From IMG/VR virus record IMGVR_UViG_3300046170_000320, positions 1 to 64,000 of that record: a stretch of 64,000 nucleotides of DNA. The stretch is one strand, 5' to 3'. Shown piece after piece: positions 1-64,000 of the stretch. The notes beneath the pieces were generated by a model. It was not told where the DNA came from and ran no database searches. It saw only the letters and a list, made by a program, of their open reading frames with translations. Every line of letters starts with the position of its first letter. Position 1 is the stretch's first letter. The translations under genes and the position numbers were made by a program. The stretch comes from a virus.

Positions 1-183
1 ATTGGGACTTAAATATAGTTTGAAATTATTTAAAGCATAGTTAACATTTGTATTGTCAAAATATCCAAATACTAAATCAGTATCAAATGTAGTTGTAAAC
101 TCTTGCTCAGTGCCTGTGGTAGGTATTAAAAAAACTTGAGCACCTTGGTAGTATTGTTGATTTGTTTCTGTTACTAAACTCAT
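1..183 (-). CDS. Virion protein, N-terminal part only (runs off the window)
   Basis: A 61-codon open frame starts at ATG 183-181 with MSLVTETNQQYYQGAQVFLI and is still open at position 1, so the C-terminus lies outside. It starts five bases after the stop of the upstream gene and continues the minus-strand head gene run (terminase, portal, capsid). Position suggests a head-tail or tail component. No domain is recognised in the visible part, so the function is unknown. Confidence 0.6.
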   Translation of the reverse strand, partial: MSLVTETNQQYYQGAQVFLIPTTGTEQEFTTTFDTDLVFGYFDNTNVNYALNNFKLYLSPN

Positions 184-187
184 TTAT

Positions 188-1180
188 TTAAGATTTTTCG
201 TTAGCTTCTACTTGTGCAGATTGCTGCGCTGCTGCTTGTATTATAGTTGGATCATTAACTATAATACCACAGTACTTAAGTATACCTATTATTAAATTAG
301 TTTGTTCTGATATGTCTAATTCAAAATCAACAGACGTTGAAGATGTTTCTCCTACTGGAGTAAATATATATTGACCAACAGATCCAATATTAAAACCCCA
401 CACCGGAGAGCTTGGTTTTAAAATACAATTAACACTAACAGTGTCTCCAGGATTATTAGGATTTGGATTTATTTTTAAAATTAATCTATTTAATGGAGTT
501 ATAGTTATTTGAGCAGAAGTAGTTCCACCATCAATTAAAAGAACGTCTCCAGGTGAATAACCAGATCCATAATCAGTAACATTAACACCTAAAACAAAAC
601 CATTAGGAGCGTTAACAGTAACTGTAAAGCCAGATCCATTGCCACCAGTTGTTCCATGTGAAGAACCATTTACATATCCAGAACCACTATTGTTTATAGA
701 AATCGCAGCATCAACTAAATCGCTGCTAGTTGTTCTAAATATAGGATATCTTTTATTAGGAGCAGTTAATTTTGATCTTGTTATTTTATCAAAATCTTTT
801 TTACTAACAAGTTGCGTTACAGAAGAATACTGAGGTTGTCCACTATAAGTTGTTACAACATCACCTATTTTGAATAAAGTAGAACTTGTGTTATTATAAA
901 AACACTCATTAGAAGAGTTATATGTAAAAGTTAATTCTCTTTCAAATGGGTGTAATTTATAATTTATATCTTTAAACATGTTAAAGAACTCAGTATCATT
1001 TTGGGAGTTATTTTGATTTAATCTATTCACTTGATTACCATCAGGGAAATAAGATTGAAATATTTCATCTTGTACTTGCGTGGCAAGACTGTTAAATTCA
1101 GCAGGTGTTATATATCCTCTTTGTTCTTTGTTTAATATATACAAGACTGTTTGGTATACTGTATTTACGCTTACTGCCAT
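188..1180 (-). CDS. Putative head-tail connector or virion structural protein
   Basis: 330-residue protein. The N-terminus (residues 1-40, with YILNKEQRGYITPAEFN) looks like a segment common in phage structural proteins next to the capsid gene. Residues about 160-225 are Gly/Ser/Asn-rich with two GSGY motifs (NNSGSGYVNG and DYGSGYSPGD), a beta-rich pattern seen in virion surface or fibre proteins. It is the second gene downstream of the major capsid gene on the same strand. The position supports a connector or early tail role. The precise role is inferred, not seen. Confidence 0.6.
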   Translation of the reverse strand: MAVSVNTVYQTVLYILNKEQRGYITPAEFNSLATQVQDEIFQSYFPDGNQVNRLNQNNSQNDTEFFNMFKDINYKLHPFERELTFTYNSSNECFYNNTSSTLFKIGDVVTTYSGQPQYSSVTQLVSKKDFDKITRSKLTAPNKRYPIFRTTSSDLVDAAISINNSGSGYVNGSSHGTTGGNGSGFTVTVNAPNGFVLGVNVTDYGSGYSPGDVLLIDGGTTSAQITITPLNRLILKINPNPNNPGDTVSVNCILKPSSPVWGFNIGSVGQYIFTPVGETSSTSVDFELDISEQTNLIIGILKYCGIIVNDPTIIQAAAQQSAQVEANEKS

Positions 1181-1199
1181 ATTAATTTTTTTAAATACT

Positions 1200-1222
1200 A
1201 AAAAGGCGGCCGAAACCGCCTA
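1200..1222 (-). terminator. Intrinsic terminator after the capsid-proximal gene
   Basis: On the minus strand AGGCGG and CCGCCT (1204-1209 with 1216-1221) form a perfect 6-bp GC-rich stem around a 6-nt loop. It is followed by a T tract (complement of the A run at 1200-1204). It lies 20 bases after the stop codon of the 272-residue gene, as expected for a Rho-independent terminator that would lower expression of the genes after it. Confidence 0.75.
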
Positions 1223-1242
1223 TGTATTAGTATCACTTGTTT

Positions 1243-2061
1243 TTATAGTTTTTTATCTATAGATTTATAGATCTCAACACCTTCATCTGTTTTCAAGAAA
1301 GCAGCAAATGCTGAGTAAGGGTTTTCATCAAAAGGTACGTTCATTAATTTTCTACCGTTTGATCCCCAAGTAAATGTTCTTTGATCGCCTGATAAATTAA
1401 TAATACCAGCTTCTGCAGCTCTAATAGCTGTGTTTCTTAATTGAACATTGTCATCATTAGCTAAGCTAATAAATAACTGTGGATTGTTTCTAGCAAACAA
1501 AAGCAAGTCTCTTTTTATTTCTTTAGAGCTCATGCTGCTTACTTTAGATCCAAGCTCAACTCTTAAAATAGCTTCTGCTTGATCTATATCCATATTTCTA
1601 GCCGCATTTAAAGCATCAATTTGAAGATCTAAAACATCTAAATCATCAGCAGCTTCTTCAACAGCACTAAATTCCTCGTATATTCTACCTTTTAAAGGGT
1701 GATACAAAGAAAGTAGCTTTTGTAGGTTTTGTTTTTCTTTTGGAACTTTTAAATCACCGTCTTTAAACATAATGTGACCTAAAGTTGCTTCACCTTTTTG
1801 TTCATCTACAAGTGGTGAATCTTGATTTGTAGCATATCTAATTTCTCTTTGCTTACCATTTACTTTGTCAAAATATAATAAAGAGTGTTTTTTAGTATGT
1901 CTACTTGGTATTGTTAATGTTAAAGGATTTTTATTACCTTTCAAGTAATAAACTCTATCTTTAATTTCCCAACTTGGTTTAGTTGGTTTTGGTGCGGTTT
2001 TAACCGCTACTTCTTGAGGTGCAACCTCAACAGTTTCTACTGCTTTAGCTTTTTTAGCCAT
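1243..2061 (-). CDS. Hypothetical capsid-proximal protein
   Basis: 272 residues. The N-terminus is Lys/Ala/Pro-rich and probably disordered (MAKKAKAVETVEVAPQEVAV), the middle is charged, and residues about 170-240 look helical (DLLLFARNNPQLFISLANDD). It is isolated by terminator-like hairpins on both sides, directly after the major capsid gene. I do not recognise a family. The position suggests a head-completion or minor capsid role, which is inference only. Confidence 0.55.
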   Translation of the reverse strand: MAKKAKAVETVEVAPQEVAVKTAPKPTKPSWEIKDRVYYLKGNKNPLTLTIPSRHTKKHSLLYFDKVNGKQREIRYATNQDSPLVDEQKGEATLGHIMFKDGDLKVPKEKQNLQKLLSLYHPLKGRIYEEFSAVEEAADDLDVLDLQIDALNAARNMDIDQAEAILRVELGSKVSSMSSKEIKRDLLLFARNNPQLFISLANDDNVQLRNTAIRAAEAGIINLSGDQRTFTWGSNGRKLMNVPFDENPYSAFAAFLKTDEGVEIYKSIDKKL

Positions 2062-2088
2062 AATATAATAAAATTAAATAGTTAATAA

Positions 2089-2121
2089 GGGTAACAGTTA
2101 CCCCCGTTGTTTTAACGAGGG
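2089..2121 (-). terminator. Double hairpin after the major capsid gene
   Basis: Two adjoining inverted repeats occupy the gap downstream of the capsid gene: GGGTAA/TTACCC (2089-2103, 3-nt loop) and CCC-CGTT/AACG-A-GGG (2102-2121, one bulge). On the minus strand they are followed by an A/T-rich stretch. This could be a partial terminator or an mRNA-stabilising hairpin for the highly expressed capsid transcript. It lacks a clean T run, so termination is not certain. Confidence 0.5.
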
Positions 2122-2139
2122 TAAACATTACCTGTGTAA

Positions 2140-3576
2140 TTACACTCCTTTGAATAATACAAAGTTGTTAGCAGCTTGTGTTACTAAACATCTTTCAGAT
2201 AGGAAGTTTACTTCCATAGCATCTAAAGTAGATGTAAAAGCTCCACCAGCAGAACCAGTCAACCAAGACTTCATGCGACGATCATCAGCTTGTGAAGCTC
2301 TGTATCGTACGTGCAAGAAAGGTCTACGGATGTTAGTTCCTAGTACTTGATCGTAAACAGTTGAAGTTCCAGCAGGAATTAAAACACCTTCAATAGAATT
2401 CACACCGTCGATAGCTCCACGAGTAGAAGCATCGTTCAAGTATTTCCAGTCTGTTTTATAGAAATCATAAGAACCTCTACGGAAACCGCTGAACCCTAGG
2501 TTCAATGCCATTTCTTCTGAGTTTTCAAATAATCCAAAAGCAGTACCACCAGCAGATCCTCCAGAGATTGCAGCTAACATGTCGTCAAAATCCAAAGCAG
2601 TTTGTCTTTGTAAGAATAACATGTTTTCTTCAATAGCTCCTTGAGTATCTAAGTTTTTCAAGATATCATCGAAAGCATCTAATCCAGCAGCAGCAGTGAA
2701 ACCAACGTTTACATTACCACGTCCTTCGATAGCAGCGAATAAACCTTCAGTACCTTTTCCTGTTGTAATAGCAGAAGCAGCACCTACTTTTTCACCTTCA
2801 ATCATAGCCATTTCTAGGTAATCTTCAAAACGTAGTCTTGTTTCAGACTCAGCTTTTAAGTACCATAAATAACCAGAAGCACCATCTTCAGTAGCAACTT
2901 CAACCCATCCAATTTGCGCCATATCAGAACCAGATACTACGTATTGACTTTTGATGATGATTGGTGAATTAGAATGTTGTGTAAACTGAGGATCAACACT
3001 TACGTACTGAGTTCCAGTATTAGCGCCTACAGCTCCAGCTGAAATTGATCCACCTTTTTGGTACTCAGAACCGTAAACAAATACTTTTAATCCTGTAGCT
3101 GTAAAAGCAGCAAGGTTAGCAACAGTATAAGGTTGTACAGTAAGAACACCAGTTGTAGTGTTAGAATCAGTTACCAAACATTTTTCTTCAAGACCAGTGG
3201 CTGGATCTAAAACAACGATAGTAGCTCTAGGAGATACAACGTTGAATACATCAGCAGCAGCGCCAGGATTGATGTTAATTGTAAGGTTACTTGGAAGACT
3301 ACATCCATCATAAGAGATGTGTAATCTATTTTGCTCAGACCAAATTACTTGATCAGATGACATTGGCATTTCAGCGCCAACCATTCGTAAGAATCCAGAT
3401 AAAGTTCTGTTTCCATAGCGCTCTACTTCTTGCTCATAAATCTCTGGTAAATACTGCTGTGCAAAAGTATCTGTATCGCCAGCTGCAGCACCGTCATTAA
3501 ATTTCAAGTAGTTAGAGTTCAAAAGCTCTTGCTTTTGACTTGGCACAATAGCGCCAAATTGAGGAGTTAAACTCAT
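2140..3576 (-). CDS. Major capsid protein
   Basis: 478 residues with an intact frame. It starts MSLTPQFGAIVPSQKQELLN and lies directly after the scaffold-like gene and the portal, the usual position of the major capsid protein. The sequence is typical of phage coat proteins: a helical N-terminal stretch (TFAQQYLPEIYEQEVERYGN), an extended central beta region and a C-terminal segment with SWLTGSAGGAF. There is no Shine-Dalgarno sequence, only an A/T-rich leader ending TTAATATT before ATG. Identification rests on synteny, length and composition. I see no diagnostic motif, so a major head protein is likely but the fold family is not assigned. Confidence 0.8.
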   Translation of the reverse strand: MSLTPQFGAIVPSQKQELLNSNYLKFNDGAAAGDTDTFAQQYLPEIYEQEVERYGNRTLSGFLRMVGAEMPMSSDQVIWSEQNRLHISYDGCSLPSNLTININPGAAADVFNVVSPRATIVVLDPATGLEEKCLVTDSNTTTGVLTVQPYTVANLAAFTATGLKVFVYGSEYQKGGSISAGAVGANTGTQYVSVDPQFTQHSNSPIIIKSQYVVSGSDMAQIGWVEVATEDGASGYLWYLKAESETRLRFEDYLEMAMIEGEKVGAASAITTGKGTEGLFAAIEGRGNVNVGFTAAAGLDAFDDILKNLDTQGAIEENMLFLQRQTALDFDDMLAAISGGSAGGTAFGLFENSEEMALNLGFSGFRRGSYDFYKTDWKYLNDASTRGAIDGVNSIEGVLIPAGTSTVYDQVLGTNIRRPFLHVRYRASQADDRRMKSWLTGSAGGAFTSTLDAMEVNFLSERCLVTQAANNFVLFKGV

Positions 3577-3591
3577 AATATTAAGTTTTTA

Positions 3592-4802
3592 TTAGTTAAA
3601 TTTTCTTGTTTTTATTTTTAGCTTTGTAGCGTCAGCGCCTGAAATAGCTTTAACTTTAAAACCGTTTAAAAACACATCACCTTGAGTAGTCCTAGCTTTA
3701 GTGTCACTCAAGTTTTTTGATTTGTTTACAACTTCTTTTACAGCGTCTGCTTTTCCTTGCTCATAGAAATGAGCGGCAATCTTATCTACGTTTTCAGCAG
3801 CATAAATAGCCTTGTGATAACCATTAACGTCTTGAACATTACCATTTTCGTCTAGGAACTTCCCAACGAGGTTTGTTATATTAGACTGGTTCTCTGCAAC
3901 TTTATCAACATTTTGAATATTGTACTTATATTTCTTTTCACCGACATTGATATCAAAACCTTTGAAATCATCGCTAAAAAGCTTTTTTGTATTATTCTTA
4001 AACATTTGATGCTGTTGCTCAGCTTGTTCTTGCTCCTTGTTATATCTATTGAAAAAATCCATAGCTTTTTGTTGTTCCTGAGTAACGCCCGGGTCTCAAC
4101 TTGATCTCGTCGTAATATTTACTCTTGGTTTCCTCTAAAAAGCTTTTGGCTTTCGCAACTTCTTCTTTAAACGCAAGTTTCTTTTTGCGTATATCCTTAT
4201 CTTCGTCGATGTCCTTCATCATAGTCAAAATCTTCTAACAGAAGCTCGAACGTCTGAATTATCTAAGTAAGGTTTATTCTTTTTATAATACTCTTTCAAA
4301 AGAGTTTTATCGTCTACATTACTATAATCAGCATTTAGACGAGTATAATCTTCTATTGTCCCACCAGTTTCTTCCATAAAGGCGACTAGCTTTTCAATAT
4401 TCTCTGGCAATGGTTTGCCTAATACTTTTTCATCTCTTATAGCTTCTTTAACTTCTGCTTCAACTTGTTTAACTTCAGCTTCTGTTACTTCTTGGATCGG
4501 AGAAAACCCTTCAGTAGTCTCGTTGGACTCTTGTACAGGTTCTCCCACCTCTGCGCTATCTCCGGATGGTTCTTCCACAGATACCTCCTTTGTTTCTCCG
4601 ACTTGAATGGCATCTTTCTTCTTTTTTTATTACTACTTTTTTAACCTCTGGTTCTAGTTCAATCAAAGGTTCTTTAGGATTAACATTTACTTTAGTTACG
4701 TTATCCTCTGTTTGGTTTAATTTTTTAGGTGTTTTCTTTTTTGTTTTTCAATTTAAACTCACCTTCCTGTTTAACAGGTTCATTTGTTTTTACTTCTGAC
4801 AT
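3592..4802 (-). CDS. Capsid scaffold-like protein, broken by several frameshifts
   Basis: About 400 residues when the frame is restored. The start is ATG at 4802 (MSEVKTNEPVKQEGEFKL). The frame changes near 4765, 4635, 4235 and 4090, but the pieces follow each other without loss: an acidic Lys/Glu/Pro N-terminal region, a VEEPSGDSAEVGE segment, then LAFKEEVAKAKSFLEETKSK, VTQEQQKAMDFFNRYNKEQE and a C-terminal domain ending KTRKFN. Acidic N-terminus, long coiled-coil-like helices and position between portal and capsid genes fit a scaffolding protein that organises procapsid assembly and is absent from the mature head. The breaks look like single-base indels. Confidence 0.65.
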
Positions 4803-4834
4803 AATATAATATAATTAAATAATTAAATAACGTT

Positions 4835-7224
4835 TTACATAAACGCGTTCATACCAGCGTCTGGCTGATTTTCAAAGTCTATTGGTAAGCCATCGTTATT
4901 TCTTTGGCTTATCATTTCACTTTGTTGCGTACCTTCCATTTTTATACGCTTGTCTTTTCTATCTTCTTTTTGTTGTTCTTTTTGAGATTGACCTTGAACT
5001 TCAAGTTGTTTCAATTGCATATCGAACTGATGCTGCATTTGCATTTTTTGTTGATCAAGCTGAGCTTGTATTTGCATTTTTTGAATCTCCATTTGAGTTC
5101 TAGCTTGTTCGTATTGAACTTTAGATCCGCTAATAGCCTCTTGCTTTTGAACCTTCGTTCATTGCAATTTTCTCATTAGCATCTGCTTGAGACTCGGCTT
5201 GAGCTCTAATATTAGCTTGATTATTCTCTTGGTCTTTCTTAGCTTTAGCCTTACGCTTAACCTTTAATAATTGATTAGCTAATTTAAGATTTTTAATTTG
5301 TCTTAAATCTATAGCATCTTCAAGATCAATACCTCCTTGCTGCAATGCAACTTGTATATTAGCTTCTAACTGAGCTTTTTCTTCATCGTCTGGTTCTAAC
5401 TCTAAGAAAATACCAAAGTCATGCAGATTTAAATTAACAACTTCTTTCAATGTGTTAACATTGTAATTACTAATAGAGTTAGTAAGCGACTCAGCTGTTA
5501 ATGGAAACTCTAGTGCATCTGCTATTTTAAGAGCTATGTTTTCTGCAACTCTAAGAGTTAAATAAGATGATGACTGCTTGAATATGTCTAGTAGCAACAT
5601 TAGATGCGTTAGCGGCCATTTTTTGTAAACCTACCAACGTGCTTTTGTCTGGCGTACTACCATCTCTAGCTTCATTAAGACCCGTTACGTCGCGTATCAT
5701 TTGCAAGTAATACTGGTACGTATTTATAAGACTTTGTATCTTGCCTTGACCAGAGCTAGAGTTTAATTCTTGAATTGGTACTTTACCTCTGTTTAAGTCG
5801 CCGTCTTGAGTTAAGCTTCTACCTACAATAGAACCAGTTTGGAAATACATATTTAATGCTTCAGCTGGGTTGTAGTTAGTGCCATTGCCAAGATCTACCT
5901 CAGCTAAGCCGTCCATATCTAAATAAACACCATCTGGCACTATTCTAGACATTACCTGCTGTAGTTTCAAATGTGTTATTTGAATCATATCAGCAAAGCC
6001 AATACATTTGCTAACTAAGCTTTCTATTCTACCTTTGTACATTCTGGGTGCACATATAGAATAATTCATTTTAACTTTAGTAGTATCAGCATAAGGTCTT
6101 GACATGTTTTCAGCAAGTTCCCATTTAAGCATCGTATCAGTTCCTAATACTTTAGCGCCGCTGTATAAAACCTCTATTGATCTTGATACTCTTTCAAAGT
6201 TATCATTTTCAGGTGGGATTAAACGTGTCTGGCTTTTCAATAGCTTTTAACAGACCTTGATCTGTTTTCTTAATTTTAAATACTTGATTGTGATATGTCT
6301 TGTAATCAAAGTATAAAACCTGCACAGTATTTTCGTCATATCCACCCCAACCAGTTACATATTGTCTGTTACCTGGCATTTGCTGTATACGCTGTAACTC
6401 TTTTTCAGATATATTTGGAAACTCTTTTTTAAGCTCTGGTATTGTAATAGATTTTATCTCACCTACGTAATATATGTCTTCGAAGTTAGGATCTTCTGTA
6501 TATGAATAAACCATATAAGCTGGGTCTACGTAATCAATAGTAATACCGTTAGCTGTGTTAAAGTTTGTTTTAGCAGCGCGATACCACAAACGGCTAAATC
6601 CATATTAAGTCTACGCTTTGTAAGCTCATATTTGTTTTGAGCCATAACAGAAGATATAGCCTCTTCTTCAGCTATCTCTATGCTTTGCTTATATGATAAC
6701 TGCATATGAAGCTCTAGCTCTTCTTCGCTTTCTGGTAGTAAATCAGGGTTTGGTACTTGGTATAAGTCAATACCTAGATTTGTTTTTAAATTATCTAAGT
6801 ATTGTTTAGCTAGCATGTCTTCATATATCTTAGAAGCATACTCAGTTCTTTTCTTTATAGATTCAGGATCTTGAGCATAAGCTTTAACATCATAAGAATG
6901 TGCTGATATACCATTAACAACAATGTCTACAAACTTAGATAAAATAGGTACAGGTTTCCAGTCTAAATTAAGATAAGACAAATCACCATTAATAGACAAC
7001 TCATCTTTATATTTTTGAACAGGCTGCTCACCTCTAGCGTACAGTCTCAATGTGTTAAAGTTATTCCAATTGGTTAAATAAGCGTTACCGTTGGTTCTAC
7101 CTGATTTGAACCATTCATACTCAATAGCCATAGCAACTTGACTGCCGTACTCTATGCTTGCTTTTTCAGCATCACTAACTACTTGACTTGGAAAAGCGCT
7201 ATTTGAATTAGTATATATATTCAT
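4835..7224 (-). CDS. Portal protein, broken by four frameshifts
   Basis: About 795 residues after frame repair. The start is ATG 7224 (MNIYTNSNSAFPSQVVSDAE), adjacent to the terminase stop. Frame changes are seen near 6575, 6245, 5580 and 5165. At each one the downstream frame picks up exactly where the sequence should continue, for example IEKPDTFN to PPENDNFERV and ATRHIQA to SSSYLTLRVAENI. The C-terminus is a Gln/Lys/Met-rich coiled coil (residues about 640-790), common in large portal proteins. Twelve such subunits would form the DNA entry vertex. Assignment rests on overall sequence character and on position between the terminase and scaffold genes. Confidence 0.8.
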
Positions 7225-9437
7225 TTAACTTATTATTTTTGATGTAGTTCCCCTGTTGTCATATCTTTTGATACCTAAATCTACAGGTTTTAAAATTCTT
7301 TTATTTACTGGTGAATATCTGTGTTTGTTACAAGCCATTAAAGCTAGTCCAGAGCTGATAGAAGCATCGTGCTTTGTTCTATTGTTTATATTAAACTTAG
7401 CCCAGTCTTCTAATGTTCTTTGAAAATAAACATCACCGTAACCTGTTTCTTTTAATCCAACAAAATGCTCTATATAACTTTCTATTGCAGAAGCATGAGC
7501 TTGTTTTATATCTTCACTAGAGTTTGGTATACCACCTAGTTCTCTTTCTGTCACCGATAACTTGCTGTAAGTTCTATCAGGTCTGTTCATTGCAAATCCC
7601 CTATAACCTCTACGTTTAAAATAGTATAGAAGTCTTGGCTTGTTATTCTCTACTAATATTGGCATACCATAAAATACACATGCCATTAACACATCTTCAA
7701 AGAAATATTTCAGCTGTTTGAGGTCTTGCTATATATTCTAAAAAGAAATGATTTGCTGGTGCGTCTTCCATTGAAAACTTGGTTAAGCCGTGCAAAGATC
7801 CTTTAGAACCTCTTTTATCTACTGTACCTGATATATCGTAAGGGTCACATCCAAAAGCACCTATATGCTCGTTACCTGGGTAATTAATGACCATTTTTTT
7901 GATATCTTTTATTTTGCAAATGAACTGCTGGCACCCAAGTTACTAAAAATCTACCACTGTTATTTGGTACAAATATAACTTTACTGTCTTGCTGACCGTT
8001 CTCCCATTGAAAAGAACCTTTTGTTACACTTATAGAATTTTTAAGATCTTCATTAAAATCTATTTGCTCGTATATCTTAGTTAGATTAATAAAGACTCTT
8101 TTGATTCATCTCTAAAAGCGTGCTTAGTAGTACGCGGAAACTGTCTATAAAATTCATTTAAAGCATCTTGATCTTGCTTTCAATCCTTCAACTTCATTGT
8201 CCCAATACTCTATTACACCTAAATCTATTTCATCACCTTGTGGTCCTTCAACTGGTTTTTTTGGCGTGTCGAAGACAGGTAATCCATAAGAATCAATGTA
8301 TCCTTCGTAATTCCACTCCATAGGTATAAACAAGCTATATAATCCAGAGCGAGTTTGTCCATTCGCATTTCGTTGAGTGACGTCCGAGTCATTGTATAAT
8401 TTTTTAAAGTTATCACCACCTTTGTCTAATGAGTTACTAGTTGAACCCATCATACACTTACCAATAATTCTAGAACCTAATCTAAGACAAGTTTTTGTTA
8501 CTCGCCAGTTGTTTAATATATTATTAGGTCTTTCCCACTTACCACTTTCATCGTGGACTAGTAATCTTAGTTTCTCCCCGTCGTACGAGTTGTCCCCTGT
8601 GTTCTTCCAGTCGATCGTGGTGTCGAGACCATCGAGCTCCCTGAGCGATTCGTTTGTCTCAAGCTTCTTACGGGTATACTTTGTCGCGGGTACTCTGTAC
8701 GCAAGCTCTGTCTTTGGCCTGTCCATACCGTCCTGAATTGGTTTGAAAAAGAACGGGTAGTTGACTGATATTGGAACGACCTTGTCTGTAAACATCTTCT
8801 TTGCATCAGGGCCAGATTTGGACAATATTCCAAACCGTGAATCTGACTGAATTGTTGCAGCGTTAACTGTCTCAGCTGAAGACATAAAGGAGAATCCAGA
8901 TCGTCTATTCTTAAGATAGCACATTCCGTAACTACGCTTGTCTGCTTTACAAGCTTCCCAGAATATAAAGAATAATCTGTTTGCTTCCCTAAAGTCTGGT
9001 TGCCCAACATCAATTTTGCTCCACTGCAAGTACATATAGTGAGTACCAGTAAGGTAAGTAGCCACATCCTTATTATAGAACCAAAAGCCTTCTTCCCTGC
9101 GGACGAACTCATTATCGATGTAATCATACCATTTTTCTTTAAAGTCTAGCGGGTATTCCTCCCAATCAAATACAGACTTTATTTTTTTTAATACTTTAGG
9201 ATATTCCGTATATTCCCATTTGTTAGTTTCAAACTTATGTACGTTGTTAGCTTTGGGTAAAGCTATTTTTAAGTTTTGTATCTCGTATATCTCCCCTATT
9301 GTACCGTCTTTACTTATTATAACGATATCGTGTTCTTTGTTGTAACCGTACTCCCATTTCTTATAACGGTTCGTACGTTTTAAAACCTTAGGTTTGATGT
9401 GATCTTTTAAGACCTTATATAACGTTTGCTCGTACAT
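7225..9437 (-). CDS. terL: Terminase large subunit, broken by about four frameshifts
   Basis: About 737 residues after frame repair. The motor that packages DNA into the procapsid. The N-terminal ATPase part (9437-8154) has a P-loop-like KNRRSGFSFMSSAE and a Walker B-like LLVHDESGKWE. The C-terminal nuclease has the RNase H-like start IGAFGCDPYDISGTV with an acidic residue, and a terminal DASISSGLALMA segment carrying the last conserved Asp. Frames change near 8168, 8100, 7910 and 7705, and conserved sequence continues each time. The start codon overlaps the stop of the small-subunit candidate (TAATG). The order small subunit, large subunit, portal, scaffold, capsid is classical. Confidence 0.88.
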
Positions 9438-9715
9438 TATTTCTTAGATCTTCCTTCAGCAAACCCTTTAAAAGTTCTTTCTTCTTTAACTTCTTTAGGT
9501 TTGTCGTTTAGCATATTCTCTTCTTCTTCAATGCGGTTAAGTATTTCAAAGGCATCGAATATAGCTAGCTTTTTAGTTGCTGCTGCGTTTTTAAGTCTGT
9601 CAGCTGATATATCATCATCTGAATCAACAATAGCTTCTTTAGCTACTTTGATTAACTCCTCAACTGCTCGCTGCCCAGCTTGGATTATATTCTTCTTCGT
9701 TTCCTTGGTGTTCAT
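9437..9715 (-). CDS. Putative terminase small subunit
   Basis: 92 residues, strongly helical and charged (RAVEELIKVAKEAIVDSDDD, then a DAFEILNRIEEEEN helix). Its stop overlaps the start of the terminase large subunit by one base, as in coupled terminase pairs. The small size and lack of a clear helix-turn-helix leave the assignment positional. It could also be another packaging accessory protein. Confidence 0.5.
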   Translation of the reverse strand: MNTKETKKNIIQAGQRAVEELIKVAKEAIVDSDDDISADRLKNAAATKKLAIFDAFEILNRIEEEENMLNDKPKEVKEERTFKGFAEGRSKK

Positions 9716-10267
9716 ACTTAATTACAATATCATTAGATTTCATACAGTAAAGTCTCTTTCCTTCAACTAAAAACTCCCACTCACCATTAGGCGTATAGCC
9801 AACTAGGTCTCCTGGGTTTATTTCTAGCGCTTCTAAGGACTTATTACCATATTTTAATATACCAACAAGCTTACGCTCTTTATCAAGCGTTAGAGGAATC
9901 ATTACTTTTTATAGGTGTTATAAAACATCTGTCACCAACAGTGTTCCAACCGTTTTTATTTTTATATAAATAAACCTGGTCAAGGTTGCAAAAATACAAA
10001 TCATCTTCAAAATATGATCTGCTTTTCTTTTTCTTACCTTTCATATCATAAAAGGTTCTAAACACGTTTTGGTGTATAACTATTATATCACCCTTTTTAA
10101 TGCCGGATTTAAAAGCTAGTGGTGTTTCAATAACTTCAGCTAAACGGTTTACAAACTTCCAGTTCTCAATTTTAGTATTGATAACTACGTCTTTGCCACC
10201 TATTTTAACTGTGTTTTTGTATTTATTCACCAACAGGCTTTACGATAAAATCGTACAAGCTTTTCAT
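9660..10267 (-). CDS. GroES-like phage co-chaperonin with two GroES-fold halves, frameshifted
   Basis: About 200 residues once two indels are corrected. The start is ATG 10267 (MKSLYDFIVKPVG), overlapping the preceding stop (TAATG). Frames change near 10237 (VG to NKYKNTVKIGG) and near 9905 in an A run (ITPIK to VMIPLTLDKE). Each half has GroES-like beta segments: GIKKGDIIVIHQNVF in the first, and INPGDLVGYTPNGEWEF with LYCMKSNDIVIKYE in the second. The latter resembles GroES 'GD-V..G-E..I..-Y..I.-SDI' patterns. By analogy with T4 gp31 it may cap a GroEL chamber for folding a large capsid protein. It lies next to the packaging genes and differs from the canonical GroES at 18.7 kb. Confidence 0.65.
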
Positions 10268-10495
10268 TAATACTCTAAATCATACTCAACAGATACAGCC
10301 ATGTTAGAATTAAACTTTCTTCCATGGCAATACCTCGTTGTTTTTCTTTATGTGAATATTATAAGATCCATCAGTTTCATTGAACAAAATATAAGCTATT
10401 TCGTGACCTCCGTAAACCTGCTGACCTATAGAGTAGTGCATAGCGTCATTTTTGTAATCAGAACCTATACTGATTTTTCTTATAACTGAATCCAT
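10267..10495 (-). CDS. Small conserved-looking late protein, one frameshift
   Basis: About 75 residues: MDSVIRKISIGSDYKNDAMH to ...EVLPWKK, then after a one-base shift near 10315, FNSNMAVSVEYDLEY with the stop overlapping the next start (TAATG). Without correction it would end at 10310 after 61 residues. Coupled by overlap to the genes on both sides in a chain of small late genes upstream of the terminase. No function recognised. Confidence 0.5.
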
Positions 10496-10729
10496 TATGC
10501 TTCTTCAGTAATTTCAGTGTATTCACCTGTTTCAAGATCAATAGAGATCTTACCGTAAGCCTCCTCTAGAACTTTCTTTTCTTTAGCTAAGCTTTCATTT
10601 ACTTCTGCTACTTTGTGTAATAGAGCATGCTTCTTGTGTTTCTACAACGCCGATTTCAGATACTAAAGCATCTAACTCTTTTTTAATAGAAGTTACTTTT
10701 TCTAGTTCTTCTTGTTTAATTTTTGCCAT
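10495..10729 (-). CDS. Small coiled-coil protein, one frameshift
   Basis: About 77 residues: MAKIKQEELEKVTSIKKELD, a helical heptad-like N-terminal half, then after an extra base near 10625 the frame continues ALLHKVAEVNESLAKEKKVL and ends ISIDLETGEYTEITEEA. The stop overlaps the next start (TAATG). Similar short coiled-coil proteins with a GxIxIDLETG-type end are common in marine phage late operons. Role unknown. Confidence 0.55.
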
Positions 10730-10763
10730 TTGATTTAATTTAAGTTAATTTATGTTTATATAG

Positions 10764-11126
10764 TTACTCCTCTTCTTCACTATTTACAACAGGCGGTGGC
10801 ACTTCTGCGTTTCTTGGCCAACCAAAGAAAGAATGTGCTGCTTCATCGCCTGGGTAAACCTCATTAGCACCAAAGTCAATTACTTCAGTACTCATAATGT
10901 CATAAGCCCAACCATCGTAATATACAGGTGGAGTTATTTCATGCCCGTCAGGCCCGTAAGTTCCAGGTGTCTTTACGATTTTACCGATGTTAACAACAGC
11001 TCTAGTTCCATTGATATACACCATTTGAGTTACACCTTCTTCTGTTACTTCTTCCCAGACGCCTTTGTCTATTAAGGTTTGTTTACCCTCTGCTTCTGTT
11101 GTAAAATTTGTTTTATAAATATACAT
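10764..11126 (-). CDS. Hypothetical protein following the adhesin genes
   Basis: 120 residues, intact. Starts MYIYKTNFTTEAEGKQTLID and ends in an acidic tail (VVNSEEEE). No transmembrane segment or signal. Immediately downstream of two large adhesin-like genes, so it could be a tail-fibre assembly factor or accessory subunit. This is inferred from position only. Confidence 0.5.
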   Translation of the reverse strand: MYIYKTNFTTEAEGKQTLIDKGVWEEVTEEGVTQMVYINGTRAVVNIGKIVKTPGTYGPDGHEITPPVYYDGWAYDIMSTEVIDFGANEVYPGDEAAHSFFGWPRNAEVPPPVVNSEEEE

Positions 11127-11137
11127 TTTTTATATAA

Positions 11138-12337
11138 TTATGTTGTTAATTGTTGTAGTTCATCGTCTGTAAGAGCTTCGTTGAAAACATAAACGCCTTT
11201 TGTTTTGCCGTAAAAAGCATCTGAACCTTGCCCAGCGTTAAAACTTAATGTGTTTAATCCAATTAATGTAAATGTTTGTGTGTGGGTTTTAGCCTCTTGA
11301 CCGTCTATCCATAACGCAATATCACCTGATTTATATTTTAAAGCAAATTTTGAATAATTTGTAATATCGGTTAATGTCTTGGTGGAATTAACAATATTAG
11401 TACCATTAGCATTAATAAATAAATTAATTTGATTTGATGTTGTTCTATATCTTAACATAACTCTATTGTCGCTTGTTCCGTCACTTATTGCAATACCTCT
11501 AAAGGTTAAGTCATCAGCTAAAGCAGCTATATCGCAATACAACACTCCTTCTTCTGAATTAAAGTCTTGTGCTGACCCAGAGTTATTACATAATTCTGCG
11601 TTTCGAGTTGTAGTAGAGCCATAAGTTGGGATATACGAGGTTGCGTAGCTTCCTTGTTCAAGTTGTGCACCGTAGACAAACAAACTATTCGTACCACTTG
11701 AAGAACTACCACTTGATGCTGGATATATTCTTACATAACTTGCAGCGGTGCTATTTACACTCATTGAAATTCTAAACCAACCATTTCCGTAATTAATAAT
11801 AGATTTATCTGTTATATCACTACCAACTTCTGTTTCTATTGTACCATTAACAATATCAAAGTAAACAGTATTATTTGCTGCAAATAATCTTACAAAATTT
11901 GAACTATCTTTTTTTACAAAAGCACTAAATGTTTCATTACCAGTAAACGTTCTTGAAAGCCAAGCGTAACCACCACTTGAATTTTGTGATAATTTAGAAC
12001 CACCCAAAACATTTGATGGATTAACTAAATCATTAACAAAAGTTTTTGTCATAGCTGCACCATTCCAAGTAGTTAGATTACTTGAATAAGGCAAAAGATT
12101 AGTACTCTGTGGTTCTAATAAAAAACTAGGGGATGTAAGTGAATCTGTGTAATCAATACGTGGTTTGTCGCCTAACACCTCTTCTATTAAGCCTTCTTTA
12201 TTAACTCTAGTCGCTGCAGAATCTCTATTAAATCTAAATGCTAATGTATCATCCGTAGGTTTTATATTATACAAAAAACCCTCTTGATATCCAACTGGAA
12301 TATTTACTAAACCTGCTTTGTCGTATAAATTTGCCAT
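11138..12337 (-). CDS. LamG/concanavalin-like adhesin, probable receptor-binding tail protein
   Basis: 399 residues, intact. The N-terminal region has FRFNRDSAATRVNKEGLIEE and a FLLEPQSTNLLPYSSNLTTW motif, typical of phage head-spike/tail-fibre modules preceding carbohydrate-binding domains. The C-terminal half (about 255-399) reads like a LamG jelly roll: VMLRYRTTSNQINLFINANG, then FALKYKSGDIALWIDGQEAK and ending VYVFNEALTDDELQQLTT. It would bind host surface glycans. It overlaps the stop/start with the next upstream gene, which contains a closely related module, so the two look like tandem paralogues. Confidence 0.7.
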   Translation of the reverse strand: MANLYDKAGLVNIPVGYQEGFLYNIKPTDDTLAFRFNRDSAATRVNKEGLIEEVLGDKPRIDYTDSLTSPSFLLEPQSTNLLPYSSNLTTWNGAAMTKTFVNDLVNPSNVLGGSKLSQNSSGGYAWLSRTFTGNETFSAFVKKDSSNFVRLFAANNTVYFDIVNGTIETEVGSDITDKSIINYGNGWFRISMSVNSTAASYVRIYPASSGSSSSGTNSLFVYGAQLEQGSYATSYIPTYGSTTTRNAELCNNSGSAQDFNSEEGVLYCDIAALADDLTFRGIAISDGTSDNRVMLRYRTTSNQINLFINANGTNIVNSTKTLTDITNYSKFALKYKSGDIALWIDGQEAKTHTQTFTLIGLNTLSFNAGQGSDAFYGKTKGVYVFNEALTDDELQQLTT

Positions 12338-14795
12338 TAGAATAATTTTTTTAGTCTTGTTGTATAATCTCCAAACTCGTAGTAATCAGCATCTATTTGT
12401 AACATTCTGTCCTTCATTTCGTAAAATACTTCTTGCTGTGTAGTCGATGTAATTTTAGCTAGCTCTTCGTCTGTCAATGCTTCTTTAAATACTGCAACAG
12501 ATCTTACGTTTCCGTAGAAATCACTTGTGCCATTAGCCTCTTGAAATTCTAATATGTTAAGTCCTATTGGAGAATTTCCAGTAGTGTCTACTGCAATACT
12601 ACTTCCGTTAACCCATAAAGCAAAGTCATTTTCTTTGTATTTAACTGCAATTTTATTATAATTTGTTATTTCACTAATGATTGTTGATTTAAACATTGAA
12701 TAAGTTCCATTTGATTGAACATAAGAATATAAATCATCAGAGTTAATTCTTAAAACCACCCTATTGTTTAATGTACCATCTGAAATTGATATTGCTCTAT
12801 TTGTGTTTGTATCAGTCAAAGCAGCTATTTCCGCGTATAAAACACCCTCTGTTGAGTTTATTAAATCGCTTGAACCTGCATTGTTGCAAACTTCTGCATT
12901 TCGAGTTACGGTAGAACCTGAAGTTGGTATGTATGAAGTTGCGTAAGATAAATCTTCATACTTGCGCTCCCCAAACTTCTATTACCTCAAAATAGTTGTG
13001 TTACTACCTCCCTAGTATCTACTGCGTAGAAATTTGATGAAATTTCTGTTGTTGAATTTAATTCAAATCTCTGCCAATTTTCTGTAATTGTAAATGAATT
13101 ATTTGTGTTTGTGTTGTGGGATAATAATTGTAAAGTACCAGTCCCACTAACAGTTTTCGCATAAATTGTTCTTGCATAATTACCAAACACCCCACCACTC
13201 TTCACAATATAAGAATTTGAACCAGTAGAAACAACTTTTGTAGCGTTGCTGCTTCCATCAGGTGCTAAAAACCCTGTTTGTGTTGTTACTTCGTTACTAC
13301 TCCAAAAGCTAAAATCTTCTGAATAAGGCAATAAATTAGTTGACTGCGGTTCTAACAACAAACTCCCAGTTCCATCTGTATAATCTATTCTTGGTATGTC
13401 TGTGTCGTCTGTTATTTCTATTAATGAAACACTGTTTAAGGTTATATCTACGTCAGCACTTGCTCTGTAAAATTTAATTGCAGTTGACCCAGTAGGGTTT
13501 ATAATTCTTGTTGTTATTCCAGATGTATTAAACGTTTCGCTTATACCATTTCCGTCTATTTTTATACTACCGCTTGTTACGAGTGCAACATCAACAGTTA
13601 ATTTATATTTTTTGCCAGCAGTCATAATAAAACTTGTTACTAACTGCGTAACTGGCGATGTGTTTAAAAACTTTAATCTTGCAGTACTACCGTCAAATAC
13701 CACAAAATTATTAGCATCAGAATTATTAACCGTCCAATTCTGTCCGACCTCTTTGACTGATACGTTGTCTAATAAACAATTACTAACTGATATGGTTCTT
13801 TTTATTTTAAAAGTAGTTGAAGTTGCAACAAAATAAATCTCGTTGAAACCATTAACAAAGTTGATTGTTGAACCCACAATTATCGACCCATCTAATCCTA
13901 AACTGCCAGTTGTAACATTTACATCACAAGTAAGTTTATAAGCCTTACCAATAGTAAGTATATTTAGTTGTCGAATACTTATATTAGCATCGGTTGATAT
14001 AATTCTTGCCCCTCCTTGTTCCCAAGTTATAGTATTTGTTGAATTAACACCATCTGCTACCCAACCACTCAAATCTGTGTCAAAAGTACCATTAGTAATT
14101 TCTTCACTACCTATCTGCTCAAAATCTCCGTTTTGTACTAACTCCCCACTTAGTATCTGTACGTTTTTTATCAGCCCGTCTTTTGTAACGCGCGTTGCTG
14201 CAGATCCTCTTGTAAAGTCAAAGTCTGCGTCTGTTACTTCTTTTACGCTTACGTTGTCTATTGAAGCATTTGTTCCACTTAATGGATTTATTCTTAAAAG
14301 ACCATCAGTTGTTGGTTGCCCATAATAAGTATAAGTTCCTGTTTCAGTGAAATAATTACTAAAATTTACACCAATACCAATTCTCAAACCACCACTTGTT
14401 ATTTCTGTTATTTCAAATGTAGCTTTATATGTTTTTGACGTATCTAAAACATCTTGATATATACTTCCTGTTGTTGAATTTGTTGCAGTTGCCTTACCAT
14501 TAGCAATACTCCAAGAACTTCCATAACTCCAATCACTATCAGTAGCAAAATCGCCATTAGTAATTAATTCAGGACCAAAAGTTTGAACAGGCCTTAAACT
14601 AGGATACACGCCATTACTGTATCCACAGGGCGCGTTTAAAATACTAGATTTATCATCTAGTGTGTATGGTGTTAAAAAGTTATTGAGCCTTACGTTTGCT
14701 CCAGCTCTATTTTCTACGTATTCACTTCTTCTGTCAACGCTACTTATCATATCGTTGAAAGAGCTAGAACTAATCTCTTTCGTAGTTAATCCCAT
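12337..14795 (-). CDS. Large carbohydrate-binding adhesin/tail protein, frameshifted near its C-terminal third
   Basis: About 820 residues after repair. Residues 1-600 are intact (14795-12987) and hold three repeats of a CBM-like unit starting NGDF/NGTFDTD and closing with NVSVKEV, plus SAATRVTKDGLIKNV and LLLEPQSTNLLPYSEDFSFW. Frames then change near 13005 and 12962 (VIEVWGAQVEDLSYATSYIP) and the LamG-like domain follows (VVLRINSDDL, FALWVNGSSIAVDT, VFKEALTDEELAKI), ending at 12337. The repeats, modules and lack of a signal peptide fit a virion-borne glycan-binding protein. It shares modules and DNA similarity with the 11138-12337 gene. Confidence 0.65.
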
Positions 14796-14801
14796 AGGCT
14801 A

Positions 14802-15059
14802 CTAGTAATATGCTAAAACGTCCTGTGCAGTAGAATTACCTCCTGATATAATAGCTGAAACTATTACTGGTAAGAAACTACCACTAGGTATATTTCTAAA
14901 TACAACTGTATCACCTGCATCGTTGCCAACTGGTTGAACCTCTAGATCTCCACTTGTACCAATATATAAAGCAGCAGAGTTAAGCCCGCTTACGCCAGCA
15001 GCTACGTTTACTGAAACAGCTTTTACCGCATAGTCCGGTTGATTACCGTATTGTCCCAT
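14802..15059 (-). CDS. Small virion-associated protein
   Basis: 85 residues, starts MGQYGNQPDYAVKAVSVNVA. Beta-rich, with NSAALYIGTSGDLEVQPVGN and a FRNIPSGSFLPVIVSAII segment. Short proteins beginning MGQYGNQPD with 'ALYIG..GDL.V' are common in uncultured marine phages, usually in the tail/lysis region. It fits a beta-sandwich decoration or tail tip subunit, but the function is not known. Confidence 0.6.
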   Translation of the reverse strand: MGQYGNQPDYAVKAVSVNVAAGVSGLNSAALYIGTSGDLEVQPVGNDAGDTVVFRNIPSGSFLPVIVSAIISGGNSTAQDVLAYY

Positions 15060-15061
15060 AT

Positions 15062-15463
15062 TTATTTATTTTTATTTGTTATTGATTTTGCTTTTTCCCA
15101 CGTGCGGCCTACAAAATACGCGCCATACACTGTAACTAAAAGAGTTTGGAATATTGGTATATACTCTTCTGATATTTTAAATTGTCCAATGTTGCCATCA
15201 AAAAATGCACATACAGTAAATATAACTGTTAAGTATATAAGTACCATTGGACGAATATTTTTAGACAAGAACGAATCAGACTGCATGTCTGACTGCCATC
15301 TTGCTGTAACTTGTTCCTGCGCTTCTTTATCTGCTTTCTCAAGTATTTCAGTTATTAGCCTTTGAGCCTCTAACTTTTCTTCCTTGGTAGTAGTTAGTTT
15401 ATCAATAACATCACCAACTTCTTTGATGACATTACCTGTTAACCATTCCCAAATTTTCTTCAT
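15062..15463 (-). CDS. Holin with gene-transfer-agent-type transmembrane organisation
   Basis: 133 residues. Amphipathic N-terminus, then ARWQSDMQSDSFLSKNIRP leading into a transmembrane segment (MVLIYLTVIFTVCAFFDG, about residues 72-90) and a second one (IPIFQTLLVTVYGAYFVG, about 102-120). The 'RW.SD..SDS.LSK.IRP' approach to the first helix is characteristic of the three-TM gene-transfer-agent holin family. The protein would form the inner membrane lesion that releases endolysin. It overlaps the upstream zincin gene by one base, indicating a lysis cassette. Confidence 0.75.
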   Translation of the reverse strand: MKKIWEWLTGNVIKEVGDVIDKLTTTKEEKLEAQRLITEILEKADKEAQEQVTARWQSDMQSDSFLSKNIRPMVLIYLTVIFTVCAFFDGNIGQFKISEEYIPIFQTLLVTVYGAYFVGRTWEKAKSITNKNK

Positions 15464-15771
15464 TATGCTTTTTTATAAGCCTCAGCTTCCCAAGGCAGGT
15501 TCTTAGCACCTTCTTGCATTTGTGCTCTTGAGTATTTTTTACCTTTCCAGTATACGTATTTATCGTCGTAATTAAGATCACCACGCTTCATTTGATCTAT
15601 ATGAACCTTTTCGTGGTTTATAACGTCCTGGATTTTATTTATTGGAACATTTTTATTTATAATAATAGTTCCATTGTTATTGGCTTTACCCATAACCCCG
15701 TCTTCCATATCTACTTGATATATTGGAGTGTTGTCTATTGTATACGGAGGATTATTAAGTTTAAAAGCCAT
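15463..15771 (-). CDS. Small zincin-type metallopeptidase
   Basis: 102 residues. HEKVHIDQMKRGDLNYDD (about residues 53-70) has the HExxH zinc-binding and catalytic motif. A downstream Glu in LPWEAEAYKKA is a plausible third ligand, as in compact phage and Bacteroidota zincins. No signal peptide. Overlapping the holin gene suggests a role in lysis or in processing a virion protein. Substrate unknown. Confidence 0.65.
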   Translation of the reverse strand: MAFKLNNPPYTIDNTPIYQVDMEDGVMGKANNNGTIIINKNVPINKIQDVINHEKVHIDQMKRGDLNYDDKYVYWKGKKYSRAQMQEGAKNLPWEAEAYKKA

Positions 15772-15773
15772 AG

Positions 15774-15929
15774 TTAATTTTTATAAGGAAACATCTTATT
15801 TAATGCTCCTTTTCTAGCAGCGCAGCCGCAAGGGATGTTTAACCCCTTGCTGACTGTATCTACTACTTTTTTGATACCAGTAGCTTTAGTAAACTTTTCT
15901 ATATCGTCTCCTAAACCTGTTGATTTCAT
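15774..15929 (-). CDS. 51-residue cysteine-containing small protein
   Basis: Starts MKSTGLGDDIEKFTKATGIK, has a CGCAARKGALNKMFPYKN end, and lies in a gap just upstream of the zincin gene. Its ATG overlaps the stop of the next upstream gene (TAATG), and it stops two bases before the zincin start, so it fits the coupled gene chain exactly. 'GLGD.IEK.TKATGIK' with a Cys-Gly-Cys motif recurs in marine phages. The two cysteines might bind metal. Function unknown. Confidence 0.65.
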   Translation of the reverse strand: MKSTGLGDDIEKFTKATGIKKVVDTVSKGLNIPCGCAARKGALNKMFPYKN

Positions 15930-16231
15930 TAAAAACCTTTATCGTATTCTATAGAACTAATAGTATAATTGCTAGATGCTGGAACTTCAAGTACTCTACC
16001 TCCTGGTTTAGCTGTTAAAGCTTTATTTATAGCGATTATAAGAGCATCTCTTTCGTCTAGAGATCCTGTTTGCAATAACCAATAACCAGTAAGCGTTCTG
16101 CCTGGATCTCCCAACATAGCGGTAGATTTTGTAACAATCTCAACATTAGGGGTTGCAGAGTCGACGTCGTGGACTAATATAATAGAATCAGCATTTATAA
16201 GCTGCGAGTTTATTTTTAAATATTGTGTCAT
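15929..16231 (-). CDS. Small late protein, paralogue of its upstream neighbour
   Basis: 100 residues. MTQYLKINSQLINADSIILV at the start and AINKALTAKPGGRVLEVPAS near the end align with the neighbour at 16243-16548 (LKISDSLVINADEIVSI and KINKALIAAPSGSVVEA). The pair is a tandem duplication. Alternating hydrophobic strands with a single helix suggest a small alpha/beta domain. Virion or assembly role inferred from position. Confidence 0.55.
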   Translation of the reverse strand: MTQYLKINSQLINADSIILVHDVDSATPNVEIVTKSTAMLGDPGRTLTGYWLLQTGSLDERDALIIAINKALTAKPGGRVLEVPASSNYTISSIEYDKGF

Positions 16232-16242
16232 TTTTTTTTTTT

Positions 16243-16548
16243 TTAAATGTCTTCGAAATTACCAAAGCCAACGGTGTTATATTTGAAATTTGCTTCAACA
16301 ACTGAACCAGAGGGAGCTGCTATTAAAGCTTTATTAATTTTTTGTATAGCATCTTGCGGTGCTATACCGTTCAGGATAAGAATAATTGTATTTTGGACTA
16401 CTGAGCCATCGGCCAAGCCGGTTTTAAATGTGGATGATGTTAAGTATATAAGAATCCCTATTCCCGGTATATTCTGATACTCTTCAATAGATACAATTTC
16501 ATCAGCATTAATTACTAATGAGTCTGATATTTTTAGTCTTGTTGACAT
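16243..16548 (-). CDS. Small late protein, paralogue of its downstream neighbour
   Basis: 101 residues, starts MSTRLKISDSLVINADEIVS. It has the same layout as the 15929-16231 product: an N-terminal KxSxxLxINADxI strand region and a C-terminal KINKALIAAPSGSVVEA helix. The two have diverged well beyond recent duplication. The 11-base gap between them contains a long T run, a likely place for length errors. No function recognised. Confidence 0.55.
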   Translation of the reverse strand: MSTRLKISDSLVINADEIVSIEEYQNIPGIGILIYLTSSTFKTGLADGSVVQNTIILILNGIAPQDAIQKINKALIAAPSGSVVEANFKYNTVGFGNFEDI

Positions 16549-16602
16549 ATTTTTTTGAGTTTATGTTAATGTTTTTTTTTAGGTTTTACAGATTACTACT
16601 GT

Positions 16603-16962
16603 TTATTTATCAAAGTGTCCTTTTTGTCTGCGTAATTCGTTAAGTGCTTTCAACTTTCTTTTCATGTCAGCTATTTTTTGAGAATCGTCGCTGCTTAAGC
16701 TTCTAGGATTAGCTGAAGGACTGGCTGGAATATCTCCAAAGTCACCTTTCTGTCTTCTAAGCTCATTATGGGCAGATAGCTTGGATTTCGTATCTTTTAG
16801 TTTTTTATCATCGTCATGATCTCCACCGTGCATTTTAGCTGGACTATGTCCCATGTGTAAAGCAGACTTTGAGTGCTTTGACATCCATGATCCTCCACTA
16901 GCGTGTTTAGCTACTGGGTTATCATGCATTAAGTTGTATTTTTCTTGTTTGTTTGATTCCAT
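16603..16962 (-). CDS. Basic, His/Lys-rich small late protein with internal repeat
   Basis: 119 residues. Contains HSPAKMHGGDHDDDKKLKD and an internal duplication: KSKLSAHNELRRQKGDF and KRKLKALNELRRQKGHF, each preceded by an acidic stretch. Highly charged, probably helical or disordered. It belongs to a run of small basic proteins (16.6-18.2 kb) that share a Ser-Pro-x-Lys-type motif. Possibly packaged with the virion; this is inference. Confidence 0.5.
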   Translation of the reverse strand: MESNKQEKYNLMHDNPVAKHASGGSWMSKHSKSALHMGHSPAKMHGGDHDDDKKLKDTKSKLSAHNELRRQKGDFGDIPASPSANPRSLSSDDSQKIADMKRKLKALNELRRQKGHFDK

Positions 16963-16973
16963 GTTTGTTTTTT

Positions 16974-17243
16974 TTAGAAGCAGTGTTTAGCCGCTGGTGA
17001 TTTGTGTTTTTTATCGTATTTCATATCTCCAGCAAGCTTAGAGATGTGTTTTTCATCTGCAGTCATATTAGCATCACTATAACCGTGTTTAGCATCATAC
17101 TTAATATCTTGTTTTAAATAATCAATATGAGCAGCATCGTCTTTTTCTGTAGCTTTATAGTTACTAGCAGTTACTTTTGTGTGAGCGTGATCCATACAGC
17201 ATCTAGCATTACCTGTGTATTTTCCGTAGTGTCCTTTTTCCAT
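16974..17243 (-). CDS. Small His/Lys-rich late protein
   Basis: 89 residues, starts MEKGHYGKYTGNARCCMDHA and ends HKSPAAKHCF. Rich in His, Lys and Asp, with three Cys and several His that could bind metal. Two DIKYDAKHGYSD / DMKYDKKHKSPA segments look like an internal repeat. No family recognised. Part of the small-basic-protein run. Confidence 0.5.
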   Translation of the reverse strand: MEKGHYGKYTGNARCCMDHAHTKVTASNYKATEKDDAAHIDYLKQDIKYDAKHGYSDANMTADEKHISKLAGDMKYDKKHKSPAAKHCF

Positions 17244-17246
17244 TTT

Positions 17247-17747
17247 TTATATTTTAACGCAACTCATACTTGTGTTACCTTTTGAGTCTGTGATTTTTTT
17301 ATATTTCATACCAGTACCAAGGCCAGGTTTTCCTTCGCACTCTTCCTTAGCATTTTTTCTTGCAACATTAGCATCAAACTTTTCAGCTCCTTCCGCTATA
17401 CCTTTAAACATGTTCATATATAAATCTGCAGTTGGTCTATAGTCACTAGCGCTCATACCACCTCCAACATAACCACCTTGGTTTAATGGACTAGTGTCCA
17501 TATCTGGTCTTTCAAAAGACATAGATACTCTAGTATCCTCATCGTAAGATTTACTTGATTTTTTGTTTTTCAGCTTCTTAGCTTTATCTAAGAGCTTAAC
17601 TACTTTTTCATCAGAGTAATTGTAACCACCAGTTTCACCACCTCTTTCAGATCTTTTCTGAGCTCTTTTAATAAGTCTGTCTGCTCTGTTTTTACCTAAC
17701 TGTTTCATAGGTGAATTACCCATGTACTTTTCTGAAAACTTTGTCAT
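17247..17747 (-). CDS. Lys-rich late protein with SPxK/SPLN motifs
   Basis: 166 residues. Starts MTKFSEKYMGNSPMKQLGKN, then a basic stretch (KKLKNKKSSKSYDED), a DTSPLNQGGYVGGGM motif in the middle, and a C-terminal domain with ADLYMNMFKGIAEGAEKFDA and two Cys. The Ser-Pro-Leu-Asn-type motif recurs in neighbours and in the 46-48 kb cluster. Function unknown. Its stop/start overlap with the next gene shows translational coupling. Confidence 0.5.
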   Translation of the reverse strand: MTKFSEKYMGNSPMKQLGKNRADRLIKRAQKRSERGGETGGYNYSDEKVVKLLDKAKKLKNKKSSKSYDEDTRVSMSFERPDMDTSPLNQGGYVGGGMSASDYRPTADLYMNMFKGIAEGAEKFDANVARKNAKEECEGKPGLGTGMKYKKITDSKGNTSMSCVKI

Positions 17748-17944
17748 TACTTGTATACTTTAGCTTTGCTAGTAATTGGTCCAGCTTCATACTTGCAAGG
17801 ATATTTAGATACTTCTAAACCAGTAATACCATTGCTATTACCAACACCCATTGGGAAACCTTCTTTACTTAATGGCCCGTCCCAAATAGCATTTTCACCT
17901 ACTTGTCCTGCTAAATCAGATTTTAATTGTTTTATATCTTTCAT
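17747..17944 (-). CDS. Small hypothetical late protein
   Basis: 65 residues, starts MKDIKQLKSDLAGQVGENAI and ends YEAGPITSKAKVYK. One Cys and no membrane segment. Overlaps the following gene by one base. Nothing in it points to a function. Confidence 0.45.
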   Translation of the reverse strand: MKDIKQLKSDLAGQVGENAIWDGPLSKEGFPMGVGNSNGITGLEVSKYPCKYEAGPITSKAKVYK

Positions 17945-17948
17945 GTTT

Positions 17949-18245
17949 TTATTTTTTGTATTTACAACCTTTTTTAGCTAGTGCACTTCCATACATACCT
18001 GGCATTTGCTGACCAAACATTTGGCTTGCAACTTGCTGTGTTTGCGGTGGAAATACATTATTAGCTGACTGCGCTGGCGCCACTGGCATACCTGTCATAG
18101 GATCTACAATAGGCTGCATTTGCTTAGCAGGCGAATCATAGTTCATGTTAGCTGCGCTAGATTTATTGATAGCATCGTACTTAGCCTGTTCCCAGTCGTC
18201 GATCTTACCGTTTTTGTTGATGTCTTTTACTTCGTATTTAGCCAT
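17949..18245 (-). CDS. Small late protein with an EF-hand-like loop
   Basis: 98 residues. Residues 8-19 (DINKNGKIDDWE) match a 12-residue calcium-binding loop, with Asp, Asn, Asn and a terminal Glu at ligand positions. After this comes YDSPAKQMQPIVDPMTGMPV, a Gln/Met/Pro-rich low-complexity region, and a basic tail. A single EF-hand-like or dockerin-like loop is present, so calcium binding is possible but untested. Confidence 0.5.
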   Translation of the reverse strand: MAKYEVKDINKNGKIDDWEQAKYDAINKSSAANMNYDSPAKQMQPIVDPMTGMPVAPAQSANNVFPPQTQQVASQMFGQQMPGMYGSALAKKGCKYKK

Positions 18246-18247
18246 AG

Positions 18248-18688
18248 CTATCTGTTTTTATCTTTGTTCACATTATAAATAGCTTTAGTCATAACCTTGT
18301 CAGTGTATGTCTCGCCATTAATTATTTTATTTCGTCTACCTGTGTTTATATCTTCTTCGCCTAGCATTATTCTGTATATTCTACTTATAAGCTGCTTGCC
18401 TTTAAAAGACACTTTATATATATGGTATTTTTGAGTGGTTCTGTTTCTATGTCTCCAGACTTTAATCCAGTCCTGCTTTAGCAGCCTGTTCCATCTTCGG
18501 TTATCCCAGCTGTAAGAATAAACACCCATCTCAAAGTCTTTCTTAGTGAAAAACTCCATACAATCAAGGTATATAAGAAGTTCTAGATCTGCATCATTTA
18601 AATCATTATTACGACAGGCCCATTTTCTTATAATGCGATAGTGTTTCAAGAGGTTTAGTTCTCTAATGTCACTAGCGGCTAATCTCAT
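18248..18688 (-). CDS. Putative winged-helix DNA-binding protein
   Basis: 146 residues, basic and Trp/Arg-rich. DADLELLIYLDCMEFFTKKD resembles the first helices of a MarR-type winged helix. RRWNRLLKQDWIKVWRHRNR could be the recognition helix and wing, and YHIYKVSFKGKQLISRIYRI closes the domain. It overlaps the groES stop by four bases, so it is expressed with the chaperonins. A transcriptional role is plausible. The target is unknown. Confidence 0.5.
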   Translation of the reverse strand: MRLAASDIRELNLLKHYRIIRKWACRNNDLNDADLELLIYLDCMEFFTKKDFEMGVYSYSWDNRRWNRLLKQDWIKVWRHRNRTTQKYHIYKVSFKGKQLISRIYRIMLGEEDINTGRRNKIINGETYTDKVMTKAIYNVNKDKNR

Positions 18689-18948
18689 AATACAACGACT
18701 ATGTCACCTGATTTTATAACGTGATAAGATTCTTTATCAACTTCTATTTTGTGGCCAGCGTGACGATCAAAGTATATTACATCATTTGGTTTAACACCTG
18801 CTACTTCGTCTCCTGCAGAAACTACTGTAGCTTGAATATAACGTATATCGTCTCTTTGGCTTTCAGCAAGTAAGAGACCACCAGTTGTTTTGGTAGTCCC
18901 TTCTTTTGCTTTATTTATTATTAAGTTTCTACCTATTGCTTTCATCAA
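18685..18948 (-). CDS. groES: GroES-type co-chaperonin
   Basis: 87 residues. Starts [20 protein letters not shown] and matches GroES in order: N-terminal strand, mobile loop region TTGGLLLAESQRDDIR, then ATVVSAGDEVAGVKPNDVIY, the YFDRHAGHKIEVDKESYHVI strand pair and the closing SGDIVVVL. The heptameric lid would cap the GroEL chamber. Encoded directly downstream of the phage groEL with a 20-base overlap, the reverse of the usual bacterial groES-groEL order. Confidence 0.85.
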   Translation of the reverse strand: MMKAIGRNLIINKAKEGTTKTTGGLLLAESQRDDIRYIQATVVSAGDEVAGVKPNDVIYFDRHAGHKIEVDKESYHVIKSGDIVVVL

Positions 18949-20486
18949 TTCTTAAATTATTAATTACACAATCAGTAGATAATATTGTTGTTGCTACAGA
19001 AGCTGCATTTTGAAGAGCGCTCTTGGTGACTAGTAGTGGATCTATAATACCCGACTTAATCATATTTACCATTTTTCCTGTAACCACATTATAGCCTTGT
19101 CCTTTTCTTGTTGGTGTTTCAACATCTTGAACACCTGCGTTTTCAAGTATAGTTTCAAAAGGAGCTTTAATAGCATCTAGCAAAACTGTTTCACCTATTG
19201 ACTTAGCTGTTATATTTGTTGCAGCGTTTAATAGAGCAATACCACCACCAGGAACAATCCCTTCTTTGATAGCAGCTTTAGTAGCACAGATAGCATCTTC
19301 GACTCCTATCTGTTTTTTCTTTTAATTCTATTTCTGAATTAGCACCGACTTTTACTATTGCTATTTTAGCAGATAGCATGGCTAATCTTTTTTCAAGCTT
19401 TATAAGCTTATTAGGATTTTTTTCACTAGAAAGCTTAGATTTAATTTCATCTATAACCTCTATAACCTGTTGTGGTGATTCTTCTACTTGAAGTATCGTG
19501 TCCTCGTGTGATGTAACACTTTTAACGCAACCACCTAAATGCTCAGGCTGTATCATTTCCATGTCATCGCCTAAGTCTTCATTTATAATAGTAGCACCAG
19601 TAAGCAGTGAAAGGTCTTGTAGCATCTGTTGTTTATTAATTCCATAAGTTGGAGCATCAATAACATTTACTTTAATGTTGCCTTTCATTTTATTCATAGC
19701 TAGAGCGGATAAAACACCTTGTTCTAAATCGCCTATAATAAGCAAAGGTTTGTTGTTTTTTATTACGTACTCTAGCACAGATTGAATCTGTCTTATTGTA
19801 TCAACTGGTGATTCTAGTAAAAGTACTAGTGGATTTTCTAGTTCAGCAGTTTTAGTTGCTTGGTTGGTTACAAAGTGTGAGTTCTTAAGACCTTTGTCGT
19901 ATTGAACGCCATCAACAACTTCTACATGTGTTTTACCATCAGAAGCTGTTTCCATCATAACTACACCTGTGTTATCTACAGATCTAAATGCATCTGCAAT
20001 AATCTCGCCAAGCACAGGATCATTGTTTGTAGATATCGTAGCTATTTGATCTATCATACTACCTTTTACATCTACTGTTAATGACTTTAGGTATTTAACT
20101 GTTTTTTCAACAGCTGAATTAATACCGTCTTTTAACTCTCTTGAGTTTGTTTTATCAGCTACTTTATAAGCCTCGAGCAGTATAGCATGTGCTAGTACTG
20201 TGGCTGTTGTAGTTCCATCACCTGCTTCTTGTACAGTTTTGCGGGCCGCCTCTTTTAAAAGCGTTGCACCCATGTTTTCTACTGGGTCTCGCAGTATTAT
20301 TGAATCTGCAACTGTTACACCATCTTTGGTTATGATTGGTCTTCCAGTGTGATCTTCTAACATAACGCATTTGCCGCTAGCTCCAAGAGTGGAACTAACA
20401 GCTTGCGTTAGTTTTTCAATTCCTTTAAATACATTAACTCTAGCGTCCTCGCCGAAGTTAAGGTTTTTGACTATTGCGTCTGACAT
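18929..20486 (-). CDS. groEL: GroEL-type chaperonin, one frameshift
   Basis: About 519 residues, slightly short of bacterial GroEL and without a Gly-Gly-Met tail. The start is ATG 20486 ([20 protein letters not shown]). ATPase signatures are present: [38 protein letters not shown] (DGTTT), and after a shift near 19310, [20 protein letters not shown] with the GGG nucleotide loop. The catalytic Asp in VEDA is kept. The apical domain runs from about residue 185 to 370. The frame change (KEKTDR to VEDA) is one extra base and looks like a sequencing indel. It probably folds the large virion proteins. A phage-borne complete GroEL is uncommon. Confidence 0.9.
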
Positions 20487-20518
20487 ATTAGATTAGATTT
20501 AATTTAAGTGTATTGGTT

Positions 20519-20809
20519 TTATTTAAAGGTCTTAACTACTTTAGGTCCGTTTAAAAATTCAACTTTCTTTTGGTAGTGTTCAATAGTTTTATCTATTGAA
20601 GTTTCAGCGGCTTCCATTGTCTCTCGCCGCGTAACATCCTTCCAGGTTTCTTCATTGCGAAGATCTTGGTATTCTGTTTGGTAATAACCGTTTGGTAATT
20701 GAACTATGCGCCAGTTTGCTTTATCGGCTATATGGTTCCATAGTTTGATTCGGTTTTCATCTGGTTGTGGTTGACTAGTCCACGAATTAGTCTCGTAATA
20801 AAACGTCAT
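20519..20809 (-). CDS. Conserved phage protein of unknown function
   Basis: 96 residues, intact, starts MTFYYETNSWTSQPQPDENR. Contains NWRIVQLPNGYYQTEYQD and RRETMEAAETSIDKTIEHYQ with a C-terminal GPKVVKTF. Proteins with this 'NWRI.QLPNG.YQTEY' pattern are frequent in marine phages and usually near tail-fibre genes. Role unknown. Upstream is an 86-base gap with a short perfect hairpin at 20847-20859. Confidence 0.55.
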   Translation of the reverse strand: MTFYYETNSWTSQPQPDENRIKLWNHIADKANWRIVQLPNGYYQTEYQDLRNEETWKDVTRRETMEAAETSIDKTIEHYQKKVEFLNGPKVVKTFK

Positions 20810-20895
20810 TGGTTTTGGTTTTTATGTTATTATTTGGTTTGCACTCACCCGTGCCGGGTATACTTTATATACTCACTTGGTTTTAGTGATTTTTA

Positions 20896-22833
20896 CTAAT
20901 GCGCTTTTGCTTGTATTACAATCCATTCAGATCCTGTTGAATAAACAGCAACGCCTTCGTATGATTTTGATATTTGAAAAAAAGTATCGCCGTCTATAGT
21001 TTCCCCGCCTGTTGCTGTAATATTTATTTTATCATTAGCTCCAGAGTTAAGCGTTCCGTCTGTTGTGATTCTTATAACTCTATGTGTGTTTGATGAAGCA
21101 AGTGGTAAATTAAGTGTGCATGTACCATTACCTCCACTCCAACTTAGTAACACTAAATTATAGTTAGAATTAACAGTGCGGGTTGCGCCAGCAATAGCTG
21201 TTTCTAATTGAGGTGTTAGATATGCTAAACCTTCATTTCCTGAAGCTGCGGTATCATTAAAATTAATTTTAAGATCATTACCGTCTCTGTACAAGCCGCC
21301 TGTTGGAACACCTCCAGCAGTAGCATCGGTATCAGAAGCAAACTCAAGAGTTTCTTGTTGAGGTAGTATAATTCTTGGTATTTGATCAACACCGCCACCA
21401 CCTCTTGTTACACCGCCCTCTGTGATTATCATAGCGTTACTTTCGTCTACAGAACCTACACTTATTACAAACTTGGTATTACCTAATCCATTAGCATAGT
21501 CTGTAGCTGGGTAATCTCCAGTATCATTCCTAAACCCTAACACCATATTTCCATCTATACCTTCTAGATTACTACCAAGCATAAAACTATTTTGACTAGT
21601 GTTGTCAATAGGACCTGTACAGTTTTCACCAAAAGCAAATTGAGAATCTTTTCCTCTTAAAAGATGTGAATAGCCTAACGCAAAAGCATTGTTAGGAGTT
21701 TGAACATTATTATCTCCTCCAGCTATAAAGCATGAATAACTACCAAATAATAAATTATCATATCCTAGAATTTGAGATCTAACGGAGTTTCCAAAAGGTA
21801 CATTAGCCCCGTTTATTTCATTGCTTTGACCAATAACAAAGCAGTTGTCAGCATTGTTTGTAATCTTATTGCCTTGACCTACAGCTAATGAGTTATCTGA
21901 ATCACTTAGTATTTGATTATTATTACCAACAGCTAGACAGTTGTCAGAGCCAGATACAATATCATTATTACCAGCGCCAATAACCATCGATGTGTTATCA
22001 ACCTGTACACCACCAGGATTATTAGATAATACAACTCCGTTTCTAAAATAAGCTGCTGGGCTAAGGTCTGTAGGTTTTCCTACGTCTAATGTTGCTCCTG
22101 TTGGATCATTTGTTCTACCTACAGCTAGTTTATTTTCAAATCTAAAACCACCTGATTTATAATAACCACCGCTTTGCCCACCTGTTTTAAATGCAAAACC
22201 TAAAACTGTTCCTACTTTTTGACCTGAAAAAGTTTCAACGCCAAATCTATAATCACAATTAGCTCCAGCTGGAATACCTGTCGTTATTTCTACAGAATTT
22301 CCAGGATCTTGTGTAATAACACTATCGCCTAAAACTCCATTACCGCCGTCTGTCCATATTGGTAGTGTATTGGTTATGCCAGTTCCTGTTACTGTTCCAC
22401 TGCCGGCGCTAATCCACTCGACTCCAGTTCCCGTAGAACTTAATACTTGACCAGCAGTTCCAGAAAGACCACTACTGCCTTGCAATGGACAATTAATTCT
22501 AAGATAATCTCCATTAAAACTTCCCCGGCCATCAACTATTAAATCCCCATCTATTTGCAATCTTTTAGAAATTACAAAAAACTGGTTTGTGGGATTATAT
22601 GTCATAAATGAATTACCTATCTTTTGGCCATCAGGCGTAAACATAGCCATAGTATTTAGAGTTCCACCCCCTGTTATAGCATCGGTTGAAGACACAACAT
22701 AAGATGCTAAATTATCTATTGTTAAACTTTTTGTCCGATTTTTATTAGGAGCTGGTTGCTCTGAATCGGTGATAACTAAAAAGTCTCCACCTGCTGGTGA
22801 TGATTTTTCTGGATAACTATAAATTATTGCCAT
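20896..22833 (-). CDS. Tail fibre with YadA-like head repeats
   Basis: 645 residues, intact. The N-terminus MAIIYSYPEKSSPAGGDFLV is shared with the 25757-27409 fibre and is probably a virion attachment domain. Residues about 285-430 contain repeating left-handed beta-roll units (SMVIGAGNNDIVSGSDN, SLAVGQGNKITNNADN, FVIGQSNEINGANV) like YadA/trimeric autotransporter heads. The C-terminal region has INITATGGETIDGDTFFQIS, a fibre tip-like fold. It would be a trimeric receptor-binding fibre. Confidence 0.75.
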   Translation of the reverse strand: MAIIYSYPEKSSPAGGDFLVITDSEQPAPNKNRTKSLTIDNLASYVVSSTDAITGGGTLNTMAMFTPDGQKIGNSFMTYNPTNQFFVISKRLQIDGDLIVDGRGSFNGDYLRINCPLQGSSGLSGTAGQVLSSTGTGVEWISAGSGTVTGTGITNTLPIWTDGGNGVLGDSVITQDPGNSVEITTGIPAGANCDYRFGVETFSGQKVGTVLGFAFKTGGQSGGYYKSGGFRFENKLAVGRTNDPTGATLDVGKPTDLSPAAYFRNGVVLSNNPGGVQVDNTSMVIGAGNNDIVSGSDNCLAVGNNNQILSDSDNSLAVGQGNKITNNADNCFVIGQSNEINGANVPFGNSVRSQILGYDNLLFGSYSCFIAGGDNNVQTPNNAFALGYSHLLRGKDSQFAFGENCTGPIDNTSQNSFMLGSNLEGIDGNMVLGFRNDTGDYPATDYANGLGNTKFVISVGSVDESNAMIITEGGVTRGGGGVDQIPRIILPQQETLEFASDTDATAGGVPTGGLYRDGNDLKINFNDTAASGNEGLAYLTPQLETAIAGATRTVNSNYNLVLLSWSGGNGTCTLNLPLASSNTHRVIRITTDGTLNSGANDKINITATGGETIDGDTFFQISKSYEGVAVYSTGSEWIVIQAKAH

Positions 22834-22844
22834 TTATTATTTTA

Positions 22845-25736
22845 TTATGTACATGAAACGTCTTGATTTGTAGGATAAGTTTGAGATATATCTATTCTAT
22901 TTGCAGAGACTCTATTTGATAATGTTGTGGTTGTTATTTCCCCGTTTTTAAGAGCTCCATTAGCATCGTCTTTATAAACAATAAAATCTCCAACAGAGTA
23001 TTGATTTTGTGGAATTGTTGTTGAGGTAGATCCATTAAATACATCAGTTTTACTCATTGTAAATTCAAGGGCACTCGTATCACATGGTTTAACTACAAAT
23101 CTAGGCGTTTGGCCTGGATTTGATTGACTCCAAGTACTTTCGTTTAACTCAACTCTTCTCCAATTATTTGGCTGAACACACACATATATATACCAATTAG
23201 GGTTTGTATCTCCAACATTTGGTGTTCCAAAAACAATATCACCAGGAGTTCCAGAAGAAGTATTTGTTTCAGGCGGATTAAAGGAAATGCTTGAGTGCAA
23301 GGTACCTATGTATGAGTCTTTAAATTTAAAACTAGGAGATCCTAGATCACAAAGATTATTGCTGCCTGGGTGAATACCTGCTATACCTGTATTACCTATA
23401 ACGGCAATACTTTTAAAGTGTCCTACTGCTCCAGCTCCTATAACTATTTCATCGCCAGAACTTGTTGAACTTGATATTTCAGCTTCAGCGCCTATAACAA
23501 CGTTTGCATCTGATGTAGTAGTTTGACTACCAGAACCATGTCCAACGTATGTATTGCTAGTGCCGGTTGTTACTGCCTCACCAGATGAGTTTCCAATATA
23601 AACGCTTTTAAAAAAATTCTTATTAGTTGCTATAGAAGCTCCTGCGTCTTTACCTATAGCTACAACATCTTCTCCGAGTTCCATCGTAGCTGCAGCTCCA
23701 TTTCCAATTGCTATATTATTTTTTCCTTCTGTTAAGTTGAGTAAAGTATTATAGCCTACGGCGATATTATCAGATCCTTTACCTATTTTTTGACCAGCAT
23801 TATAACCTAGTGCTGAATTTCTTTCACCGTCTGTTAGTGATAGTAAAGCCTGTTTTCCTAATGAAGTATTAAATACAGAACTACCCGTTGGAGCTGTAGT
23901 GTGACCTACAAGAAAATTATTATTGGTGTCTAAAACATAGGGTATGCTGCCGCCGCCGCTGCCTCCAATATATTCTTGTAATTGCTTTAAAGTACCTTTT
24001 TTAACAGCAGTATCCGTCGGGCCTGAATTGTCTTGAAACAAAAACAAGTCTGAATCCTCAAGAGTCTCTAGAGTTCCATCAGTTGCATCGTTTATAATAC
24101 CTAGGTTTGAATAATCAACAGATAGTTCTATCTTTGGACCGGTTGATGCTTTGCCACTTAGACCAGAGCCACCAGTTATATAAACGTCTGTTTCATTGGT
24201 AACTGTTTGAAAGTTTAGGTTATTAGAATCAATAGTAAAACTACTCATAGACCCACCACCTCCACTAGCTGTAGAAGCTATAGTAATTTCATTTTCTACA
24301 CTAGTTCCTCTAGTTAGTGTTATATTGCTTCCTGCTATTAAAGTAACTTGTGAGTCTACTTGACCGCCTGTGTTTAGTGTTAATAAAACATTATTTACAT
24401 CACCTGGCAATACAACTTGTTGAGCAGCTAATTCATAAGCGTTTCCGCTTGCGACATCACCCCAAAAAACACCTGATCCATCACTTGTTAAAACTTGTCC
24501 GTCTTCACCAGTGTTACCATCTTTATCATAAATACTAACAGGGACTTGAGAGCCTGGGTCTGAGGGTAAAAGATATAAGCTGCCAGGTTGAAACCCGTCT
24601 GTAGTTACAAACCTTGATTGATTAGGGTTATATATCAAAGTAGAGTTTACAATTTTAGATGGTTCGGCAAAAATAGGCATATAATTAATAGTACCAGAAT
24701 TATCAGAGCTAACAAAACCATACTCTTGAAAATCAATACCAATTGTTATTATATTTTGACTGGAGTTTCCAGTTACAAGTATGCCCGGGCCACTAAATAT
24801 TTTCATTAATGAATCGGGACCAGACGCTGTTATTGTTGTGTTGTTATCTTGTACATAAAATGCACTAAAATAATTAGCATTTTTTGCCATACTTGTATTT
24901 TGTATAAATGCTGTTCCATTTGAATATCTTACGCTTATACCTGGATCTTCACCAGTAACAAAAAAATCTTCAGGTTTAACGTTTCCTAAACCTACAGTAT
25001 TTGCTGTGGCTAGATCTGTATCAGATTGAATAACTATAAAATTTGATTCTTGAGAAGCGCCTACGCCTGCAGCTGTTTGGCAAATCACTGAATCACCTAT
25101 TGTTAAAGGCGTAGATGCATTTCCGAAGAAATCACCAGAAGTAGTTACAACGTATGTATCACCTACTGAAACAGCAACCCTAGCTGGATCAGTGTCTGGA
25201 TATAAAACACCACCGCTGTCAATATCTCCAGTGTTAGCATTAAACCCTCCTTTAAAATTAAATGTAGAGCTTAATTGAGTGTTGACCCAAGATGTTGTAG
25301 CTAATGTATTATCATTACTTCCTGGTGGTGGATTAACTGCAAAAGCTCTACCGTTAGCATCTCTTGCTACTAATCTATTAAGTTCAGCTGTTTCTGTTCC
25401 TTCTATAGTTAATATAGGTGAAGAAGGGTTTGTGTTATCAATAGATAAATATGTTATACTTCCATTTTGGATACTAGTTATACCATCACCTACTGTTAAT
25501 TTTTTCCAGTCAGTTATAGAAGGGTTAGCAACTGGCGCTGTTAAATCTAAAAAATAAACTCCATTATTAGAAGCTGTAGTATCATTAAATACAGAAACAA
25601 CCATACCTGGGTAAGCAAGAGGTAATGTTGTTAACTCATTTTTCTCAGCTACAACTGTTCTCGCGTCTATAGGCGCTTGTTTACCTATTTCAAAATTTAA
25701 ATTAAATGGATTTACATCCCCTAGTGGTCTTGACAT
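22845..25736 (-). CDS. Large tail fibre protein
   Basis: 963 residues, intact. Starts MSRPLGDVNPFNLNFEIGKQ. Contains several fibre-type segments: ATTSWVNTQLSSTFNFKGGF, a Gly-rich GGSGGGSIPYVLDTNNNFLV hinge and a block of head-like repeats between about 640 and 790 (NSALGYNAGQKIGKGSDNIA, NIAIGNGAAATMELGEDVVA). The C-terminal domain has GDIVFGTPNVGDTNPNWYIY. It lies between two other fibres and probably forms part of the distal tail or a side fibre. Confidence 0.72.
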   Translation of the reverse strand: MSRPLGDVNPFNLNFEIGKQAPIDARTVVAEKNELTTLPLAYPGMVVSVFNDTTASNNGVYFLDLTAPVANPSITDWKKLTVGDGITSIQNGSITYLSIDNTNPSSPILTIEGTETAELNRLVARDANGRAFAVNPPPGSNDNTLATTSWVNTQLSSTFNFKGGFNANTGDIDSGGVLYPDTDPARVAVSVGDTYVVTTSGDFFGNASTPLTIGDSVICQTAAGVGASQESNFIVIQSDTDLATANTVGLGNVKPEDFFVTGEDPGISVRYSNGTAFIQNTSMAKNANYFSAFYVQDNNTTITASGPDSLMKIFSGPGILVTGNSSQNIITIGIDFQEYGFVSSDNSGTINYMPIFAEPSKIVNSTLIYNPNQSRFVTTDGFQPGSLYLLPSDPGSQVPVSIYDKDGNTGEDGQVLTSDGSGVFWGDVASGNAYELAAQQVVLPGDVNNVLLTLNTGGQVDSQVTLIAGSNITLTRGTSVENEITIASTASGGGGSMSSFTIDSNNLNFQTVTNETDVYITGGSGLSGKASTGPKIELSVDYSNLGIINDATDGTLETLEDSDLFLFQDNSGPTDTAVKKGTLKQLQEYIGGSGGGSIPYVLDTNNNFLVGHTTAPTGSSVFNTSLGKQALLSLTDGERNSALGYNAGQKIGKGSDNIAVGYNTLLNLTEGKNNIAIGNGAAATMELGEDVVAIGKDAGASIATNKNFFKSVYIGNSSGEAVTTGTSNTYVGHGSGSQTTTSDANVVIGAEAEISSSTSSGDEIVIGAGAVGHFKSIAVIGNTGIAGIHPGSNNLCDLGSPSFKFKDSYIGTLHSSISFNPPETNTSSGTPGDIVFGTPNVGDTNPNWYIYVCVQPNNWRRVELNESTWSQSNPGQTPRFVVKPCDTSALEFTMSKTDVFNGSTSTTIPQNQYSVGDFIVYKDDANGALKNGEITTTTLSNRVSANRIDISQTYPTNQDVSCT

Positions 25737-25756
25737 TGTTTTGTTGTTTTAAAATT

Positions 25757-27409
25757 TTACCAGTTTATTCTATAGTTATTTGCATTACCTATAGGTTGTT
25801 GCTTTGTATATAAATAATAGTCAATATCACCTTGACCTGCCACTGGTTCTATAAGTATAGAAGATTGAACCCAGGTAGCGCCTGGATATTGTTGTTGCCA
25901 ACCTAACGACCCTGCATCAACTTCTATAGTTATATCTCCACTTACCATAATTTGAGGCACCGCTATTTGGTGGGCTAAAGTTAGTGTTTCATCGTAAGGT
26001 TGATCACATTCTATATTACTCGCGTTTTGACTAGCTAATCTGTTTCTTGGTACAAGATTTCCGCTTGAATTACCTAAATATATAGGATACACACCTTCTA
26101 TTTTATCATCATCGGTAACTGTTCCACCTGTATATTGAGGCGGTGAAGTTGCTGGTGTACCTGTTGAATCTCTAGGCACTGGTCCTGTTAAGAATGTAGT
26201 TGTTAATGTCCAATCGTTATTTCCAAACGTGAATTGATAGCTAGGCGCCGGTGATACATCGTCTATTGTAGTTGGTGGCGTAACTGTTGGGCTATACGAA
26301 GCACCTCCAGGACCACTTATACTAGCATTGTCAACAGGGCCAGCGTAATTTATTGGGTTTGTAGTTCCTCCAAATTGAGAAGGATTAGTCATAGATCCTC
26401 TGTTAGCGGTAGATTCTATTGTTAAAGTTTTTGTATCTCCTGCTATTGCTAGTTTAACTCCTGTTTGCATTCCAGAATAACTTACTTCTAAATTTGTAGA
26501 TGGACTACTTTGTAATTCAGGTTGTACAGTTGGAAATAATAACTGATCAAACAGCGCGCTGAAAGTTTCCCCATTTAAATCTAAAACTGTTGTCCCCTCT
26601 GGTATTCCACCTACCTCTTCAAACATTGTTGTTTCATCTGTAAGAGAAGAAGAGTAAACACCGCTTCCGCCTCCACCTAATTCAACCCATGCAGTTCCAT
26701 TATATATATAAGGTTTATTTTCCGATGCGTCAGTTACATATACTATAAGACCTGTAGCTATTGGAGCTGCTATTTGACCTCTTTGAGCAAGCGTCATTCT
26801 AGGTGGTAAAAACCCTTTAGTTGTAGATCTTGCTTCAAGCACTGCTGATGGATCAGCTGTTGTTGGATCTAAATTAAAAGTTGTATCGTTAACTACCGTA
26901 GATGTAGATATAATTGTATCTAAGTCATTACCTGCTTCTTGTACTACTGTTATAGCATCACCAGCTCCACCAAAAGTACCTGATGATATTTTAAATGTTG
27001 TATTTGTTTCATTATCTAATCCAACATACCATCTGTTTATAGAGTTTTGAAACTGTATAGCTGCATCTAAGCCCCCGGCCGTTTGCTCTATTTGTATCTG
27101 AGGGAAATTACCACCTGATACATGTATCTTACTACTAGGATTTGTTGTTCCAACACCTAGATTGCCATTATTAAAATCATAAAACAGATTATCATTACCT
27201 GCAATAGATCCTGGAGTGTCCCAATATGTTACTTGACCAGCTGCACCTAGACCAGGTACACCTCCTCCGCCTGGAACTGCAGTAGATAAACTTAAAACAT
27301 CACTTATGCTAACTGTTTTAGTAGGATATTCTTTAGATGAAGTATCTGATATGATCAATAAATCATCTAACTCTGGTGTAGTCGTAGGATATGAATATAT
27401 TATTGCCAT
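25757..27409 (-). CDS. Tail fibre with shared N-terminal attachment domain
   Basis: 550 residues, intact. The N-terminus MAIIYSYPTTTPELDDLLII parallels that of the 645-residue fibre. The segment LEARSTTKGFLPPRMTLAQR, followed by a TGLIVYVTDASENKPYIYNG module, is a hallmark of Bacteroidota surface proteins and their phages. Later part is Ser/Thr/Pro/Gly-rich. Second gene from the divergent promoter region, so transcribed early in the late operon. Confidence 0.72.
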   Translation of the reverse strand: MAIIYSYPTTTPELDDLLIISDTSSKEYPTKTVSISDVLSLSTAVPGGGGVPGLGAAGQVTYWDTPGSIAGNDNLFYDFNNGNLGVGTTNPSSKIHVSGGNFPQIQIEQTAGGLDAAIQFQNSINRWYVGLDNETNTTFKISSGTFGGAGDAITVVQEAGNDLDTIISTSTVVNDTTFNLDPTTADPSAVLEARSTTKGFLPPRMTLAQRGQIAAPIATGLIVYVTDASENKPYIYNGTAWVELGGGGSGVYSSSLTDETTMFEEVGGIPEGTTVLDLNGETFSALFDQLLFPTVQPELQSSPSTNLEVSYSGMQTGVKLAIAGDTKTLTIESTANRGSMTNPSQFGGTTNPINYAGPVDNASISGPGGASYSPTVTPPTTIDDVSPAPSYQFTFGNNDWTLTTTFLTGPVPRDSTGTPATSPPQYTGGTVTDDDKIEGVYPIYLGNSSGNLVPRNRLASQNASNIECDQPYDETLTLAHQIAVPQIMVSGDITIEVDAGSLGWQQQYPGATWVQSSILIEPVAGQGDIDYYLYTKQQPIGNANNYRINW

Positions 27410-27415
27410 ATTCTT

Positions 27416-27661
27416 TTAATTTTTTTTAACTGTGTTAGTTGTACTGTCATAGGTGTGTGTGCTTGGAGTAGTACCGGCTCTGTCGTGAGCGCGTTCACCA
27501 GCTGTCATTTGGTTTCTTTTCTGCCCCTGAGCTGTAAGTGTGCCATCTGGGTTCATATGCCCGCGTTTCTTCAGTAGTGCATAGGCAAAACCTTTATCAC
27601 CTACTTGAGCTATCAGACGTTTCACCAACTGATTACGGCCCATATGCTTCTGTGTTTCCAT
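27416..27661 (-). CDS. Small basic protein, first gene of the late operon
   Basis: 81 residues: METQKHMGRNQLVKRLIAQV, then GFAYALLKKRGHMNPDGTLT and a QKRNQMTAGERAHDRAG motif. The pattern 'MGRNQLV..L..QVG......L.KRG.M..DG.LT..G..R..MTA.ER' is common in marine phages. An internal ATG (MGRNQLV) is an alternative start. It is the gene nearest the divergent gap and reads away from the early module. Function unknown. Confidence 0.6.
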   Translation of the reverse strand: METQKHMGRNQLVKRLIAQVGDKGFAYALLKKRGHMNPDGTLTAQGQKRNQMTAGERAHDRAGTTPSTHTYDSTTNTVKKN

Positions 27662-27706
27662 ATATCTATATATACTTACAGATAATAGCGAAAACTTACA
27701 AATTGT

Positions 27707-27747
27707 GACAATAGCCCCTTACTTATATACCTTATAAGGCTAATGTC
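27707..27747. promoter_or_regulatory. Operator-like inverted repeat with 31-bp spacing, copy 1
   Basis: Arms GACAATAGCC (27707-27716) and GGCTAATGTC (27738-27747) form an inverted repeat with 9 of 10 positions matching. The arm starts are 31 bp apart, close to three helical turns. The same arms with the same spacing but an unrelated centre recur at 34228-34268, at the start of an HTH-protein gene. This suggests a protein-binding site in the divergent control region. An alternative is an old duplication of a gene junction. Confidence 0.45.
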
Positions 27748-27885
27748 CTATTTTGAAAATCGTTACAAATAGAGGGGTTTGGTGTTCAACTATCGTGCCA
27801 AACTGTTACAAACTACATAAAAACGAATTATTTTAGCCACCCCCGACCCTATTTTTTACATATTCTAATGAATGTTTTCAACTTT

Positions 27886-27924
27886 TACAAACAAAATACA
27901 GAATATTTTGGATAATAATAATGT
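27886..27924 (+). promoter_or_regulatory. Bipartite early promoter-like element, copy 1
   Basis: TACAAACAAAATACA, seven variable bases, then TTGGATAATAATAATG. The two conserved boxes sit at the positions of -35 and -10 elements. This copy is followed within 85 bp by copy 2 and has no ORF of its own directly after it, so it may act in tandem with copy 2. Confidence 0.6.
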
Positions 27925-27970
27925 AAATAAAAACTAATAATAATAATAGTTTTAATAATAATAAAAACTT

Positions 27971-28009
27971 TACAAACAAAATACATTCTTAATTGGATAA
28001 TATAATAAA
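27971..28009 (+). promoter_or_regulatory. Bipartite early promoter-like element, copy 2
   Basis: TACAAACAAAATACA - N7 - TTGGATAATATAATA. A TATAAT sequence lies at 28001-28006 with the first box about 17 bp upstream, so a start site near 28012 is predicted, 29 bases before the ATG at 28041. Lead promoter of the plus-strand module. Confidence 0.7.
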
Positions 28010-28040
28010 CTAATAAATACTAATATAATACTTAAATACT

Positions 28041-28268
28041 ATGCAAAATTTACAATCAAAAAGATTTGTTGTACGCAAATCACTAATCGGAAAAAATCAA
28101 ATCATTGAAGTAACTTTCAAAAATGGTAAGTCATTCACTTACAATCATGATAAAGTATATGAAATCATGAAAGATAAATTAACTTCTATGAATTGCTTTG
28201 AAAAGTACAAGTCTTACACTTCTTCTACAAGTGTACCAGTAATTCTTCGTGACAAAGTAGTAATATAA
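28041..28268 (+). CDS. Small early protein, first gene of the early module
   Basis: 75 residues, starts MQNLQSKRFVVRKSLIGKNQ, basic, with KNGKSFTYNHDKVYEIMKDK. Directly behind two bipartite promoter-like elements, so expected among the first transcripts after infection. Small early proteins of this kind often take over host functions. No function is recognised. A perfect palindrome (TGTCATGACA, 28276-28285) follows the stop. Confidence 0.6.
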   Translation: MQNLQSKRFVVRKSLIGKNQIIEVTFKNGKSFTYNHDKVYEIMKDKLTSMNCFEKYKSYTSSTSVPVILRDKVVI

Positions 28269-28361
28269 TACTACTTGTCATGACATACTGTCACTTTCTG
28301 TGCAATACATACACTATAAATAATACTAATAAATAATTACACACCTATAAATAATACTTAT

Positions 28362-28442
28362 ATGAGAAGATTCATACACACCATTGTATTCAAAATCAAG
28401 TCATTACCAATTACAGTTGGAAGATTCAGTGACTTCTTATAA
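28362..28442 (+). CDS. Possible 26-residue early peptide
   Basis: ATG 28362 opens MRRFIHTIVFKIKSLPITVG and stops at 28442, seven bases before the next promoter-like element. It fills an otherwise empty gap and is basic and hydrophobic. It is too short to judge by composition. Confidence 0.3.
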   Translation: MRRFIHTIVFKIKSLPITVGRFSDFL

Positions 28443-28448
28443 TGGAAC

Positions 28449-28487
28449 TACAAACAAAATACAATATCCTTTGGATAATATAATAAA
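28449..28487 (+). promoter_or_regulatory. Bipartite early promoter-like element, copy 3
   Basis: TACAAACAAAATACA - N7 - TTGGATAATATAATA, identical to copy 2 in both boxes. The predicted start near 28491 is about 23 bases before the ATG at 28514. Confidence 0.7.
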
Positions 28488-28513
28488 ATACTAACTAATA
28501 AAATAATAATACT

Positions 28514-28633
28514 ATGTCAACTAAATCTTATACACTACTAAAAATATCACTTAGAGTTTACAAAACTCACTGGCTTGAACTTACTGATGAGCAAAAGTCT
28601 GAAGTGTTAGATATATACTATGATTTCTATTAA
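28514..28633 (+). CDS. 39-residue early protein
   Basis: MSTKSYTLLKISLRVYKTHW followed by LELTDEQKSEVLDIYYDFY. Starts directly after promoter-like copy 3 and ends 12 bases before the next gene, which supports a real coding sequence despite its size. Function unknown. Confidence 0.5.
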   Translation: MSTKSYTLLKISLRVYKTHWLELTDEQKSEVLDIYYDFY

Positions 28634-28645
28634 AATAATATAAAT

Positions 28646-28897
28646 ATGCAACATAGAAATATACCATACGAATATCGTGAGTGGACTTACGAAGGCACTA
28701 AATGTTCTGCCTTTACATGCAAGTACTTTAACTTTCACCCTTATCACATTATGTCTTTTTCTACAGAACTAGAACAAGATATGATCGCTCAGATCGATGA
28801 GTACATAGATAACCGTGAAGTATACAAAGCAAAGCGTGATATGTCTACTAAAGCAGCAGCGGACTTCTATAAAACATTAACTTTTAAAAATGATTAA
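28646..28897 (+). CDS. Small early protein
   Basis: 83 residues, starts MQHRNIPYEYREWTYEGTKC. Tyr/Phe-rich first half with two Cys, a charged helical second half (ELEQDMIAQIDEYIDNREVY). Part of the run of short plus-strand genes behind copy 3. No recognised domain. Confidence 0.55.
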   Translation: MQHRNIPYEYREWTYEGTKCSAFTCKYFNFHPYHIMSFSTELEQDMIAQIDEYIDNREVYKAKRDMSTKAAADFYKTLTFKND

Positions 28898-28899
28898 CT

Positions 28900-29040
28900 A
28901 TGCAGTTTATACAAATAACTAACAATAAAGAGATCGATATGACTTCTCTTATACTAAAACAAATACAAGGCGAGATCACACGCGATGAAGTCTTACAAGT
29001 AATAAATGATAATATAGTAAAAAATTCAGATGAGATATAA
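28900..29040 (+). CDS. 46-residue early protein
   Basis: MQFIQITNNKEIDMTSLILK, then QIQGEITRDEVLQVIND. ATG 28900 follows the previous stop by two bases, and the end overlaps the next gene's ATG (29030). Tight packing supports coding. Function unknown. Confidence 0.5.
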   Translation: MQFIQITNNKEIDMTSLILKQIQGEITRDEVLQVINDNIVKNSDEI

Positions 29041-29176
29041 TATAATATATTGGAGTAATGGCTCCTATGAACCAGAGATAATAGATGAAGCGGAAAATAG
29101 AGTAGAAGCTCTAAATCTTGTAAAAGAATACAGGATCGCTTTTAAGTGTAACAATATAAGTTTTCAAAGAATATGA
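29030..29176 (+). CDS. 48-residue early protein
   Basis: MRYNIIYWSNGSYEPEIIDE followed by a charged helix (AENRVEALNLVKEYRIAFK). It overlaps the upstream gene by 11 bases and the next start by four (ATGA), a coupled arrangement. Function unknown. Confidence 0.5.
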   Translation: MRYNIIYWSNGSYEPEIIDEAENRVEALNLVKEYRIAFKCNNISFQRI

Positions 29177-29412
29177 AAGAAAATATAATTAAAACCATAA
29201 TAATAGTAGGTGCATGTGCTACTTCCTACACAATAAGTAATAATATAGCGCAAGAGATCGCTGCATCATCATTCGAGGCAGGTAAAGAAGCTAAATACAA
29301 TGAGATCAAGCAAAGAGCTGAAGACATTAATCAATACGGCGAAGGTTATTTCACATCACAAGATGTTGAAGAGATCTTAGAAGGTTATTATGATGATGAA
29401 GAAGGTCTCTAA
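29173..29412 (+). CDS. Small early membrane-anchored protein
   Basis: 79 residues: MKENIIKTIIIVGACATSYT gives a short basic N-terminus and a hydrophobic segment (about residues 5-22) that could be a membrane anchor or an uncleaved signal. The remainder is acidic (SQDVEEILEGYYDDEEGL). Possible superinfection or membrane-modifying role, not shown by sequence. Confidence 0.5.
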   Translation: MKENIIKTIIIVGACATSYTISNNIAQEIAASSFEAGKEAKYNEIKQRAEDINQYGEGYFTSQDVEEILEGYYDDEEGL

Positions 29413-29583
29413 ATGCAAGTAATGATAGTCAATGGTACAAGATACCTTATCAACACATCGACGCCTGATGGCGGGGATTCTGCCTGCGAGTACATATTAA
29501 AGTATTATGACCTCAATGCGATCATAGAATTTGATAGTGCAAAAGCAGATGATTACAAACAAAATACAATAACTATTGGATAA
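29413..29583 (+). CDS. 56-residue early protein
   Basis: MQVMIVNGTRYLINTSTPDG, then SACEYILKYYDLNAIIEFDS. ATG one base after the preceding stop. The last 30 bases overlap promoter-like copy 4, so the C-terminus (DYKQNTITIG) is encoded by the promoter element itself. Function unknown. Confidence 0.45.
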   Translation: MQVMIVNGTRYLINTSTPDGGDSACEYILKYYDLNAIIEFDSAKADDYKQNTITIG

Positions 29584-29592
29584 TATAATAAA
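29554..29592 (+). promoter_or_regulatory. Bipartite early promoter-like element, copy 4
   Basis: TACAAACAAAATACA - N7 - TTGGATAATATAATA, identical boxes to copies 2 and 3. It overlaps the end of the upstream ORF. A start near 29596 would leave a leader of only a few bases before ATG 29600, suggesting leaderless or near-leaderless translation. Confidence 0.7.
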
Positions 29593-29599
29593 CAAAACT

Positions 29600-29776
29600 A
29601 TGCAACAAATAAAATTCTTATCAAACAATCAAATATTACTTAATAACCAACTCTATCAAGGTTATAATATCGGCGAGTTACCAAACACCTTTGGTTTTAT
29701 ATACAATGAAGACAAAGATCAAGACGGTATTAGCGAATGGTTTAACTACAAAGGTCTTACTTATGTCGCCAAGTAA
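29600..29776 (+). CDS. 58-residue early protein
   Basis: MQQIKFLSNNQILLNNQLYQ, then IGELPNTFGFIYNEDKDQDG and SEWFNYKGLTYVAK. ATG 29600 is preferred to an in-frame TTG at 29576, which lies inside the promoter element. Function unknown. Confidence 0.5.
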   Translation: MQQIKFLSNNQILLNNQLYQGYNIGELPNTFGFIYNEDKDQDGISEWFNYKGLTYVAK

Positions 29777-29777
29777 T

Positions 29778-29933
29778 ATGAAAGAGCTGCTAATCTATGC
29801 AGAGCAGCAGAAGAAACTACGTGCAAGCGAGCATAGGCGTAAGCACGCACATGACGGGTTATGCAGTGGACTTACAGATGTCGAGTACAATCGAGTTGTA
29901 ACTAGACAGAAATCTACCTTTTCGAAAGGCTAG
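29778..29933 (+). CDS. 51-residue basic early protein
   Basis: MKELLIYAEQQKKLRASEHR, then a His/Lys stretch and GLTDVEYNRVVTRQKSTF. The start is two bases after the previous stop. After 29925 another frame continues RKARKFTHNRMWRDNTKK, so this gene may be longer with one indel. Function unknown. Confidence 0.45.
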   Translation: MKELLIYAEQQKKLRASEHRRKHAHDGLCSGLTDVEYNRVVTRQKSTFSKG

Positions 29934-29952
29934 AAAGTTCACTCACAACCGT

Positions 29953-30015
29953 ATGTGGCGAGATAATACAAAGAAATTTACAGTAGAACAACTTAAATTA
30001 ATTAAAACACTATGA
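29953..30015 (+). CDS. Possible 20-residue peptide or C-terminal extension of the upstream gene
   Basis: MWRDNTKKFTVEQLKLIKTL ends with TGA overlapping the next start (ATGA). The frame is open upstream through RKARKFTHNR, so it is more likely the end of the 29778 gene after a one-base indel in the run near 29925 than a separate gene. Confidence 0.3.
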   Translation: MWRDNTKKFTVEQLKLIKTL

Positions 30016-30447
30016 CAAATTATCAAAAAGAGCAATTTCTGCTCGAAGAACAGTATGTAAAACGTCTACTTATCGATTACGGAATCAGAGAAGTAACAAC
30101 ACAGCGTCAAGCTAAAAATGAAACTCGTGAGTTTGAATTTCCTGTGCCTGCATATACTAAACAAAGACTTGAGTGGTATAAGCGCAAGAAATATGAATTT
30201 AAAGACTTACCACGACTACGCATTGCTTGTTTCAAAGTCAGGTTATGTACGTAAGCAAAACGGTGCAGACAGAGCATATCAACTAAATCCTACATACGAG
30301 CAAAATTATAGATGCGTATGGCAGAGACAAGATGGTGAGATTTATATATCAAAAGGTATGACTAAAGCTCGTGCGCTTATACTTTCACCAATAACAAGAT
30401 TAAACTTTATGTTAAACTATTACCTTAAAAACTATGCAAACAATTAA
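30012..30447 (+). CDS. Early protein of about 144 residues, one frameshift
   Basis: The first part is MTNYQKEQFLLEEQYVKRLL through EFKDLPRLRIACF (stop at 30254 in this frame). After one base near 30235 the frame continues KSGYVRKQNGADRAYQLNPT and RCVWQRQDGEIYISKGMTKA, ending YYLKNYANN. The second half looks like a compact DNA- or RNA-binding domain with many Arg, Tyr and Trp residues. Function unknown. Confidence 0.5.
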
Positions 30448-30568
30448 ACTAACAGAAAACGACTGCATTTTCGTACACTATGTACTACGCATGTACGCTC
30501 AGCAAACACCTGGGCTTGATCAAGAAGACAAAGAAGAAATACGTGAAGTCGCAGCTAAATTTAAATAA
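30434..30568 (+). CDS. 44-residue early protein
   Basis: MQTIKLTENDCIFVHYVLRM, then QQTPGLDQEDKEEIREVAAK. Short proteins with 'T..D..F..Y.LRMYA.QTP.LD.EDK.EI..VA.KF' are common next to early phage genes. It overlaps the previous gene by 14 bases and the next start follows its stop by one base. Function unknown. Confidence 0.55.
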   Translation: MQTIKLTENDCIFVHYVLRMYAQQTPGLDQEDKEEIREVAAKFK

Positions 30569-30569
30569 T

Positions 30570-30764
30570 ATGAGTAAAATGAAAGAAATAGATCTTATAG
30601 CGCAAGGCGTTGCAGATCACTGTAAAGAAATAATGTATGACACTGTCGAGTGGCAGATATCAGATCAACCTGTTGACGGTGATGATTTTAACGAGTTACA
30701 TAGTTATGTAATGAGTAAAGCAATCGAATACCTTTACAAACAAAATACAAACACTGTTGGATAA
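30570..30764 (+). CDS. Small acidic early protein
   Basis: 64 residues: MSKMKEIDLIAQGVADHCKE, then VEWQISDQPVDGDDFNELHS. The ATG at 30570 is preferred because it directly follows the previous gene. The last residues (YKQNTNTVG) are encoded within promoter-like copy 5, as at copy 4. Function unknown. Confidence 0.5.
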   Translation: MSKMKEIDLIAQGVADHCKEIMYDTVEWQISDQPVDGDDFNELHSYVMSKAIEYLYKQNTNTVG

Positions 30765-30773
30765 TATATATGT
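30735..30773 (+). promoter_or_regulatory. Bipartite early promoter-like element, copy 5
   Basis: TACAAACAAAATACA - N7 - TTGGATAATATATATG; the second box has a small variation at its end. The predicted start is near 30777, before the zinc-ribbon gene (ATG 30794) and the structured RNA locus that follows it. Confidence 0.68.
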
Positions 30774-30793
30774 AACAAATAAAATAAATAACT

Positions 30794-30982
30794 ATGTATT
30801 GTAGATGTGGTACAACCGTCCACCCTGTCCGTTTAGAACTGGGATATAAAACTTGTGTGAAGTGTTCAACAACTAAAACATACTCGTATGTCCCTATCAT
30901 TGAGCACAAGACGGGCAATACAATACAAATCGTCAGCCAAGAAGTTAGCGCATCTGTGCACAGAGCTTGGCGGCGTAAATGA
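30794..30982 (+). CDS. Small zinc-ribbon protein
   Basis: 62 residues: MYCRCGTTVHPVRLELGYKT then CVKCSTTKTY, giving a CxC(G)...CxxC set of four Cys able to bind one zinc. The C-terminal part is basic (VHRAWRRK). Zinc ribbons of this size bind nucleic acid or polymerases. Its TGA stop at 30980-30982 lies at the base of the first hairpin of the RNA locus. The function of this one is unknown. Confidence 0.6.
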   Translation: MYCRCGTTVHPVRLELGYKTCVKCSTTKTYSYVPIIEHKTGNTIQIVSQEVSASVHRAWRRK

Positions 30983-31005
30983 TGGAAGCACCGTAATGGT
31001 CCATC
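30981..31005 (+). ncRNA. Hairpin overlapping the zinc-ribbon stop codon
   Basis: GATGGA (30981-30986) and TCCATC (31000-31005) are a perfect 6-bp inverted repeat with a 13-nt loop. It covers the TGA stop of the zinc-ribbon gene and starts a 340-base stretch without ORFs. It may separate coding mRNA from the structured RNA downstream. Confidence 0.45.
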
Positions 31006-31010
31006 AAATA

Positions 31011-31124
31011 GCTACAAGTTAGTATCGAGTAGTAATGCGAGTGAGAATGCAAGTGAACTGGTGAGGGATCGTTATGAACTCAGGAATCTAAAAACACTCA
31101 ATAGTTATTACCCTAGCTTGTAGC
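31011..31124 (+). ncRNA. Candidate structured RNA closed by a 12-bp stem
   Basis: GCTACAAGTTAG (31011-31022) pairs with CTAGCTTGTAGC (31113-31124) over 12 positions with one G-U pair, enclosing 90 nt. Inside, GTAAT/ATTAC (31032-31036 with 31107-31111) and GAGTG/CACTC (31039-31043 with 31095-31099) nest in the same stem. No ORF of useful size. It follows promoter-like copy 5 and the zinc-ribbon gene. I recognise no known RNA family. Confidence 0.55.
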
Positions 31125-31128
31125 ATAT

Positions 31129-31200
31129 GGGCGTGTAAATGGTTAGGGGTTCTGCTTTGTGCATTACCTAAACGCAGGTTCGATTCCTGCCACGTCCACT
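31129..31200 (+). ncRNA. tRNA-like element with intact acceptor and T arms but no normal anticodon arm
   Basis: GGGCGTG (31129-31135) pairs with CACGTCC (31191-31197), seven pairs with one G-U, discriminator A31198. The T arm is exact: GCAGG-TTCGATT-CCTGC (31174-31190). In between, no canonical D arm or 5+7+5 anticodon arm can be drawn. Instead TTAGG (31143-31147) pairs with CCTAA (31167-31171) around a 19-nt loop. It could be a tRNA mimic, a decayed tRNA or a tRNA damaged by indels. No anticodon can be assigned. Confidence 0.55.
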
Positions 31201-31203
31201 AAT

Positions 31204-31291
31204 AGAGAGATGGCAGATATGCAGTTCATGGCTTGTCCAACACAAAACGCGGGTAATCCGTAATCGAAGTGCTTCGTGGACACATCTCTCT
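31204..31291 (+). ncRNA. Candidate structured RNA with long closing helix
   Basis: AGAGAGATG (31204-31212) pairs perfectly with CATCTCTCT (31283-31291). Immediately inside on the 3' side TGGACA (31277-31282) pairs with TGTCCA (31234-31239), leaving a 21-nt bulge on the 5' side. Two further hairpins lie within: CGG-gtaat-CCG (31250-31260) and CGAA-GTGC-TTCG (31265-31276). The pieces stack without conflict. It begins three bases after the tRNA-like element and ends just before an A/T-rich leader. Confidence 0.55.
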
Positions 31292-31322
31292 TATAATATT
31301 ACTAATTTTAAAACAAGAACAA

Positions 31323-31520
31323 ATGCCAAATATGAGTTATTGTCGGTTTGAAAACACCGTCACAGACATGCAAGATTGTGTAAATGCAATCGAAGAAAGA
31401 GACACAGATGAGCTCAGCAGCTATGAAGTCAACGCTCTTTCACACTTTTTAGATCTCGCAAGAGAAATTACTAACCTCGAATATGAAATCGAAGAAATAC
31501 TAGGTGAATATGACAGCTAA
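31323..31520 (+). CDS. Conserved phage protein (MSYCRFENT family)
   Basis: 65 residues from ATG 31323 (MPNMSYCRFENTVTDMQDCV); a second ATG at 31332 gives MSYCRFENT, the usual start of this widespread phage/plasmid family. Two Cys and an acidic helical C-terminus (LEYEIEEILGEYDS). The longer ORF upstream runs into the RNA locus and is not supported. Molecular function unknown. Confidence 0.65.
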   Translation: MPNMSYCRFENTVTDMQDCVNAIEERDTDELSSYEVNALSHFLDLAREITNLEYEIEEILGEYDS

Positions 31521-31782
31521 AGTTAGACAAATGACAAGTAATAGCTCAGGTAATCCTGTAGCTAATCAATTCGTTATATACACTGACGAAGGAACTTACT
31601 TCCAAAGCTATGACAGCGTTATTGCTTTTAGAGATAATAATCGTAAAATTATACTAGATAGTTACTATTGGGATTACTCACGTACTACAGGTAAATACCG
31701 CAACCAGTTTTTAGGTGAAGGTATAGCAGATACTAGAGCTAAAATAGAATCAGGTGAGTATAAACTAGCTGATCTTCAGTAG
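31510..31782 (+). CDS. Conserved early phage protein of unknown function
   Basis: 90 residues from ATG 31510: MTAKVRQMTSNSSGNPVANQ, then FVIYTDEGTYFQSYDSVIAF and TTGKYRNQFLGEG. 'MTSNSG.PVANQF.I.T..G..FQSY.S.IA' is frequent in marine phage early regions. It overlaps the preceding gene by 11 bases. An upstream in-frame GTG at 31504 is less likely. Function unknown. Confidence 0.6.
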   Translation: MTAKVRQMTSNSSGNPVANQFVIYTDEGTYFQSYDSVIAFRDNNRKIILDSYYWDYSRTTGKYRNQFLGEGIADTRAKIESGEYKLADLQ

Positions 31783-31783
31783 T

Positions 31784-31822
31784 TACAAACAAAATACGAA
31801 CACTAACGGATAATAATATAAA
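31784..31822 (+). promoter_or_regulatory. Bipartite early promoter-like element, copy 6 (most diverged)
   Basis: TACAAACAAAATACG - N7 - ACGGATAATAATATAAA. Last copy in the window. Start predicted three bases before ATG 31829, so again almost no leader. Confidence 0.62.
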
Positions 31823-31828
31823 ATAATT

Positions 31829-32053
31829 ATGCAAAATAGACTAAATTTATGGCAAAGGCTAAAGCCTGAGTACAAAAAACAACTTAAAAAATCAAACAAG
31901 AAGTATTCTTACAAAATGGCTAGTATTAAAGATGAACTTAAAAACACATATTGGTTTACAGATGTAAAATATGGTACTGCTTTTGATGTAATGACGCCTA
32001 ACAAGCTAGACTTTCTTGGTGATGCTTTTAATGCAAATAAAAGTTATGAGTGA
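31829..32053 (+). CDS. Conserved small early protein
   Basis: 74 residues: MQNRLNLWQRLKPEYKKQLK, then YWFTDVKYGTAFDVM and FLGDAFNANKSYE. The 'LKPEYK..L......Y......I...L....YW.D..YG.A.D' layout recurs in many phages. Expressed from promoter-like copy 6. Function unknown. Confidence 0.6.
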   Translation: MQNRLNLWQRLKPEYKKQLKKSNKKYSYKMASIKDELKNTYWFTDVKYGTAFDVMTPNKLDFLGDAFNANKSYE

Positions 32054-32255
32054 AGAAATAAAAGAACGAGCTAGACATAAGGCTTTTGCTAAAATTAGCT
32101 TTATAGAACTAGAAAACAAGACTTATAAACGAGATATTAAAGCAGGTGGCGACGGTAGATTATCAGTTGATCTACTAAAAACCTGTTTAAGATCTAACGA
32201 AAGAGAATTACTAACATGGCAATACATTGCTAAACTAATAGAAACAGATGAGTAA
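32046..32255 (+). CDS. Small charged early protein
   Basis: 69 residues from ATG 32046 (MSEEIKERARHKAFAKISFI), predicted helical throughout with LKTCLRSNERELLTWQYIAK. The start overlaps the end of the previous gene by eight bases. Longer upstream starts lie inside that gene. Function unknown. Confidence 0.5.
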   Translation: MSEEIKERARHKAFAKISFIELENKTYKRDIKAGGDGRLSVDLLKTCLRSNERELLTWQYIAKLIETDE

Positions 32256-32737
32256 AACACTGAACAGACGAATTAATAGAACAAACACTAGCTGATAAAG
32301 GTTGGCTAGATGTTAATGAAGCTGATCAAGAAGATCAAAAGAAAATGGTACTTGAGCACTATGACGTAGAATTTACAGATAGATTTAATAATAACTGCCA
32401 ATACTATATATACACAGAGTCAACTAGAGATGGTTACGAGGTATGGGTTGCTACTGAAGACATGGGTAATGTATGTATATCAGAAGATGTATACTACTAC
32501 GACAGTGATCTTCATGTTGCACTAGCTGATGCTATCAAAGACGAGTTATCACCTATTTACTTAGATGATGAAGATGCTGACTTTGTTGATTATGCTATAT
32601 CAGAAGTATACGAGTATTTATATGATCGTAAACTAGAAGAAGTTGAGTCAGAGCTTGAAGATCAAGGCTATGAGTGGCCTGTTATTGAGTCAGAAAAAGA
32701 CTTTGCTAACGAAGTAAATAATATATTAGATTCATAA
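32248..32737 (+). CDS. Acidic early protein, frameshifted at its N-terminus
   Basis: About 160 residues. The ATG at 32248 (MSKTL) overlaps the previous stop. After indels near 32260-32275 the frame continues DELIEQTLADKGWLDVNEAD and into the long intact part beginning MVLEHYDVEFTDRFNNNCQY at 32345. Strongly acidic with many Tyr and Asp, ending SEKDFANEVNNILDS. Acidic early proteins can mimic DNA, but no family match is seen here. Confidence 0.5.
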
Positions 32738-32743
32738 TACTAA

Positions 32744-33022
32744 ATGACAAACAAAGAAATAGACAAACTAGCAGAGTTAATTGCAGATAAATTAATTGCT
32801 AAACAAAAAGAATATGACGAGCAGTTCCATATAGATCTGCAGGAAACAATAAGCGATAAGCTTGGTAATGTTAGGCACGTAAGTGAAGAAGAACTTTTAC
32901 TTGCAGAACTTGCTAGGCTTATGACGCTATTGTCATCATATGAGAAATCAGAGCAGTTCGAAAAAGCTGCTGTAATACACGGAAAAATTAAACACATAGA
33001 AGAAAAACTAAATAACTTATGA
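32744..33022 (+). CDS. Small protein with a UVR-type helical motif
   Basis: 92 residues: MTNKEIDKLAELIADKLIAK, a middle LQETISDKLGNV, and a C-terminal SEQFEKAAVIHGKIKHIEEK that fits the UvrB/UvrC interaction motif (two antiparallel helices). Overlaps the ligase start by four bases (ATGA). It may help recruit a repair or replication partner. Inference from the motif and the ligase neighbour. Confidence 0.5.
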   Translation: MTNKEIDKLAELIADKLIAKQKEYDEQFHIDLQETISDKLGNVRHVSEEELLLAELARLMTLLSSYEKSEQFEKAAVIHGKIKHIEEKLNNL

Positions 33023-33846
33023 TAAAACCAATGCTTGCACACAAAGTCGGTAAGAAAGAAGTCGACTGGTCTGCAAAGAATTTTATACAACCAAAGCTTG
33101 ACGGCGTACGTTGTATCTTTACTAAAGACGGAGCTTACTCTCGTACTGGCAAACAATTTAAAAACGTAGCTCATCTTGAAGAAGATCTTGAAGACTTCTT
33201 TAATGATAATCCTAACTCAGTTCTTGACGGTGAGCTGTATAATCACGATCTAAAGCACGATTTTGAAAAGATCATATCTTTGGTCAGAAAACAAAAACCA
33301 ACTGACGAGGATCGATTTGAAGCTGGTAATCTTGTACAATACCACGTGTATGATACTATTGCTGAAGGCGTTGACTATGAAGATCGTTACAATTGGCTAA
33401 GAATAAACTTGCCTTTTGCTAGAACTATGACACTTATTCCCAACACTACGGTTGATTGCATGGCAGAGGCTAAAACAATGCACAGTGTACACTTGGCTCA
33501 AGGCTATGAAGGCTCTATGCTACGCACAAATGGCTTTTACGAGCAAAAACGATCTTATAATCTACAAAAGTTTAAAGACTTTCATGATACCGAAGCTACA
33601 ATTATTGGCTATGAAGCAGGTAAAGGCAAGTTTACAGGTCTTATTGGCAAGTTCTTTATGCAAGACGATGATGGCAACAAGTTTGGCTGTCCAATCGGTA
33701 AAGGTTACAACTTCAAAGATCGTAAGTTTATACTAGATAACATACATAACTATATCGGTGAGCGTGCTACGTTTACATACTTTCAACGTACAAATGCAGG
33801 TAGTTACAGACATCCGTTATTTAAAACACTTAGAAATTATGAATAG
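33019..33846 (+). CDS. ATP-dependent DNA ligase
   Basis: 275 residues. QPKLDGVRCIF (about 26-36) is nucleotidyltransferase motif I with catalytic Lys. SVLDGELYNHD is motif III-like, YHVYDTI precedes motif IIIa, AQGYEGSMLR is motif IV, and YNLQKFKDF is motif V (KxK). The C-terminal OB-type part includes EATIIGYEAGKGKFTGLIGK. Size and order fit small T7-type phage ligases that seal nicks in replicating DNA. Four-base overlap with the upstream gene. Confidence 0.88.
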   Translation: MIKPMLAHKVGKKEVDWSAKNFIQPKLDGVRCIFTKDGAYSRTGKQFKNVAHLEEDLEDFFNDNPNSVLDGELYNHDLKHDFEKIISLVRKQKPTDEDRFEAGNLVQYHVYDTIAEGVDYEDRYNWLRINLPFARTMTLIPNTTVDCMAEAKTMHSVHLAQGYEGSMLRTNGFYEQKRSYNLQKFKDFHDTEATIIGYEAGKGKFTGLIGKFFMQDDDGNKFGCPIGKGYNFKDRKFILDNIHNYIGERATFTYFQRTNAGSYRHPLFKTLRNYE

Positions 33847-34063
33847 AGATAAGCACATATGGGAAGGTTGGACAGTCGGTGACTTTATTGATGACATAGA
33901 GCCAACTTTTAATACAATACAAAGATCTGATGGTTTCTGGGATCACAACGCTGGATTTAAATCTAAGGCAGAGCTTAAAAAATGGGTTGCATCAGAGCAA
34001 CCTTATTACAAAAAGCATATACCAGAGGTATATAATTACTTTTTACAAAAGTCAGGATTATGA
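33839..34063 (+). CDS. Small conserved-looking early protein
   Basis: 74 residues from ATG 33839 (MNRDKHIWEGWTVGDFIDDI), overlapping the ligase stop. Contains TFNTIQRSDGFWDHNAGFKS and ASEQPYYKKHIPEVYNYF. An upstream in-frame ATG lies inside ligase and is rejected. Function unknown. Confidence 0.55.
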   Translation: MNRDKHIWEGWTVGDFIDDIEPTFNTIQRSDGFWDHNAGFKSKAELKKWVASEQPYYKKHIPEVYNYFLQKSGL

Positions 34064-34146
34064 GCAAGTTAATATGGAAATTATATCATCAAAACATGAT
34101 AAGCGAAGAAGTAGTACAAATTTTATTAGATAAACTATATGAGTAG
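34060..34146 (+). CDS. 28-residue early peptide
   Basis: MSKLIWKLYHQNMISEEVVQ, ending DKLYE. ATG overlaps the previous stop (ATGA) and its own end overlaps the next start. The coupling on both sides supports a real small gene. Function unknown. Confidence 0.4.
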   Translation: MSKLIWKLYHQNMISEEVVQILLDKLYE

Positions 34147-34264
34147 AATAAAGACGTATAAGCATCTACTACAAACAGATGCATTCGGAATAAGAACCAA
34201 AATTAAAAATTTTGTTAAACCAAGGGTGACAAAAGCCCCTAAAGGTAGTAAAGTAAGAGGCTAA
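34139..34264 (+). CDS. 41-residue basic early peptide
   Basis: MSRIKTYKHLLQTDAFGIRT, then a basic end (TKAPKGSKVRG). Overlaps the previous gene by eight bases, and its stop shares bases with the next start (TAATG). The first arm of operator-like copy 2 lies in its last codons. Could be a nucleic-acid-binding peptide; unproven. Confidence 0.45.
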   Translation: MSRIKTYKHLLQTDAFGIRTKIKNFVKPRVTKAPKGSKVRG

Positions 34265-34268
34265 TGTC
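34228..34268. promoter_or_regulatory. Operator-like inverted repeat with 31-bp spacing, copy 2
   Basis: Arms GACAAAAGCC (34228-34237) and GGCTAATGTC (34259-34268), again 31 bp from arm start to arm start. The second arm contains the ATG of the HTH gene. Outside the arms the shared bases extend to TGACA..AGCCCCT and AGGCTAATGTCCTAT, but the 18-20-bp centre is unrelated to copy 1. Location at the gene's own start suggests autoregulation at DNA or RNA level. Confidence 0.45.
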
Positions 34269-34878
34269 CTATGATAGAAACATAAAATGGTTAAATGATA
34301 AGCATGTTATTTACAGGAGAGATCCCGTGAATGACGTGCCTACCGTTGAAACCACATTGTATAAATACTATGAAGATGGTACGCATGAGTGTTATCACTT
34401 GTTTAACAGCAAGGCTAAGATAACTACGTACAGATCTTTGAAGTGGCATTTTTATGTTTTATATTTTCTTAATCAAGATAAAGGTTTATTACCTACGTAT
34501 GTATATGAATTTATAGCTAATAAAGAAAACGGTTTTGTAACATTTTTTATAAGTGATAGAAAACTACAAGCTATGATAGATGACGTGTTGAGAAATGGTG
34601 GTGAACCACCTGTAAACAAGAAACGTAAAATATTATTTAAAGACTATAGCGGATTAACACCTGAACAAAAAATGAGTATTGTGGGAAAATTAATTGGAAG
34701 ATCAAGACGTATAGACGAAGAAGCTATTTATCAGTGCATGCTAGATTTAAATGAGTATGGCCAAAAAATTACTATAGGTCGTATTGCTGGCCTGCTTGAT
34801 TGTTCAGCTCGTACTATACAAAGAAATATGTCTGATCAACTTAAGAAAGAAAAAGATTTACTAAATAAACAATTATGA
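34264..34878 (+). CDS. HTH-containing putative regulator
   Basis: 204 residues, starts MSYDRNIKWLNDKHVIYRRD. The C-terminal segment (about 165-200, ITIGRIAGLLDCSARTIQRN) is a clear helix-turn-helix with a GLLDCSARTIQ turn and recognition helix, followed by a Lys-rich tail. The N-terminal half is Tyr/Trp-rich and may sense or dimerise. The operator-like pair 27707/34228 is a natural candidate target because one copy covers this gene's start. Regulator role is inferred. Confidence 0.62.
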   Translation: MSYDRNIKWLNDKHVIYRRDPVNDVPTVETTLYKYYEDGTHECYHLFNSKAKITTYRSLKWHFYVLYFLNQDKGLLPTYVYEFIANKENGFVTFFISDRKLQAMIDDVLRNGGEPPVNKKRKILFKDYSGLTPEQKMSIVGKLIGRSRRIDEEAIYQCMLDLNEYGQKITIGRIAGLLDCSARTIQRNMSDQLKKEKDLLNKQL

Positions 34879-35114
34879 TAAAATTAAAAAACAAAGTACA
34901 AGAGTTTTTATCTTTAATACCTAAAGATAAATTACTACATTATTTTTACGGAAGTATATTGACTTTTATATTTGCTTCACTGTTTGAAATATTTGTAGTT
35001 ATTTTATTAGTATTACTGATATCTATGGTTAAAGAATTATTAGACGATAAATTTTCTATTACAGATATTATATATACTATTTTACCAGCTATATTTTTAG
35101 CTTTAATAAGTTAG
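34875..35114 (+). CDS. Small integral membrane protein
   Basis: 79 residues. After a short amphipathic start (MIKLKNKVQEFLSLIPKDKL) come two or three membrane segments: LHYFYGSILTFIFASLFE, IFVVILLVLLISMVKELL and DIIYTILPAIFLALIS. The 'DKLLH..YG......S' entry is seen in small membrane proteins of Bacteroidota phages. Overlaps the HTH gene by four bases (ATGA). Role unknown; lysis or superinfection exclusion are possibilities. Confidence 0.55.
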   Translation: MIKLKNKVQEFLSLIPKDKLLHYFYGSILTFIFASLFEIFVVILLVLLISMVKELLDDKFSITDIIYTILPAIFLALIS

Positions 35115-35117
35115 ATT

Positions 35118-35228
35118 ATGATAAGAGAATTCAATGAATGGATGGCGAGTATCGGTAATATATATTACGCTAATAACGAGCTAATGGAAAAAGCTTTTGA
35201 TAAAATAGAACAAAATGAAAAAGTATAA
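35118..35228 (+). CDS. 36-residue early peptide
   Basis: MIREFNEWMASIGNIYYANN then ELMEKAFDKIEQNEKV. It starts three bases after the previous stop and overlaps the sigma factor start by 14 bases, fitting the gene chain. Function unknown. Confidence 0.45.
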   Translation: MIREFNEWMASIGNIYYANNELMEKAFDKIEQNEKV

Positions 35229-35971
35229 TGTACAGAATTACATAAGATACAAAGAAGATATTAAAAAGTCTATGCCTGATGATAAGTTTTACGACTATTA
35301 TACTCGTGACGAACTTATTGTTAAGTTTCTACCTCTTGTAGAAAACCTAGCACGTAAGTTTTCAACTACGCAACAGGCATCAGGGCGTTTTAAGTATTAA
35401 TGATCTTATACAAATAGGTTCTGAAGGCTTAATTAAAGCTGTAGACAAACTTGATTGGCTACAATTATCTGAGTCTGAAGACATCGAAAAAACATTAAAG
35501 TCGTTCTTTGCAAAACGAATAAAAGGCATCATTAGAAGACGTATAGACATGGCTCGTGGCGGTATGCGTATACCAGAACATAAGCTAAATGAGATACGTA
35601 AAAATCCTAAAGACAAAAAGATGGTTGAGATATTTTTCAACAGTATGTTTTTAAGTATCGATGCACAAGTAACTAATGACGATGAAGAAAATATGATGTA
35701 TCAAATAGCAGATAAATCAGAACCATACAACATACAAATACTTAATATTTACTTAAAAGGTTTAATGGAAAAATACCTTGATAAAAACGAATATGAAGTA
35801 TTACGTATGAGCTACGGTCTTGACTGTGACAAGCACTCTGCTAATGAAATTGCAGCTAAACTTGACATCAAAGGATCAGGCGCTTATGTGCGTGTTTCTG
35901 AGCTAAAAAAGTCTGCAGTACAAACACTAATTGATAACGTTGATCACTCGCAAGTGCTTGACTTTGTGTAA
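35215..35971 (+). CDS. Phage RNA polymerase sigma factor (sigma-70 family), one frameshift
   Basis: About 251 residues. The first 61 (MKKYNVQNYIRYKEDIKKSM to LVENLARKFSTTQQASG) and the rest (VLSINDLIQIGSEGLIKAVD on) are separated by one extra base near 35388. Sigma region 2 is clear: FLPLVENLARKF then NDLIQIGSEGLIKAVDKLDW and KRIKGIIRRRIDMARGG. Region 4 is the C-terminal HTH, DKNEYEVLRMSYGLDCDKHS, NEIAAKLDIKGSGAYVRVSE. It would redirect host core polymerase, presumably to late or middle promoters. No phage RNA polymerase is in the window. Confidence 0.78.
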
Positions 35972-36034
35972 GTTAGATATGTAAAACATCAAATCAATGT
36001 GTAATTATATTAATATACCAAAACAATAAACCAT

Positions 36035-36577
36035 ATGACCATAAATGAAAAGCTGGCTACAATCCAGACAAAGTTTAAATCTAAAAAATCAAGGTTTAAC
36101 TCATTCGGCAAATACTACTTCAGATCAGCCGAAGACATTCTCGAAGCAACAAAACCCTATCTATTAGAGTTAGGAGTATCAGTAACGATTAATGAAGAAC
36201 TAATCGCTAGTGATCCTATGCCAATACTACAAACTAGTGCTACAGTATCAGACGGTGATAATAACATCGTAGCTACAGCTCTAGTCGGCGTAGACTTGGC
36301 TCAAAAAGGTATGCAAGTACCTCAACAGTTCGGTTCTGCTTCGAGCTACGGTAAGAAATATGCCTTAGGCAATTTATTTCTAATCGACGACACTCAAGAC
36401 AGCGACGCTGTTAATACACACGGTAAAGCACCGAAAGCAAAAAACACGTTAACCTCTACAAAAGATCCAGCTTTTTCAAAAGCTAGAGCCTATTTAAAAT
36501 CAGGAGGTAAGTTAGATGCTATAAAAGCTAAATATGCCTTATCTAAAGAAGTTGAGGCCGAATTAAATACTCTATAA
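36035..36577 (+). CDS. ERF-family single-strand annealing protein
   Basis: 180 residues. MTINEKLATIQTKFKSKKSR, the SAEDILEATKPYLLELGVSV segment, and QQFGSASSYGKKYALGNLFL match the ERF core (GSa.SYgkkYaL followed by an acidic IDDTQDSDA). ERF proteins anneal ssDNA in phage recombination and circularisation. It ends with a short extra helix. The stop overlaps the exonuclease start, so the two form a recombination module. Confidence 0.82.
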   Translation: MTINEKLATIQTKFKSKKSRFNSFGKYYFRSAEDILEATKPYLLELGVSVTINEELIASDPMPILQTSATVSDGDNNIVATALVGVDLAQKGMQVPQQFGSASSYGKKYALGNLFLIDDTQDSDAVNTHGKAPKAKNTLTSTKDPAFSKARAYLKSGGKLDAIKAKYALSKEVEAELNTL

Positions 36578-37302
36578 TGAAAGACGTATTAAAAAAGCTA
36601 GAAAATGATGAACACTATTACGGTAAATTTGGAAAACAATACCTTAGTAATTCTGATATTTCTACGTTACTTACAAATCCTTTAGCGCTTGGTCAACCAT
36701 CAAAGCAAATACCAGCTTTCTTGGTTGGCGGGTACTTTCACACGGCTATACTCGAGCCTGAAAAACTTAAGAAGTTTAAGATCATCGAGGCTAGCACTAG
36801 AAATACTAAAGCGTATAAAGAGATATCTGGTGGTGAACTATGTTTGTTACAAAGCGAAGTTGATAAGATCGAACTAATGACTGAAAAAGTATTAGCAAAC
36901 GATATGTGTAGAGATCTTATCCGCGGTATAAACGTAGAATATGAACGACCAGGTATTGCAGAGCTTGAAGGCGAGATGTGGAAAGGTAAAGCTGACATTG
37001 TAAATCATGATGAGAAATTAATCATTGATTTAAAGACAACAGCTGATCTTAACAAATTCAAGTGGTCTGCATCTAAATACAACTACGATAGTCAAGCTTA
37101 TATTTACAGTAAGCTTTTTGGTTACGAGTTTGTATTTATTGCAATAGACAAAAATACACATCAAATAGGTATATTCGATTGCTCACCGCAGTTTTATGAG
37201 AGAGGAGCTGATAAAGTTGCAAGAGCAGCAGAACAATACCGACTATTTTTTAAATCAGAGGATTTTGATCCTCAACAATTTTTTATTAATCAAACCCTAT
37301 AA
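36577..37302 (+). CDS. PD-(D/E)XK exonuclease (RecE/lambda-exo type)
   Basis: 241 residues. NPLALGQPSKQIPAFLVGGY and FHTAILEPEKLKKF open the nuclease fold. GKADIVNHDEKLIIDLKTTA (about 135-154) gives Asp plus DxK, the core metal-binding and catalytic residues, with YDSQAYIYSKL following. It would resect dsDNA ends to feed ERF. It overlaps the ERF stop (ATAATG). This pair is the usual exonuclease-annealing couple. Confidence 0.8.
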   Translation: MKDVLKKLENDEHYYGKFGKQYLSNSDISTLLTNPLALGQPSKQIPAFLVGGYFHTAILEPEKLKKFKIIEASTRNTKAYKEISGGELCLLQSEVDKIELMTEKVLANDMCRDLIRGINVEYERPGIAELEGEMWKGKADIVNHDEKLIIDLKTTADLNKFKWSASKYNYDSQAYIYSKLFGYEFVFIAIDKNTHQIGIFDCSPQFYERGADKVARAAEQYRLFFKSEDFDPQQFFINQTL

Positions 37303-37305
37303 ACA

Positions 37306-37485
37306 ATGGCAAGAACCAGAAAAAACCAAACTAAAGTATGCAGCGTAACAGGATTAGAAACTAGCGTAAACAATTTCTACGCTAATCAAACGCATGTTAA
37401 AGCTGTAGATAATCTGCGACGTAATAGCGGTGCTACTAAAGAGCAGATGCAACGCATGTTTAATCAATTAAATTCTTACGTATAA
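37306..37485 (+). CDS. 59-residue basic protein in the recombination module
   Basis: MARTRKNQTKVCSVTGLETS, then NNFYANQTHVKAVDNLRRNS and a helical end. One Cys only, so not a zinc finger. The ATG lies three bases after the exonuclease stop and its stop overlaps the SSB-like start (TAATG). Lys/Arg-rich; probably DNA-binding. The 'NFYANQTHVKAVDNLRR' region recurs in marine phages. Confidence 0.55.
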   Translation: MARTRKNQTKVCSVTGLETSVNNFYANQTHVKAVDNLRRNSGATKEQMQRMFNQLNSYV

Positions 37486-37793
37486 TGGCTAGTATAATTA
37501 AAGCTAGTATTAACCTTAATGAAATACCTAAAGATAAAATTATCGTAGGTAAAAAAGGTAAATACTTACCTATAACAATAACGCTTAATGATGAGCCGGA
37601 TCAGTTCGGAAATCAAGGTCCTATTGTTGTAGCTCAATCAAAAGAAGAACGTGAAACTAAAACTGCTAAAACTTACTTAGGTAATGTACAAGTAGTTTGG
37701 ACTAACGGAGATAATGTTGCAACCGCGCCACGTGATGACCAACCGCAGCAAGCAGCACCAGCTGCACAACCTGTAGATGACTTACCGTTTTAA
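37485..37793 (+). CDS. Single-stranded DNA-binding protein
   Basis: 102 residues. Starts MASIIKASINLNEIPKDKII with an OB-type strand pattern (KGKYLPITITLNDEPDQFGN, TAKTYLGNVQVVW). The C-terminus is a Pro/Gln/Ala linker ending QPVDDLPF, the acidic DDLPF tip that SSB proteins use to recruit partners. It lies between the recombination pair and the primase-helicase and overlaps neighbours at both ends. OB fold not proven; the tail and context are convincing. Confidence 0.72.
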   Translation: MASIIKASINLNEIPKDKIIVGKKGKYLPITITLNDEPDQFGNQGPIVVAQSKEERETKTAKTYLGNVQVVWTNGDNVATAPRDDQPQQAAPAAQPVDDLPF

Positions 37794-37861
37794 TGGACGA
37801 AGAAGATTATCTAAACGTGATTACCGACGATAATGGTAATGTGACATTAATTGAAGATTAA
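37793..37861 (+). CDS. 22-residue acidic peptide
   Basis: MDEEDYLNVITDDNGNVTLI ends ED. Its ATG overlaps the SSB stop (TAATG) and it fills the space before the primase-helicase. It could be translated but is too short for a claim of function. Confidence 0.35.
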   Translation: MDEEDYLNVITDDNGNVTLIED

Positions 37862-37871
37862 ATTAAATTGA

Positions 37872-39578
37872 ATGCAAACAACAGAGATCAATGGATTCTT
37901 GATTGATAATTTCAATCAACACAAGCTAGAAGAAGGAAAAAAGCAGGGTATATGTCCTGTTTGTTCGCACACTAGAAAACCCAAGAATCAAAAGGCAAAA
38001 TGTGCGTCTTACGATTGGGAACGGGGTCTCGGTACTTGTCACAATTGTAATACAACTTTTCAACTACATACTTACAAACGTAAGGGCGAAACAGTAAAGG
38101 TTTATGAAAAACCTAAGTACGCTGGTACAGCTCCTACTAGTAAAATAGTTGAATGGTTTAAAACAAGAGGTATATCTCAGAAAACCCTCACTGATTTAAA
38201 AGTCGGTGAGGGATCTGAATATATGCCACAAACCGGTAAAACCGAGAGAGCAATAAAGTTCAATTATTTTATAGGCGGTGATTTAATAAACATTAAGTAC
38301 CGCGATGGAAGAAAGAACTTTAAATTATTTAAAGGTGCTGAAAAAGTATTTTATAATATTGATAGTACTGTAGGTTATGACTCTTGTGTCATAGTTGAAG
38401 GTGAAATGGACGTACTAGCTTTACATGAAGCTGGTATTACCAATGCAATATCTGTACCAAACGGCGCTACATTAAATACTAATAACTTAGATTATCTTGA
38501 CAACTGTATTGATTACTTTGACGATAAAGAAAAAGTTATATTAGCTGTAGACTCAGATGAAGCAGGTCAAGCATTACAGGCAGAGCTTATAAGACGATTA
38601 GGATCTGAAGTATGCTACATAGCTACGTTTGATGATTGTAAAGATGCTAACGAATATTTACAAAAACATGGAAAACAAAAACTGGCAGAGCGTATTGAAG
38701 GATCAAGACCGGTACCGCTTGAAAATGTCACGACATTTAGGGACATTGAAGACGAGGTCACAGACTTTGTTCGTAACGGGTTTAAACCTGGATATCAAAT
38801 TGGTTTGGAAAATTTTGACAACATCTTCTCAACTTATACTGGTCAGTTTATTACTGTCACTGGTATTCCGAGTAGCGGCAAGTCAGATTTTGTCGATCAA
38901 ATGGTTATTGGCTATAACAAAAACTATGGCTGGAAAACGGCGTTTGCTAGTCCAGAAAATGTCCCGACTTACCTTCACGCACATAAGTTAATGCGTAAGG
39001 TTTGGCAAGGTATGCCAACAGCAGCTGATATACACGGTGATCGTTGGAATCAAGTAGCTGATCATTGTAATACAAACTTCTTTCATATTGATATGGAACG
39101 ATACACGCTAGAGTCAGTGCTTAAAAAAGGTGCTGAACTAGTTAAACGTAAAGGTATTAAATGCCTTGTTATTGATCCATTTAATAAAGTAAGAGACGTT
39201 GACTGTAAAACAGAAGATGTCAACAGGTATACAATGGAGTACTTAACTAAAATTGAAATGTTTGCTAAAAAGTTTGACGTTTTAGTTTTTGTAGTAGCTC
39301 ACCCTACTAAAATGTATAAGGACAAAGATGGTAAGATTGAAGAGCCAACAATGTACAGTATAAAAGGTGGCGGCGAATGGTACGATGCTAGTTATCATGG
39401 TTTGTTAGTTCATAGAGATTATGAAAACAAAACTGTTAAAGCTAAAGTTCTTAAAGTTAAGTTTCAAAACCTTGGTGAGAATCAAGCTGAAGCACATTTT
39501 AAGTGGGAGCCAAAGTCTGGTTGCTTTATACCGCACGAACCTATTAATATTGGTGACGATCCAATGCCGTGGGAATAA
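37872..39578 (+). CDS. DNA primase-helicase (T7 gp4-like)
   Basis: 568 residues. Zinc ribbon near residues 27-60 (CPVC ... CHNC). TOPRIM primase: SCVIVEGEMDVLALHEAGIT and VILAVDSDEAGQAL with the Glu and DxD residues. RecA-type helicase: Walker A GIPSSGKSDFVDQM (about 335-348), Walker B CLVIDPFNK, and a conserved His in FVVAHPTKM. C-terminal IGDDPMPWE acidic end, as in partner-binding tails. It unwinds DNA and primes lagging strands. No DNA polymerase is found in the window. Confidence 0.92.
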   Translation: MQTTEINGFLIDNFNQHKLEEGKKQGICPVCSHTRKPKNQKAKCASYDWERGLGTCHNCNTTFQLHTYKRKGETVKVYEKPKYAGTAPTSKIVEWFKTRGISQKTLTDLKVGEGSEYMPQTGKTERAIKFNYFIGGDLINIKYRDGRKNFKLFKGAEKVFYNIDSTVGYDSCVIVEGEMDVLALHEAGITNAISVPNGATLNTNNLDYLDNCIDYFDDKEKVILAVDSDEAGQALQAELIRRLGSEVCYIATFDDCKDANEYLQKHGKQKLAERIEGSRPVPLENVTTFRDIEDEVTDFVRNGFKPGYQIGLENFDNIFSTYTGQFITVTGIPSSGKSDFVDQMVIGYNKNYGWKTAFASPENVPTYLHAHKLMRKVWQGMPTAADIHGDRWNQVADHCNTNFFHIDMERYTLESVLKKGAELVKRKGIKCLVIDPFNKVRDVDCKTEDVNRYTMEYLTKIEMFAKKFDVLVFVVAHPTKMYKDKDGKIEEPTMYSIKGGGEWYDASYHGLLVHRDYENKTVKAKVLKVKFQNLGENQAEAHFKWEPKSGCFIPHEPINIGDDPMPWE

Positions 39579-39833
39579 ATGGCATGGGCTAAAAAGATAA
39601 GCATGGGTACATACGTAGCGTCAGAGTTAGAATTAGAAGCTTATAGATGGTGTATAAGAAATAAAATATATATTGCACCAAAAGCTATTAACGAAACGCG
39701 ATGGTCTGTTGTTATAACAAACAACGGTAGAACACATGAAGATCCTAGTCATTATATTAAAGGTTTGATATGGGAGAAGATTTACGAATATTATAAATAC
39801 TATTATGAAAAACACATTTCACAACGCAGATGA
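39579..39833 (+). CDS. Hypothetical protein between helicase and thymidylate-synthase-like genes
   Basis: 84 residues: MAWAKKISMGTYVASELELE, then AYRWCIRNKIYIAPKAINET and a Tyr-rich end (YEYYKYYYEKHISQRR). ATG immediately follows the helicase stop. Overlaps the next gene by 29 bases. No function recognised. Confidence 0.5.
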   Translation: MAWAKKISMGTYVASELELEAYRWCIRNKIYIAPKAINETRWSVVITNNGRTHEDPSHYIKGLIWEKIYEYYKYYYEKHISQRR

Positions 39834-40446
39834 AGCATATGAAGCTTTACTTGACGAGGTTGTTATAAACGGTATAGAGTTTGATGGCACGCAGGCTATA
39901 TTTAACTGCGGCTTTTATATAACAAACCCTGAAGACAACCACATTAAAAACAAACAGCGTAACTGGAGTTTAGAATATGCTGAAGCTGAATGGCAATGGT
40001 ATTTGTCTGGTGATCCTAGCATTGATAAGCTTGGTGAGCTGTATGGTAAAATACCACCGATATGGGAGCGTATGGCTGATGCCGATCGTAACGTCAATAG
40101 TAATTACGGTTACCAGTGGAAGCGTAAAGCTCAAATAGACTATGTCTGTGCAAAGCTTAAAACAAACCCTAACACACGTCACGCAGCAATTAGTATATAC
40201 GACGGTAAAGAATATGATAAATACAAGACAGATACGCCTTGTACTTACGCAGTTCAGTTTACAATTATAAACGATGAGCTGTGTATGTCCGTCTATATGC
40301 GTTCTAATGACATCTGGTACGGTTTCTGTAATGATCAGTATCAATTTTCATCATTGCAAAAAATGATTGCTTACAGACTGAATTTAAAAATAGGTTGGTA
40401 TTACCACCACGCGCACAACATGCACTTATATAACGATAAATTATAA
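39805..40446 (+). CDS. Thymidylate synthase-family enzyme, possibly a pyrimidine hydroxymethylase
   Basis: 213 residues, shorter than bacterial ThyA. Family residues: RNWSLEYAEAEWQWYLSGD, SNYGYQW, RHAAISIYDG, the catalytic Cys in TPCTYAVQFTI, SVYMRSNDIWYG, and a MHLYNDK end matching the ThyA HLY segment. In the RSxDxxxGxxxx(N/D) block, the position of E. coli ThyA Asn177, which selects dUMP, appears to be Asp (GFCNDQYQFSSL). Asp at this place is known in T4 dCMP hydroxymethylase. It acts in pyrimidine deoxynucleotide supply with ribonucleotide reductase downstream. Thymidylate synthase and hydroxymethylase are both possible. Confidence 0.78.
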   Translation: MKNTFHNADEAYEALLDEVVINGIEFDGTQAIFNCGFYITNPEDNHIKNKQRNWSLEYAEAEWQWYLSGDPSIDKLGELYGKIPPIWERMADADRNVNSNYGYQWKRKAQIDYVCAKLKTNPNTRHAAISIYDGKEYDKYKTDTPCTYAVQFTIINDELCMSVYMRSNDIWYGFCNDQYQFSSLQKMIAYRLNLKIGWYYHHAHNMHLYNDKL

Positions 40447-40448
40447 TT

Positions 40449-41237
40449 ATGTATTATTTATACCACATACCTGGTAAAAAGATCGGTGTTACACGTGATC
40501 TTAATACCAGAGTTACCCTTATGCAAGGCTATAAGGAGAATGAGTATGAAGTTCTTGAACAGTCAGACGATATAGATTATATATCAGACCGTGAAATAGA
40601 ACTTCAAAAGTCTTACGGCTATAAGGTCGATAGAAAACTATATAAAAACTTATTTAAAAATATGAATATAAACGCAACACAGCAAACCTCGACTTTCCCT
40701 TGTCCAGTTAATAAATTAAAAGGACAATTACACGATAACATAGGTCTTACTTGGCATACGGAATTTGGCCAGTTTGAAATTACCAAACGAAATATTCCGT
40801 GGATAATGGCTAACGTTAAAGAGTCAATGTATAACAGTAATAGATGTTATGTATATAATAAAGCTTTTTACGAAGCATTTTTTAATCCTCATCACACACC
40901 GCAGACTGAGCTTAAATACGATACTAGTGTAGATAAATTACCAACTCGTTTTGATCTTATAAGATTTTGGGCAAAAGACAGAGGCTTGTACGATAAAGGC
41001 AACCCACATACTCAGTACGTTAAACTACAAGAAGAAGCTGGAGAGTTAGCACAGGCGATACTGAAACAAGATAAACCTGAAATACAAGATGCTATAGGCG
41101 ATATGGTTGTAGTACTTACAAACTTAGCACACTTAGAAGGTTTTACTATTGAAGACTGTATTGATGCAGCTTACACAGAAATAGCTATGCGTAAGGGATC
41201 AATGGTTAATGGAACATTTGTAAAAGAAACATTATGA
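40449..41237 (+). CDS. Two-domain protein: GIY-YIG-like N-terminus and MazG-like C-terminus
   Basis: 262 residues. The N-terminal part MYYLYHIPGKKIGVTRDLNT resembles GIY-YIG modules (Y..YhI.GKkIGvT.dL..R), with SDREIELQKSYGYKVDRKLY after it. The C-terminal domain (about 170-255) is MazG-type: YVKLQEEAGELAQAILKQ with EExxE, and EIQDAIGDMVVVLTNLA with the D...D metal ligands. It would hydrolyse NTP or dNTP, with a nuclease-like module of unknown target. The GIY-YIG assignment is tentative; MazG is firm. Confidence 0.68.
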   Translation: MYYLYHIPGKKIGVTRDLNTRVTLMQGYKENEYEVLEQSDDIDYISDREIELQKSYGYKVDRKLYKNLFKNMNINATQQTSTFPCPVNKLKGQLHDNIGLTWHTEFGQFEITKRNIPWIMANVKESMYNSNRCYVYNKAFYEAFFNPHHTPQTELKYDTSVDKLPTRFDLIRFWAKDRGLYDKGNPHTQYVKLQEEAGELAQAILKQDKPEIQDAIGDMVVVLTNLAHLEGFTIEDCIDAAYTEIAMRKGSMVNGTFVKETL

Positions 41238-41590
41238 AGATAGATACTAAAGACGAAATAGTACTAGCAGTACTTAAGAAAATGGATCAACGCAGTATAA
41301 TTGGTCAAAAAAAGTATGGAGCTACAATGATGCAAGAGATCGAAGGTCAAGAAAAAGATCTTAATCGTTTCTTAGTCGACGTACAAGAAGAACTAATGGA
41401 TGCTTTGCTATACATAGAAGCTGCTAAACGTTGTTTGACTGATGAGATTGAACAAGCTATGATTAATAGGAATAACATCATTGGTCAAAACGGTAATGAC
41501 GGTTTACACTATGATGAAGATCATGCTTTAGATTTAGTTTTAAACGATATGGTCAAAGACATTGAAGTAGATGAAGAGGAAACCTTATAA
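41234..41590 (+). CDS. MazG/nucleotide pyrophosphohydrolase-like small protein
   Basis: 118 residues. KKMDQRSIIGQKKYGATMMQ and DLNRFLVDVQEELMDALLYI with EAAKR fit the four-helix MazG-like fold found in phages (RS..G..KYG......DL...L.d.qEElmDa..Yie). Metal ligands Glu-Glu and Asp are present. Acidic C-terminus. Overlaps the preceding gene by four bases. Together the two genes could purge or reshape nucleotide pools. Confidence 0.65.
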   Translation: MKIDTKDEIVLAVLKKMDQRSIIGQKKYGATMMQEIEGQEKDLNRFLVDVQEELMDALLYIEAAKRCLTDEIEQAMINRNNIIGQNGNDGLHYDEDHALDLVLNDMVKDIEVDEEETL

Positions 41591-42029
41591 ACGTAAACGT
41601 AAACGCGGGCCAGTACAGTCAAAGAAAGTATCATATGATGGTATTAACTTTGCATCTGGCCTTGAGCGTTATATGTATATGGCTTTGAAAAATGCAAAAA
41701 TCAAATCTAAATACGAAGGAGAAACTTTTGTTTTATTAAATGGTTTTCATTTTGAAAACGAAGTATATGAACGATGCGCTAATGGTAAAGGTGATTACAA
41801 AAATAGAGGTTGCAAACGCATATTACCTATAAAGTATACACCTGATTTCATCGGCGATGGTTTTATTATAGAAACAAAAGGTAGAGCTAATGAATCATTT
41901 CCAATGCGTTGGAAGTTGTTTAAACAGCTAGTCATGAGACAGTTTCCAAACACAACGTTATATAAACCACAAAATCAAAAAGAATGCGACGAGACAGTAA
42001 AAATAATCCTTTCGAAGCTAAAAGGATAG
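41571..42029 (+). CDS. PD-(D/E)XK endonuclease (T7 endonuclease I-like)
   Basis: 152 residues. The basic N-terminus (MKRKPYKRKRKRGPVQSKKV) is followed by FASGLERYMYMALKNAKIKS (catalytic Glu), KYTPDFIGDGFIIETKGRAN (PDF then ExK), and a helix SFPMRWKLFKQLVMRQF. This is the Glu-Asp-Glu-Lys pattern of phage Holliday-junction-resolving and debranching enzymes such as T7 gp3. It would resolve replicated DNA before packaging. Overlaps the MazG-like gene by 20 bases. Confidence 0.75.
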   Translation: MKRKPYKRKRKRGPVQSKKVSYDGINFASGLERYMYMALKNAKIKSKYEGETFVLLNGFHFENEVYERCANGKGDYKNRGCKRILPIKYTPDFIGDGFIIETKGRANESFPMRWKLFKQLVMRQFPNTTLYKPQNQKECDETVKIILSKLKG

Positions 42030-42154
42030 CTAGACAGAAGTATGCTGAGCGTCAGATCGATAAGTGGTGGCAATGGAGTTGGGAAGCGCGAGGCAAAGTA
42101 AAATATAAAGAACTAATAGAAATACAAGATAGATATGGGATCAAATGTTATTGA
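41984..42154 (+). CDS. 56-residue basic protein in an overlapping frame
   Basis: ATG 41984 opens MRRDSKNNPFEAKRIARQKY then AERQIDKWWQWSWEARGKVK and ends YGIKCY. It overlaps the endonuclease gene by 46 bases in another frame. Rich in Arg, Lys and Trp, probably nucleic-acid-binding. It fills the space before the next gene, which supports it. Function unknown. Confidence 0.5.
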   Translation: MRRDSKNNPFEAKRIARQKYAERQIDKWWQWSWEARGKVKYKELIEIQDRYGIKCY

Positions 42155-42281
42155 TTATGTTTTAGCTAAATATCCTAAGACATTTAAAGATAAAGAAATA
42201 ATAGTAAATGAAAATGATGCTTGTTATTTTGTATCAACAAACAAAGATGAATCACCTTTAATATTAAGTAAAAAAATATGA
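42135..42281 (+). CDS. 48-residue early protein
   Basis: MGSNVIDYVLAKYPKTFKDK, then EIIVNENDACYFVSTNKDES. Overlaps its upstream neighbour by 20 bases and the next start by four (ATGA). Function unknown. Confidence 0.45.
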   Translation: MGSNVIDYVLAKYPKTFKDKEIIVNENDACYFVSTNKDESPLILSKKI

Positions 42282-42424
42282 GCAAGCAGAAAAAACAATG
42301 GAGCCTGTCAATAGGTACTTATCCAGGCTTATTAGTCGGTATAAGATCATACGAAGAAGAAACACAGACAACACACGTTATTTATTTACCGCTAATTGAC
42401 ATAGCATTAGAGATATATAAGTAA
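42278..42424 (+). CDS. 48-residue protein upstream of ribonucleotide reductase
   Basis: MSKQKKQWSLSIGTYPGLLV, then SYEEETQTTHVIYLPLIDIA. The ATG overlaps the previous stop, and its own stop overlaps the NrdB start (TAATG). A leading strand-rich peptide coupled to reductase expression. No recognised function. Confidence 0.5.
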   Translation: MSKQKKQWSLSIGTYPGLLVGIRSYEEETQTTHVIYLPLIDIALEIYK

Positions 42425-43392
42425 TGGGATTATTTGATAAAAGAATACCGTATAAACCTTTTGAGTATCCTGAGTATTACACAGAAGGTTGGTTAAAGCA
42501 AGCTCAAGCATTTTGGTTACATACTGAAATACCAATGAGTGGAGATGTTAAAGATTGGAACGAAAGATTAAATGATAAAGAAAAGAACCTGGTCGGTAAT
42601 ATATTGCTCGGCTTCGCGCAGACGGAGTGTGCGGTTTCTGATTACTGGACACAAAAAGTAGTAAGCTGGTTTCCAAAGTACGAGATACAGCAAATGGCTA
42701 TGATGTTTGGATCACAAGAGACTATACACGCAGTAGCATACAGTTATTTAAATGAAACATTAGGATTAGAAGATTATGAAGCATTCTTACACGAACCGGC
42801 GACGGCTGAGAGATTTGATAATTTGGTTGCTTACGACGGTGATAACGCAATTGGTATTGGTAAAAGCTTGGCTGTATTTTCAGCCTTCGCTGAAGGAGTT
42901 AGTCTGTATAGTGCTTTTGCAGTCCTTTATAGTTTTCAGCTTCGCAATTTACTTAAAGGGATCGGACAACAAATGAAATGGTCTGTTCGCGATGAGAGCT
43001 TACACAGTAAAATGGGTTGCAAGCTTTTCCGCGATATGTGCAGAGAAAACAATCAATTACTTAATTTATGTCGAGAAGATATAGTAAAAGCTGCGGAAAC
43101 CATGGTAGCACTAGAAACTAAGTATATTAACAAGATGTTTGAGATGGGTGACATTGAAGGCATATCATCAAATGATCTTACGCATTTTATAAAAAAGAGA
43201 GCAAATGAAAAACTTGTTGAACTGGGTTACGTTGACCTTGGGAACTATTTCGCGTATGACAAGGGCGCAGCGTCTAATCTTGATTGGTTCTATCATCTTA
43301 CCGGCGGGGTCACTCATACTGATTTTTTCGCAATACGGCCGACGGATTATAGCAAAGCTGGCGAAGGGGAAGACTTCGAAGATATTTGGTAA
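42424..43392 (+). CDS. nrdB: Ribonucleotide reductase class I beta subunit
   Basis: 322 residues. Diiron ligands appear in order: the Glu in GFAQTECAVSDYW, ExxH in FGSQETIHAVAYSY, Glu in FSAFAEGVSLYSAF and ExxH in WSVRDESLHSKMG. The tyrosine four residues after the His of the second motif (HAVAY) matches the radical tyrosine of E. coli NrdB. The C-terminus GEDFEDIW is the acidic tail that docks on the alpha subunit. It generates the radical used by NrdA (43886) to make deoxynucleotides. Confidence 0.93.
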   Translation: MGLFDKRIPYKPFEYPEYYTEGWLKQAQAFWLHTEIPMSGDVKDWNERLNDKEKNLVGNILLGFAQTECAVSDYWTQKVVSWFPKYEIQQMAMMFGSQETIHAVAYSYLNETLGLEDYEAFLHEPATAERFDNLVAYDGDNAIGIGKSLAVFSAFAEGVSLYSAFAVLYSFQLRNLLKGIGQQMKWSVRDESLHSKMGCKLFRDMCRENNQLLNLCREDIVKAAETMVALETKYINKMFEMGDIEGISSNDLTHFIKKRANEKLVELGYVDLGNYFAYDKGAASNLDWFYHLTGGVTHTDFFAIRPTDYSKAGEGEDFEDIW

Positions 43393-43424
43393 CATAACTA
43401 ATAAAGATATAGAAAAAGACTTAT

Positions 43425-43652
43425 ATGAAGGGAAGTAAACAAAGCAGAACAGATCTGCTAGAAAAAAAGATACAAGCAGCGATTAATATAATTAAGCAAT
43501 TATTAGATGAAAATGCTTATTTAAAAGATCTATCTGTAGGTACACTGGAGACTGTAAAGTTAATGCCAGGTTATGATGAAGCAATAGAACAGTTAAAAAC
43601 TAAACTAAAAGAAGATGGAGAGAAAAAGAAGATGGAAGTACAGGCTGATTAA
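43425..43652 (+). CDS. Coiled-coil protein next to ribonucleotide reductase
   Basis: 75 residues: MKGSKQSRTDLLEKKIQAAI, NIIKQLLDENAYLKDLSVGT and LETVKLMPGYDEAIEQLKTK. Heptad-like and highly charged. 'SRTDLLEKKI......L..L..E...L.DLA/SVGTLET.K.MP.Y..AI' is common in phages between or near the reductase genes. Function unknown. Confidence 0.6.
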   Translation: MKGSKQSRTDLLEKKIQAAINIIKQLLDENAYLKDLSVGTLETVKLMPGYDEAIEQLKTKLKEDGEKKKMEVQAD

Positions 43653-43884
43653 AGCCTTACGATATACTAATAAGCTCACATCTTGGCAGAAGTTTGCGTC
43701 ACGTGTTGGATACATGGGCGCAGGCTTTGTCATAGCAGGGCAATGGACAATTGAACCTATGTTTTTTATCATAGGATTTATGTGTGTGATAGTACAAACA
43801 TCATCACGTAAACAATGGAACTTAGTTGCTTTAAACGTTAATGGTTTAATAGCATGGATCATACACTTAATAAACGGAGTATAA
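43615..43884 (+). CDS. Small membrane protein between the reductase genes
   Basis: 89 residues. Basic N-terminus (MERKRRWKYRLIKALRYTNK), then hydrophobic segments VGYMGAGFVIAGQWTIEPMF, FIIGFMCVIVQTSS and LNVNGLIAWIIHLINGV, so two or three membrane helices. Overlaps the upstream gene by 38 bases. A link to nucleotide metabolism is only positional. Confidence 0.5.
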   Translation: MERKRRWKYRLIKALRYTNKLTSWQKFASRVGYMGAGFVIAGQWTIEPMFFIIGFMCVIVQTSSRKQWNLVALNVNGLIAWIIHLINGV

Positions 43885-43885
43885 A

Positions 43886-45607
43886 ATGTGGAACAATGAA
43901 TGGAAAAAAGGAGAAGATTACCCTAAGTGGGGTGATACAGATGTATATAAAAAAACTATATCAGGCGGTTACTTACTACAAGATGAAACGCCTCGTGATG
44001 CATACATGCGAGTTGCTAAAACAGTTGCGCGTAGACTTTACAAACCTGAGATGGCCGGAACGTTCTTTGATTATATTTGGAATGGTTGGTTGTGCTTGGC
44101 TAGTCCTGTGTTATCAAATACAGGGACTGATCGCGGTTTACCTATATCTTGCTTTGGCATTGATGTTGCAGACTCGATACAGGACATAGGGCAGAAAAAC
44201 CTAGAGATGATGCTACTCGCTAAGCACGGCGGTGGAGTTGGCATTGGTATTAATATGATTAGACCCGCCGGCGCTAAAATAACAGGTAATGGAACAAGTG
44301 ATGGCGTTGTGCCGTTTTGTAAAATATACGACTCGACAATACTTGCCACTAATCAAGGATCTGTCAGACGAGGAGCTGCATCAGTTAATATTAATATTGA
44401 TCACCCCGATTTCGATGAGTGGCTCGAAATACGTGAACCTAAAGGTGATGTCAATAGACAATCACTTAACATGCACCAGTGCGCTGTGGTTGGCGATAAA
44501 TTTATGCGACGAATTGAACAAGGAGATAGAGACGCTAGAAAACGTTGGGGAAAATTACTTCAAAAGCGTAAAGCTACTGGCGAACCTTACATCCTTTTTA
44601 AGGGGAATACAAATAAAAATAACCCACGAGCCTACAAAGACAATGGCTTAAAGGTACATATGACAAACATATGTTCAGAGATTACATTACACACAGACGA
44701 GAATCATAGCTTTGTATGTTGCTTGTCGTCATTAAATTTAGCTAAATATGATGAATGGAAAGGTACTAACCTTATATATCACGCCACGTGGTTTCTTGAT
44801 GGCGTTATGGAGGAGTTTATTCAAAGAGCCAAAGGACTTAGAGGTTTTGAAAATGCCATTCGTTCTGCTAGCAAAGGACGAGCACTCGGGCTGGGTGTCC
44901 TTGGGTGGCATACCTACCTCCAAGAAAAGGCTATTCCTTTTGAAGGTTTACTTGCTCAGTTTGAAACTAGGAAAATATTTTCGCAAATTAAAATCGAAAG
45001 CGAGCGGGCTAGTAGAGATCTTGCTGAGGTTTATGGTGAACCTTTGTGGTGCGTTGGCACTGGGATGCGTAATACTCACCTGCGCGCTATTGCTCCCACT
45101 GTTAGTAATTCAAAGCTTAGCGGAAACATTTCGCCGGGAATAGAACCTTGGGCTGCTAATGTATTTACAGAGCAATCAGCTAAAGGTACATTTATAAGAA
45201 AAAATCCTACACTTTTAAAATTACTTAGAAAACTTAAAATCAATACAAATGAAACTTGGGATAAAATACTGGCAGATGGTGGTAGTGTTCAAGGTCTATC
45301 TGAGCTTGACGGGGTTGTGGTTGGACCACACGATGTACCGGCTAAAGACGTTTTTAAAACGTTTAAAGAGATCAATCAGCTCGAACTAGTAAATCAAGCT
45401 GGTATACGACAGCAGTACATAGATCAATCTGTTAGTTTAAATCTAGCATTTCCTAGTGTAGCTACACCTAAATGGATTAATCAGGTTCATATGTCAGCAT
45501 GGAAGAAAGGTATTAAGACCTTGTACTATACTAGAACTGAATCAGTACTACGCGGTGATATAGCACAACAAGCTATGAGTGAAGATTGTTTAGCTTGTGA
45601 TGGCTAA
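43886..45607 (+). CDS. nrdA: Ribonucleotide reductase class I alpha subunit
   Basis: 573 residues, shorter than E. coli NrdA because no ATP-cone is present at the N-terminus. Catalytic elements: the first redox Cys in LPISCFGIDV, the N-C-E set in MTNICSEITLHT, the second Cys in SFVCCLSSLNL, the Tyr-Tyr radical relay in KTLYYTRTES and the C-terminal CxxC tail (EDCLACDG) that receives electrons from a thioredoxin-type partner. It reduces ribonucleotides. Lack of the ATP-cone suggests no allosteric activity switch. It ends 74 bases before the terminator. Confidence 0.92.
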   Translation: MWNNEWKKGEDYPKWGDTDVYKKTISGGYLLQDETPRDAYMRVAKTVARRLYKPEMAGTFFDYIWNGWLCLASPVLSNTGTDRGLPISCFGIDVADSIQDIGQKNLEMMLLAKHGGGVGIGINMIRPAGAKITGNGTSDGVVPFCKIYDSTILATNQGSVRRGAASVNINIDHPDFDEWLEIREPKGDVNRQSLNMHQCAVVGDKFMRRIEQGDRDARKRWGKLLQKRKATGEPYILFKGNTNKNNPRAYKDNGLKVHMTNICSEITLHTDENHSFVCCLSSLNLAKYDEWKGTNLIYHATWFLDGVMEEFIQRAKGLRGFENAIRSASKGRALGLGVLGWHTYLQEKAIPFEGLLAQFETRKIFSQIKIESERASRDLAEVYGEPLWCVGTGMRNTHLRAIAPTVSNSKLSGNISPGIEPWAANVFTEQSAKGTFIRKNPTLLKLLRKLKINTNETWDKILADGGSVQGLSELDGVVVGPHDVPAKDVFKTFKEINQLELVNQAGIRQQYIDQSVSLNLAFPSVATPKWINQVHMSAWKKGIKTLYYTRTESVLRGDIAQQAMSEDCLACDG

Positions 45608-45624
45608 AGGCTAAAAGTTATGAC

Positions 45625-45711
45625 TTTTTTATACATACAATAACTAATGTGTATAAAAAATTAAATAATCTATACATATTAAAAAAGGGCTCTCGTAATG
45701 AGGGCCCTTTC
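45625..45711. terminator. Double terminator between convergent early and late modules
   Basis: Hairpin one: TTTTTTATACA (45625-45635) pairs perfectly with TGTATAAAAAA (45650-45660). Hairpin two: AGGGCTCTC (45686-45694) pairs with GAGGGCCCT (45700-45708), one wobble, 5-nt loop, preceded by six A and followed by TTTCTT. It therefore has a T run in both directions. It should end the ribonucleotide reductase transcript from the left and the late transcript from the right. Confidence 0.85.
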
Positions 45712-45759
45712 TTGGTTACAGGAACTTTTGGGTATGGTACGCCCAGTTATCTTTGTTCC

Positions 45760-46056
45760 TTAATTTGATTGTCCTAACGACGATATTACATTAACAGCAT
45801 CATCAGCAAAATTAACAGCTAAGTTTTTACCTTTTTTAATAAATTTTTTAATAATACTAGGGTTTTTAGAAAGATTAAAACCTTGCTTTATCACAGGACC
45901 TCCACTCATTATAAAAGCTAATGTGTTATCTTCATTTATGTTGCCTAACTGTGGATCAATTATGCTGTACCTGTCATGTGCTTCCTGGGAATTAGATTTT
46001 TTTAATCTATCCCGTGTAGCTTTTATTTCTTCTAATCTTTCAAAGTGGTGTGACAT
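45760..46056 (-). CDS. Last gene of the late transcript, hypothetical
   Basis: 98 residues: MSHHFERLEEIKATRDRLKK, then LAFIMSGGPVIKQGFNLSKN and KNLAVNFADDAVNVISSLG. Hydrophobic Gly-rich middle, basic C-terminal third. Ends the long minus-strand late run before the terminator. Function unknown. Confidence 0.5.
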   Translation of the reverse strand: MSHHFERLEEIKATRDRLKKSNSQEAHDRYSIIDPQLGNINEDNTLAFIMSGGPVIKQGFNLSKNPSIIKKFIKKGKNLAVNFADDAVNVISSLGQSN

Positions 46057-46057
46057 A

Positions 46058-46204
46058 TTAATTTATTTTTTTACAAACACACTCTGCAACCGCACAGTCT
46101 TTTACGTTAACAATTAATTTAGACACTAACCAGTTCCATTTACACATTAGCTTGCACCAGCAAGCCTGCATCCATAATCCTAGTTTTACTAATAATTTTC
46201 CCAT
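46058..46204 (-). CDS. Cysteine- and tryptophan-rich 48-residue protein
   Basis: MGKLLVKLGLWMQACWCKLM, then CKWNWLVSKLIVNVKDCAVA and a Cys-Val-Cys end. Six Cys in 48 residues, with an amphipathic N-terminal helix. It lies in a 155-base gap between late genes and starts/ends one to seven bases from its neighbours. Could be membrane-associated or a metal-binding peptide. Function unknown. Confidence 0.5.
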   Translation of the reverse strand: MGKLLVKLGLWMQACWCKLMCKWNWLVSKLIVNVKDCAVAECVCKKIN

Positions 46205-46211
46205 AATTTAT

Positions 46212-46523
46212 TTATTTATACATTCTAGCCAGTTTTGAAGCTGGTACTCCATCTTTTTTTACAGATCCACCTTTTGCTATTTCCATAGTATAAGCATAAT
46301 CTTTTAAAGACTTAATATCTTCAGGCTTTCTAGGCTTAACATAAGTTTTAGGTCCAGCGCCATCCGTGTCATCAATATAAAAACCTTCTTTACTTTGCTT
46401 AACATATTTATCGTAAGCAGGTTTATGAAGTTTTTGAATTGAATCTTGATATTCTTTTTTCTTTTTAGGATCTATTTTTAATGGTGATTTACCGCTAAAT
46501 GATTTTTGAAATGGTGAACTCAT
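46212..46523 (-). CDS. Small basic late protein with SPLK motif
   Basis: 103 residues, starts MSSPFQKSFSGKSPLKIDPK. Very Lys-rich, with SKEGFYIDDTDGAGPKTYVK and a KLARMYK end. The N-terminal Ser-Pro-Leu-Lys is one of the short motifs shared by small late proteins in both clusters. Overlaps the next gene by four bases. Function unknown. Confidence 0.5.
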   Translation of the reverse strand: MSSPFQKSFSGKSPLKIDPKKKKEYQDSIQKLHKPAYDKYVKQSKEGFYIDDTDGAGPKTYVKPRKPEDIKSLKDYAYTMEIAKGGSVKKDGVPASKLARMYK

Positions 46524-46804
46524 GATTTTTTTGATTTATTTTTTTGACAAAAGTTTCTAGCTGCTTCTACGCTGCCGAAACCCCACTTTTTTAGTGCCAT
46601 TGCTTTTTTAGTTGGTTCGCCTTTAGCATTTTTCATTGCTCCAGCCATACCAGCAAATCTACAAGCAAATGACACTCTTCGCTTGTTAGTTCCTTTTGTA
46701 AGTCTTTTACCTAATTTCTTACCGGTTTCAGATGTATACTCTGACCGCATTTTTCTATTTTGCTTTTCGTAAGCTTTTTCTTTTATTTTTACTGGTGATT
46801 TCAT
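46520..46804 (-). CDS. Small basic late protein with SPVK motif
   Basis: 94 residues: MKSPVKIKEKAYEKQNRKMR, KRRVSFACRFAGMAGAMKNA and ALKKWGFGSVEAARNFCQKN. The 'RRISFACRFAGM.GAMK......K.MAL.KWGF.S...A..FC' layout is widespread among uncultured marine phages, usually near lysis genes. Net charge strongly positive. Function unknown; probably virion-associated. Confidence 0.6.
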   Translation of the reverse strand: MKSPVKIKEKAYEKQNRKMRSEYTSETGKKLGKRLTKGTNKRRVSFACRFAGMAGAMKNAKGEPTKKAMALKKWGFGSVEAARNFCQKNKSKKS

Positions 46805-46805
46805 A

Positions 46806-47159
46806 TTAATATGTCCAAATTACGTTTTGTGATTTACCTTTGTCGATGTCTACATGTATAAAAGTGCTAGCAACACCTATACGATTAAAACCTACTTCTA
46901 TTAATGCTGTAAGCATTTCAAATCTATCGTTAGATCTTACGCATGCTACATCAATTGCTAAGCCTTTTAAATGCGAAGATGAATCAACACCACCGACTTT
47001 ACGGTTGTGAGACTCAGTTCTGTATCCACTAGTTACATGTATAGGCTTGCCATATATCTCACGAGCTTTGTCTATCATATCCAAAAGCTCAGGATCCATA
47101 AGCTGACCACTACCTTGTATATCAGGTGAATCAAATTCTTCGTAATTAAAGTATTTCAA
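46806..47159 (-). CDS. Peptidase M15-type endolysin
   Basis: 117 residues. MKYFNYEEFDSPDIQGSGQL, HVTSGYRTESHNRKVGGVDS, then the zinc motif SSHLKGLAIDVA (SxHxxGxAxD) and the second His in STFIHVDIDKG. This is the small D-Ala-D-Ala carboxypeptidase/endopeptidase family that cleaves peptidoglycan peptide stems. No signal peptide, so it needs the adjacent holin. Encoded between small basic proteins and the short holin-like gene. Confidence 0.85.
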   Translation of the reverse strand: MKYFNYEEFDSPDIQGSGQLMDPELLDMIDKAREIYGKPIHVTSGYRTESHNRKVGGVDSSSHLKGLAIDVACVRSNDRFEMLTALIEVGFNRIGVASTFIHVDIDKGKSQNVIWTY

Positions 47160-47317
47160 TCTTCAGTTTCTTTTTTGATATTGATCCATTTAGAAATGGT
47201 ATAGCCAATAGTTATTAGTAGTAATACAATTTTCAAACCGTCTTCTATTTGTGTAAAGGTTGTAACACCCAGCGCACCCGCGTTCATAGCGTATAGCTTC
47301 ATATCTGATAAACTCAT
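47156..47317 (-). CDS. Small single-TM holin candidate
   Basis: 53 residues from ATG 47317 (MSLSDMKLYAMNAGALGVTT), with one membrane segment (LKIVLLLITIGYTISKWI) and a charged end NIKKETED. The upstream start at 47347 lies within the preceding gene and is less likely. Overlaps the endolysin by four bases, the usual holin-endolysin arrangement. A different membrane protein at 15.1 kb is also holin-like. Confidence 0.65.
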   Translation of the reverse strand: MSLSDMKLYAMNAGALGVTTFTQIEDGLKIVLLLITIGYTISKWINIKKETED

Positions 47318-47318
47318 T

Positions 47319-47723
47319 TTATTCTCCACATTTTTTTGATGGATCATCTACTCTTCTCCAGTCTTCTTTTTCAAACCAGTCTCTAAGTGTAGCTCCTTTC
47401 TTACGAGCGCCTTTAACATTAGTCTTAGACGATCTTTTATATTTACCTTTTGCGCCAGCAGATTTCTTAGAGTTAACCAGCTTCTGTCTCTCTTCTTTAC
47501 TCATGCTTCGTATTTTAGAAGCAGGTAAACAAGTTTTAGTTGTACCTCCACCTTTTTGTTTATTAAGTGGAGATCTTTTTTCTTCTGCTTGGGCTAAACC
47601 TACTTTGTTACCATCTCCTCTACCAGAAACAGCAGCGGTTCTATTGCGCATTTTATTCCAAGGTTTTGAGTGCATAACTGTAGCAGCACAATGCATCATA
47701 GGTGTTTTTTGTGAATAAGCCAT
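47319..47723 (-). CDS. Basic late protein with SPLN motif
   Basis: 134 residues. MAYSQKTPMMHCAATVMHSK, then RSPLNKQKGGGTTKTCLPAS, SAGAKGKYKRSSKTNVKGAR and a C-terminal TLRDWFEKEDWRRVDDPSKK. Extremely Lys/Arg/Ser-rich, with the C-terminal LRDWFxxEDW conserved in several phage and large-virus proteins. DNA-binding or virion-packaged role possible. Stop overlaps with the next start. Confidence 0.55.
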   Translation of the reverse strand: MAYSQKTPMMHCAATVMHSKPWNKMRNRTAAVSGRGDGNKVGLAQAEEKRSPLNKQKGGGTTKTCLPASKIRSMSKEERQKLVNSKKSAGAKGKYKRSSKTNVKGARKKGATLRDWFEKEDWRRVDDPSKKCGE

Positions 47724-48097
47724 TACTTTTTCTTTTTACCTCCGAACTTACCAGGTCCACCAGCTTTAGTACATCTTACGCCCCAGCCTGAAGCATAAGC
47801 ACTAGGCCAAACCTTAAATTTCTTTTTTGCTGCAGCTTTACATGCTGAACTTATTTTACCATAAAGTGGTGATCCCATATTTATACCTGATTTAACAACG
47901 TAAGGTCCTATTTTATCTACTTTTACTTTAGAATAATCTTCAACAGAATGCTGTGGAAAAGTAGAAGCATCTCCTTCTTTTTTAGCAAATTGCTTTTCAA
48001 AATCATCTTCAGTAACATAATCACCTGGCTTATAGGTTTTACTAGGTTTGTTTATCCTAATAGTATCTTTATGTTTTTTATTTTTTTGATTCGGCAT
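47723..48097 (-). CDS. Basic late protein with KVWPSAYASG motif
   Basis: 124 residues from ATG 48097 (MPNQKNKKHKDTIRINKPSK); an upstream ATG at 48121 lies inside the giant protein gene and is less likely. It contains YVVKSGINMGSPLYGKISSA and KKKFKVWPSAYASGWGVRCT, a motif common in phage and algal-virus proteins of unknown function, plus a Gly/Lys tail. Overlaps the upstream stop by 20 bases. Confidence 0.6.
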   Translation of the reverse strand: MPNQKNKKHKDTIRINKPSKTYKPGDYVTEDDFEKQFAKKEGDASTFPQHSVEDYSKVKVDKIGPYVVKSGINMGSPLYGKISSACKAAAKKKFKVWPSAYASGWGVRCTKAGGPGKFGGKKKK

Positions 48098-51000
48098 TTT
48101 TCTTTTTATTTTGTAGTTCAATTATTTTTTTAACTCTAGCATCTTCATAACGCAATGCTTTAATTTGTTTTTTATCAAGACCTAAATCTAATAGCATTTG
48201 TACTTGATCAGATGTTTTAGTATCTTTTTTCATTGTATCAAACTCACGTTGTTTAATCTCTTCAGGTGTTGGATCTTTAGGTTTGTCCCAACCTCCATAG
48301 TAAGGTAAGCCAATGTCATAAGTACCCCAACCTAAGCCTAATGCAACTTTTTGCCAAGTCTCTGTTTGATTACTTAATAAACCTCTAACGTTGTTTGCTT
48401 TCTTAACAACACGATCAACAGGCACGTTTGTAAAAGCAGATATAATCTGAGCACCTGCTAAATAAGCTGGGTTGTCAAGGCTAAAGCCTTTTTCTTTCAT
48501 TTCTTTTCTATTCCAGCTAAAGCTTTTTAATCCGCCTACTAGTTTTCTATATTTAGAATTAAGTGGTGGTGAAAATCCTAGAGCTTCAACTGATGCAGCT
48601 TCATACTCAGGTGTTTTCTTACCGTGCTCATCGTATAGTTTAACTATCATATTTTTAAGAGCTGAAACTGCTGTACCTGCAACACCTAAACCTTTAAGCT
48701 GTGAGTCAAGCATACCGTTTGCAACTCTAGCTATTTTCTTATCAGCACGTGCTTTTTTCTTAGCATCTTCTTCTTCGTCTTCGCTATCACCAAATCCTAT
48801 AGCAAATAAAGCTTGCTGCAGCGCGTTGAATATTAAATTCTGTACAAAACCATAATAAGCTATTTTAGACACATGAGTTCTCCAGTCGCCGCGACCTGCA
48901 ATAAGATCTTGTGCAGATCTTTTTTGTATTCTAGCATACTGCATCGGAGTATTTGCCCAAGCAAGTATTACACGACCTGCGGCTGATGCCTGCTGCATAC
49001 TAATTTTAGACGGATCACTTGACTGCTGGTTTTCTTCAGCTAATGCTCTAAAGTCATCAAATGCTTTTTCTTCTGCAAGCTTTTGATCCATACCTTCTTT
49101 AATATACTTTTTTATTCTATTTCTATAAAACGTAGCACCGCCTGAAGCAATAGCAAAACTGTCAGCAAACCTTGTCATAACAAAACCCTTGCTAAGTAAG
49201 AAAGCAATAGCAGCTCTTGGTTTGTTTTTAGAATCTTTTACTGCATCTGCTATTTCAGATTCACTTACATTAATTTTAAGACCGTTACGGCGTTGTGTTA
49301 AATAATCAGAGTTCATAAGCGACATAAAGTCTTTCCAGTATTGTTTCTGATTTGCAAACGCTTTACCTGCAGCTACAATATTATTATCACCCCAATTTAT
49401 AAAGTTTACAGCAGAGATGGTCTGTAGCAATGCAGATCTTGTATTTAAGAACATTACAGCACCGACAGAGTTGTTTAGCCAGTCGAATATCTTTTCTGTT
49501 ACAGGGTTGCTTCCTATTGGTCTATTAGTACCAGCTTTCATACGACGTATGCTATCTTCCATAGCTCGACGCCATCTTGTACCGTAAGCAGCTTCCATTT
49601 TATTTAAGTTCTCAGGTGAGAATATAATATCTAAGTTCTCTCTAAACTCTTGCTGAGCTTCTGCTCTACTGACCTTGTTTATACCACCAATAATATCTGT
49701 AGTTAAGTTACCACCTAACCAGTCTTTACTAGGTTCAGGATATAACTTACCTTTTTGTATTGATATTAATTGATCTGCAAACGCTTGTAATTTAGGGTCG
49801 TTCTTAATAAAGGCATTTAGCTTTCTAATGTCTGCTTTTGATAATCCAGGTATTGACATACCTTGTTGCGTCCATATGTAAGTTCTAATAGCATGCTGAT
49901 ATGTAAAACCACCAATACCAGTTTCTTTTCTAAATGTTTTAGGTAAACCTGGAAATTGCTGTTTAAGTGCCATAAAGTCATTAGCTGCTGCCATTTTAGC
50001 TTGAACAACAGTGTCTTCGGCTTTCATATACGGATCTAACAAATTTGTTTTAAGAAAAGCCATTTGAGCATCACCCTTTCTTTCCTTTGCCTAGCATCTT
50101 GTACAATAGACCTGTAAAGTCTTCTGCCGATGCAGGTATTAAGAAATTATACTTACCTTTGCTAGCACCGACTGTTTTAGCCTTTTGCAGCTGAAAACTG
50201 CTTGTATGTTTCAATTCCAGAGGAATCAAATATCATATCATTGACTATAGTGTCAAATGTTTGCTTTTTACTAGCTCTAGCTTGTTGCACTCTTGATTTA
50301 ACATCTATTTGATCTAAAACTTCTTTAACAGCTTTAACGTTTTTACTAGCATCATCTGCAAAGTAAAAGTCGTTATAACCTTCAGCTGCTTTACCAGCTA
50401 TCCATCTACCTTTAGCCGCAGCTGTGCCATCGCCTAAACCTGTTATATTGCCTAAAGGTATATCAATACCCAGCGCTTTCATAAAAGCCTTTATAGGACC
50501 AGCCGCTGCTTGTGGTCTTGCTGTTAATATAAACAAGTCTTCTGTACCACGAGTATCTGCTATTTTTTTAGCAACATTAAATAGTGGTCCTTTCTTGCCA
50601 TCAATCACTTGCTCGAACTGACTAAAATCAAATGTAGCGCCTTGGGCTTCAAGATCTGCCGCTTGCTCAGCAAACTGTGTAGCATTTATTTCTTTAGTGC
50701 CGCCTGGAACTTCTTTTAAAACCTCTGCTTTTTGAGAATCAGTAAGACTATTGAAATTTTGTTTATAGCTAGGTAGGTTTTCAAATTCTTTTTTAAACTT
50801 TCTTCTAGCTACAATATCAAGCATATCTTTATCTATGCTAGATATAGGCATATTAACGATAACTTTGCTATTAGATCTAGCTAGCGTGTCATCAAAATCA
50901 AATACTCTTATTTTTCTAACAGGTTTGTCTATTTTTCTACCTTCATTTAAAGCTTGATCAAGATTGCTTAATTCACCTACTATGTCTTGATTTGTTTTTT

Positions 51001-54000
51001 GTTTTTGACTAGCTCTAGCGTAACCTAGAGGTCCAGGCATCATTTCTGTGTTTTGCTTCTTAGCTCCTTGATAAGTTGATTTATTATTGATCATGTTTTT
51101 GACAATAATACCTTCAGGACTTAAACTCGCATCTGAAGCAGTGGAAATTATTTTAGCTTGTTTTTCGCTAAGTTCTTGAGCTATAAATTCAGCTAAATTT
51201 GTACCTGTAAAAATTCTACCTGATGGTAATCTTCGTATTCCAATAGGTATTTGAAACTGAGCATCTTTGCCTAAAAAAGTTAAAGGATTTGCAAAACTTC
51301 TGACAGACGCACCATCTGCATCTTTTTCTACTCTCATTCTTTCTGAGATAACAGCTTGCTCTAGACTAGCAGCGTTAACTTTAGCGTCAAATATAGCTTT
51401 TTCTTTAGTTATTTCACCTTTTCTAAACTTATTTAATATATTTAAAAAATTCTTATTAGCGTTAAAAAGCTCTACTAAATGCTCATTATGCATTCTTTTA
51501 TTTTCAGTTTTACCTTTAGTAGTACCTTTTTCTGGTTTTATGCTAAAACTAGTAACAGGTATTAAACCCTTAAATATACCAGTTGCTCTATTTACTTGAG
51601 ATTCTAATATATCTATTATTGTTGCAAAATTTTCGCTAGTAGGATCAGCTGCAAACATGTTTATTAAAGAAACATAAGTGTCAGAAACCGCTCTTTGATT
51701 CGCAATTAAAACATCATCAATATTTGTTTCTTTATCTGGAGTTAAAAGATCTTCTACTTTAGCTCGTGTTTCGTCTAAAGTTATATCACCATTATTATAT
51801 GAATCAGCTATTTTTTCAACCTTACCTCTAAATCCTTTTTGACCCCAGTTTCTTGGAGCAAAAACATTTTCACTGCTCCCTAACTTAGTTCCAACACCTT
51901 TTAAAACATCGGCTCCAAAAGCAGCTGTTAATAACTTACTATAGCCATCGCTAGATTTTAAACCATATGCTTTGTATGTCAATGGCTTTCCTCCTATTGT
52001 TATTCTAGTATCGCCAAAACCTACAGTATCTATAATAGCTTGCTGCATAGACTTTGGTAAATCAGAAAAACTTTTACCTTTAGGTATCATGCCTTTGATT
52101 AAAGAAGTATAACCTTTTTTAAGTTTAGCTGCGTTAGCTACAGATGATATTTCATTTTTGCCTCCAACTCTAACATTAAATTTGCTTCTTAATTCTTTAT
52201 ATCTTTTTTCATTTGTAAAAAGATAATCAACAGCGTCCGTAAAATCAACACCTAGAGTTTTTGCTGTATCTTCAATAAAATTTATTTCAGCTTCAATAGC
52301 ATCTGCATCGAGATTTCCAGATAAAGTTTTTTCTAAAAACTTCTTAGCTCCTTTGTTTTCTACTTCATTTACAGCTTCTTTTATTATTTTATTACTAAAC
52401 CTAGCGCCTGTTCTTGTTCTAGCTACAGGATCTGGTACAGCTTGCTCAAATATCAAGTTTCTAAGAGATAAGTTAGCCAAGCCTTTTAATGCTTGAGCGT
52501 CACCTGATCTATACACAGCATCCTTACCTTTAGCTTTTTTAGCTTCAGGATTTAAAGCGTCAATTATATTTTTATAATCTTTTAAACCTTTTCTAGTGTC
52601 TCTTACGTATTTGTCTTTAGAGTTTTTAGTAAATAAGGCTTCTAATATTTTACCAGGTATAGAAGTTGATTTACCTTCTATGTTTGCAGCTTCTGCCAGC
52701 ATCGCAAAGTCAGCCTCTGCGTTTATATTTAAAAATTGTTGTAAAGCCGTAACAGCGCCTGACACAACATCGCCTTTCATTATATTTTGATTCTTCTTAG
52801 AAAACCTATTAGCTTTCAAGCCAGTAGCTTTTTCCATTAAAGCAGCAACCGCAGGTCCTATGTCTTTAATGTCTTTAAACTCTTTTATTTCACCCTTGTA
52901 AAAGTTAGCAATGTCATCTGCAATGGCCTCTTCAAACAACGCGTCTACCTCAGCCTTTGTGCTAACACCTAAATTACTTAATATTGTACTAGGATACTTC
53001 CTAGACGCCTTAGGAGTTGTTCTAGCTCTTGCTTTTTGCTTCGTAGTGGTTGTTTTTTTACTAGCAATTTGTCTAGCCTCCGAGCCGCTTGTACTTTCAG
53101 TTACAAATTTATTTGGATCAAGACCTGCTGCTGTATATATTTCAGCTGCTCTTACTCCTAACCTTCCTAGAAAAGTACTAACCTCACCTTTATCTTCGGC
53201 ATATTCTTCCGCTAGTGATTTTTTTCTACCTTTAAAAGTTATATCAACCATACCAGGCGTCATCATGTCTGTCACGGCTTGAAGTATGTCATTTGAATCA
53301 ACACCACTTTGCTGCGCTACATCAGGATTAAACTTTAATAAATCTAATATTAAACCAGAGTTTTCTTCAACAATCGTAGTTGCAGCACCAATGTCTCCCT
53401 CGACAATGTTCTGCATTAACTTCTTGTTTCTTGTAGCCTTTTCAGATAGTCTAGCTTCACCTTGTTCAGTAACTTCAGTTCCTTTTATAGTTCCTGTTTT
53501 TGCAGCTACATCTGCACCTTTACCACTCTTAATTGCTTTATTATATCCTTTAACAAAGTCTAAAGCACTTCTACCAGTTCTAAAGCTAATATTTAATTTA
53601 CCGCCACTAAATATACTTTTTAATGTTCTGCCAAAATCTACAAATTTGTCAATTAAAGTAGTGTTTTCTACTATTTGATCATTAGATAAACCTTCACTAG
53701 TTAAAGTAAAAACTTCTTCGTAGTACTGCTCTTCGCTTATATCGCCGTCTCTAAACTGTTTATTAGCTTGATTAAGTCTATTTGCTACTACAGCATCTAG
53801 TTCTATGCCATCACTATTTAATAAAGCTTCTAGCTTTTTACCAGCTTTTATTTTAGCGGCACTGTTATTTACAAATATTTTATCTAACAAAGCATGTAAA
53901 ACTTCGTGCTGAGCTGTAGTTGCTACATTATCTTGTAAAGCAGAAACTTCGTTTAATATAACTTGAGTAGTTCCATCACCCATTCTAGATATAAAACCAT

Positions 54001-56389
54001 AACTTTGGTCTTCGGCAGGCAATATATTTCCTTTTTCATCTCTATCTAAACCTACAACTTCACCTCCATTAGCTTCAATTGCTTCAACAGATGATATAAG
54101 ATCTTCTGTACCTTTAACAATTTCAAGTCCAACACCTTTAAGACCTTCAGCGAAAGCTTCAGCGCCTTTAATGTTTTTTAAAGTTCGATCTTGCGTAACT
54201 AAACTGTTTAATTCTGCGTCTATTTCTTTAAGTCTAGCAGACTCTGCTTTTGTTAAACTAGAGTTATCAACTTCCTTTATTTTATTTTTAAGATTTTTTT
54301 GTTCTATTAACAGGTCAGCAAACTCTGTTTTATTAGTAGTAACCTCTAGGGCATTTAAAACATTGGAAGCACCTTGTACATTTCTAGCTTTTTCTTTTAT
54401 AGAATTAGCTTGGGCTTCTGTTATGTCGCCAGCGCTTAGCTGTTGATCAACTCTAGCATTAATAGCCTGTAAAGACCCTTTTACTTTTAAAAGATCCATT
54501 TGAACAGGCGTTATGCCTTGTGTGCCGTCTCCTACGTCTAGACCGTCAAAAGCCTCGTTAATACTAACTAGATTATTTTTAGTTAAAATATTATCTATTT
54601 TTCTATTAGTAATACCGCTTTTGACATTGCCAACGGCTTGAGATATGTTAACAGGCGAAGTATATAAACCACCACCACCAACTCCAAGTAAGAAAGCATC
54701 TGGAACTCCTTCAAAAGGATCTTTACCTTTTATTAAGTTTTGAGTTATTTGAGTTGCAACTTCTTCAATACCTTCACCTAATGTACCAGCTATAGCACCA
54801 TATTTTTTTATAGCTGTTTCGTACATATCTATTAATCCTTTTTTAAATACTTGAATACCTTTTTCTTTACCTTCTTTAGCTATTATTGTTCTATAGCTTC
54901 TACCAATTGAACCTTTACCAACAAAACCAAAAACTGTTTCAGCTGCACCTAAACCTAAAGAAGATGTAACTATATCAAACTCCGACATAGCAGGATTTTT
55001 TTCACGCATTTCTCTTATTTCAGGACCAGCAAAACCAATTGTTCCAGCAGCTATAAACTGACCAGCTTTCATATAACCACCACCTAACATCATAGATATA
55101 GATACCGGAGCGCTTTCAGCCAAACCAGTACCCATTTGCTTAAAACCTTCAAGATAATTTCCTTTAGCAAAACTATTAGCAATACCTTGTGTTTTGTAGT
55201 TTACTTTATCATAAGTTTTATTTATAGCATCTAATTTTTCTCCTTCAGCAATGTAATAATTTAGTATTGGATTTGATAAATCACCTAATTCTTCTTTAGC
55301 AAATTTATCAGCACTTGCTTCAAATGATTTTGGTAAAATTCCTATTTTTACTAAAAGATTTTGAGGTAATGATGCTAAACCGTAAATAGAAGAAGGTACG
55401 TCTGCCATTATTTCACCAGCACTTACACTTCCTCTTCTAAGCCCACTTTCAAGTCTACCTAAATATCCCATTTCAGCAACTAGTTTTTCAGCTTCTTTTT
55501 GAGCTTCAGCGTCTTCACCTATTTCTTTTTTTAAGATTTCAACTAGTTTTTTTCTTTTTTCTAGTAAACTATCAAAATATTTTTTACCTTTTTTGCTTTT
55601 TATTACAGTTTGATTTTCTACTGTTGTTTTTTCATTTTTAAATTCACCAGTTTCTGGATCTGGATATTGAAATAAACTTTTTTCTTTTTTAGTTACTTTT
55701 TTAGTTTCAAAATTGTTTAAAGCAGAATCAATTTCACTTATTTTAATTAATAAATTATCAGCACCTGTAGTTTCTTCAACATTATCAAAAGTTGGAAGAC
55801 CGGAAACCATTTCTATTTCAGCCTGTTGACCTTGCACTTGATCCTCGTATTTTTTAAGATTTTTTAGTTGATCCTTGTCAAGATGATTTAATTTTTCAGC
55901 TATTTTAGCAGAAGCATAAGTATCTTCTTGAAGAATAAAATCTTTATCATCTTTAGATTTATAATAATAATCTAATTGACCTTCTGGATTTACTTCAAAT
56001 TTATATTGATAAGGATCATTCTCAGGATTGTAAACCTCGCTTTGTTTAGCTACTGTTTCATATTTTCTTCTAAAATCAAAAGTAGCATCCATGGCTTGCA
56101 TGCTCATGCCTACTTTAAACTCTCCAAATTTATAGTCTTGAAATGGTAATTCTCCATCTCCAGAATCTAAAGGTTCGGATACTTCTGTTTTTTCTGCTGT
56201 TACAGTCGTATCCTTCTCCGCAACAGCAGGTTCCTTTACCTCTTCTTTAGTTTCTTCAGTAGTAGTTTCTTCAACATCTTCTACAGTTTCTTCATCAGGT
56301 GTAAAGTTTTTAAGAATTTCTATAATTTGCTCAACTTTCAAAGGAGGAAACTGAGACTGAAGTTCTATAGTTTTTTCTTCTAATGTCAT
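48078..56389 (-). CDS. Giant polyvalent virion protein with zincin and HAD-phosphatase motifs, two frameshifts
   Basis: About 2,770 residues when two indels are corrected (near 50179, SAAK to AKTVGASKGKYN; and near 50074, GKGKK to GDAQMAFLKT). The first 2,070 residues are intact. Acidic N-terminal region (1-110), Gly/Ala-rich amphipathic part about 425-520, HEVLHALLDKIF at about 825 (HExxH zincin) with EEVFTLTSE after it, and a HAD-type phosphatase at about 1830: VFDFDDTLARS, FILTARPQ, YFADDASKNV. The C-terminal third is helical (GLPKTFRKETGIGGFTYQHA; VGAVMFLNTRSALLQTIS). Similar giant proteins are carried inside phage capsids and ejected with DNA. The enzymatic roles are inferred from motifs. 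Confidence 0.72.
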
Positions 56390-56394
56390 TTAAT

Positions 56395-57495
56395 TTAAGT
56401 TAATTTGTTATCTTGTAAAAACTTTTGAGCTTTAGCTTTTTTAGCTTCTTCTAAATCAAATACAGCGGCGTCTGCTTCTACTGCAGGAAGCTTGTTTGTA
56501 GTAAATTGCTTTAAGTAATTATTCATAAAATAATCTCCGTATTTGCTTTCAAATAATTCTTTATTTTTTTGAGACAAAGGTAATACTTCTTTGTAATCCC
56601 AAGATAAATCACCTGCATTTGCATTTTGTGCCATTTGATCATCTTCTTCAACACTTGATCCTTGACTAATAAAAACGTTCCAAGCAGCTACAACGCTTTG
56701 TTCTTGTTGCAGTAAGCCTGCGACTTCAGCATTTACAAACGGCTGTGCTTTTATTTTAATTTTATCTAAATCAAATTTAAGTACGTTTCTACCTTTACCA
56801 CCGCCTATGTCTATTATTTCATAGTCAAAAGATCCGTCTACATTTTTCATAACAAACTCTTCAGATAAAGAAGCTTCTGGTAATAAGTTACCTTCTTCAT
56901 CTGCAGATCCCTCTGCTAAAACACCGCTGTCAACTAATAGTTTTAGCATGTCTGCATTTACATCTGGAGTTTCAACTACAAGGCTAGTGTTTGATTCTAG
57001 TAAAGCACTAAGCGTATTGTTATTAATTACTAAAGGCTTTTCAAATAAAGGTCCTTCAAATACTATTTCCTGAGAACCATCTTGCATAAGATTTAAATAA
57101 ACATTATATCCTTCTGTCTTAGAAAAACCGGGCTTATTGGTCATAATGCAATTAGCGACCATAAATGAATAATCGTTGTTAACATCATAGTAATTATCCT
57201 CTGTTACAGAAAGCTCGTCTACGACCTGTTGTAAGAACTCTATGGACTTCTGAGGAGCTTCATCTAGTCTCTTTACTTGCTCATGTTCGTAATTACAGCT
57301 TTCATCTAAACATTTACCTGATTGTATAGCCATTTTTAGTTTAGCATACATCTTACCTGTATTAGCGTAAGCGTTGTCTAGTATTTTAAAAGAAGCGTCA
57401 ATGTTAGCTGCAACATAATCTTCGTTGTAAGCTAGTGCGTTACTTTTATTAGCTTGTTGTATAGACAGATTATATGTTATGTTTTTATTCTCCAT
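56395..57495 (-). CDS. Internal virion/structural protein, hypothetical
   Basis: 366 residues, intact. MENKNITYNLSIQQANKSNA, NAYANTGKMYAKLKMAIQSG and a central domain with EIIDIGGGKGRNVLKFDLDK. Acidic, soluble, no membrane segment. The C-terminal ends EEAKKAKAQKFLQDNKLT. Its stop is five bases before the giant protein start, so the two are probably cotranslated and may form one internal complex. Confidence 0.55.
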   Translation of the reverse strand: MENKNITYNLSIQQANKSNALAYNEDYVAANIDASFKILDNAYANTGKMYAKLKMAIQSGKCLDESCNYEHEQVKRLDEAPQKSIEFLQQVVDELSVTEDNYYDVNNDYSFMVANCIMTNKPGFSKTEGYNVYLNLMQDGSQEIVFEGPLFEKPLVINNNTLSALLESNTSLVVETPDVNADMLKLLVDSGVLAEGSADEEGNLLPEASLSEEFVMKNVDGSFDYEIIDIGGGKGRNVLKFDLDKIKIKAQPFVNAEVAGLLQQEQSVVAAWNVFISQGSSVEEDDQMAQNANAGDLSWDYKEVLPLSQKNKELFESKYGDYFMNNYLKQFTTNKLPAVEADAAVFDLEEAKKAKAQKFLQDNKLT

Positions 57496-57499
57496 TTTA

Positions 57500-58162
57500 T
57501 TATCGGTTATTAAAATCTATACCGCCAAATAAACTAGCCGCAGCTCCAATGCCACCGGTCAAAGCAGCTGTACTGTCTCTACTAGCAGAAGCGGCTTGAC
57601 CTCTTAATGCTGATATTTGATTAGAAACTCTATCTAACTGTTGTTGTTCTCTTTGCTCTGTCATACCAAACACAAACTGTCTACCAGCAACATCCGCTTG
57701 TTGTAGCCTTTGTTGTTCAGACATTTTCTGCTGCTGTAGTGTAGCTTCACCAGCTGCTCTTTGTCTTTCATTAGCTACTTCTTGACTTTCAATACTAGCT
57801 GCTACACCTTTTTTAGCCCGCAATGCGGCTTGAGCTAAAGCCGTGGCACCACCTGCTGAAGCACCCGTAGCTCTTATAGTATCTAAGGTGTTAGCTAAAG
57901 CGATATCAGACTCTTCTATTTGCATTTCAGCCGCTTGAGTAGCTACGCTTAAATTAGCAAAAGGATTACTAAGCATTGAACTTAAATCTTGAATTCCTAC
58001 ATAAGGATCTATAATAGCTTGTCTATTATTTTCTAGTTCGGTTAATTTTCTTTGTAACTTTCTAGCTTGCCTTGCAGCTCTTTTAGCAGCTCTTCTAGCC
58101 TTGCTAGAACCAATGATACCACCAGCTAAACTAGCTACGCCGCCTATTATAGCTCCTACCAT
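57500..58162 (-). CDS. Internal virion (DNA ejection-type) protein
   Basis: 220 residues. The N-terminus MVGAIIGGVASLAGGIIGSS is a Gly-rich hydrophobic segment, followed by a highly basic stretch (RRAAKRAARQARKLQRKL) and long Ala/Gln/Glu-rich helices (GEATLQQQKMSEQQRLQQAD). The C-terminal AALTGGIGAAASLFGGIDF is another Gly/Ala-rich membrane-active piece. This layout fits T7 gp14-like ejection proteins that form a channel through the host envelope. Confidence 0.65.
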   Translation of the reverse strand: MVGAIIGGVASLAGGIIGSSKARRAAKRAARQARKLQRKLTELENNRQAIIDPYVGIQDLSSMLSNPFANLSVATQAAEMQIEESDIALANTLDTIRATGASAGGATALAQAALRAKKGVAASIESQEVANERQRAAGEATLQQQKMSEQQRLQQADVAGRQFVFGMTEQREQQQLDRVSNQISALRGQAASASRDSTAALTGGIGAAASLFGGIDFNNR

Positions 58163-58180
58163 TTTTTTATATTTTTATTA

Positions 58181-59851
58181 TTAATATCCATTATTAAAAT
58201 TATATTCACTACCGACTTGAAATAACTGTTTTTCGCCTCCAAAATCAGTAGTAGAATCTGTTGACATTGTAACTACTGAATAAAAGCCTTTAATACCAGT
58301 TATGTCATTTCCAAAATGAATTTCACCCTCTACCGGTGTACTATTATTAACTAAATTAGCATAATATTTATTTTCTTTACGATTAAAACCTGCTCTAAAA
58401 ATATTACCAGTAAGAGGAGTAGGGAAAACATTGCCAAAAGAATCATAACTACCTTCTTCGTAACTTAAAACATTATTTGTAGAATCATTTGAAAAAGAAT
58501 AAACACTATTAATTTCATCTTCACCTGTTGAGTCTGAAATAAAAGAATCAACTTGCCAACCGTTATAGCCTTCGTACTCTATATTTTTGAAAGTTTTAGA
58601 TACGCTAGGATTTTCGTTTAAGATAAATTTTATACTTGAATTGTAATTTATTCCGTAAAATTTGTTTCTTGCTAAATCACTAAAATTAAGTTGCGTATTG
58701 TCGTTTAATATTTGAGCTTTATTAACTGTTATTGTATTACCGTTAATGCTTAATATAAATGTTCCAGGTTTTATTGTAGAACCGTAAACAATGTCACCTA
58801 GTCTTAAATCACCTTGAATATTATCAAGAGTAATTAATTGACTAGTCTGAACAGGACCATTTGTCAATGCTTGAGTAATTTTGTTTTCATTATAATTATG
58901 AAGCCAAAGTCTGCCATTTTCCGTTGTGTATGTTTGGTTTCTAATTGATAATATTTGATCTGGTTTGAAACTAAAAAAGCTAGTCCAACCTTTAACCCTT
59001 TCGTCCCAAGCTAAAGTAGTAGGTTTATTATTATTATCATTTAACGTTATATTTTTTCTAGTATTAACAAAATATTGACTTGTATACACATCCCAGCCAC
59101 CTAATATTCTTCCTGGAGCTGAAGATAATTTTATTCTGTTTAATTCATCTCTAAAATAATCTTTCATACCAGCAGAAGATATTTCATCTATACCACTTCG
59201 AGAAAGTTTTAATATAACATTTTTGTTTGAATCTGAAAAATATTTATTGTATCCATAAACAGCAAAGCTTTCTGGATTTTTAGATATTCCATATTCACCA
59301 GCATAAGGTTGAATAGCACCTATAACTAAGTTAGAAGAAGTAACAGTGCCACCGCCTTCTGCTGAATAAATAGCGTCTTTATCAATTAAAGCTCTACTTA
59401 CTTTTAGCTCTTGAAATATATTTAAATTAGTATCTTCAGCATAAAGTTTCTGTATAGATCCATTAACAGGGTCTAAACTTTTAGTTATTTCCTCTCCTAC
59501 GCTAAAAACATTAGTATTGTTTATACCTGTTCTAGAATTAAATATACCAGAGTATATAAGTGTATTAACTCTTGGTGAAGCATTTGGCTCGTCTTCTACT
59601 AAATAAGCCTTAGCACCGTAATCTGTAGATGTATTATTATAACCACCTCTAATTCTAGCTTCCTCAATAGACCAATTAGTTAAATCGTCATCATCAACAG
59701 ACAAAGGAAAATTTCTAGGATAACCACCAATTTCTTGAGGTATACCTCTTGAGCCATTCCACATAGCTGTTCCATCGCTTGAATTGAAGCCGCTATTACT
59801 CTTTTTTAGAATAAAGGTATTAAAATATTTTACTTCTATTATAGCCGCCAT
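58181..59851 (-). CDS. Beta-rich virion tail/stabilisation-type protein
   Basis: 556 residues, intact, starts MAAIIEVKYFNTFILKKSNS. It contains many short beta segments and Asn/Ser/Tyr-rich turns; FPLSVDDDDLTNWSIEEARI near the start, RILGGWDVYTSQYFVNTRKN, then WDERVKGWTSFFSFKPDQIL about halfway. The last resembles a conserved piece in tail-tube or stabilisation proteins of podophages and crAss-like phages. It lies directly downstream of the larger relative (59886-64000). Part of the tail or portal-tail junction, by inference. Confidence 0.6.
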   Translation of the reverse strand: MAAIIEVKYFNTFILKKSNSGFNSSDGTAMWNGSRGIPQEIGGYPRNFPLSVDDDDLTNWSIEEARIRGGYNNTSTDYGAKAYLVEDEPNASPRVNTLIYSGIFNSRTGINNTNVFSVGEEITKSLDPVNGSIQKLYAEDTNLNIFQELKVSRALIDKDAIYSAEGGGTVTSSNLVIGAIQPYAGEYGISKNPESFAVYGYNKYFSDSNKNVILKLSRSGIDEISSAGMKDYFRDELNRIKLSSAPGRILGGWDVYTSQYFVNTRKNITLNDNNNKPTTLAWDERVKGWTSFFSFKPDQILSIRNQTYTTENGRLWLHNYNENKITQALTNGPVQTSQLITLDNIQGDLRLGDIVYGSTIKPGTFILSINGNTITVNKAQILNDNTQLNFSDLARNKFYGINYNSSIKFILNENPSVSKTFKNIEYEGYNGWQVDSFISDSTGEDEINSVYSFSNDSTNNVLSYEEGSYDSFGNVFPTPLTGNIFRAGFNRKENKYYANLVNNSTPVEGEIHFGNDITGIKGFYSVVTMSTDSTTDFGGEKQLFQVGSEYNFNNGY

Positions 59852-59885
59852 ATTATATTATCACTTATTTTTTTTTGTTTTAACT

Positions 59886-62800
59886 CTACGTTCCTGGTGT
59901 GCAATTTTCTTGACAAGAGCTTATAGTTCCAGAGCCGACTTGACCAGATGACACCATTTGCTGCCCGAATGAAAAAGTAGTAAATGGGTTATAAGGCGTA
60001 ACGTCTTCTTGTTCTACAGGATAGCTTTCAAAATCACAGTTTCTATTAATTACTGCTGTTTTTTGAGGAAAAGCGTTTGTAACCTGTGCACACAGCTCTT
60101 GATATGTTGCTGGTTGGTTTGGGTTAATTGGGGAATAGTAAGGGAATTGCCCAGCAATCCTCATTCTAGGAAATACAGGAGTTGTAAAAACATCACCGGC
60201 TGCATTTGGCACTGTCACCAACCATCTACCACTTGAAAAACTAATAACATCTCCAACGCTTAAACCGTGAGATTCAAATGTTGTTATTATAGCATCTGTT
60301 CCGAAATCATTACTAAAAGGTGGTCCAGCATTTGTATAATCTACAGAACTTACTCTTACTGTAGGATTATCGTTAGAATCTAATATAATAGAGTTTGGTG
60401 CAGTAGAAAAACCGCCAGAAGTTTGGTAAATTTCATCTCCATTAGCGGGGTTAGAGGTATTTCCATCTGTTGGTTGAACGAATATAGGTCCTCTTGGAAC
60501 TCCAGCTATAACGTTAGGATCAAAAATACCTGATGTTACTCCATTTGGAAAGAAAGCATTGTCACCCAACAAGTTTTCTGTTCTAAAAATATTTCCATCT
60601 AAAACTTCGGCCACAGTACAAGTGCCATCTTTATAAACATCACCACCAACAGCCAGGTCTCTAGGCGTTATAAAATTCCAACCCCAAGCTTTTTCAACAT
60701 TAATTCTATTTATTCTTACTATTGCTCTGCAATAAGGTTGCTGAGTTTCTAGAGAATCAAAACTTCCGTTAGCATCTATCACTTTCAACCAAATAGCCCA
60801 ATCCTGAAAATCTTCAAAAGCCAAGCTAGTACCTCCAGCTGTAGTAACAAAAGAAAAAGACGGTGAGGCTGGGTCAGGTTTTTCTAATGTACAAAAACTA
60901 ACGCCTGAGTTTATTGAATCGCTAGTGGCTATAGTGGTATTTAAAGTAAAAGGTCCAGTTTGTCCAATATTTTCAATAGTATAGCCTGTCACAGGATCTG
61001 TATATACTTGATCAAAAACGTTTTGCTCACTAAAAGAGCCTCCAAATTCTTGTAATTGACTTGTACGCAGTTGCGCTATTATTTCAAATTGAAGTTCTTG
61101 ACCTGCTAAAAATCTTTGTCCAGAAACAGCACCATCTTCGTAAAATCTAGAACCATTTTCTGCTTCTATTATATTTATAGCTATAGTTTCTGTTTGTGAT
61201 ATGTCTATATTTGGCGGAGTATTACCATTTTCGCCATCATAACCAGGCGTGCTAGGACAACTTATAAAAGTAGGTATTTTATTTTTAAGCTCTATATTTT
61301 CTATAAAATATGTTACAGATTGTTGTACCGTATTTGTTACTTTAATATTTACAACAAAGTTTCTTATAGCGGGATCTTCTAAGAAAACAAATAATTCGTT
61401 TGTTTTAATTTGATAAAAACCTGGTGTAGTTGTTTCTTCTAAAACAAAAGCAGTACTTCTATCAGCTCCCGTTTGGTCTATAATACTAGCTTCTCCTGGT
61501 ACTTGTGATTCTAATGTTATTTCAAAATCATTAGGGTCAACATCTGTTCCAAAAATATCTTGAACAGTAAAACCATTACCATTTATTATGGAAGATCCTA
61601 TGGCTAAATCTTCAAAAAACAAAGCATCATTAAAATCTATTATTTCAATAGCGCCTAATGTATCACTCAATATAGATGTATTTAAATCAGATATTAAACC
61701 GCTAGAAGAAGTTTCCCAAAATATATCTAGCAAACTCTCTACTGGTTCTGTTTCATAAACAGCTAAATACTGTATTCCAACTGGATTAGTTTGCGGATTG
61801 TCAAAAAACGTAAGCGTAGTTCCTGTTTCAAATATACTTTGTCCCTGTGCTGATCCAACAGAAATAGGACTTCCAGGAGCTGGATTAGCCAGCTTTACAG
61901 TAGGAAGCGATGCAACTGCAACAACTGTACCTTCTGCTAAACCTCCGCCCCTAACAGACATGCCACTTACTATAGTCCCTTGTATGTCAGCCAATGTAAC
62001 TGTATCTTCTTGTACCACAGGTGGCGTCGTGCCAGTTTGAGCAGGAGTTTTAGTAGTATCAACAATACCGCTTCCAGTAACAAGATTAGTGCTGTTTATT
62101 TGACCTATTTTATTTTCAGTAGTTATTCTAGCTATTAAAGGGTTTGAAGTATAAGAGTAAAATTGTGGAAAAAAATCTGGTCTCTCGGAAACCAAAGGGC
62201 TAAAATCAAATAAATCATTTAGAGTAGATATAACAGAAACAGTATCTGGTTTTATTCCTGGGTAATAAGGTCTATTTTCAGAAAAATTCAAAACAGCAGG
62301 ATCAACATGGTTTTCTACTCTTCCAAAAATACCAACTGAACTTCTAAATTGTTTTTGCTGTGGACCAACTTCATTTAAGTCTCTTGGTATCTTATTTATA
62401 TTATCATTTATAAGAACAGTGTGTGATGTTCTACCTAACTCTAGTAAAGCGTCTTTAGGATAAGCAGCCATTACGCCAGGCAGATAAACATTGTAATATT
62501 CTTGTTCTGTTTGTTTAACAACTATCTTCCAAGAGTACCAACCTAAAGGATTATATTTTGAGCTATTTTCATCTCCATTATACAATCCAGGCCAACCAAT
62601 AGAAGTATTTTTATTGCTAGGTCCAATGGGACTGTTGAAAGAAACTTTCAAGGAATCACCTGGCCAAGTAGATTGAACTATAGAGCTTGAATTATAAGCA
62701 GAGTATATGGTAGACCCCTTAAATTCCACGCCTCTAGTGGTAACAGTGTTTAAACTATTTGAAAGTATAACGCTTGATTGTCTACCATATCTATCAGAAA

Positions 62801-64000
62801 GAACCACACCTACTTGATAATTTCTATTTTGTTTTACAGAATGGTTTGGGTACTCTATAATACTAGTAGCGTCTTGAGTATTACTAGCTGGCATTAGCTC
62901 TATTATATCGCCGTTATTATAATTAACATTATTAGTCAATGTTAACGTATTAGTGAAAGAGTCATAATCTTTAACAACAGTTCCAGCCGGTATACTTGCA
63001 TCTTTACTTGTTATAATAGAACCAATTATATTACCACTATCCCATATGGTTCCAGATTCAGAACCAGAATTTATAGTTATTTTAGACGGTTCTTTTCCAG
63101 TTGGAGGAACTTGAGAATCAGCAGTTCCATTATTTACTGAAAATTCAGCCTTAGGACTGGAGCTGACATTGTAATCTAAAAAAGCCGGAGGCGTATGTTT
63201 ATTTTGAAAATTACCATAAACAACTCTATTGCTTATTATTTCTTGAGCTAAAGATCTAACTGGAGTTTTATCATACACTCTAATAAGATCTTTTTCTGGT
63301 AAAACTTTAAAAGGTTTTCTAGATTGATAATCATATATATAAAATCTAGGATTTCCTATTGTTATTATATCACCAGCATTTAAAGTTACATTTTCACTAA
63401 GTGTTATATTTCCAGATGTAGGTATAGCTGGATTAGTTGGTGAAAAATCAGTTACTGTTATAGCAGAACCAGTGCTACCTTCAAATGTAACTTGAGAGCC
63501 AACTAATATACCTCCTTTAATATTTTCAATAGCAAATGGACCTTGACTTGCTGTTACAGGATTCGTAACTTCGGCTTCACCTGAAGAGTTGAATATAGTT
63601 TCTATAGAAACTTGCTCTATAACTTTAACAGCCGCCTGGTTAGACTCTTTATAAAGAATATCTATAGAGTCAACTTTTAAAGCATTTTGCAAATCATAGT
63701 TATTAAATGGAAGTGGTATATAAAGTAATATTTTATTTACTTTATTTTCCATAAATTCAACTATGGTACTTTGATACGATGCTTTTTGATCATTAATTTC
63801 TTTACTCGCGTAAACATTACCAGCAACATTAGGGGTATCTAAGTCTGTTTTATTTGTAACAAAATAACCATCTTGCTTTGGTATAAAAGCAGGTTGAGTA
63901 AAAGGTGAAAATATAGAGTTTTCACCATCAACAAAATTAAATCTATAACCAAATCTTACGAACCTATCTTCTAAGTAATTAGGATCACCATTATATGATT
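59886..64000 (-). CDS. Very large tail/stabilisation-type virion protein, N-terminus outside the window
   Basis: The frame is open from stop 59886 to the right edge, so at least 1,370 residues. The ATG at 63752 (MENKVNKILLYIPLPFNNYD) is internal: upstream sequence reads FVRFGYRFNFVDGENSIFSP and FTQPAFIPKQDGYFVTNKTD without a break. 'FvRF.YRF.f.DGE.S..sPFTQ.aFiPkQdGYF' followed by 'FMENKVNk...yIPLP' is typical of tail stabilisation proteins of crAss-like and other marine podophages. Long beta-rich stretches, two or more Ig/cadherin-like pieces and a Cys/Thr end (SGTISSCQENCTPGT). It probably forms part of the tail or neck. Confidence 0.65.
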   Translation of the reverse strand, partial: SYNGDPNYLEDRFVRFGYRFNFVDGENSIFSPFTQPAFIPKQDGYFVTNKTDLDTPNVAGNVYASKEINDQKASYQSTIVEFMENKVNKILLYIPLPFNNYDLQNALKVDSIDILYKESNQAAVKVIEQVSIETIFNSSGEAEVTNPVTASQGPFAIENIKGGILVGSQVTFEGSTGSAITVTDFSPTNPAIPTSGNITLSENVTLNAGDIITIGNPRFYIYDYQSRKPFKVLPEKDLIRVYDKTPVRSLAQEIISNRVVYGNFQNKHTPPAFLDYNVSSSPKAEFSVNNGTADSQVPPTGKEPSKITINSGSESGTIWDSGNIIGSIITSKDASIPAGTVVKDYDSFTNTLTLTNNVNYNNGDIIELMPASNTQDATSIIEYPNHSVKQNRNYQVGVVLSDRYGRQSSVILSNSLNTVTTRGVEFKGSTIYSAYNSSSIVQSTWPGDSLKVSFNSPIGPSNKNTSIGWPGLYNGDENSSKYNPLGWYSWKIVVKQTEQEYYNVYLPGVMAAYPKDALLELGRTSHTVLINDNINKIPRDLNEVGPQQKQFRSSVGIFGRVENHVDPAVLNFSENRPYYPGIKPDTVSVISTLNDLFDFSPLVSERPDFFPQFYSYTSNPLIARITTENKIGQINSTNLVTGSGIVDTTKTPAQTGTTPPVVQEDTVTLADIQGTIVSGMSVRGGGLAEGTVVAVASLPTVKLANPAPGSPISVGSAQGQSIFETGTTLTFFDNPQTNPVGIQYLAVYETEPVESLLDIFWETSSSGLISDLNTSILSDTLGAIEIIDFNDALFFEDLAIGSSIINGNGFTVQDIFGTDVDPNDFEITLESQVPGEASIIDQTGADRSTAFVLEETTTPGFYQIKTNELFVFLEDPAIRNFVVNIKVTNTVQQSVTYFIENIELKNKIPTFISCPSTPGYDGENGNTPPNIDISQTETIAINIIEAENGSRFYEDGAVSGQRFLAGQELQFEIIAQLRTSQLQEFGGSFSEQNVFDQVYTDPVTGYTIENIGQTGPFTLNTTIATSDSINSGVSFCTLEKPDPASPSFSFVTTAGGTSLAFEDFQDWAIWLKVIDANGSFDSLETQQPYCRAIVRINRINVEKAWGWNFITPRDLAVGGDVYKDGTCTVAEVLDGNIFRTENLLGDNAFFPNGVTSGIFDPNVIAGVPRGPIFVQPTDGNTSNPANGDEIYQTSGGFSTAPNSIILDSNDNPTVRVSSVDYTNAGPPFSNDFGTDAIITTFESHGLSVGDVISFSSGRWLVTVPNAAGDVFTTPVFPRMRIAGQFPYYSPINPNQPATYQELCAQVTNAFPQKTAVINRNCDFESYPVEQEDVTPYNPFTTFSFGQQMVSSGQVGSGTISSCQENCTPGT

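Follow-up and report, generated by a model that had tools for sequence, protein, structure and literature searches.

A Ser-Pro Peptide Shared by Unrelated Small Late Proteins: A Candidate Virion-Targeting Signal in Uncultured Marine crAss-Like Phages

The Window and Its Phage

The window analyzed here is a stretch of 64,000 bases, part of a 65,933-base virus record (IMGVR_UViG_3300046170_000320), and it carries two clusters of small late genes whose otherwise unrelated, lysine-rich products share a short Ser-Pro tag. Its main landmarks are the following.

2140-3576, minus strand: MCP-like protein
5130-7224, minus strand: portal, split over several ORFs (portal pieces at 5551-7224)
8154-9437, minus strand: large terminase piece, matching only part of the profile
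15062-15463, minus strand: holin
19278-20486: GroEL, matching only part of the profile
58181-59851, minus strand: tail protein with a crAss muzzle C-terminal domain (PF25729, 8.2e-12)

The muzzle domain (58181-59851) scores 45.8 bits against a Pfam cut-off of 27 and marks a predicted crAss-like tail in the window. In the middle third, genes for ligase, ERF, Toprim/helicase, thymidylate synthase, and ribonucleotide reductase lie on the plus strand, and because of this content they are treated as early genes. A late protein of 2070 aa (50177-56389) shows, by eye, a zincin-like stretch (HEVLH) and, toward its C-terminus, a HAD-like one (DFDDTLA), with nothing above the Pfam cut-off.

Viral contigs contain at least 600 relatives of the window's MCP. 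Those in the phage collection belong to Flavobacterium phage elemo, Maribacter phage Panino, and the Cellulophaga phages of Callevirus and Baltivirus, while the labels of relatives in MAG contigs are largely, not exclusively, Bacteroidetes or Flavobacteria. Judging by these phages and labels, the host is likely a member of the Bacteroidetes. The phages encoding tagged proteins are an uncultured marine group in the crAss-like podovirus clade.

Researchers working with such data, which are mostly metagenomic, should keep in mind that the split portal and the partial terminase and GroEL (5130-7224, 8154-9437, and 19278-20486) look like sequencing errors or decay in the record. Since these genes are broken, the limits of individual ORFs may be misplaced; the motif genes are unbroken, and relatives keep them.

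The Two Clusters

Cluster 1 and its syntenic anchor comprise the features below.

16603-16962, minus strand: 119-aa small basic late protein with a class II leader (residues 1-41, ending in HSPAKM, S40) and a variable C-terminal body
16831-16962, minus strand: class II leader module MESNKQEKYNLMHDNPVAKHASGGSWMSKHSKSALHMGHSPAKM, residues 1-44, from alignment
16974-17243, minus strand: 89-aa His/Lys-rich late protein ending in KSPAAKHCF (KSPAAK, S82)
17247-17747, minus strand: 166-aa basic late protein, N-terminal MTKFSEKYMGNSPMKQ
17478-17495, minus strand: TSPLNQ, residues 85-90 (S86) of the 166-aa protein, internal
17700-17717, minus strand: NSPMKQ, residues 11-16 (S12) of the 166-aa protein
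17747-17944, minus strand: 65-aa conserved late protein without the motif, inside the cluster (61 related ORFs)
17949-18245, minus strand: 98-aa late protein with an EF-hand-like N-terminus, DINKNGKIDDWE, and DSPAKQ at residues 37-42 (S38)
18248-18688, minus strand: winged-helix-like (wHTH) protein, the anchor, identified by inspection and synteny, with no Pfam match

Both SP sites of the 166-aa protein are kept in three relatives (L003-L005). The family of the 89-aa protein counts 54 ORFs, many of which continue past HHGSPAK into variable tails. No relatives of the cluster 1 proteins were found in the phage collection. The stretch DINKNGKIDDWE reads as an EF-hand loop, and DINKN..I..WE-like stretches occur in small proteins of L005, L106, and L120.

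Cluster 2 and its anchor are as follows.

46212-46523, minus strand: 103-aa basic late protein with the class I leader MSSPFQKSFSGKSPLK and KSPLKI (S13)
46479-46523, minus strand: class I leader, 15 codons, from an alignment of 22 sequences
46520-46804, minus strand: 94-aa DUF6321 protein (PF19846, 4.6e-9) with the N-terminal tag MKSPVK (KSPVKI, S3)
47319-47723, minus strand: 134-aa Lys-rich late protein, RSPLNK at residues 50-55 (S51), directly ahead of a conserved KGGGT.KTCLPASK...GATLRDWF body
47723-48121, minus strand: 132-aa Lys-rich late protein, GSPLYG (S84), with SPLYGKIS ahead of a WPSAYASGWGV body
48078-50063, minus strand: 661-aa late protein, the anchor

The DUF6321 protein clears the Pfam gathering cut-off (37.2 bits vs 28.5); its AlphaFold model is moderate (pLDDT 72.6), and a PDB search with it gave no match. 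Relatives of 47723-48121 are 42-60 aa long and mostly start near [ST]PL. Compared with the 59-aa version in a close relative (L170:13606-13785), the window protein has an insert of about 75 residues ahead of GSPLYGKIS.

These places are conserved. Most of the 12 relatives have their tagged genes in the same two positions as the window, one bounded by the wHTH-GroES-GroEL genes and the holin, the other following the 661-aa late protein; in G028 there is at most one motif copy, adjoining the wHTH gene. The same MCP group was present in 29 of the 30 records searched, which were module carriers or MCP relatives.

Enrichment of the Motif

The starting point was an earlier note that quoted nine peptides from the two clusters. 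All nine are present where it placed them, all on the minus strand, and the observation is real and was, if anything, understated. The Ser-Pro-x-(Lys/Asn) consensus proposed there describes seven of them and does not describe KSPAAK or GSPLYG.

Expected counts in the window were obtained from composition-preserving shuffles. On this basis SP[ALMVI][KN] is found in 7 of 38 small ORFs on the late strand, where 0.45 are expected (0 of 2000 shuffles reach 7), in none of 42 small ORFs on the early strand, and at chance level in ORFs of more than 300 aa (2 vs 1.25 expected). An earlier single-linkage clustering of all ORFs of at least 40 aa had mixed late with early genes and admitted spurious ORFs, which diluted the signal, and it was replaced by the strand-split test on the homology-reduced set described next.

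The earlier note had set enrichment in related genomes as a check, its absence to count as a refutation, and the check brought no refutation. Across the window and 12 relatives, a redundant set, the motif occurs 57 times in small late proteins against 5.9 expected, with small early proteins (2 vs 3.6) and large late proteins (14 vs 12.5) near expectation. As homologous genes inflate this count, a homology-reduced set was made from the window and 11 relatives, in which no two proteins are BLAST-similar at E 1e-3 and the near-identical G001 is left out. Here SP[ALMVIF][KNEQ] occurs 26 times in 144 small late proteins against 3.45 expected (0 of 300 shuffles reach this) and 3 times in 188 early proteins against 3.11; this set shows no enrichment of TP, AP, GP, NP, or KP, nor of SP with other residues behind it. 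The shuffle tests reject chance as the source of the motif, and the view that otherwise unrelated, Lys-rich small late proteins share it proves correct and statistically strong. Six isolate or reference genomes contain the motif without clear enrichment (0 to 2 copies vs 0.6 to 0.8 expected), and no large virion protein of the window or the 12 relatives bears a leader.

The third residue favors L (5.5x) or F (7.6x), more than A, V, or M, and the fourth is N, K, or Q, also E; the motif is therefore better written S-P-[L/F]-[N/K/Q] than S-P-x-[K/N]. In the homology-reduced set more than half of the copies fall within the first 20 residues, and some are internal or C-terminal. The quoted motif proteins contain 12-22% Lys and have a net charge of +3 to +22.

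The protein encoded directly after the MCP (1243-2061, minus strand) has a conserved YATNQxSP[F/L]xDEQ segment; of 100 aligned rows, 93 have the S and 98 an F or L, but just 72 have the P. Its SP[F/L] resembles the tag, to which it may possibly be related.

Two Classes of Leader

Many of the copies are accounted for by two classes of leader. The class I leader, MSSPFQKxFSxKSPL, has the motif at its end. It starts 38 distinct ORF sequences (46212-46523 of the window and 37 in related contigs), its first residue falling on the mechanically assigned ORF start in 35 cases and on an in-frame Met in 3, and the bodies behind it fall into 16 families (E 1e-3). In the alignment of 22 sequences every invariant column (M1, S3, P4, F5, F9, K12, and P14) lies within the leader, conservation at S, P, F, and K being partly circular because a DNA pattern with these positions fixed supplied most of the class I sequences. 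No such circularity affects the conserved S2, Q6, and S10, which were open in that pattern, or the N-terminal location and the unrelated bodies. The boundary is sharp, with no conserved residue after it. Class I contigs that extend over the MCP region share the same MCP. Two large contigs with no MCP (L210 and L212) were rejected as carriers: their hits are chance matches to the DNA pattern, with a stop in the reading frame.

At ten loci two or three adjacent genes each begin with a class I leader. Across 12 adjacent-gene pairs the leaders are identical at 12-14 of 15 residues and at merely 29-38 of 45 bases, identity in the 45 bases on either side is at chance level, and the bodies have no BLAST match to each other. 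The first seven codons are near-invariant in DNA (AGT 34/36, TCA 36/36, CAA 33/36). Ser13 is encoded by 21 TCN and 14 AGY codons, and there is synonymous variation at Pro14, Lys12, and Leu15; with both Ser codon classes in use and the Pro, Lys, and Leu codons varying, it is the protein, not the DNA, that is kept.

The class II leader, MESNKQEKYNLMHDNPVAKHAS..SWMSKHSKS..SP, is longer. The protein at 16603-16962 has matches at 76 viral loci, mostly over its first ~44 residues, and in an alignment of 23 sequences every invariant column (M1, E2, S3, Q6, E7, K8, L11, D14, P16, A21, S25, S28, K29, H30, S40, and P41) falls within residues 1-41, the final Ser-Pro included. The spacer ahead of that Ser-Pro differs in length. 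Half-modules occur in swapped order in L162 and L164, which also have repeated MGHSPMK/MGHDSA units, and some proteins repeat MGHSPAE units, all of which suggests a modular peptide. AlphaFold renders the class II protein as mostly disordered or as low-confidence helices (pLDDT 62.2).

Other bodies receive the tag by different routes. DUF6321 proteins of the clade start with MKSPVK, MKTPIN, MAYKQSPLF, or MENNSPLF, keeping [ST]P near the start, and their homologues in Methylophilales phage MEP401 and Pelagibacter phage HTVC200P have no tag. The GATLRDWF body is preceded in different relatives by RSPLNK, SNSPFTK, SSPFQKK, ISPLNK, SPLNKG, or NTPLHKK, in flanks that cannot be aligned, and the SAYASGW body by SPLYGK or TPLLRK. 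A DUF5754-like body occurs with the tag in L214 (MAFTQNGSPFLK) and without it in L195, L058, L203, and the elemo and MW202828 phages. By their predicted sequences, DUF6321-type and DUF5754-like bodies thus exist with and without the tag, which is detachable; together with the GATLRDWF and SAYASGW cases, they answer the objection that one conserved DNA stretch was simply copied.

Weighing the Explanations

A constant peptide on many changing bodies, confined to late genes, calls for a constant partner. From the position of the genes and the analogy with T4, the best-supported candidate for this partner is the virion or prohead. We hold, at about even confidence, that the Ser-Pro motif may be the conserved core of a detachable, mostly N-terminal address peptide for virion targeting, and that the tagged proteins would be carried as cargo. 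By way of the leader, a large variety of unrelated small late proteins, most of them basic, would be brought during virion assembly to a single putative receptor, presumably a virion or prohead component. They would then ride inside the capsid or in the wide tail of crAss-like type, either as cargo or as DNA-associated internal proteins, and packaging would be followed by their ejection. The support is indirect: the genes are late, the cargo is basic, and cluster 1 lies in a slot near the wHTH gene. In Cellulophaga phage phi40:1 the Lys-rich gp80 and gp69 have a structural annotation based on experimental MS/MS; gp80 is one gene away from a wHTH gene, and its homologues lie beside wHTH genes in Panino and elemo. 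Against virion targeting, the gp80-like virion proteins of these isolates have no SP motif, and internal or C-terminal copies are unlike a pure leader; the lack of clear enrichment in the six isolate or reference genomes and of leaders on large virion proteins also counts against it.

The earlier note had named a targeting signal, a docking peptide, or a protease site. Sequence comparison favors either of the first two, because a bounded, detachable leader is kept while bodies change. Docking would mean that the tag brings small late proteins, themselves unpackaged, to a non-virion late factor in the cell, such as the phage GroEL/GroES beside cluster 1, the packaging motor, or the host RNA polymerase or nucleoid. 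Nearly every relative with sequence over cluster 1 does have GroEL/GroES genes next to it, and internal and repeated copies suit a multivalent docking motif; however, elemo, Panino, and MW202828 also encode GroEL or GroES without clear tag enrichment, and the bodies share their richness in Lys with the MS-detected virion proteins of phi40:1, which leaves docking on such a factor, in our judgment, unlikely. The protease site fares worse. A cleavable propeptide, cut in its SP region by a prohead protease as the cargo matures, would fit a short, bounded leader and has a precedent in the CTS peptides of T4, which are both targeting and cleaved (PMC9026906), but a Pfam search of 20 window proteins, late and early, recognized no prohead-protease family, the sole peptidase found being an M15 cell-wall peptidase. 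No residue is conserved after the leader, moreover, and cutting at internal or terminal copies would destroy the body, so we regard cleavage as improbable.

Spread by recombination, with the short coding segment ATGAGTTCACCATTTCAAAAA copied between adjacent genes as a crossover site or start-codon context and having no function as a peptide, would explain both the near-invariant first seven codons and the leader common to adjacent genes. It does not explain why codons 10-15 vary synonymously, TCN/AGY for Ser13 included, while the residues stay constant, nor why class II, DUF6321, GATLRDWF, and SAYASGW families reach SP[L/F] through different DNA and flanks; absence from early genes speaks against it as well, and we give this explanation little credence. 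As for the chemistry of the motif, S-P-x-K resembles the SPKK of histones and CDK consensus sites, and the bodies are Lys-rich, which could point to minor-groove contact or to phosphorylation of Ser-Pro by a proline-directed kinase. The preference for L or F at the third residue and for N, K, Q, or E at the fourth, in place of basic residues after SP, is ill-suited to groove binding, no kinase was found among the window proteins searched, and TP is not enriched in the homology-reduced set; both variants were rejected, and a role of this kind is very improbable.

Comparison with Known Systems

In phage T4, N-terminal propeptides of 10-19 residues target diverse basic proteins into the head, and one of these internal proteins is injected and inhibits a restriction enzyme of the host (PMC9026906; PMC3012670). 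The likeness to the T4 CTS (IPI, IPII, IPIII) lies in a short constant N-terminal leader, diverging bodies that are exchanged between relatives, and small basic late proteins (PMC9026906; PMC3012670); a constant short N-terminal leader on diverse bodies is what is found here. Among the differences, the two share no family model, no gp21-type protease was found in the 20 window proteins, tags of the clade are also internal and in repeats, the clade is podovirus-type and crAss-like, whereas T4-like phages are myoviruses, and packaging in the clade is a prediction. On our best reading the leader may work like a T4 CTS, homology not being claimed; it is not classed as one because no such protease was found and packaging and cleavage of the tagged proteins are putative.

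The virion of phicrAss001 stores ejected cargo proteins in its capsid and tail and has a muzzle protein, which the window resembles in encoding the muzzle C-terminal domain; its cargo (gp45, gp46, and RNA polymerase subunits) differs in being few and large, and no shared short tag is described in the parts of that report consulted (PMC10172136). The gp80 and gp69 of phi40:1/phi38:1 (Pervagoviridae) are small, Lys-rich, and on the late strand like the tagged proteins, with gp80 near a wHTH gene as in cluster 1, and they are MS-detected in virions; unlike the tagged proteins, they have no SP leader, and phmmer found no match between them and the ORFs of the clade. The DUF6321 protein (46520-46804) has homologues in Pelagibacter and Methylophilales phages, which differ in lacking the N-terminal SP tag.

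Neither the leader nor most of the bodies have a family in Pfam or PHROGs. The open-access literature searched gave no description of the motif and nothing usable on DUF6321-type proteins in virions, and a study of protein methylation in Cellulophaga phages (PMC13288928) has no bearing on the tagged proteins.

Implications

How cargo is loaded outside T4-like phages is poorly understood; crAss-like virions have measured cargo space whose loading is unexplained. We suggest, tentatively and as a possibility on the doubtful side, that the leader may be a dedicated loading signal, with which each genome of these uncultured marine Bacteroidetes phages would tag its own fast-changing small effectors, to be packaged in the crAss-like virion and delivered to the host together with its DNA. 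If this were true, the list of tagged proteins would be a list of injected effectors across hundreds of genomes. A short readable tag turns proteins that are listed as hypothetical into a testable signal; it would allow virion cargo to be predicted from sequence alone in a large uncultured marine phage group, and would probably also predict injected host-takeover or counter-defence proteins.
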